A DNA stretch of 23,820 nt from a virus. Of the stretch, positions 1-23,820 are shown piece by piece. Within the stretch, counting starts at the first letter, position 1. Each line of letters starts with the position of its first letter. Position numbers and translations under genes: made by a program. The DNA is taken from positions 1 through 23,820 of the IMG/VR virus record IMGVR_UViG_3300030085_003845. The stretch is one strand, 5' to 3'. The notes under the pieces are model-generated. The model saw nothing but the letters and a program-made list of their open reading frames with translations, did no database searches and was not told the DNA's origin.

Positions 1-45
1 ATTTGCACTTGTGGTTCTGAACAGATAACTCTAACTGAAGATTAG
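1..45 (+). CDS. 3' end of an upstream gene (frame uncertain)
   Basis: Only the last few codons could be inside the window. The reading frame starting at base 1 runs 14 codons and stops at TAG 43-45, ending in residues ITLTED. The frame starting at base 2 gives FALVVLNR and stops at TAA 26-28. The first is slightly favoured because its stop directly touches the hairpin/promoter element, as at the other gene boundaries here, but the sequence does not decide. In T4-like phages a tail or baseplate gene is expected at this place. No product can be named. Confidence 0.35.
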   Translation: MCTCGSEQITLTED

Positions 46-60
46 CCTTCTAAATAAGGC
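45..60. repeat. 5-bp hairpin with a late promoter motif in the loop
   Basis: GCCTT (45-49) and AAGGC (56-60) are perfect inverted repeats around the 6-base loop CTAAAT. The left arm begins at the last base of a possible upstream stop codon. No T-run follows, so it does not look like a classical intrinsic terminator. The promoter-like octamer at 49-56 lies across the loop. It may be a promoter/stem-loop unit, or a chance short palindrome. Confidence 0.5.
49..56 (+). promoter_or_regulatory. T4-type late promoter candidate for the 25-6-giant unit
   Basis: TCTAAATA matches six of eight bases of the T4 late promoter TATAAATA, which is read by the phage sigma factor gp55 with the gp45 clamp. It ends 24 bases before the GTG start of gp25. 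That is nearly the same distance as the other two late promoter candidates have from their genes, which supports function. A transcript starting just downstream would have a leader of only about 15-20 bases. Confidence 0.55.
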
Positions 61-80
61 AGAATAGTTGTATCAACCTA

Positions 81-482
81 GTGCCTGCTGAAAGAGTAAG
101 TAAAGGCTTTAAAGACATCAGTGCGAGTTTTCAGGTCAATCCATTGAATGATGATCTGATCGCACTGACAAATATTAATGCCATTGCCCGTTCTATTCGT
201 AATTTGGTGTTTACACAACGTGGTGACATTCCCTTCAAACCCACACTGGGTTCAAGGGTAAGTGAGTTGTTGTTTGAACCCTTGGATAACATCACATCTA
301 CTGCACTCAAGGAAGAGATTACAGACACCATTGTTAGTTTTGAACCTAGAGTCAAACTTGAAGATGTCACAGTCACTCCTGACTTTGATGACCTACAATA
401 TGACATCATCATCAGATATATTATCATCGGTATTGATGTTGATCCACAACAACTATCCTTTGCCTTAGTACCTACCAGGTAA
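81..482 (+). CDS. 25: gp25 baseplate wedge subunit (GPW/gp25 family)
   Basis: This 133-residue protein is a core subunit of the baseplate wedge. The family (phage P2 gpW, T4 gp25) sits next to the tail tube and sheath and helps start sheath assembly; T4 gp25 is 132 residues. What is seen: the cyanophage-type N-terminus PAERVSKGFKDIS, then FQVNPLNDDLIAL (residues 17-29), the core AIARSIRNLVFTQRGDIPF (34-52) and LGSRVSELLFEP (56-67), and EPRVKLEDV (88-96). The start is GTG at 81. The frame is closed by TAA at 51-53, there is no ATG near, and the family normally begins at this point. No strong Shine-Dalgarno sequence is visible. The stop is one base from the gp6 start, so the two genes are translationally coupled. 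It is probably made late from the promoter at 49-56. Confidence 0.95.
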   Translation: MPAERVSKGFKDISASFQVNPLNDDLIALTNINAIARSIRNLVFTQRGDIPFKPTLGSRVSELLFEPLDNITSTALKEEITDTIVSFEPRVKLEDVTVTPDFDDLQYDIIIRYIIIGIDVDPQQLSFALVPTR

Positions 483-483
483 G

Positions 484-2586
484 ATGCCCTTAGTTAACTT
501 TAGTAATCTAGATTTCGATCAGATCAAAGCGTCTATCCAAGACTACCTTCGTGCTAATTCCAATTTCACGGACTATGACTTTGAAGGATCGAACTTATCT
601 ACGATCATTAACACCTTAGCATACAACACTTACATCACTTCGTATAACGCCAATATGGTGACGAACGAAGTGTTCATTGATAGTGCAACGTTGAGAGAGA
701 ACGTTGTATCACTGGCACGTAATGTTGGATATCTTCCTAGGTCTAGAAAGGCACCTGTATGTAATATTTCTTTCTCTGTAGATGTTAGTGGTACCACAGC
801 CACGACAGTCACACTGAAAGCTGGTATTGTTGCAATTTCGAGTAAACAGGATAATTTAAGAACAGCTAATTTAGTATTCTCCATCGCTAATGATGTCACA
901 GTCGGTGTAGATAGTGATGGTTACGCAAACTTCCTTGATATTGACATCTATCAAGGCACTCTGATTACACAGACATTTAACGTATCCTCTCGTAATAAGA
1001 ATCAAAGATTTATTCTTCCTAACCCAGGGATTGATACATCCCTTATGAGGGTAACTGTCAAAGAAAGTTCAACCTCCACAGTACAGAGAACTTTCCAACA
1101 ATTTGATAGTTTGTTTGAAGTAAACAATAACTCTCCCATTTACTTCGTTCAAGAGATTGATAGTGAGAGATATGAAATCATGTTCGGAGACGGTGTCTTC
1201 GGTGTTGCAGTACAGGAACCTAACTTTATTGAAGTAAATTATATAATCACTGATGGTGAGGATGGTAATAGAGTAAGTGGTGTAAGATTTGCAGGATCAC
1301 TCAGAGACAACAATGGTAACACTATATCTGGTGGTGTCTCACTGATTACAGTGAATGACCCCTCTTATGGTGGTAGTCCAATTGAAAGTGTAGAATCAAT
1401 TAAGAAGTTTGCAACTCAAATTTACGCTTCACAGAACAGAGCTGTAACCGCAGCAGATTATGAAGCGATTGTTCCTCAGATTTATCCTGAGACTGAATCC
1501 ATCTCGGCTTTTGGTGGAGAAGAATTGACACCACCTCGATATGGAAAAGTCTTCGTAAGTATCAAACCTACGAACGGTGTATTTCTATCAACAGGAATTA
1601 AAGATAATATCAAGAGTCAGATTACAAAGTATTCTGTCGCAGGAATTGAAGTTGAGATTATTGATCTCAAGTATTTGTATATTGAGACATATTCAAATGT
1701 TTATTACAACTCAAACCAAGCTCCTAGTCCAAGTTATGTTTCTGGATTGATATCACAAAATATCAATTCCTACGCTAATTCTACTGAGTTAAATAAGTTT
1801 GGAGCAAGGTTCAAATACAGTAAATTCCAGTGTGTAATTGACCAAAGTCATGAGTCCATCACTTCTAATATCACAACAGTGATGATGAGAAGAGATTTGG
1901 AAGCGAACATGAATGAATTCACTGAATATGAAATTTGTTTTGGTAATCGTTTCGCGATTCAAAATCACGGACACGGTACTCACAACGGACAGATTGGATA
2001 CAATATTCGTTCGTCGGGATTTAAAGTAAGTGGTATCTCTGAAACAGTTTATCTTGGGGACACCCCCAACTTTGATTTGAAAACAGGATCAGTCTTCCTG
2101 TTCAAACTCAACTCTCCTACTGAACCAGTTATTCTGAGAAGATCGATTGGTACCGTTGATTACATCAAAGGTGAGATCAAATTGAATCCAATTAAGATTA
2201 TCTCTACAGAAGTATTCCGTGGAACTAATATTGTTGAGGTTTCAGCACAACCTTATTCAAATGATGTCATTGGACTACAAGATTTGTATCTTCAATTAGA
2301 CCCTGGTAATACCATTGTAAATATGTTAACAGATCGAATTGAATCTGGTAGTGACGTATCGGGAACAAATTACATTGTTTCTCCTAGTATACTCACCAGT
2401 TTGGTTAGAAGAACTCCTGTTATCTCAGGAGGCACGTCGTCAGTTTCAAGTGAGACTGGATCTAATCTCATCTCTGGTAGAGTGACGACTAATTTACCAA
2501 GTGTGAATCCACAAGTGACGACACCTACACCATCACCAACTCCTTCACCTTCATCATCTTCGTCCACCAGTTCATATAACTACTAA
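484..2586 (+). CDS. 6: gp6 baseplate wedge subunit (baseplate J-like)
   Basis: This 700-residue protein is the main structural ring component of the wedge (T4 gp6, 660 residues; P2 gpJ relative). T4 gp6 dimers form the continuous ring that holds the wedges together. The N-terminus (NFSNLDFDQIKASIQDYLR, then residues reading YDFEGSNLSTIINTLAYNT) and the J-family stretch SQNRAVTAADYEAIV followed by GGEELTPPRYGKVFVSIKP (about 315-363) identify it. A His-rich patch, HGHGTH, lies at 495-500. The last ~22 residues are a Pro/Thr/Ser tail. ATG 484 follows the gp25 stop by one base, with AGGT just upstream as a weak ribosome binding site. The giant wedge protein starts 9 bases after its stop. There is no internal promoter, so it is co-transcribed with both neighbours. 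Confidence 0.94.
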   Translation: MPLVNFSNLDFDQIKASIQDYLRANSNFTDYDFEGSNLSTIINTLAYNTYITSYNANMVTNEVFIDSATLRENVVSLARNVGYLPRSRKAPVCNISFSVDVSGTTATTVTLKAGIVAISSKQDNLRTANLVFSIANDVTVGVDSDGYANFLDIDIYQGTLITQTFNVSSRNKNQRFILPNPGIDTSLMRVTVKESSTSTVQRTFQQFDSLFEVNNNSPIYFVQEIDSERYEIMFGDGVFGVAVQEPNFIEVNYIITDGEDGNRVSGVRFAGSLRDNNGNTISGGVSLITVNDPSYGGSPIESVESIKKFATQIYASQNRAVTAADYEAIVPQIYPETESISAFGGEELTPPRYGKVFVSIKPTNGVFLSTGIKDNIKSQITKYSVAGIEVEIIDLKYLYIETYSNVYYNSNQAPSPSYVSGLISQNINSYANSTELNKFGARFKYSKFQCVIDQSHESITSNITTVMMRRDLEANMNEFTEYEICFGNRFAIQNHGHGTHNGQIGYNIRSSGFKVSGISETVYLGDTPNFDLKTGSVFLFKLNSPTEPVILRRSIGTVDYIKGEIKLNPIKIISTEVFRGTNIVEVSAQPYSNDVIGLQDLYLQLDPGNTIVNMLTDRIESGSDVSGTNYIVSPSILTSLVRRTPVISGGTSSVSSETGSNLISGRVTTNLPSVNPQVTTPTPSPTPSPSSSSSTSSYNY
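2518..2583 (+). other. low-complexity Thr/Pro/Ser C-terminal tail of gp6
   Basis: Codons 679-700 of gp6 encode TTPTPSPTPSPSSSSSTSS followed by YNY. The DNA is a C-rich/purine-poor run of ACC, CCT and TCA-type triplets (for example CCATCACCAACTCCTTCACC). It is probably a flexible tail beyond the folded wedge domain. Triplet slippage could change its length between related phages. Confidence 0.7.
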
Positions 2587-2595
2587 TATCAGAAA

Positions 2596-5500
2596 ATGGC
2601 AGTCGATAGAGTCAAGTTCCAGGATATTGTTGAGAGTCAGTTTCCTAGATATGTTCTGGAGGACTTTCCTCTTCTTCCAGAGTTCATCAAACAATATTAT
2701 AAGTCTCAGGAAAGCCAAGGTGCCACCTTTGATCTGATTCAGAATATTGATCAATATGTAAAAGTTGATCAGCTGTTTGACCTCAAGTCCTCTACCACCT
2801 TGAACGGTGATCTGGATTATACTGCCACAACCATCCCCACATCATCTCTTACAGACTTTACTGATGGGTTTCCCGAGACCAATGGTCTGATCAAGATTGA
2901 TAATGAGATCATTCACTATGAGTCGATTAGTAATAATTCTTTTGTAAATTGCACCAGAGGGTTTAGTGGTATCACGACTTATGTCTCTGGACATAATCCA
3001 GACTCACTGACCTTTGAGGACACTGAGACCGATACTCATAAGGATGGTGCAACCATTCTTAATCTTAACATCATCTTCCTCCAGGAGTTCTTCAAAAAAC
3101 TGAAGAACTTGATCACACCAGGATTCAATGATAGAGAATTGTATTCTGGTATTGATCAAAGAAACTTCATCTATAACGTAGATAGTTTTTACAAATCAAA
3201 GGGCACAGATCAATCTTTCAAAATCCTATTCAGAGCTCTGTTTGGTGAAGAAGTAGAAATCATCAAACCAAGTGATTTTCTGTTCAGACCTTCTGATGCA
3301 GACTACAAAGTCACACAGGAATACGTTGTAGAGAGTATCAATGGTGATCCCCTTCAACTTAAGAACCTCACTTTGTTCCAAGACTCTACAGGAGCTAGAG
3401 GTACGGTATCTGATGTAAATCCTATCACCTATGGTGACGGTCAATATTATCAGCTTTCTATTGATTATGGGTTTGCACGTGATATTGGTGTAAAAGGTTC
3501 AATCTTTGGTGAGTTCAAACCAAACCCCAAAACCAAAATCCTTAACACGATTGGTTTAGGTGCAACTATTATTGATGTTGATTCAACAATCGGTTTCCCA
3601 GAGACTGGTAATCTGATCATTAAAGACTCAGTTGGAGACCTTGTTTCAATTGCATACACTGGAAAGAGTGTCAACCAATTCTTCAACGTTAGTGGCATAA
3701 CAGAACAATTTGATAAAAAGACAGATCTTCGTTTTGATGATGAGTCTTATGCCTATGTTGGATTCGATACTAGTAATCCAATCCAAGTTCGTATCACATC
3801 AACACTTAAAGAATTCAAACTAAAAAGTGGTTCTTATTCTTATAGAGAGAATGACACTATCAATATTCAATCACTTGGTATTGAAAGAGGTGATGAGAGA
3901 TCCGATAATTGGTATTCCAATGTTAAGACTCAGTGGAATATTGAAAGTATTGAACTGGTTGACGAACTCGAACAGTCATACAACATCACTCTTTTTGATA
4001 ATCACTTCCTCAGACCTGGTTACGAAATCTTCCTGGTAAGTAAAGCGGGTCTTCAACTTCCTGGTGTGGTCATTCGTTCATCTTCGTCTACTTCATTCCT
4101 GACAAAACTTGCTGCCAATGTTGGTAGTATTCCTTATACCAAAGTTGAAAATCAACTTCTCAAAGGTGACTCTGGTAAGTACCCTAAGTTGAATGAGTTT
4201 GTTGCAAACGTACAGAATGTTTATCAAAAGTACAATGGTGAAGTTGCGGTTGCATCCAACTCACTTCCAAACTATTCCAACATCTTCACCGAACCTTACG
4301 ATAAGAATATCACATTTAGTGGAAGTTCCGATGGTGATAATCAGACTCTAACTGTATCCACAAACAAAGATCATGGATTCTTGACTGGTGATGCTGTCAT
4401 CTACAAACCTGGTGTCATTGAATCGACAACTATTTCTCCTGATGGTATTACAATTGTCAATACGACAGAAAGTAAGTTTCAGAATGTAGATGAAAACGTT
4501 TATTACATTAAGAGAGAGAACTCAACAAGTTTCAAATTAGCAAGATCTAGAGCTGATATTTTCTCTAATAAGTTCGTTGATCTTATTGGTGATGTATCTG
4601 ATAATCAATTCATCTATTTTGATTTCTTCAACAAGAAACTTATTGGACAAAATATTGTCAGAGAAGTATTGTCACCTGATAATAAGTCTGGTAATTATGA
4701 GACTGATCCTGGTTATACAGGTATGCTCATCAATGGTGTTGAGATTCTTAATTATAAGTCTAGTGACTTTTTGACTTATGGAGATATCAGATCTCTTGAG
4801 ATTACTGGAAGAGGTGAAGGATATGATGTCATCAATCCTCCTGTACTCGATATTGTTGATAATTATGGTAGTGGTGCCGAGGGTGTTGTATCTGTTGATG
4901 GATCTCTTAGTGGTATCAATATCATTGACCGTGGATTTGGATTCTTAGAACCTCCCACGATTACAATTACTGGTGGTCAACCAGATGTTGAGGCTAAGGC
5001 TGAAGTGAACATGACGAGTATCGTTCACTCACTCACATTCAACTCTGAGTTTACTGCAAAGAGAGTTAACATCGGTAATGATACGATTGGATTCTCGACC
5101 TTCCACAAATTGAATGTTGGTGACAAAGTTCAGTATGACGCCAAAGACGGTACTCCTATCGTTGGTCTCTCTACAAATGCATATTACTTTGTATCGACTG
5201 TTGACACATCCACGATCAAACTTCACAAGACTGAGGCGAATGCAGTAGCTGGAATCAACACTGTTGATATTCAGAACTACGGTACTGGTATTCATGCAAT
5301 TACCGCTGTTGGTGGTAGATCCATTGTTTCTAATGTCATCATTACAAACCCTGGTAGTGGATACAAGAACAGACATAGAAACATTCCTGCAGCAGGTATC
5401 AACACCGCACAAAATCGTTTCGAGATTCCTAATCATGGGTACTCATCTGGTGAAATCATCAAGTACTCCACCACATCTGGTGGTATCGAAGGACTCTCCA

Positions 5501-8500
5501 CATCTGAAGAGTATTATGTCGTCAAGGTAGATGATAATAATTTCTCTCTGTCTTTGGTGGGATCAGGAACCACTGATAAGAAATTCTTCTACGACAGAGA
5601 CATCCTGGTTGACATCAGAACTACTGGTAATGGTAGTTTCAACTATCTCCCAATTGAGTTCACTATCAACGGACCTATTGGTGTAACAACTGTTGCAGGT
5701 CAAGACTTCCAGTGTAAAGTTCAACCACTGTTTAGAGGTTCTATCAACTCTGTTGATCTGACCGAGAATGGAGTTGCATATGGTTCATCCGAAATTGTCA
5801 ATTTCAACAGACAGCCAAATATTGAATTCAAGAGTGGTAAGGATGCTCAACTCACTCCAATTGTCAGTAACTCCAGAATTGTTGATGTTATTGTAAATGA
5901 TGGTGGATCTGAATATAACTCTCCTCCAAACCTCATCATTCATGGTGAGGGTGGATTTGCTGCCCTGACACCAATTATTGATAATGGAGTCATCACTTCG
6001 GTATCTGTGCAGAATGGTGGAACAGGTTATGTTTCCGGTTCAACAAAGATTGAAGTCAGAGCTGCAGGTGAGAATGGATCTGCAGATGCAGTAATTAGAA
6101 ACTGGAATGTCAACGTCTTTGAAAGAGACTTTGAAAACATTGGTATTGATGATGGTTTTGTAAGTGAAAGTATCGATGACACATCACTTGAGTACTCTCA
6201 CCTTTATTCTCCTAGACCACTCAGATCCAACACCTATGTCATCTCATCCTCAGGTGAGACACAATATGGTATTTCAGACCTGACACTGGCTGGTGGTGTT
6301 GAGAAGACAAGTTCCTATCACTCTCCAATCATCGGTTGGGCATATGATGGTAACCCCATCTATGGTCCCTATGGATTCACCGATCCTCAGGGTGGCAACA
6401 TTTCTCAGATGACTTCTGGATATGAACTGATTACTAATCCTACCAATAGACCTCCCACATCACTTTTCCCCCTTGGATACTTTGTAGAAGATTATATCTT
6501 TACCGATAGAGGTGACCTGGACGAACACAACGGCCGTTTCTGTGTCACTCCCGACTACCCAAATGGTAGATATTGTTACTTCTCTACACTAAATCCTTTC
6601 TCTGTAGATTCAACAGGTCCATTCAAGAATTATAAGAGACCTGTATATCCATATCTGATTGGTAACAGTTTCTATTCAAAACCTAATATCAACAACTTCA
6701 AGGTTGAAAGTAATCAGGTTGATTATAACTTTGAGAATGGTGAGTGGTTTAGAAACACACTGGCATATCATACCAATGATGATGACAGTGGTTATGAGTA
6801 TGTTTTCAATTCCGACAAGGAAAGACATCAATCATTGGATGTTGTAAATGCATCTAAGGGTCATGTAGAATCCATCGGAATCATGACTGGTGGTATCAAT
6901 TACAAAGTCAATGACCGTATCAACTTTGTAAATGAGGCTACTGGTGGTTTTGATGCTCAGGCTAGAGTCGAAAGAGTTACTGGATCAGATGTCAATTATG
7001 TGAATTATGATCAAACTCAAGTAGAAAATATTGAGTTTGGAACAATTCTTAGTCTCAATCAATTCATTGGATTCTCTACAGAACCTCATCCATTTGTTAA
7101 TGCAGAACTCGTTACTATCTCTGGTCTTTCCACAACCTTCAATGGTTATTCTGGTTTAATTGATTCTAGAATTGGTATCAGAACTGATAACTTCCTTTTG
7201 ACACTTGGTGTTGGTTCGACTGGTCAGACTGGTCTCACTACTTACTTCTATGTCTCTGGAAATCTAGATTATCCCTCAATTCGTGAGAATGATATTCTTG
7301 GTATTGGAACAGAAAATGTGAAAGTTCTGAATATTGATAAGAGAGCTAGAAGAATTAGAGTCAGAAGAGAATATGATGGAATCTCTTGTGGATTGGCTCA
7401 CACTAACAGAACTGTTCTGTTTGAAGATCCTCGTAAGTTCCGTGTCAATGTTGGAACTCTGAAGACTTCAGTTGCACTCGAAGTTAATAAAGAATATTAC
7501 TTCTATCCTCAAGAGGTTGTTGGTCTAGGAACAGTTGGTGTGGGTAGTACAAGTGTATTCTCCAACCCCGGTGTTGGTATTACACAGAAGTTCATCCCAA
7601 CCAAACAAATCTATCTGCCTAATCACAACCTAGATGTCAACGACAGACTGTATTACAACAAACAGGGTGGAACTGCAATCGGTGCATGGAATGGTATCTC
7701 TACCGTTTTCAAAACACTCGATGACTATGATTTCTTCTACGCTGGTCCAGTAAACAGAGACTTTATTGGTCTGTCAACGAATAAGATTGGTCTTGGTACC
7801 GAAGGTGAGTTTGTAGGTGTAGGAACCACCAGTGGTCTCTTGATGTTCACATCTGTTCCTGGTGATGACTACCATAGTTTCGTAACTGACAAGGATAATG
7901 TTCTGACTGGTGATGTCAAAGTCACAACAGTCAATGTTGCCACATCGAGCACACACGGTCTAGAGGTTGGTGATAGTGTCTATATGACAATCAAACCAAC
8001 CAATACAAGAACTATCAGTGTTCAATATGACAACTCCTCCAGGAGGATTGTATTTGATCCTAAGAGTATCACAACAACAAACATCATCAAGAACACACTC
8101 ACGATCACTGGTCATGAGTTTGTGGAGGGTGACAGGGTACTGTATAGAGAAGGTGGTTCAGTAATCGGTGGACTCACCCATGGGACGATTTACTACGTCT
8201 ATCCATATGACAGTAATTCAATTCAACTTGTAAGAGAAAAGTATGAACTGTCTCAAACTAGACCAAAAGTTGAGGATATCACTTCGACTGGAACTGGTAC
8301 ACTTCTGAAAGTTAATCCTTCTCTCTACGCTAAGAGAAATGAGAAACTTAAGTTCGACCTCTCAGATCCCTCACTTTCTTTTGTTGTAAGTGGTGTTCGT
8401 AGTTCTGCCTTTGAACTGAGATTCTACACTGATAGTGATTATACAAACATCTTTAACACAACTGAAACCAGAACTACATTTGAAGTCACTCGTTCTGGTA

Positions 8501-11500
8501 ACACTGGCATCGATGCTGATGCAAATGTCACTCTGAACATCTCCGACGAAGTTCCATCAAACCTGTGGTATAAGTTCTGTCCCATTAACAATGACATCAT
8601 TACAGATGTCAAGAATGAGATTGTAATTGACACTGATGTAAACTCCAATAACTCCATCAATATTGAAAAGACCAAGTATGATGGTCTCCATAGTTTGACT
8701 GGTGTTGGTGATACAACATTCTCTTACAATATTAGTGCGACACCAGACGTACAACTCTACAATGTTGAGAATGCTTTTTCTAACTATGAGACAACTTCTG
8801 GCACTGCGTCTGGTCCTATTAGTCGTGTTCACATTCTAGATCAGGGTGCAAACTACGAAGTAATCCCTGGTATTTCGACAATCATCAGTGACAATGGTTC
8901 TGGAGCAATTCTTCAGGCTAATAGTGAAAACATCGGTAAGATTCAAAAAGTTAGATTCAACTCTCACAGAATTGGATTTGACTATCCTACTGATCAAACA
9001 TTGAGACCAATCGCTAACCCACCTGAGATTCTGGATCTTGAGTCCCTGACTTCATTTGAATCCATCGGTATTAGTTCTGGTGGTAGAAATTATCTCGTGG
9101 CTCCTGATCTGGTAGTCCTTGATGGATTCACAAGAAACAAAGTAGAAGACCTTGATATCTTCTATCATCTTGGTGACACCTCGGTTACTATCCTTAGGAA
9201 CACAACAGGTCTCTATAATGTATCACCAGAGATTATCCCAGTCAACAACTCCAACGGTGTTGGTATCGCTAATGTGATATACACACCTTCTACCAAGAGT
9301 GTCAGGTTGATGCTTGACTCCACATTCAGTGACGCAAGTGCATTCCCCTACAATGTCGGATCTAAAATCTTTGTTGAAAATCTGAATGTTGGTGTCGGTT
9401 CCACGGCCAGAGGATATAACTCTGAGGATTATAGTTATCAGTATTTCACTGTCACGGCATCCGATTCTAACCTTGGTGGTGGACCTGGTGCATATGTTGA
9501 TTACTCACTCAAGGAGTACCTCGATGATACAGATGTACCAGGACAGGTCAATCTGGCAATCTCTGCAGGTAGAGTTATTCCCGTAACTCACTTCCCAATC
9601 TTTGAGTCCAAACTCAAAAAGAATGACTTCTATGAGGATGAAGTTATTGTTTATCAAGGAAAGCATACAGGAAGAGTTGAGTCTTGGAATAATGTTACCG
9701 AGATCCTAAAGGTTGATACTCCCAAAGAATATAAACTCAATGAAACAGTCAGAGGTTTGACATCTAACACTCAGGCTGTCATTCGTTCCAAACTTGATTT
9801 TGATGCTGAGATCACAACAGGTGTTGGTGCAACTGTCACCTATGGTTGGCAGAAGTCAACTGGTTTCCTGAATGATAATCTTCAAAGAGTTCCAAATAAT
9901 GAATATTATCAGTCCTTCTCTTATTCTATTAAATCTAGAGTTCCTTTTGATAATTGGGAAGATCCCGTAGGTTCTCTGAATCACATCTCTGGTTACAAAG
10001 AGTTCTCAGATCTTCAGGTTGTATCCCAGGAAGATATTCCACTGGGTGTTGCACAACCATTTGATTCTGATGTTGATACCACTACTGATATCGTAAGTAG
10101 TGCGGCTTTGTATTGTTTCTATGACTTTGATTTTGTTACCGAGAACAACAACCTGATCAACGGTCAAGTTACTTCGGATGAGATCTTCTTTGAAAATAGA
10201 ATCCTTTCTGATTACTTCCAATCTGTTGGTAACAGAGTTTTGGATATTGATGACTTCTCTGGTGAGTTCTTCAGTAATGAGAGACCTACAAAGTATAGTG
10301 ACGTTGAGGCATTCAACTTCAATGATATCTACAACAAAGTCTTTACCTTTGTCAAAGATAGAATTTTCACAGATGAGAGACAAACATCTATCGTATCTGT
10401 TCTTCAAACTGACCAGATTGGTTACATGCAAGAGTATGCAACCATGGAGACATATCCAGAACTTGGATACTTTGATTACATCGCAACTGCTGATGGTTGG
10501 AATCTTCAGTTCCATCCTGTCAAGTTTGCAAATAACATCTATGATGTTTCAACCCTTTCCATCAGTATCCAGGATAATGTTGCTGGTGTAGGTAGTACGG
10601 CTCTTGGAACTGTGGCTCTCCTTGAGAGTGGTAGAGAGACAACTCCTGATAACACACTTGAGACCATCGCTACTATTCCTTCCGAGTTCAGAGCTATTAA
10701 GTCTGTTGTTCTTCAGGAAGATGAACTTGGTGATTACGCATCTACTGAAATCAATTTGATTCATGATGGTTCAGATGTCCATATCCTGGAATACGCGGAT
10801 ATGGCCACCAAGTCTGGTTCATATTCATCTACAGCAGGATTTGGTACATTCGGTGCTAGATTGTCTGGTAACAACATCCTTCTGGATTTCACACCTAATG
10901 TTGGAACTGCGGTTACCACTAACACCTCAATCATCGCATTGTCTGATACCGGAACTGGTATCTCCTCTATCACATTTAGAGAGTCTAGACTGAACTCTAA
11001 CTTCAAAAATATCTTGGCCTCTGGGTCACCATCCGCTAACACGATTCTTCAGTTTGAAGAACCTTACGCAAGTGGTTACTATGTTGTATCTGTTAAAGAC
11101 ACAACAAATAATCAGTATGAAATGTTTGAAGTTGCTGTCATCGCATCTGAGTCAAATGAACACTTTGTGGAGTTTGCAAACATCGATACTGGTGCAAGTC
11201 TTGGTCAAATCGGAATCACTTCCACGGCTAATTACACCAACCTCACTTACACAGCCAATCCTAACGCGGCTGTTGAGGTAAGAACATTTGGTATTGAACA
11301 GAAGATTTATGATGATAATCTTGATGCAACACAAATGCTTCTGAACAACCATGAGTACATCTCTGGAACTGGTTTGTATAGAGGTACTAAACTTGATCTG
11401 AGAACTGCATTCGATCTTGAACATGATGGTCTCCCAATCTTCAAGAGACAGTTTGAAGGATCTGATTCATCTTCATTCGACTTTGATAATAATATTCTCT

Positions 11501-14500
11501 TCATCAAGGAACACTTCTTTGTAACTGGTGAGAATGTCACATATTCTTATGGTGGTGATTTCACAGAAGAGGCCATCGGTATTAAGACAACCAATGTCAC
11601 TGGTATTGGTACAACTGACAAACTTCCTAGAGATTTGTTTATTGTCAAGGTTGGTGACGGTAGTGTCAGATTTGCAGAATCTGCAGCAAAGGCAAACAAA
11701 CTGAATCCTGAAGTTCTTGAGTTCACTCATGTTGGTATTGGTACTTCTCACCATATCACGGCCAAGAAACAGAACGCTAAGGCTCTGATCGCCGTTGATA
11801 ATATGATTCAGGCACCATTGGCTGAGACAAGAGTAAGTACAACATTGGCTCAGAACATTGTCTTTGATTCACAATTTGATGTGGCAGGAATCACATCCAT
11901 TGCGGCAGCTGATCTCCTTCGTATTGATGAAGAGGTGATGAGAGTCGTCAGTGTTGGTGTTGGTGGAGCTAATAATGTTCTTGTCCAAAGACAACAACTT
12001 GGAACAAAACTCGCACCTCACACCAATGGAGCAACAGTCACTAAGATGACTGGTTCATACAACATTGTTGGAAGTACGATCAATTTTGTGGCTCCTCCAT
12101 ATGGAGCTGTACCTCTTTCAACTACTACTTCTGCACCTTCTGAAAGAGACTACACTGGACTGACAACTCATTCTACATTCCAGGGTAGAACATTTATGAG
12201 AACCGCTCCCGTCAATAGTACGAGAGAAACATATCACGCTAACCACGTCTTTGATAATCTTTCCAATGAGTTCACTGGTATCGCCAGTGAGTTTAGGTTG
12301 ACTCAAGGTGGTCAGAATATTTCTGGTTTCTCTACTGATAACGCAATTGTCCTTATTAACAATATCCTACAAGAACCATTAGGAGCTCAGGCTGATCAAG
12401 GGACATATGATCTCACAGAAGTCGCTGGTGGAATATCTTCTGTAAGGTTCGATGAAACATCTGCAGCCTTTGGTTATGATCCAAACAGATCAAATCTTCC
12501 TATCGGTGGATTCATTGTATCCATCGGTTCTACTGAGGGTGGTGGATATCAACCTCTGATCGGAGCTGGTGGTACAGTCACTGTATCGGCAGGTGGTTCG
12601 ATCACGGCCGTTAGTATTGGTAACTCTGGTTCTGGTTACAGATCTGGACTTGGTAGTATCTTCGTTGGTGTTCAGACATCCAGTATTGGAACTCCAAATA
12701 TCACCACAATTGGTACGGCTACAATCTCAAATGGTAATGTTACAGGTGTAACAATCACCAACGCTGGTACAGGATTTACAGGAACAAACCTACCTGAACT
12801 GGTAATTGATGAACCACATTCTTACACAAACATCCCCCTTGTTTATAGTAGTTCTTCGGTCCAAGGTGTTGGACAATCAGCTACTATCGACATTCAAGTC
12901 GGAGCTGGTGGTTCGGTCATTGACTATCAACTGAAACAGGAAGGTTTTGCGTACGGTAACGGTGAGATTCTGACTGTTCCTGTTGGTGGTGCAACTGGTA
13001 TTCCTACTAGTGGAACATTGAATGAGTTCCAGATTACTATTGATGAAATTTACAACGATTCTTTCAATGGATTCTCGATTGGTCAACTTCAGGTTCTTGA
13101 TAACTTTGATTCTGACTTTGATGGTAAGAAGAGAACATTTAGATTGTCTGTAAATGATCTCGCACTGTCCATTCAGTCGGCACCTGGTTCACCTGTAGAA
13201 GTTGATAAGACTCTCCTTATCTTCATTAATGATGTTCTTCAACAACCAGAAGTAGCTTACAACTTCACGGGTGGTGGTACTGTAGAGTTTGTTGAACCTC
13301 CTCAACGTGGTGACAGTTCTAAGGTCCTGTTCTACAAGGGTAGTGGAGATATTGATGTTGTCTTCACTGATGTTATTGAAACCGTTAAGGTTGGTGATAG
13401 TTTGAATATCAACAACAATCCTGAGGTTGGTCAAGGCATTGGACTTGATGAATTTGAAAGAGTTGTTGTTGGCATCAACACCATTGACTCTGTTTCTACT
13501 AACACATACAATGGTCCAGGTATCACAGACGACAGTACTCTGTCTAGACCTGTTGTCTGGTGTAAACAACAAGTTGACCTTATTGTCAATGGTCAAGAAG
13601 TTGGTAAAGATAGAGTTGATTACGAACCACAAATTTATCCTACATCTTATCTGATTCAACCTGTAAGTGCCGCCTCCACCATCGCATATGTCGATAGTGT
13701 TAGACCTCTGTTTGATTACAATTCTGAATCAAATGACAGAGACTTCCAGAACAAGATTAAGATTGTTTCTCAAAATACATTAGTTGGAGCCTCTGCTACG
13801 GCTGTTGTATCTGGACTTGGAACAGTAAGTATTAGTCTTAATAACACAGGTATTGGATACACTGTTGCTCCTACTCTGAGTATCGCACATCCATCTAATG
13901 GAACGAGAGCCACAGGAACACTTACCATGACAAATGGAAGTGTCAGTGGTGTAACTGTCACAAACCCTGGTTCTGGATATACCTCTACTAATCCTCCTGT
14001 AGTTCTCATCTCTGAACCTACTCTTGTTAGAGAAGAAATCAACGTTGATAGTTATAGTGGTGATTTTGGTGTTCTGGTCGGATTTGCATTGTCCACAATT
14101 AGTGGTCAAAACCAACTCATTCTGGACTTCTATATCCCCACTAATTCTCCAATGAGAGATAGTAGTGAAGTTGGAACTGGTATCACAGTTAGTGGTATTG
14201 GAACTGGTGATTACTTCACAGTATTCAACTCAGGTATTGATCCTACCGTGACCATTGATTCTGAGAGAATTGACGGAACTCAGATTGGAATTACTTCAAA
14301 CTTCATTGATTGTGTTTATCAAGTCCATAGTGCATATACACTTGAGAAGAATGTTATCGGAGTTGGCAACACCACAGTAAGAAGAGTATTTACCAATGTT
14401 GGTAATATCTCAACTGAAGCATTCTCTTCTTCTTTAATTACCTTCGATTCCTCCACATTTACCTTTGATTCTCGAACCTTCACCGTATACGCAGGTGGAA

Positions 14501-14670
14501 TTAGTTCCGCTTCAAATATGGGAAGATTCAGTTGGGGTAAGATTGAGTTTGAGGGAAGAACATCACCACAAGAGTTTGATTTCTATGGTGACAATGACAT
14601 TATTGGAATTTCTACTTCTGGACTCGTTTCTAGATTTGTTCCCCTTAAGTTCAGGGACTATACATCATAA
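2596..14670 (+). CDS. giant gp7/gpI-like baseplate wedge protein with YHYH and beta-repeat extension
   Basis: One uninterrupted ORF encodes 4024 residues, by far the largest complete gene here. It occupies the gp7 (P2 gpI) position directly after gp6. Residues 1-60 (FPRYVLEDFPLLPEFIKQYY) and 196-222 (FYKSKGTDQSFKILFRALFG, then EEVEI) closely resemble the C-terminal region of T4 gp7 as I recall it (FYSTKGIEASYKFLFKVLYN, then EEVEI). Between them, at 97-129, is a small inserted module containing CTRGFSG. The rest is beta-rich: six 'HG..xGD.V.Y' modules (593-1850), about fourteen 'GxGY' motifs (740-3795), a YHYH domain (about 1215-1356), three modules containing I/L-Q-x-P (3072-3551), and many GVGST-type turns. 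The C-terminus has GRFSWGKI (3976-3983), a pattern I associate with cyanophage virion proteins. T4 gp7 has only 1032 residues. Start ATG 2596 is 9 bases after gp6. The wedge role is well supported for the N-terminus; the function of the extension is unknown. Confidence 0.85.
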   Translation: MAVDRVKFQDIVESQFPRYVLEDFPLLPEFIKQYYKSQESQGATFDLIQNIDQYVKVDQLFDLKSSTTLNGDLDYTATTIPTSSLTDFTDGFPETNGLIKIDNEIIHYESISNNSFVNCTRGFSGITTYVSGHNPDSLTFEDTETDTHKDGATILNLNIIFLQEFFKKLKNLITPGFNDRELYSGIDQRNFIYNVDSFYKSKGTDQSFKILFRALFGEEVEIIKPSDFLFRPSDADYKVTQEYVVESINGDPLQLKNLTLFQDSTGARGTVSDVNPITYGDGQYYQLSIDYGFARDIGVKGSIFGEFKPNPKTKILNTIGLGATIIDVDSTIGFPETGNLIIKDSVGDLVSIAYTGKSVNQFFNVSGITEQFDKKTDLRFDDESYAYVGFDTSNPIQVRITSTLKEFKLKSGSYSYRENDTINIQSLGIERGDERSDNWYSNVKTQWNIESIELVDELEQSYNITLFDNHFLRPGYEIFLVSKAGLQLPGVVIRSSSSTSFLTKLAANVGSIPYTKVENQLLKGDSGKYPKLNEFVANVQNVYQKYNGEVAVASNSLPNYSNIFTEPYDKNITFSGSSDGDNQTLTVSTNKDHGFLTGDAVIYKPGVIESTTISPDGITIVNTTESKFQNVDENVYYIKRENSTSFKLARSRADIFSNKFVDLIGDVSDNQFIYFDFFNKKLIGQNIVREVLSPDNKSGNYETDPGYTGMLINGVEILNYKSSDFLTYGDIRSLEITGRGEGYDVINPPVLDIVDNYGSGAEGVVSVDGSLSGINIIDRGFGFLEPPTITITGGQPDVEAKAEVNMTSIVHSLTFNSEFTAKRVNIGNDTIGFSTFHKLNVGDKVQYDAKDGTPIVGLSTNAYYFVSTVDTSTIKLHKTEANAVAGINTVDIQNYGTGIHAITAVGGRSIVSNVIITNPGSGYKNRHRNIPAAGINTAQNRFEIPNHGYSSGEIIKYSTTSGGIEGLSTSEEYYVVKVDDNNFSLSLVGSGTTDKKFFYDRDILVDIRTTGNGSFNYLPIEFTINGPIGVTTVAGQDFQCKVQPLFRGSINSVDLTENGVAYGSSEIVNFNRQPNIEFKSGKDAQLTPIVSNSRIVDVIVNDGGSEYNSPPNLIIHGEGGFAALTPIIDNGVITSVSVQNGGTGYVSGSTKIEVRAAGENGSADAVIRNWNVNVFERDFENIGIDDGFVSESIDDTSLEYSHLYSPRPLRSNTYVISSSGETQYGISDLTLAGGVEKTSSYHSPIIGWAYDGNPIYGPYGFTDPQGGNISQMTSGYELITNPTNRPPTSLFPLGYFVEDYIFTDRGDLDEHNGRFCVTPDYPNGRYCYFSTLNPFSVDSTGPFKNYKRPVYPYLIGNSFYSKPNINNFKVESNQVDYNFENGEWFRNTLAYHTNDDDSGYEYVFNSDKERHQSLDVVNASKGHVESIGIMTGGINYKVNDRINFVNEATGGFDAQARVERVTGSDVNYVNYDQTQVENIEFGTILSLNQFIGFSTEPHPFVNAELVTISGLSTTFNGYSGLIDSRIGIRTDNFLLTLGVGSTGQTGLTTYFYVSGNLDYPSIRENDILGIGTENVKVLNIDKRARRIRVRREYDGISCGLAHTNRTVLFEDPRKFRVNVGTLKTSVALEVNKEYYFYPQEVVGLGTVGVGSTSVFSNPGVGITQKFIPTKQIYLPNHNLDVNDRLYYNKQGGTAIGAWNGISTVFKTLDDYDFFYAGPVNRDFIGLSTNKIGLGTEGEFVGVGTTSGLLMFTSVPGDDYHSFVTDKDNVLTGDVKVTTVNVATSSTHGLEVGDSVYMTIKPTNTRTISVQYDNSSRRIVFDPKSITTTNIIKNTLTITGHEFVEGDRVLYREGGSVIGGLTHGTIYYVYPYDSNSIQLVREKYELSQTRPKVEDITSTGTGTLLKVNPSLYAKRNEKLKFDLSDPSLSFVVSGVRSSAFELRFYTDSDYTNIFNTTETRTTFEVTRSGNTGIDADANVTLNISDEVPSNLWYKFCPINNDIITDVKNEIVIDTDVNSNNSINIEKTKYDGLHSLTGVGDTTFSYNISATPDVQLYNVENAFSNYETTSGTASGPISRVHILDQGANYEVIPGISTIISDNGSGAILQANSENIGKIQKVRFNSHRIGFDYPTDQTLRPIANPPEILDLESLTSFESIGISSGGRNYLVAPDLVVLDGFTRNKVEDLDIFYHLGDTSVTILRNTTGLYNVSPEIIPVNNSNGVGIANVIYTPSTKSVRLMLDSTFSDASAFPYNVGSKIFVENLNVGVGSTARGYNSEDYSYQYFTVTASDSNLGGGPGAYVDYSLKEYLDDTDVPGQVNLAISAGRVIPVTHFPIFESKLKKNDFYEDEVIVYQGKHTGRVESWNNVTEILKVDTPKEYKLNETVRGLTSNTQAVIRSKLDFDAEITTGVGATVTYGWQKSTGFLNDNLQRVPNNEYYQSFSYSIKSRVPFDNWEDPVGSLNHISGYKEFSDLQVVSQEDIPLGVAQPFDSDVDTTTDIVSSAALYCFYDFDFVTENNNLINGQVTSDEIFFENRILSDYFQSVGNRVLDIDDFSGEFFSNERPTKYSDVEAFNFNDIYNKVFTFVKDRIFTDERQTSIVSVLQTDQIGYMQEYATMETYPELGYFDYIATADGWNLQFHPVKFANNIYDVSTLSISIQDNVAGVGSTALGTVALLESGRETTPDNTLETIATIPSEFRAIKSVVLQEDELGDYASTEINLIHDGSDVHILEYADMATKSGSYSSTAGFGTFGARLSGNNILLDFTPNVGTAVTTNTSIIALSDTGTGISSITFRESRLNSNFKNILASGSPSANTILQFEEPYASGYYVVSVKDTTNNQYEMFEVAVIASESNEHFVEFANIDTGASLGQIGITSTANYTNLTYTANPNAAVEVRTFGIEQKIYDDNLDATQMLLNNHEYISGTGLYRGTKLDLRTAFDLEHDGLPIFKRQFEGSDSSSFDFDNNILFIKEHFFVTGENVTYSYGGDFTEEAIGIKTTNVTGIGTTDKLPRDLFIVKVGDGSVRFAESAAKANKLNPEVLEFTHVGIGTSHHITAKKQNAKALIAVDNMIQAPLAETRVSTTLAQNIVFDSQFDVAGITSIAAADLLRIDEEVMRVVSVGVGGANNVLVQRQQLGTKLAPHTNGATVTKMTGSYNIVGSTINFVAPPYGAVPLSTTTSAPSERDYTGLTTHSTFQGRTFMRTAPVNSTRETYHANHVFDNLSNEFTGIASEFRLTQGGQNISGFSTDNAIVLINNILQEPLGAQADQGTYDLTEVAGGISSVRFDETSAAFGYDPNRSNLPIGGFIVSIGSTEGGGYQPLIGAGGTVTVSAGGSITAVSIGNSGSGYRSGLGSIFVGVQTSSIGTPNITTIGTATISNGNVTGVTITNAGTGFTGTNLPELVIDEPHSYTNIPLVYSSSSVQGVGQSATIDIQVGAGGSVIDYQLKQEGFAYGNGEILTVPVGGATGIPTSGTLNEFQITIDEIYNDSFNGFSIGQLQVLDNFDSDFDGKKRTFRLSVNDLALSIQSAPGSPVEVDKTLLIFINDVLQQPEVAYNFTGGGTVEFVEPPQRGDSSKVLFYKGSGDIDVVFTDVIETVKVGDSLNINNNPEVGQGIGLDEFERVVVGINTIDSVSTNTYNGPGITDDSTLSRPVVWCKQQVDLIVNGQEVGKDRVDYEPQIYPTSYLIQPVSAASTIAYVDSVRPLFDYNSESNDRDFQNKIKIVSQNTLVGASATAVVSGLGTVSISLNNTGIGYTVAPTLSIAHPSNGTRATGTLTMTNGSVSGVTVTNPGSGYTSTNPPVVLISEPTLVREEINVDSYSGDFGVLVGFALSTISGQNQLILDFYIPTNSPMRDSSEVGTGITVSGIGTGDYFTVFNSGIDPTVTIDSERIDGTQIGITSNFIDCVYQVHSAYTLEKNVIGVGNTTVRRVFTNVGNISTEAFSSSLITFDSSTFTFDSRTFTVYAGGISSASNMGRFSWGKIEFEGRTSPQEFDFYGDNDIIGISTSGLVSRFVPLKFRDYTS
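3181..3261 (+). other. gp7/gpI core motif in the giant protein
   Basis: Residues 196-222 contain DSFYKSKGTDQSF and LFRALFGEEVEI. The pattern 'Y-[KR]-S-K/R-G-T-x-x-S-x-x-x-L-[FL]-R-x-L-F-G' is shared by phage tail protein I and T4 gp7, where it lies in the part of gp7 that contacts gp6 in the wedge. The similarity was judged by eye against remembered sequences. A profile search against the tail protein I / gp7 families would decide it. Confidence 0.7.
4372..8145 (+). repeat. six 'HG..xGD.V.Y' protein modules in the giant
   Basis: Diverged repeats start at residues 593 (DHGFLTGDAVIY, counting from the His), 837 (FHKLNVGDKVQY), 947 (NHGYSSGEIIKY), 1677 (NHNLDVNDRLYY), 1787 (THGLEVGDSVYM) and 1840 (GHEFVEGDRVLY). 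Several are followed by a 'GGI.GLST...YYV' segment and then a strand with alternating hydrophobics. Copies 2-3 and 4-5 are both 110 residues apart. The DNA is diverged, so these are old duplications kept as a protein fold rather than recent tandem repeats. Confidence 0.75.
6238..6663 (+). other. YHYH domain inside the giant protein
   Basis: Residues about 1215-1356 carry the hallmarks of the YHYH family: GWAYDGNPIYGPYGF (1248-1262), then YFVEDYIF, DLDEHNGRFCVTPDYPNGRYCYF, and YPYLIG at the end. This domain of unknown function is found in bacterial secreted proteins and in large virion proteins of marine T4-like phages. Assignment is from motif memory. The boundaries are approximate. Confidence 0.8.
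11761..13260 (+). repeat. three modules with an 'LI..N.[IL]Q.P' core in the giant
   Basis: ALIAVDNMIQAPL (Q at residue 3072), AIVLINNILQEPLG (3259) and TLLIFINDVLQQPEVAY (3549) share a core, followed by an 'FV/FT.PP.G' strand in the first and third (VAPPYGAVP, VEPPQRGDS). Similar segments occur in many phage fibre and virion proteins, often ahead of a hydrophobic strand pair. They look like a diverged triplicate beta domain. A self-dot-plot of the protein would define the unit length. Confidence 0.6.
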
Positions 14671-14676
14671 TAAATA
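14666..14676 (+). promoter_or_regulatory. T4-type late promoter candidate for the fibre gene
   Basis: CATAATAAATA contains AATAAATA (14669-14676), seven of eight bases of TATAAATA. It overlaps the stop codon of the giant gene (TAA 14668-14670) and ends 21 bases before the ATG of the fibre gene. The same 11 bases recur before gp8, at nearly the same distance from the start codon. Confidence 0.7.
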
Positions 14677-14697
14677 CTTTTACCACATAGAGATACC

Positions 14698-16812
14698 ATG
14701 GCCAAGTTAGGGATAAGTACTGGCTCCTCAGCTAATGATGGAACAGGTGACAATCTAATTGATGGTGCCGTAAAGATAAACTCGAACTTTAACGAGATCT
14801 ACACTCTTATCGGTGATGGATCAACACTCGCTGCCCCAGTGAAGAGTGTGACAGCTGGAGCTGGTATCAACTTAAGTGGATCTACTGGTGATGTAACTAT
14901 TACTAACACTGGTATTGCAAATACCAATAATCTAAGAACTAATTTTCTTGAAGTCAGTGGTGTTTCTACATTATCAGGTAATGTTACCTTTGGAAGTAAT
15001 GTTACCTTTGATGGTAACATTTTTATGGGTGATAGTCAAGAAATTAAACTTGGTGATGGTGATGATCTTAAGATTTATCACTCCCCCGCTGGAGACGTTG
15101 GTGCATTTGTCCAGAGTATGAATCAGGACCTCCATTTGGTGGGTCCTACCAATGGTGGTGTACGCATTATTACTTATAATAAAGATTCTGTTGTTGCGAA
15201 TTACAATAGTTCAGTTGACCTATATTATAACGGTTCTAAGAAATTAGAAACCACTGATCATGGTGCAAAGGTAACAGGTGTATGTTCTGCAACATCATTT
15301 ATTGGTGATGGTTCTAATCTTACTGGTATTGCCGCTGGAAGTGGAGTTATAGTTCAGGATGAAGGTGTTGCATTAGCTACAACTGCAACTACATTGAATT
15401 TTGTTGGTAATGGTGTAGTTGCATCAGGAACTGGAGCAAGTAAAACAATTACCATCTCTGGTGGCGGTGGTGCGGGTAATACGGCAAATGTAAGCACCAA
15501 TTCACTTGTTGTTGTTGGTGTTGCAAGTATTGGAGCAGGAACATCTACTAATGTTGTAGAGGCTCCTGGACTGACTCTTACTCACAATAATTCAACGGTT
15601 ACCACTACACCTGGAATCTCTGGTCAAATCAAACAAATTGGTAGTCAACCATACTACTATGATGGAACAGATTGGAGAGCACTGTATCTCGTAGCTGGTG
15701 TATCTACTGCCAATACAGCGGATACTGATTGGGATAATACGATGATTCGTATGAATTTCGATCAGGCAAATATAGGTGCTCTCACTAACCTAAAAGATGG
15801 AGTATCTCCTACTAACACAAGTACTACTGATCTGGTTTCATCACCAGTTAAGTATGGCACGAAGTCTGTAAGATTTCCAGCAAACACTGCTGGAATACAA
15901 TTCGATCAAAACAACAGTGGAAGTGTTCGTTATCCCTTTGAAGGTGCTTGGACGATTGAAGGATGGTTCCTCTTTGATGCTTCTCAACTAACAACCAATA
16001 CAACAACTGTTTCTGCCACAAAGTTATTTGCAAACTTTAATTCTAATACAGGAACTGGTACTAACTGGGATGTAGGTGTATATTGGTCTGGTAGCACTGG
16101 GTCTTATAAATTCTATTGGCATAATAGAGCTTCTTCTAATACTGGATCAGGTGAGGCTGGAAATAGTGGTACTGGATTTGTTCTACGAACTCTCAATAGT
16201 TCTGTATTCGCTGATAACAATTGGCATCACATTGCACTTGTAAGAGAACCTGGTAATGGATCAATTCACTTCTACTTTGATGGAGTTGAAGGTGGTGAAA
16301 CCAATAACGACGAGTTGATTGATAATGATATTAATGATGCCACCAATAAGGTCTTTGCTCTTGGTTATCATAGTCATGTAAACGTTGGTACTGGTTGGTT
16401 TGATGGAAACATTGATGATTTCAGAGTTTCTAATATCGCAAGATATACTACTGATTTTACTCCACCAAGTTCAGCACTTCCAATCACTGGTTCCACAACT
16501 ACAGTCATTCAACCACCTGATAGTAAGATTGGCGAACTTGCTCTTGGTAATTCACCAGCGTGGACTGGAACTCCTGGAGTCACTCCTACACGAGTTGCAG
16601 CAGGTCATTACAGAGTCACATTCGCTACCGCATATTCTAACGCCAGTGATTATGTCATTCAAACTAGTATGAATGATTACACACCTGTAACCACGGCTGT
16701 TGGTATTGGTGTTAGTAGATTTACCACTCACGCTGACCTCTATGTGAATAAGGTCAGTAATGGTGCTACTATTGATACAGGTAGCATCGCAATTGATCTC
16801 TATAAGAAGTGA
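14698..16812 (+). CDS. tail fibre/pin-like protein with gp10-like N-terminus and LamG domain
   Basis: This 704-residue virion protein is likely attached to the baseplate and exposed for host contact. Residues 13-42 (ANDGTGDNLIDGAVKINSNF, then NEIYTLIGDG) match the start of T4 gp10, which anchors to the wedge. Next come fibre-type repeats: NVTFGSNVTFDGN, GDGDDLKIYHSPAGD, SVDLYYNGSKKLET and ATSFIGDGSNLTGI (about 90-215). A Gly-rich hinge (GGGGAGNT) is followed by a concanavalin/LamG-3-like domain (about 343-592), with WTIEGWFLFD, NNWHHIALVRE, HFYFDGV and IDDFRVSNIARYT. The last ~100 residues form a beta cap. ATG 14698 follows a late promoter at a 21-base gap; 'tagaga' upstream is only a weak ribosome site. 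T4 has no gene between 7 and 8, so this is an extra, cassette-like gene. Whether it is a true gp10 equivalent or a fibre with a borrowed anchor is open. Confidence 0.82.
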   Translation: MAKLGISTGSSANDGTGDNLIDGAVKINSNFNEIYTLIGDGSTLAAPVKSVTAGAGINLSGSTGDVTITNTGIANTNNLRTNFLEVSGVSTLSGNVTFGSNVTFDGNIFMGDSQEIKLGDGDDLKIYHSPAGDVGAFVQSMNQDLHLVGPTNGGVRIITYNKDSVVANYNSSVDLYYNGSKKLETTDHGAKVTGVCSATSFIGDGSNLTGIAAGSGVIVQDEGVALATTATTLNFVGNGVVASGTGASKTITISGGGGAGNTANVSTNSLVVVGVASIGAGTSTNVVEAPGLTLTHNNSTVTTTPGISGQIKQIGSQPYYYDGTDWRALYLVAGVSTANTADTDWDNTMIRMNFDQANIGALTNLKDGVSPTNTSTTDLVSSPVKYGTKSVRFPANTAGIQFDQNNSGSVRYPFEGAWTIEGWFLFDASQLTTNTTTVSATKLFANFNSNTGTGTNWDVGVYWSGSTGSYKFYWHNRASSNTGSGEAGNSGTGFVLRTLNSSVFADNNWHHIALVREPGNGSIHFYFDGVEGGETNNDELIDNDINDATNKVFALGYHSHVNVGTGWFDGNIDDFRVSNIARYTTDFTPPSSALPITGSTTTVIQPPDSKIGELALGNSPAWTGTPGVTPTRVAAGHYRVTFATAYSNASDYVIQTSMNDYTPVTTAVGIGVSRFTTHADLYVNKVSNGATIDTGSIAIDLYKK
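14998..15021. repeat. 9-bp perfect inverted repeat and 14-bp direct repeat within the fibre gene
   Basis: AATGTTACC (14998-15006) and GGTAACATT (15013-15021) pair perfectly around the 6-base loop TTTGAT. The left arm is part of TAATGTTACCTTTG (14997-15010), a direct repeat of 14979-14992 with an 18-base period. That repeat encodes the six-residue unit NVTFGS/NVTFDG. The hairpin lies about 300 bases into the gene. Confidence 0.6.
15724..16473 (+). other. LamG/concanavalin-like domain of the fibre protein
   Basis: Residues about 343-592 show the order expected of the LamG-3 family: a first strand with MIRMNFDQ, GTKSVRFP (387-394), WTIEGWFLFD, a long central strand set, NNWHHIALVREPGNGSIHFY with FDGV, and the closing FDGNIDDFRVSNIARYT (to 588). 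These folds bind sugars or proteins. In a phage fibre a receptor-binding role is likely, but it is not shown by sequence. Confidence 0.8.
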
Positions 16813-16813
16813 T

Positions 16814-16839
16814 CTTTTTGCATAATAAATAACAAAAAG
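16814..16839. repeat. 7-bp inverted repeat enclosing the gp8 late promoter
   Basis: CTTTTTG (16814-16820) and CAAAAAG (16833-16839) are perfect inverted repeats. The 12-base loop CATAATAAATAA contains the late promoter octamer. The left arm starts two bases after the fibre stop codon. The stem is A/T-rich and weak, and no T-run follows, so termination is doubtful. It resembles the arrangement at 45-60. Confidence 0.5.
16821..16831 (+). promoter_or_regulatory. T4-type late promoter candidate for gp8
   Basis: CATAATAAATA is identical over 11 bases to the element at 14666-14676, and its AATAAATA core (16824-16831) differs from TATAAATA at one base. It ends 19 bases before the gp8 ATG. With no promoter between gp8 and the next gene, it should drive both. 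Confidence 0.7.
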
Positions 16840-16850
16840 TCCTGCAACAA

Positions 16851-18407
16851 ATGGCTGCAATAATTACTGACCAACTTCGTATCTTGAATGCGAAGAATTT
16901 TGTGGCTGGTGTTCAATCCAGTTCCAATTCTTACTACGCATTTATTGGACTACCTAATCCTGAAGACTATCAGTCTGATTGGGATACAAGTCCTCCTGCT
17001 CCAAAGGATTCCTTGGATCAGTCAAATGATTATTGGGACAATATGTTGGCTATGAAGAAGATTACTTCTTCTGATATCAGCCAAGTTGTAAGAAAGACCC
17101 AGTGGGCCTCTGGTATCACATATGATATGTGGAGAGGTGATATCACCCGTACTAATCCCTCACAACCATCTGGTTCGTTTGATATCTATTCTGCAAACTA
17201 TTATGTGATGAACTCTGACTTCAGAGTTTACATTTGTTTGTTTAATAACGCCACTCCAGAAAACAACTTCCAGGGTGGTCCTTCTTTGGATGAACCAACT
17301 TTCACTGACATTGAACCTAGAGAGGCAGGCAACAGTGGTGACGGTTACATCTGGAAGTACCTTTACACCATCAAACCAAGTCAGGCCATCAAGTTTGACT
17401 CTACTCAGTATATCCCTGTTCCCAACAACTGGGAGACAAGTACTGATGATGAGGCTGTAAGACAGAATGCAGCATCTTCAGGACAACTCAAGATTATTAC
17501 AATCAGAAATCGTGGTGTTGGACTAGGAACGGCAAACTCCACATATACTGGAGTTCCTATTCTTGGTGATGGTTATGGTGGAGAGGCCACAATCGTTATT
17601 AACAATGATTCCAAGGTTGAGACTATTACTGTCTCAAAAGGTGGTGAAGGATATTCATATGGTACCGTTGATTTGATAGCTGGTAATGTTCCTACAGGAA
17701 CTACCACTCCTGTTTTCAATGTAATCATCCCACCTCCAGGTGGTCATGGAGCTGACATCTATCGTGAACTGGGTGCATATAATGTTCTCACATACGCACG
17801 TTTTGAGAATGACACCGAAAACCCAGACTTCATCACTGGGAACCAATTTGCAAGAGTTGGTTTGATTGAAAACCCCAAGGCCTTTAATTCGTCTCAGAAT
17901 CTTGAACTAGATAAAGCTAGTGCAGTTTACGCACTCAGACTTACTGGTACTGGTTATAGTTCCGCATCATTTACACCAGACAGTGAAATCACACAGACAG
18001 TTGGAGTCGGATCTACAGCTATAGGTCGTGTTGTATCGTATGACCAAGTCACAGGTGTTCTCAAATATTGGCAGGATAGAACAAACTCAGGATTTAGTTC
18101 TGATGGATCACTGAACGCTGATCCTGTATATGGGTTCAGATCGAACAATTTCACCTCAACTCCCGGTGGTGGTGGTAGTTTGTCAATCCTTGGTGGATCT
18201 GCAACATTGGCTATCAATACGGCATTCCAGGGTGTCTCAACAGTTCTAAATAGTCGTACATATTATCTGGGTCAGAATTTTGTAAATGGTTTAGCTGATC
18301 CCGAGAGTCAGAAGTTCTCTGGAGATATCATTTACGTTGATAATAGACCATCGGTCACGAGGTCTAGTTCCCAAAAAGAAGATGTAAAAATTATCTTGCA
18401 ATTCTAA
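16851..18407 (+). CDS. 8: gp8 baseplate wedge subunit
   Basis: This 518-residue protein is a wedge component; in T4, gp8 binds the gp7-gp10 complex as a dimer on the side of the wedge. The order of motifs follows T4 gp8 (334 residues) from end to end: YYAFIGLPNPED (28-39), SPPAPKDSL (46-54), MLAMKKITSSDIS then VVRKTQWASGITYDMW (about 64-94), YVMNSDFRVYICL (about 119-131), GNSGDGYIWKYLYTI (about 160-174), and the C-terminus GDIIYVDNRP (491-500) ending EDVKIILQF. The extra ~180 residues lie between about 215 and 470, and carry a GGEGYSYGTVDL module and VGVGSTAIGRVVSYD followed by QVTGVLKYW, also seen in other marine phage virion proteins. ATG 16851 has no clear Shine-Dalgarno sequence. The stop is 6 bases before the next start. 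Confidence 0.92.
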   Translation: MAAIITDQLRILNAKNFVAGVQSSSNSYYAFIGLPNPEDYQSDWDTSPPAPKDSLDQSNDYWDNMLAMKKITSSDISQVVRKTQWASGITYDMWRGDITRTNPSQPSGSFDIYSANYYVMNSDFRVYICLFNNATPENNFQGGPSLDEPTFTDIEPREAGNSGDGYIWKYLYTIKPSQAIKFDSTQYIPVPNNWETSTDDEAVRQNAASSGQLKIITIRNRGVGLGTANSTYTGVPILGDGYGGEATIVINNDSKVETITVSKGGEGYSYGTVDLIAGNVPTGTTTPVFNVIIPPPGGHGADIYRELGAYNVLTYARFENDTENPDFITGNQFARVGLIENPKAFNSSQNLELDKASAVYALRLTGTGYSSASFTPDSEITQTVGVGSTAIGRVVSYDQVTGVLKYWQDRTNSGFSSDGSLNADPVYGFRSNNFTSTPGGGGSLSILGGSATLAINTAFQGVSTVLNSRTYYLGQNFVNGLADPESQKFSGDIIYVDNRPSVTRSSSQKEDVKIILQF

Positions 18408-18413
18408 GAAATC

Positions 18414-21400
18414 ATGCCACAGGAAACTAACCTCAACGTTGCTCCTTATTTTGACGATTTTGATCCGCAGAGTAACTATTATAAAGTTCTTTTCAAACCA
18501 GCGTATCCAGTCCAGGCTAGAGAGTTAAACAATCTTCAGTCGATTCTTCAGAATCAAGTTGAGGATATGGGGACACACTTCTTCAAAGAAGGTGCTAAGG
18601 TTATCCCTGGTCAGCTGACATACCTGAGTAGTTACTATGCTATTCAGATTGAACCCGAGTATCTGGGCATTCCAGTATCTCTTTATCTTGATCAGCTTGT
18701 TGGAACATTGATCACTGGACAACAGTCTGGTGTCACCGCAAGAGTAAGTTCATATATCACAAACGAGGAATCAGATAGAGGTAACTATACACTTTATATT
18801 GACTACTTTGAGTCGTCAACAACTGATGCTGCCACTCAGACATTCTTCGATGATGAAGTCCTACTGACTTCTCAGAATATTCAGTTTGCCACTACATTTA
18901 TTGGAACTAATGAAGGATTTGCAAAGGCACTTCCTATAAACGCTAACGCAGTTGGAAGTGCATTTGCACTGTCGAATGGTGTTTATTTCCTGAGAGGTCA
19001 CTTTGTTGATGTTGCTGATCAAATTCTGATTCTTGATCAGTATAACAACAAACCCAGTTTTAGAATTGGTTTGAATGTTATTGAGAGTATTGTATCTTCT
19101 GATGAAGATCCTACTCTGACCGATAACGCACAAGGATTTAATAACTACACAGCTCCAGGAGCTGACAGATTTAAGATTAGTGCCACACTTCAGAAGAAGG
19201 CATCTAACGATTATGACGACCAGAACTTTGTTCAACTTGCTGAAGTTCAGAATGGTATTCTGAGAGAAATCAACACCGGAACAGATTACAATATTCTGGG
19301 TGATGAGTTGGCAAGAAGGACTTTTGATGAGTCTGGTCACTATTACACTCGTGATTTCCTGTCCACTGTTCATAATAGTTTGAACAATGGTTATGGTAAC
19401 CGTGGTATCTACAACGCAAACCAAACCACAGCTCAAGGAAATACTCCAAGTAATGATCTCGGTATCTACAAGGTCTCTCCTGGTAAGGCATATGTGAGAG
19501 GATATGAGGTAGAACTTAGAGGTCCTTCCTTCATTGACTTCCCCAAACCAAGAACAACTAAAACTCTGGAGGGAAGATCTGTATCTTTCTCCTTTGGTCC
19601 TTCATTCCAAGTTAATAGGGCTTTCGGTGCTCCATCAATTGGGTTTGATACAACAAATATTATCAGCCTGAGAGACAATAGAGTTGGAACTGATCAGGCA
19701 ATCGCATCTGGTAAAGAGATTGGTGTTGCAAGATTCTATGATTCTGCTCTTGAGAGTGGTGCATATGATAATGTCTACCCTGACACCAACAGATGGGATG
19801 TATCACTGTTCGATCTTCAGACTTATACTGAGATTAGCCTCAATACCGCAACAACACTGACCACACCTGTATTCATTGAAGGTAAATCAAGTGGTGCAAC
19901 AGCGTATTTGAGACATTCCATCAGTGCTGGTACCGCATTGACCGCATATTGTGTTCAGGGTGAATTCTTCACTGGTGAAAAACTTGAATTTAACGGAACA
20001 AGTGAAAATTCAAGAACAACAACTGATGTTCATAACTACGAAATCTCCGATATTCAGTCACTTTTTGGTTCTGTAGGTGCTGCAGGAACATTTTCTGCTG
20101 ATGTTATCCCTGAAGTTGAGACTGTGATCGGTATTGCATCGATTACAGCTCATCATAATGGTATTTCTACGGTTTCGACTCCTGGACAAACTTGGCCTGG
20201 TATCGTTACAACTGGTAATCTGGTCCAATATTCAGATCCAGCTAAGGATTTTCCCAATCTGGCTCGTGTTACCCAAGTAAATACGAATTCGATTCAAATT
20301 GTTGGTGTTCAGACTGTCACTGCATACCGTGAGGGTGGTCTTTCTACCTCTTTGGTCGATGTAACTGATTTCTCGGTCGTTAAGTCCAATCTTCAACCGA
20401 CTTCTGGTGGAAATGTCATTAATAATGAGTCACTTTATAGTATACTCCCCCATACCAACATTCAAAGTGTTGATCTGACTAATTCTAACATCATCATCAG
20501 AAAGAGTTTCACTGTAAATATCACAAATGGATCAACTGGTACTGTTGCTGCAGCTGCAAATGAGACCTTCCTCCCATTTGACGAGGAGAGATACACTTTG
20601 GTCCGTTCTGATGGATCATTTGAGATTCTGACACAAGATAAATTCACATTTAGTGCTGGAAACACTCAAGTATCCATCAATGGTCTCGGTTCCAACAATA
20701 CTGGAGCTAAATTGACTGCAGCTTTGAGAAAAGCTAATATCAAATCTAAGTCAAAAATCAAAAAAGTTGCAGAATCTGTAATTATCTCCAGATCTAAGTT
20801 TGAAGGGTCTGGAACTGGTAACGAAACACTGAACGATGGTCTGACTTATGGTAATTTCCCATATGGAACTCGTGTTCAGGACGAAACTGTCATTTTGAAC
20901 GTCCCTGACGTTGTAATGGTATATGGAGTCTTTGAATCTAGTGGTACATCTGACCCAGAAGCTCCAAGTATGACCACTGCGTCACTTGATGGACCCAATA
21001 ATACGACAAATGACCTAATTATTGGAGAACAGGTAGTCGGAACTATCAGTGGAACGAGAGCTAAGTACATCAATAAGAAATCTGACACTCAAATCAACTT
21101 TGTTTATGAAAATAAGTCCAGATTTGAGAATGGAGAGATTGTCAACTTTGTTGATTCCGGTGTAAGTGCTATTGTAGCTGATTTGGCACTCAATGATCCA
21201 AATATCATCAATAGATACAAACTTCAAAATGGCCAGAAGGATACAATCTATGATTTCTCAAGACTTGTAAGAATTGATGGTGAAAAAGCACCTTCAAGAA
21301 AGATCAGAGTGTATTATATGTCTGCAGAGTATGATAACTCTGATACTGGTGACATCACTATCTGCAATTCTTACGATAACTTCAATTACTCATCTGAAAT

Positions 21401-23820
21401 TCCTTCTTTCAAAGGAAATAGAACTGTTGATTTCATCGATGCTCGACCAAGAGTCTCGAAGTACTCTGGTGGAGCTGGAGACAGATCTCCTCTCGAATTC
21501 TTGGGTAGAAACTTCTCTGGTGGTCAACATAGTACAAAAAATGTACTGGCATCTGATGAGTCGATGTCATTTGACTATAGTTACTATCTTCCTAGAATTG
21601 ATAGAATCTATCTCGATAGAGATGGTTTCTTGTCAGTAAAACAAGGAGCTCCTGCTGATAATCCTGGACTTCCAGATGAAGTATCAGGTGCGATGAATAT
21701 CGCCAACGTTTATCTCCCTCCTTACCTGTATTCACCTAAACAGGCTCGTGTACAGTTCATCCAACATAAGAGATATCAGATGTCTGATATCGCTAAGATT
21801 GAGATGAGGGTCAAGGATCTCGAATATTATACTTCACTCAATATTCTTGAAAGTGCAACTCTGAATCAATTCGTCCCTGACGCAAATGGTTTGAATAGAT
21901 TCAAGTCTGGTATCTATGTTGACAACTTTAGTGATCTTGAAGGTCAAGACACTCAGGTTGGTGTTCGTAACAGTATTGACAGATCTAATAAAGCACTGAG
22001 ACCTGCACACTTTACAACCGCTATTAATCTACAACTTGGAAATACCACTATCGCTGGTATTGGTACGACAAACGCTCCTAACCAAGATGCTAGATTTGCT
22101 GATATTCTTGGAACTAATGTAAGAAGAAGTGGCCAGATGGTTACTCTTGATTACAATGAAACATCTTGGTTGAGACAACCCTTTGCCACAAGGGTTGAGA
22201 GTGTAACTCCTTTCTTAGTTAGATTCTGGGAGGGTTCTCTGAGATTTGAACCTGATGTTGACGTTTGGATTGATGTCAACAGAATGGAACTGAGAGACGT
22301 TCTCATGGAAGGTTCCTTCTTGGGTGTGGCTGAAGCACTGGGTGCAGAAGTCACGACACACGCTGATGGTTCAAGATCTGGTATCACCCCAATCATTTGG
22401 CAGTCATGGGAAACTATGGGTGTTGATGTCTCCTTCGATCTTGGTAGTTCTTCCTCAACCGAGACTGTCACCTCAGATAGAAAAGGTACGGCTGATGAAT
22501 TCATTGATATGTGGCATGGCAATGGTGCTCGACACATCGAAAGAAACGGTGGTGAAGTTCCATCAGGCTTTGAGGTTGAGGAAGAGGTATCTACAACTAC
22601 AACCACTATCACTGGTACTGTAGGTGTTGATCTTCAGCAACAGAGAAAGGGTAAACAACACACAGTCAATGAACAGATTGATACTGAATCACTGGGTGAT
22701 CGTATCGTATCTCGTGAAGTTATTCAGTTCATGAGAGCTCGTAATATCGAGTTCACATCTACAAGACTGAAGCCTTTCACACAAGTATATCCCTTCTTTG
22801 ACAACGTTGATGTTAATCGTTTCTGTATCTCCAAATTGGTTGAGATCGAAATGGTATCTGGCACATTCCAAGTATCTGAGGCTGTTGCTGGTATCATGCC
22901 ATCGACAGAAGACACTGAGGATGATGGACGTACTACTACTGCAGCGATTGTAGCTCGTGTTGCAACACCTAATCACAAGTACGGTCCTTATAATAATCCT
23001 AGAGATATCTTTGAAAGAAATCCATATAACAGAGAAGAGAGAATCCCCGAAGAATATTCAGAGACCTCTACTATCCTGAACCTTGATACATTCAGTTTGG
23101 CGTCTGATGATAATCCTGAGTTCCAGGGTTATCTCGCACCTAACATGATTCTGAGAGGTGCTAACAGTAACGCAGAGGCACGTGTAACTAACGTTAGACT
23201 TGTTTCAGATAGACTTGGTACTTTGATTGGTTCATTCAGAGTTCCTTCTTCTGAAGATCCTGCAAATCCAATTTTTGAGACAGGTCGTTCTAGACTGAGA
23301 CTCACGAGTTCTCCAATTGATAGTCGTGTTGAGGGTGTTGCCACTACAGCAGCAGAAGAGATCTTCTACTCTCAAGGTGACATGGACAACACTCAGGAGG
23401 TTACACTGTCCCTGAGAAATGCCAGAGTTGAGACTGACGATAGTTTCCTTGAGACTCGTACAATCGGTGACTCAGCCACAGCGTCCACGTCCTTCCAAAA
23501 CGGAGCTTCTGAGACCAGACTGACTGGTGAGTATACTGACCCTCTGGCACAATCCTTCATTGTTGATGATGTAACTGGTGTATATCTGACTTCTGTTGAT
23601 ATCTACTTCCAGAGAGTTCCAACTGATGAATCTACTCCTGTTACGGTTCAGATTCGTGAGGTTGAACTGGGTACTCCTTCACAGAGAATCCTGGCATACT
23701 CTGAAGTTGATAAGGCACCTGATGAGATCACCGTCTCAAATGACGCTAGTATCCCAACCAAATTTACATTTGAGTCTCCTGTCTATCTGAATGGTCAGAG
23801 AGAATACGCTATCATCATTC
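18414..23820 (+). CDS. large virion structural protein, DUF4815-like N-terminus (3' truncated by window end)
   Basis: The frame is open from ATG 18414 to the last full codon at 23817-23819, at least 1802 residues, and the stop lies outside. The N-terminus (NVAPYFDDFDPQSNYYKVLF, then PVQARELNNLQSILQNQVE) is the signature of the large structural proteins with a DUF4815 domain in marine T4-like phages. Further conserved landmarks are KVSPGKAYVRGYEVE (about 352-366), VDFIDARPR (1005-1013), SYYLPRIDRI (about 1056-1065), MSDIAKIEMRVKDLEYYTSL (1123-1142), QFMRARNIEF with LKPFTQVYPFFDNVDVN, and near the window end AQSFIVDD (1712-1719) then VYLTSVDIYF and VTVQIREVELG. The role is probably in the baseplate periphery or fibre network; a precise T4 counterpart (gp9-gp12) cannot be assigned. 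It is 6 bases after gp8 and co-transcribed with it. Confidence 0.85.
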   Translation, partial: MPQETNLNVAPYFDDFDPQSNYYKVLFKPAYPVQARELNNLQSILQNQVEDMGTHFFKEGAKVIPGQLTYLSSYYAIQIEPEYLGIPVSLYLDQLVGTLITGQQSGVTARVSSYITNEESDRGNYTLYIDYFESSTTDAATQTFFDDEVLLTSQNIQFATTFIGTNEGFAKALPINANAVGSAFALSNGVYFLRGHFVDVADQILILDQYNNKPSFRIGLNVIESIVSSDEDPTLTDNAQGFNNYTAPGADRFKISATLQKKASNDYDDQNFVQLAEVQNGILREINTGTDYNILGDELARRTFDESGHYYTRDFLSTVHNSLNNGYGNRGIYNANQTTAQGNTPSNDLGIYKVSPGKAYVRGYEVELRGPSFIDFPKPRTTKTLEGRSVSFSFGPSFQVNRAFGAPSIGFDTTNIISLRDNRVGTDQAIASGKEIGVARFYDSALESGAYDNVYPDTNRWDVSLFDLQTYTEISLNTATTLTTPVFIEGKSSGATAYLRHSISAGTALTAYCVQGEFFTGEKLEFNGTSENSRTTTDVHNYEISDIQSLFGSVGAAGTFSADVIPEVETVIGIASITAHHNGISTVSTPGQTWPGIVTTGNLVQYSDPAKDFPNLARVTQVNTNSIQIVGVQTVTAYREGGLSTSLVDVTDFSVVKSNLQPTSGGNVINNESLYSILPHTNIQSVDLTNSNIIIRKSFTVNITNGSTGTVAAAANETFLPFDEERYTLVRSDGSFEILTQDKFTFSAGNTQVSINGLGSNNTGAKLTAALRKANIKSKSKIKKVAESVIISRSKFEGSGTGNETLNDGLTYGNFPYGTRVQDETVILNVPDVVMVYGVFESSGTSDPEAPSMTTASLDGPNNTTNDLIIGEQVVGTISGTRAKYINKKSDTQINFVYENKSRFENGEIVNFVDSGVSAIVADLALNDPNIINRYKLQNGQKDTIYDFSRLVRIDGEKAPSRKIRVYYMSAEYDNSDTGDITICNSYDNFNYSSEIPSFKGNRTVDFIDARPRVSKYSGGAGDRSPLEFLGRNFSGGQHSTKNVLASDESMSFDYSYYLPRIDRIYLDRDGFLSVKQGAPADNPGLPDEVSGAMNIANVYLPPYLYSPKQARVQFIQHKRYQMSDIAKIEMRVKDLEYYTSLNILESATLNQFVPDANGLNRFKSGIYVDNFSDLEGQDTQVGVRNSIDRSNKALRPAHFTTAINLQLGNTTIAGIGTTNAPNQDARFADILGTNVRRSGQMVTLDYNETSWLRQPFATRVESVTPFLVRFWEGSLRFEPDVDVWIDVNRMELRDVLMEGSFLGVAEALGAEVTTHADGSRSGITPIIWQSWETMGVDVSFDLGSSSSTETVTSDRKGTADEFIDMWHGNGARHIERNGGEVPSGFEVEEEVSTTTTTITGTVGVDLQQQRKGKQHTVNEQIDTESLGDRIVSREVIQFMRARNIEFTSTRLKPFTQVYPFFDNVDVNRFCISKLVEIEMVSGTFQVSEAVAGIMPSTEDTEDDGRTTTAAIVARVATPNHKYGPYNNPRDIFERNPYNREERIPEEYSETSTILNLDTFSLASDDNPEFQGYLAPNMILRGANSNAEARVTNVRLVSDRLGTLIGSFRVPSSEDPANPIFETGRSRLRLTSSPIDSRVEGVATTAAEEIFYSQGDMDNTQEVTLSLRNARVETDDSFLETRTIGDSATASTSFQNGASETRLTGEYTDPLAQSFIVDDVTGVYLTSVDIYFQRVPTDESTPVTVQIREVELGTPSQRILAYSEVDKAPDEITVSNDASIPTKFTFESPVYLNGQREYAIII
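22176..22197. repeat. 8-bp perfect inverted repeat within the large structural gene
   Basis: CAACCCTT (22176-22183) and AAGGGTTG (22190-22197) pair perfectly around the loop TGCCAC. This is the strongest G/C-containing hairpin I noticed in the window. It is fully inside the coding frame (LRQPFATRVES) and is not followed by a T-run. It may be an RNA structure or chance. Confidence 0.5.

Follow-up and report, generated by a model that had tools for sequence, protein, structure and literature searches.

A giant gp7-type baseplate wedge protein appears to combine a split core with one enormous internal insertion and a long C-terminal tail

The DNA analysed here, called the window throughout, is a virus fragment of 23,820 bases (IMG/VR IMGVR_UViG_3300030085_003845). 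Its annotated genes, given in window coordinates, are the following:

81 to 482, plus strand: gp25 (gpW-like) baseplate wedge protein, 133 aa (Pfam GPW_gp25, E 2.6e-13; phrog_261, E 3.5e-46)
484 to 2586, plus strand: gp6 (gpJ-like) baseplate wedge protein, 700 aa (phrog_219, E 2.2e-192; Pfam Gp6-like_1st, E 6.5e-15)
2596 to 14670, plus strand: giant gp7, 4,024 aa, calculated mass 439 kDa (open reading frame; phrog_2885, 3519.5 bits)
14698 to 16812, plus strand: fibre-like protein of 704 aa with an N-terminal domain of gp9/10 type, its gene separating gp7 from gp8 (Pfam T4_gp9_10_N, E 5.9e-8; phrog_677, E 4.5e-16)
16851 to 18407, plus strand: gp8, 518 aa, with one GY module at residues 205-278 (phrog_438, E 6.4e-159; module HMM)
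18414 to 23819, plus strand: VrlC-like protein, cut at the window end (matched in 16 of 16 named relatives, not in T4)

The first-pass annotation had described a single intact frame of 4,024 codons in the position of gp7, and both statements hold: the gene is an exact open reading frame with an ATG start and one stop codon, which is terminal, and it stands directly after gp25 and gp6 as identified by Pfam and PHROG matches. A gp6-like ORF lies immediately 5' of the gp7 homologue in all 207 IMG loci that extend 500 nt or more upstream (among 222 complete loci). The counterpart of the VrlC-like gene is labelled VrlC in several relatives and otherwise elsewhere.

The size of the protein is real, yet it is not new, as similar giants are already annotated in cyanophages. 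The best stretch of the match to phrog_2885, a 'baseplate wedge subunit' family of 4,179 columns, aligns residues 4-3366 with columns 8-3359. Residues 1-320 match 485 phage records at E <= 1e-5, which by name comprise 372 Synechococcus, 61 Cyanophage and 24 Prochlorococcus records plus others; among the matches listed (60 of the 485), many are labelled gp7, baseplate wedge initiator or baseplate wedge subunit. Giant gp7 records include those of S-B05 (4,024 aa), P-TIM68 (4,307 aa), P-SSM2 (5,195 aa), S-SM2 (4,156 aa), S-T4 (4,749 aa), Bellamy (4,067 aa), S-RSM4 (3,515 aa), S-RIM2 (6,378 aa), ACG-2014f (4,225 aa), P-HM1 (4,446 aa) and S-SZBM1 (6,619 aa). An assembly artefact was rejected, given that complete giants occur on 14 distinct IMG contigs as well as in named isolates. 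The whole protein found no solved relative in the PDB by sequence at E <= 1.

The gp7-like part is divided. In a BLAST comparison of the window gp7 with 14 further gp7 chains, S-SSM7 contributing two, the short relatives of phiN3 and Melnitz align twice, once at the N-terminus and once at window residues ~2357-2478. Delineation by core HMMs separates the protein into four parts:

2596 to 3609, plus strand: gp7 core, first half (residues 1-338), corresponding to T4 gp7 ~643-827 (HMM, profile-profile)
3610 to 9747, plus strand: insertion between the core halves, residues 339-2384, 2,046 residues (boundaries from the core HMMs)
9748 to 10152, plus strand: gp7 core, second half (residues 2385-2519), matching T4 gp7 847-905 in part (HMM, profile-profile)
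10153 to 14667, plus strand: C-terminal tail, residues 2520-4024, ~1,500 residues (core HMM boundaries)

Iterative searches of named phages and IMG contigs with one HMM per block gave 309 ORFs with both core blocks, 241 of which were counted as complete; this set was selected for having both blocks, contains many near-identical members, and takes in L301 (623 aa, stopping inside the second half) and S-RIM2 (locus truncated to 6,095 of its 6,378 aa). The order of the blocks is the same throughout the 241 ORFs, first before second, with 13 to 2,578 residues in between. Among the 215 compact ORFs the gap between blocks is 13-685 residues (median 232), and among the 26 giants it is 1,429-2,578 (median 2,052), with the window at 2,046. 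The corresponding distance between the aligned blocks of T4 gp7 is ~20 residues. The apparent lack of sizes from 1,447 to 3,007 aa should not be read as a census, as the searches were seeded and covered the best 80 loci. ORF122 of S-CREM2, which is gp7 by position, falls within this range at 1,937 aa by table coordinates. Alignment A1 comprises 42 of 86 non-redundant compact candidates, drawn from 205, and alignment A2 comprises 49 of the 50 relatives listed, plus the window.

The N-terminal ~300 residues had been proposed to match the C-terminal third of T4 gp7, and this is borne out by the HMM (i-E 2e-10) and by profile-profile comparison. Against a T4 family profile built from the gp7 of T4, JK32 and PspYZU05, the first block aligns with T4 729-827 at E 1.9e-10 (score 85.4), where 20 column shuffles gave a maximum of 28.2 and the reversed profile 17.2. 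A further piece of this block is colinear with T4 643-681, though weakly (E 0.014); both pieces fall in the stretch of T4 gp7 made up of the helical domain and domain V (643-861). The second block aligns with T4 847-905 at E 7.9e-6 (score 45.3), compared with a shuffle maximum of 21.6 and a reversed score of 15.1. Chance similarity to T4 gp7 was rejected, because the real scores lie far above those of the shuffled and reversed nulls. In addition, a profile of the compact homologues reaches the three T4-type gp7s at E 5.5e-13 over T4 624-970, and among solved gp7 chains it reaches those of Klebsiella phage Lilla1 (E 1.2e-11) and T4 (1e-6). The second block found no match in T4 gp7 by ordinary hmmsearch, and as a single domain in the compact-profile search of solved chains it was not significant. 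BLAST-level likeness to T4 gp7 is likewise faint, with E 9e-5 and 34% over 76 aa when 15 sequences were searched.

Pfam separates the two families, with T4 gp7 matching Gp7_helical, Gp7_5th and Gp7_6th, and the compact gp7s matching Baseplate_wedge (42 of 42 at E <= 1). The first half of the window core matches Baseplate_wedge at E 2.8e-4, below the curated cut-off, and the window pieces that were run gave no report for Gp7_helical or Gp7_5th. At the sequence level, T4 domain VI (920-1012; Pfam Gp7_6th) was not reported for the whole window protein (E <= 0.1) or for the pieces run, and no counterpart of the first ~640 residues of T4 gp7 was detected in the window gp7. Taken as sequence comparisons, these alignments show a putative ancestral gp7 core of ~500 residues in two halves, both of them present and colinear with T4 gp7. 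The window ORF is thus very probably the T4 gp7 orthologue in a marine-phage form with a split core. The first-pass annotation had placed the whole gp7-like region at the N-terminus; the first half of the core is indeed at the start, but the second lies 2,046 residues further downstream, and over half of the extra length is therefore an internal insertion. The giant protein appears to consist of a wedge core of ~500 residues, one enormous internal insertion and a tail of ~1,500 residues. Among the matches listed in a search of titles and abstract openings, with most subscription papers outside it, there was no description of a split gp7 core.

The fold of the core was approached through a compact homologue from IMG, L215 (662 aa), to which the other 41 alignment rows are 24-83% identical. 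Its model has a mean pLDDT of 65.5 and a pTM of 0.38, reaching about 90 at residues ~171-340 and ~60-73 in the second core block. Foldseek returned three matches below 0.001, namely the gp7 of Klebsiella phage Lilla1 and that of T4 twice, and VIA placed residues 31-396 of the model on a single stretch of T4 gp7, 643-893 (Z 10.7, rmsd 16.7 over 231 residues). Given this rmsd, the match is read as hinged, with only local parts of the predicted model superposing. Fold similarity to gp7 is thus supported by modelling of the compact homologue, and a gp7 fold is predicted for the window protein through it. Chains of the P2 gpI type are absent among the rows listed for the L215 model, which excludes nothing.

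A second model, covering window residues 330-1500, is almost all beta (mean pLDDT 70, pTM 0.52), its confident parts being about 450-519, 570-679 and 730-1169. T4 gp7 is not among the rows listed for this model, which omits nearly all of both core halves. The best VIA rows are to ubiquitin E1 (Z 8.9) and V-ATPase (Z 8.3), in each case to small domains, and the segment 809-906 containing the second HGL copy superposes on that of ubiquitin E1; as a functional clue to the beta modules, these matches were set aside as generic. The sole Foldseek match below 0.001, a portal-tail chain of phage LME-1 (E 2.9e-4), was judged uninformative, with TM-scores of 0.08 and 0.10.

Modules recur in the insertion and the tail. 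GY, HGL, RG and NVLQ are working labels of this analysis for iterated HMMs, which can drift:

2830 to 2973, plus strand: RG module 1, residues 79-126, nested in the first core half (iterated HMM)
3565 to 3696, plus strand: RG module 2, residues 324-367 (iterated HMM)
4366 to 4572, plus strand: HGL module 1, residues 591-659 (iterated HMM)
4729 to 4986, plus strand: GY module 1, residues 712-797 (iterated HMM)
5083 to 5265, 5413 to 5583, 7606 to 7800, 8092 to 8271 and, in the tail, 11491 to 11715, plus strand: further HGL copies (iterated HMM)
5608 to 5823, 5848 to 6054, 6850 to 7005 and 8779 to 9033, plus strand: further GY copies in the insertion (iterated HMM)
6094 to 6594, plus strand: YHYH-type domain, residues 1167-1333 (Pfam YHYH, E 2.2e-26)
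12301 to 12414 and 13132 to 13314, plus strand: NVLQ modules in the tail (iterated HMM)
12517 to 12819 (two, overlapping) and 13780 to 14031, plus strand: GY modules in the tail (iterated HMM)

In total, the window protein contains eight GY matches (two overlapping), six HGL, two RG, two NVLQ and one YHYH domain. These recognised modules account for 1,231 of the 3,551 non-core residues (35%), leaving two thirds outside them, so that an initial estimate of ~3,700 residues of repeat modules was too high. One simple tandem repeat was also rejected, as self-BLAST shows only scattered and divergent copies. The GY module, with its GxGY motif, lies between the core halves in six of the seven named compact gp7s, in Bhz51 (2 copies), BUCT (1), Melnitz (2), Mosig (3), HTVC008M (3) and phiN3 (4), with none listed for OC; in most of these six the first copy overlaps the end of the first-half core model. 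None of the HGL, RG, NVLQ and YHYH modules is listed in these seven compact gp7s.

Across the four parts of the protein (first half, insertion, second half and tail), pn/ps is 0.11, 0.16, 0.17 and 0.18 against one close homologue (L175) and 0.13, 0.16, 0.20 and 0.22 against another (L176). In windows of 250 codons the two comparisons give 0.06-0.24 and 0.08-0.45, the value of 0.45 falling at residues 3751-4000; whole-gene values against six more distant homologues are 0.24-0.48 and affected by saturation. Purifying selection acts on all four parts of the giant gp7, and the earlier proposal that selection keeps the full length stands, the value of 0.45 in one 250-codon window notwithstanding. 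These values bear on whether the length is passive, the slot simply tolerating duplications and acquisitions as mere padding of the baseplate. Consistent with padding, the giants span 3,007 to 6,619 aa and differ in module numbers, HGL is unlisted in S-RSM4 and S-RIM2, GY modules turn up in gp8, gp14 and other genes, and the 250-codon window with pn/ps 0.45 lies near the end. However, the insertion and tail as wholes have pn/ps nearly as low as the core, HGL is listed in 10 of the 12 named giants, with six of these having six copies, and the YHYH domain occurs in 12 of 12, window included, which makes passive growth unlikely.

The absence of a separate gp7 gene was supported in all 17 complete relatives, the window itself being a genome fragment. 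In each of the 17, the gene after gp6 is the only one matched by the second half or by the helical part of the first; elsewhere, matches to the core profile fall at columns 145-337 of 600, mostly GY columns. Both blocks thus reside in the gp7 gene of all 17, which argues against a layout in which all that follows a gpI-like N-terminal domain is a C-terminal extension forming an additional layer. This layout would account for the strongest T4 similarity lying at the N-terminus, and for the organisation in S-SSM7, where the gene is split: a protein of 3,007 aa contains both core halves and is followed by a gp9-like gene and then a protein of 3,001 aa. As the 3,001-aa protein matches parts of the last ~900 residues of the window protein, the tail end can be a separate chain. 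Nonetheless, residues 2385-2519 match T4 gp7 right after domain V and follow the first block in 241 of 241 ORFs, albeit in a set selected for both blocks, and a purely C-terminal extension is accordingly rather improbable.

The YHYH domain raises the question of whether the protein is a tail-associated enzyme, with this domain acting as a metal-dependent hydrolase on the cell envelope. YHYH domains are described as predicted metal hydrolases in one source (PMC7824862), and the Pfam match is strong and shared by every named giant. Against catalysis, H1242 is the sole histidine conserved at 90% or more in 89 aligned rows (redundant, with the window counted twice), and the namesake stretch reads Y-x-Y-F in the window, with F in 83 of 86 rows; an enzymatic role is considered very unlikely. 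Least credible of all is that gp7 is missing and the giant ORF something else, as in a report that T4 gp7 is absent from pelagi- and cyanomyophages and apparently substituted by VrlC (PMC7029224), since, faint as the BLAST likeness to T4 gp7 is, all 17 complete genomes have the core in a single gene behind gp6, and the 16 of them that were searched for a VrlC-like gene all have one as well.

Reading the giant ORF as a split-core gp7 contradicts that printed claim of absence and identifies database labels to mend. The pelagiphage gp7 family phrog_3465 is filed as 'head closure Hc2', and phrog_701 and phrog_4406, matched by both gp7 core halves, are filed under 'head and packaging'.

A giant of this kind has been detected in virions. 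In the published mass spectrometry table for S-SZBM1, the 6,619-aa 'baseplate wedge initiator' S-SZBM1_208 is represented by 71 peptides with an emPAI of 0.41 and 13.5% sequence coverage, the table giving no peptide positions, and a 691-aa wedge subunit, gp6 by length and place, has an emPAI of 0.23 (PMC9146016). The S-SZBM1 CDS directly 3' of gp6 has the same length as the detected S-SZBM1_208. The same table gives the label 'baseplate wedge initiator' to another virion protein, of 615 aa (PMC9146016), and an S-SZBM1 ORF of 615 aa gave a GY-column match only in the core-profile genome search. For S-CREM2 ORF122, 91 unique peptides are tabulated (PMC10665884).

For the baseplate of these phages, which manage without the gp10-gp11-gp12 rim of T4, the split core offers a concrete, testable layout. 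The T4 gp11 family was found in T4 and in 0 of 16 relatives; T4 gp10 gave short N-terminal matches in 6 of 16 relatives and another weak match in one. A published gene list likewise counts g10, g11 and g12 as missing, with structural proteins whose function is unknown expected in their place (PMC2984593). Rim loss alone does not explain gigantism, as the five compact-gp7 phages searched are also without gp11. The slot that carries GY modules in six of the seven named compact relatives has expanded to 2,046 residues, mostly of beta modules. In the proposed layout, gp7 would join gp6 in the inner baseplate, with residues 1-338 and 2385-2519 folding together against gp6. The insertion would exit the wedge and return to it at a single point, forming a hairpin arm that may face the host, with the C-terminal tail as a second appendage. 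Tentatively, giant gp7 might thereby constitute an outer baseplate layer that does the work of the missing gp10-gp11-gp12, namely wedge bracing, fibre holding and host contact. It is conceivable, at somewhat less than even chances, that in marine T4-like cyanophages gp7 grew from ~500 to 3,000-6,600 residues mainly in one slot, and that arm and tail replace gp10, gp11 and gp12 as the host-facing layer. The T4 stoichiometry is six copies; if it is assumed here, six copies of 439 kDa amount to about 2.6 MDa.

Among known systems, T4 gp7 (1,032 aa; PDB 5IV5, 5HX2) shares with the window protein its place after gp6 and the core of ~643-905, and gp7 has been counted among divergent non-cyanophage core genes (PMC3037559). 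P2 gpI occupies the same place in the W-J-I gene order; the core profiles gave no match to its single sequence (E 0.15-0.3), and none was found between it and T4 gp7. The original assignment to a gp7/gpI type is thus upheld by sequence for gp7, and for gpI no similarity was found. The GY module has a possible counterpart in domain I of the T4 tail sheath protein gp18 (3fo8), on which the GY module of L215 superposes with Z 8.2 and rmsd 2.6 over 76 residues. The corresponding Pfam family, Gp18_dom_I (PF22639), is matched by 14 of 42 compact gp7s at E <= 1, and the two window GY copies that were searched gave no match. In T4 this domain sits in the sheath, whereas GY modules sit in baseplate proteins.

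The closest relatives are the phrog_2885 giants of S-B05, P-TIM68, Bellamy and S-SM2, with ~40-45% identity to the window gp7 over nearly the whole length. In these phages, as in the window, gp7 is placed after gp25 and gp6, and the differences are those of ordinary divergence. The gp7 of S-B05 has the same 4,024 aa as that of the window, an equality that is a coincidence of indels, and S-SM2 and Bellamy are without the gene that the window has between gp7 and gp8. The compact gp7s are those of Stenotrophomonas phage Bhz51 (503 aa), BUCT-ZZ01 (607 aa), Ochrobactrum phage OC (631 aa), Pelagibacter phages Mosig (874 aa) and HTVC008M (1,016 aa), Methylophilales phage Melnitz (896 aa) and Sinorhizobium phage phiN3 (1,006 aa); like the window protein, they have both core halves, with gp6 upstream.

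Matches to the columns of the GY module (our working label, after its GxGY motif) are scattered across genes of the phage genomes searched, for example gp14 of P-SSM2, and a single module is found in window gp8 (16851-18407) at residues 205-278. This distribution suggests that the GY module is widely shared among phage genes. Within residues 107-615 of S-RIM2 gp7 (locus L090), overlapping GY matches occur in series (295-587) inside the first of the two core halves that match T4 gp7, and module insertion is thus not limited to one slot.

This sharing bears on the annotation of a compact pelagiphage relative:

L209 (Pelagibacter phage HTVC008M) 3983-7033, gp7, annotated 'head closure Hc2'

The family phrog_3465, which aligns end to end with this protein, likewise carries the label 'head closure Hc2', and a likely cause is a GY module that it has in common with gp14 (phrog_460). 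Three further families are labelled 'head and packaging':

PHROG 701, 6,136 columns
PHROG 4406, 3,231 columns
PHROG 19630, 1,266 columns

The two halves of the gp7 core, as found in compact relatives, each match PHROGs 701 and 4406, and PHROG 19630 is matched by the first half; all three look like giant gp7 families or portions thereof.

The YHYH domain of the window gp7 (6094-6594) is without its namesake motif, having Y-x-Y-F instead, and its residues H1242, D1251, D1299 and D1309 are kept in all 86 of 86 alignment rows. Two gene arrangements at gp7 are listed here:

Window 14698-16812, between gp7 and gp8, fibre-like ORF whose N-terminus is of the gp9/10 type and which also has a laminin-G-like match, weak at E 0.023
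L093 (S-SSM7) 19992-39086, gp7 divided into a 3,007-aa and a 3,001-aa protein, whose genes flank a gp9-like gene

Unlike the window with its fibre-like ORF, S-SM2 and P-SSM2 have no gene between gp7 and gp8.
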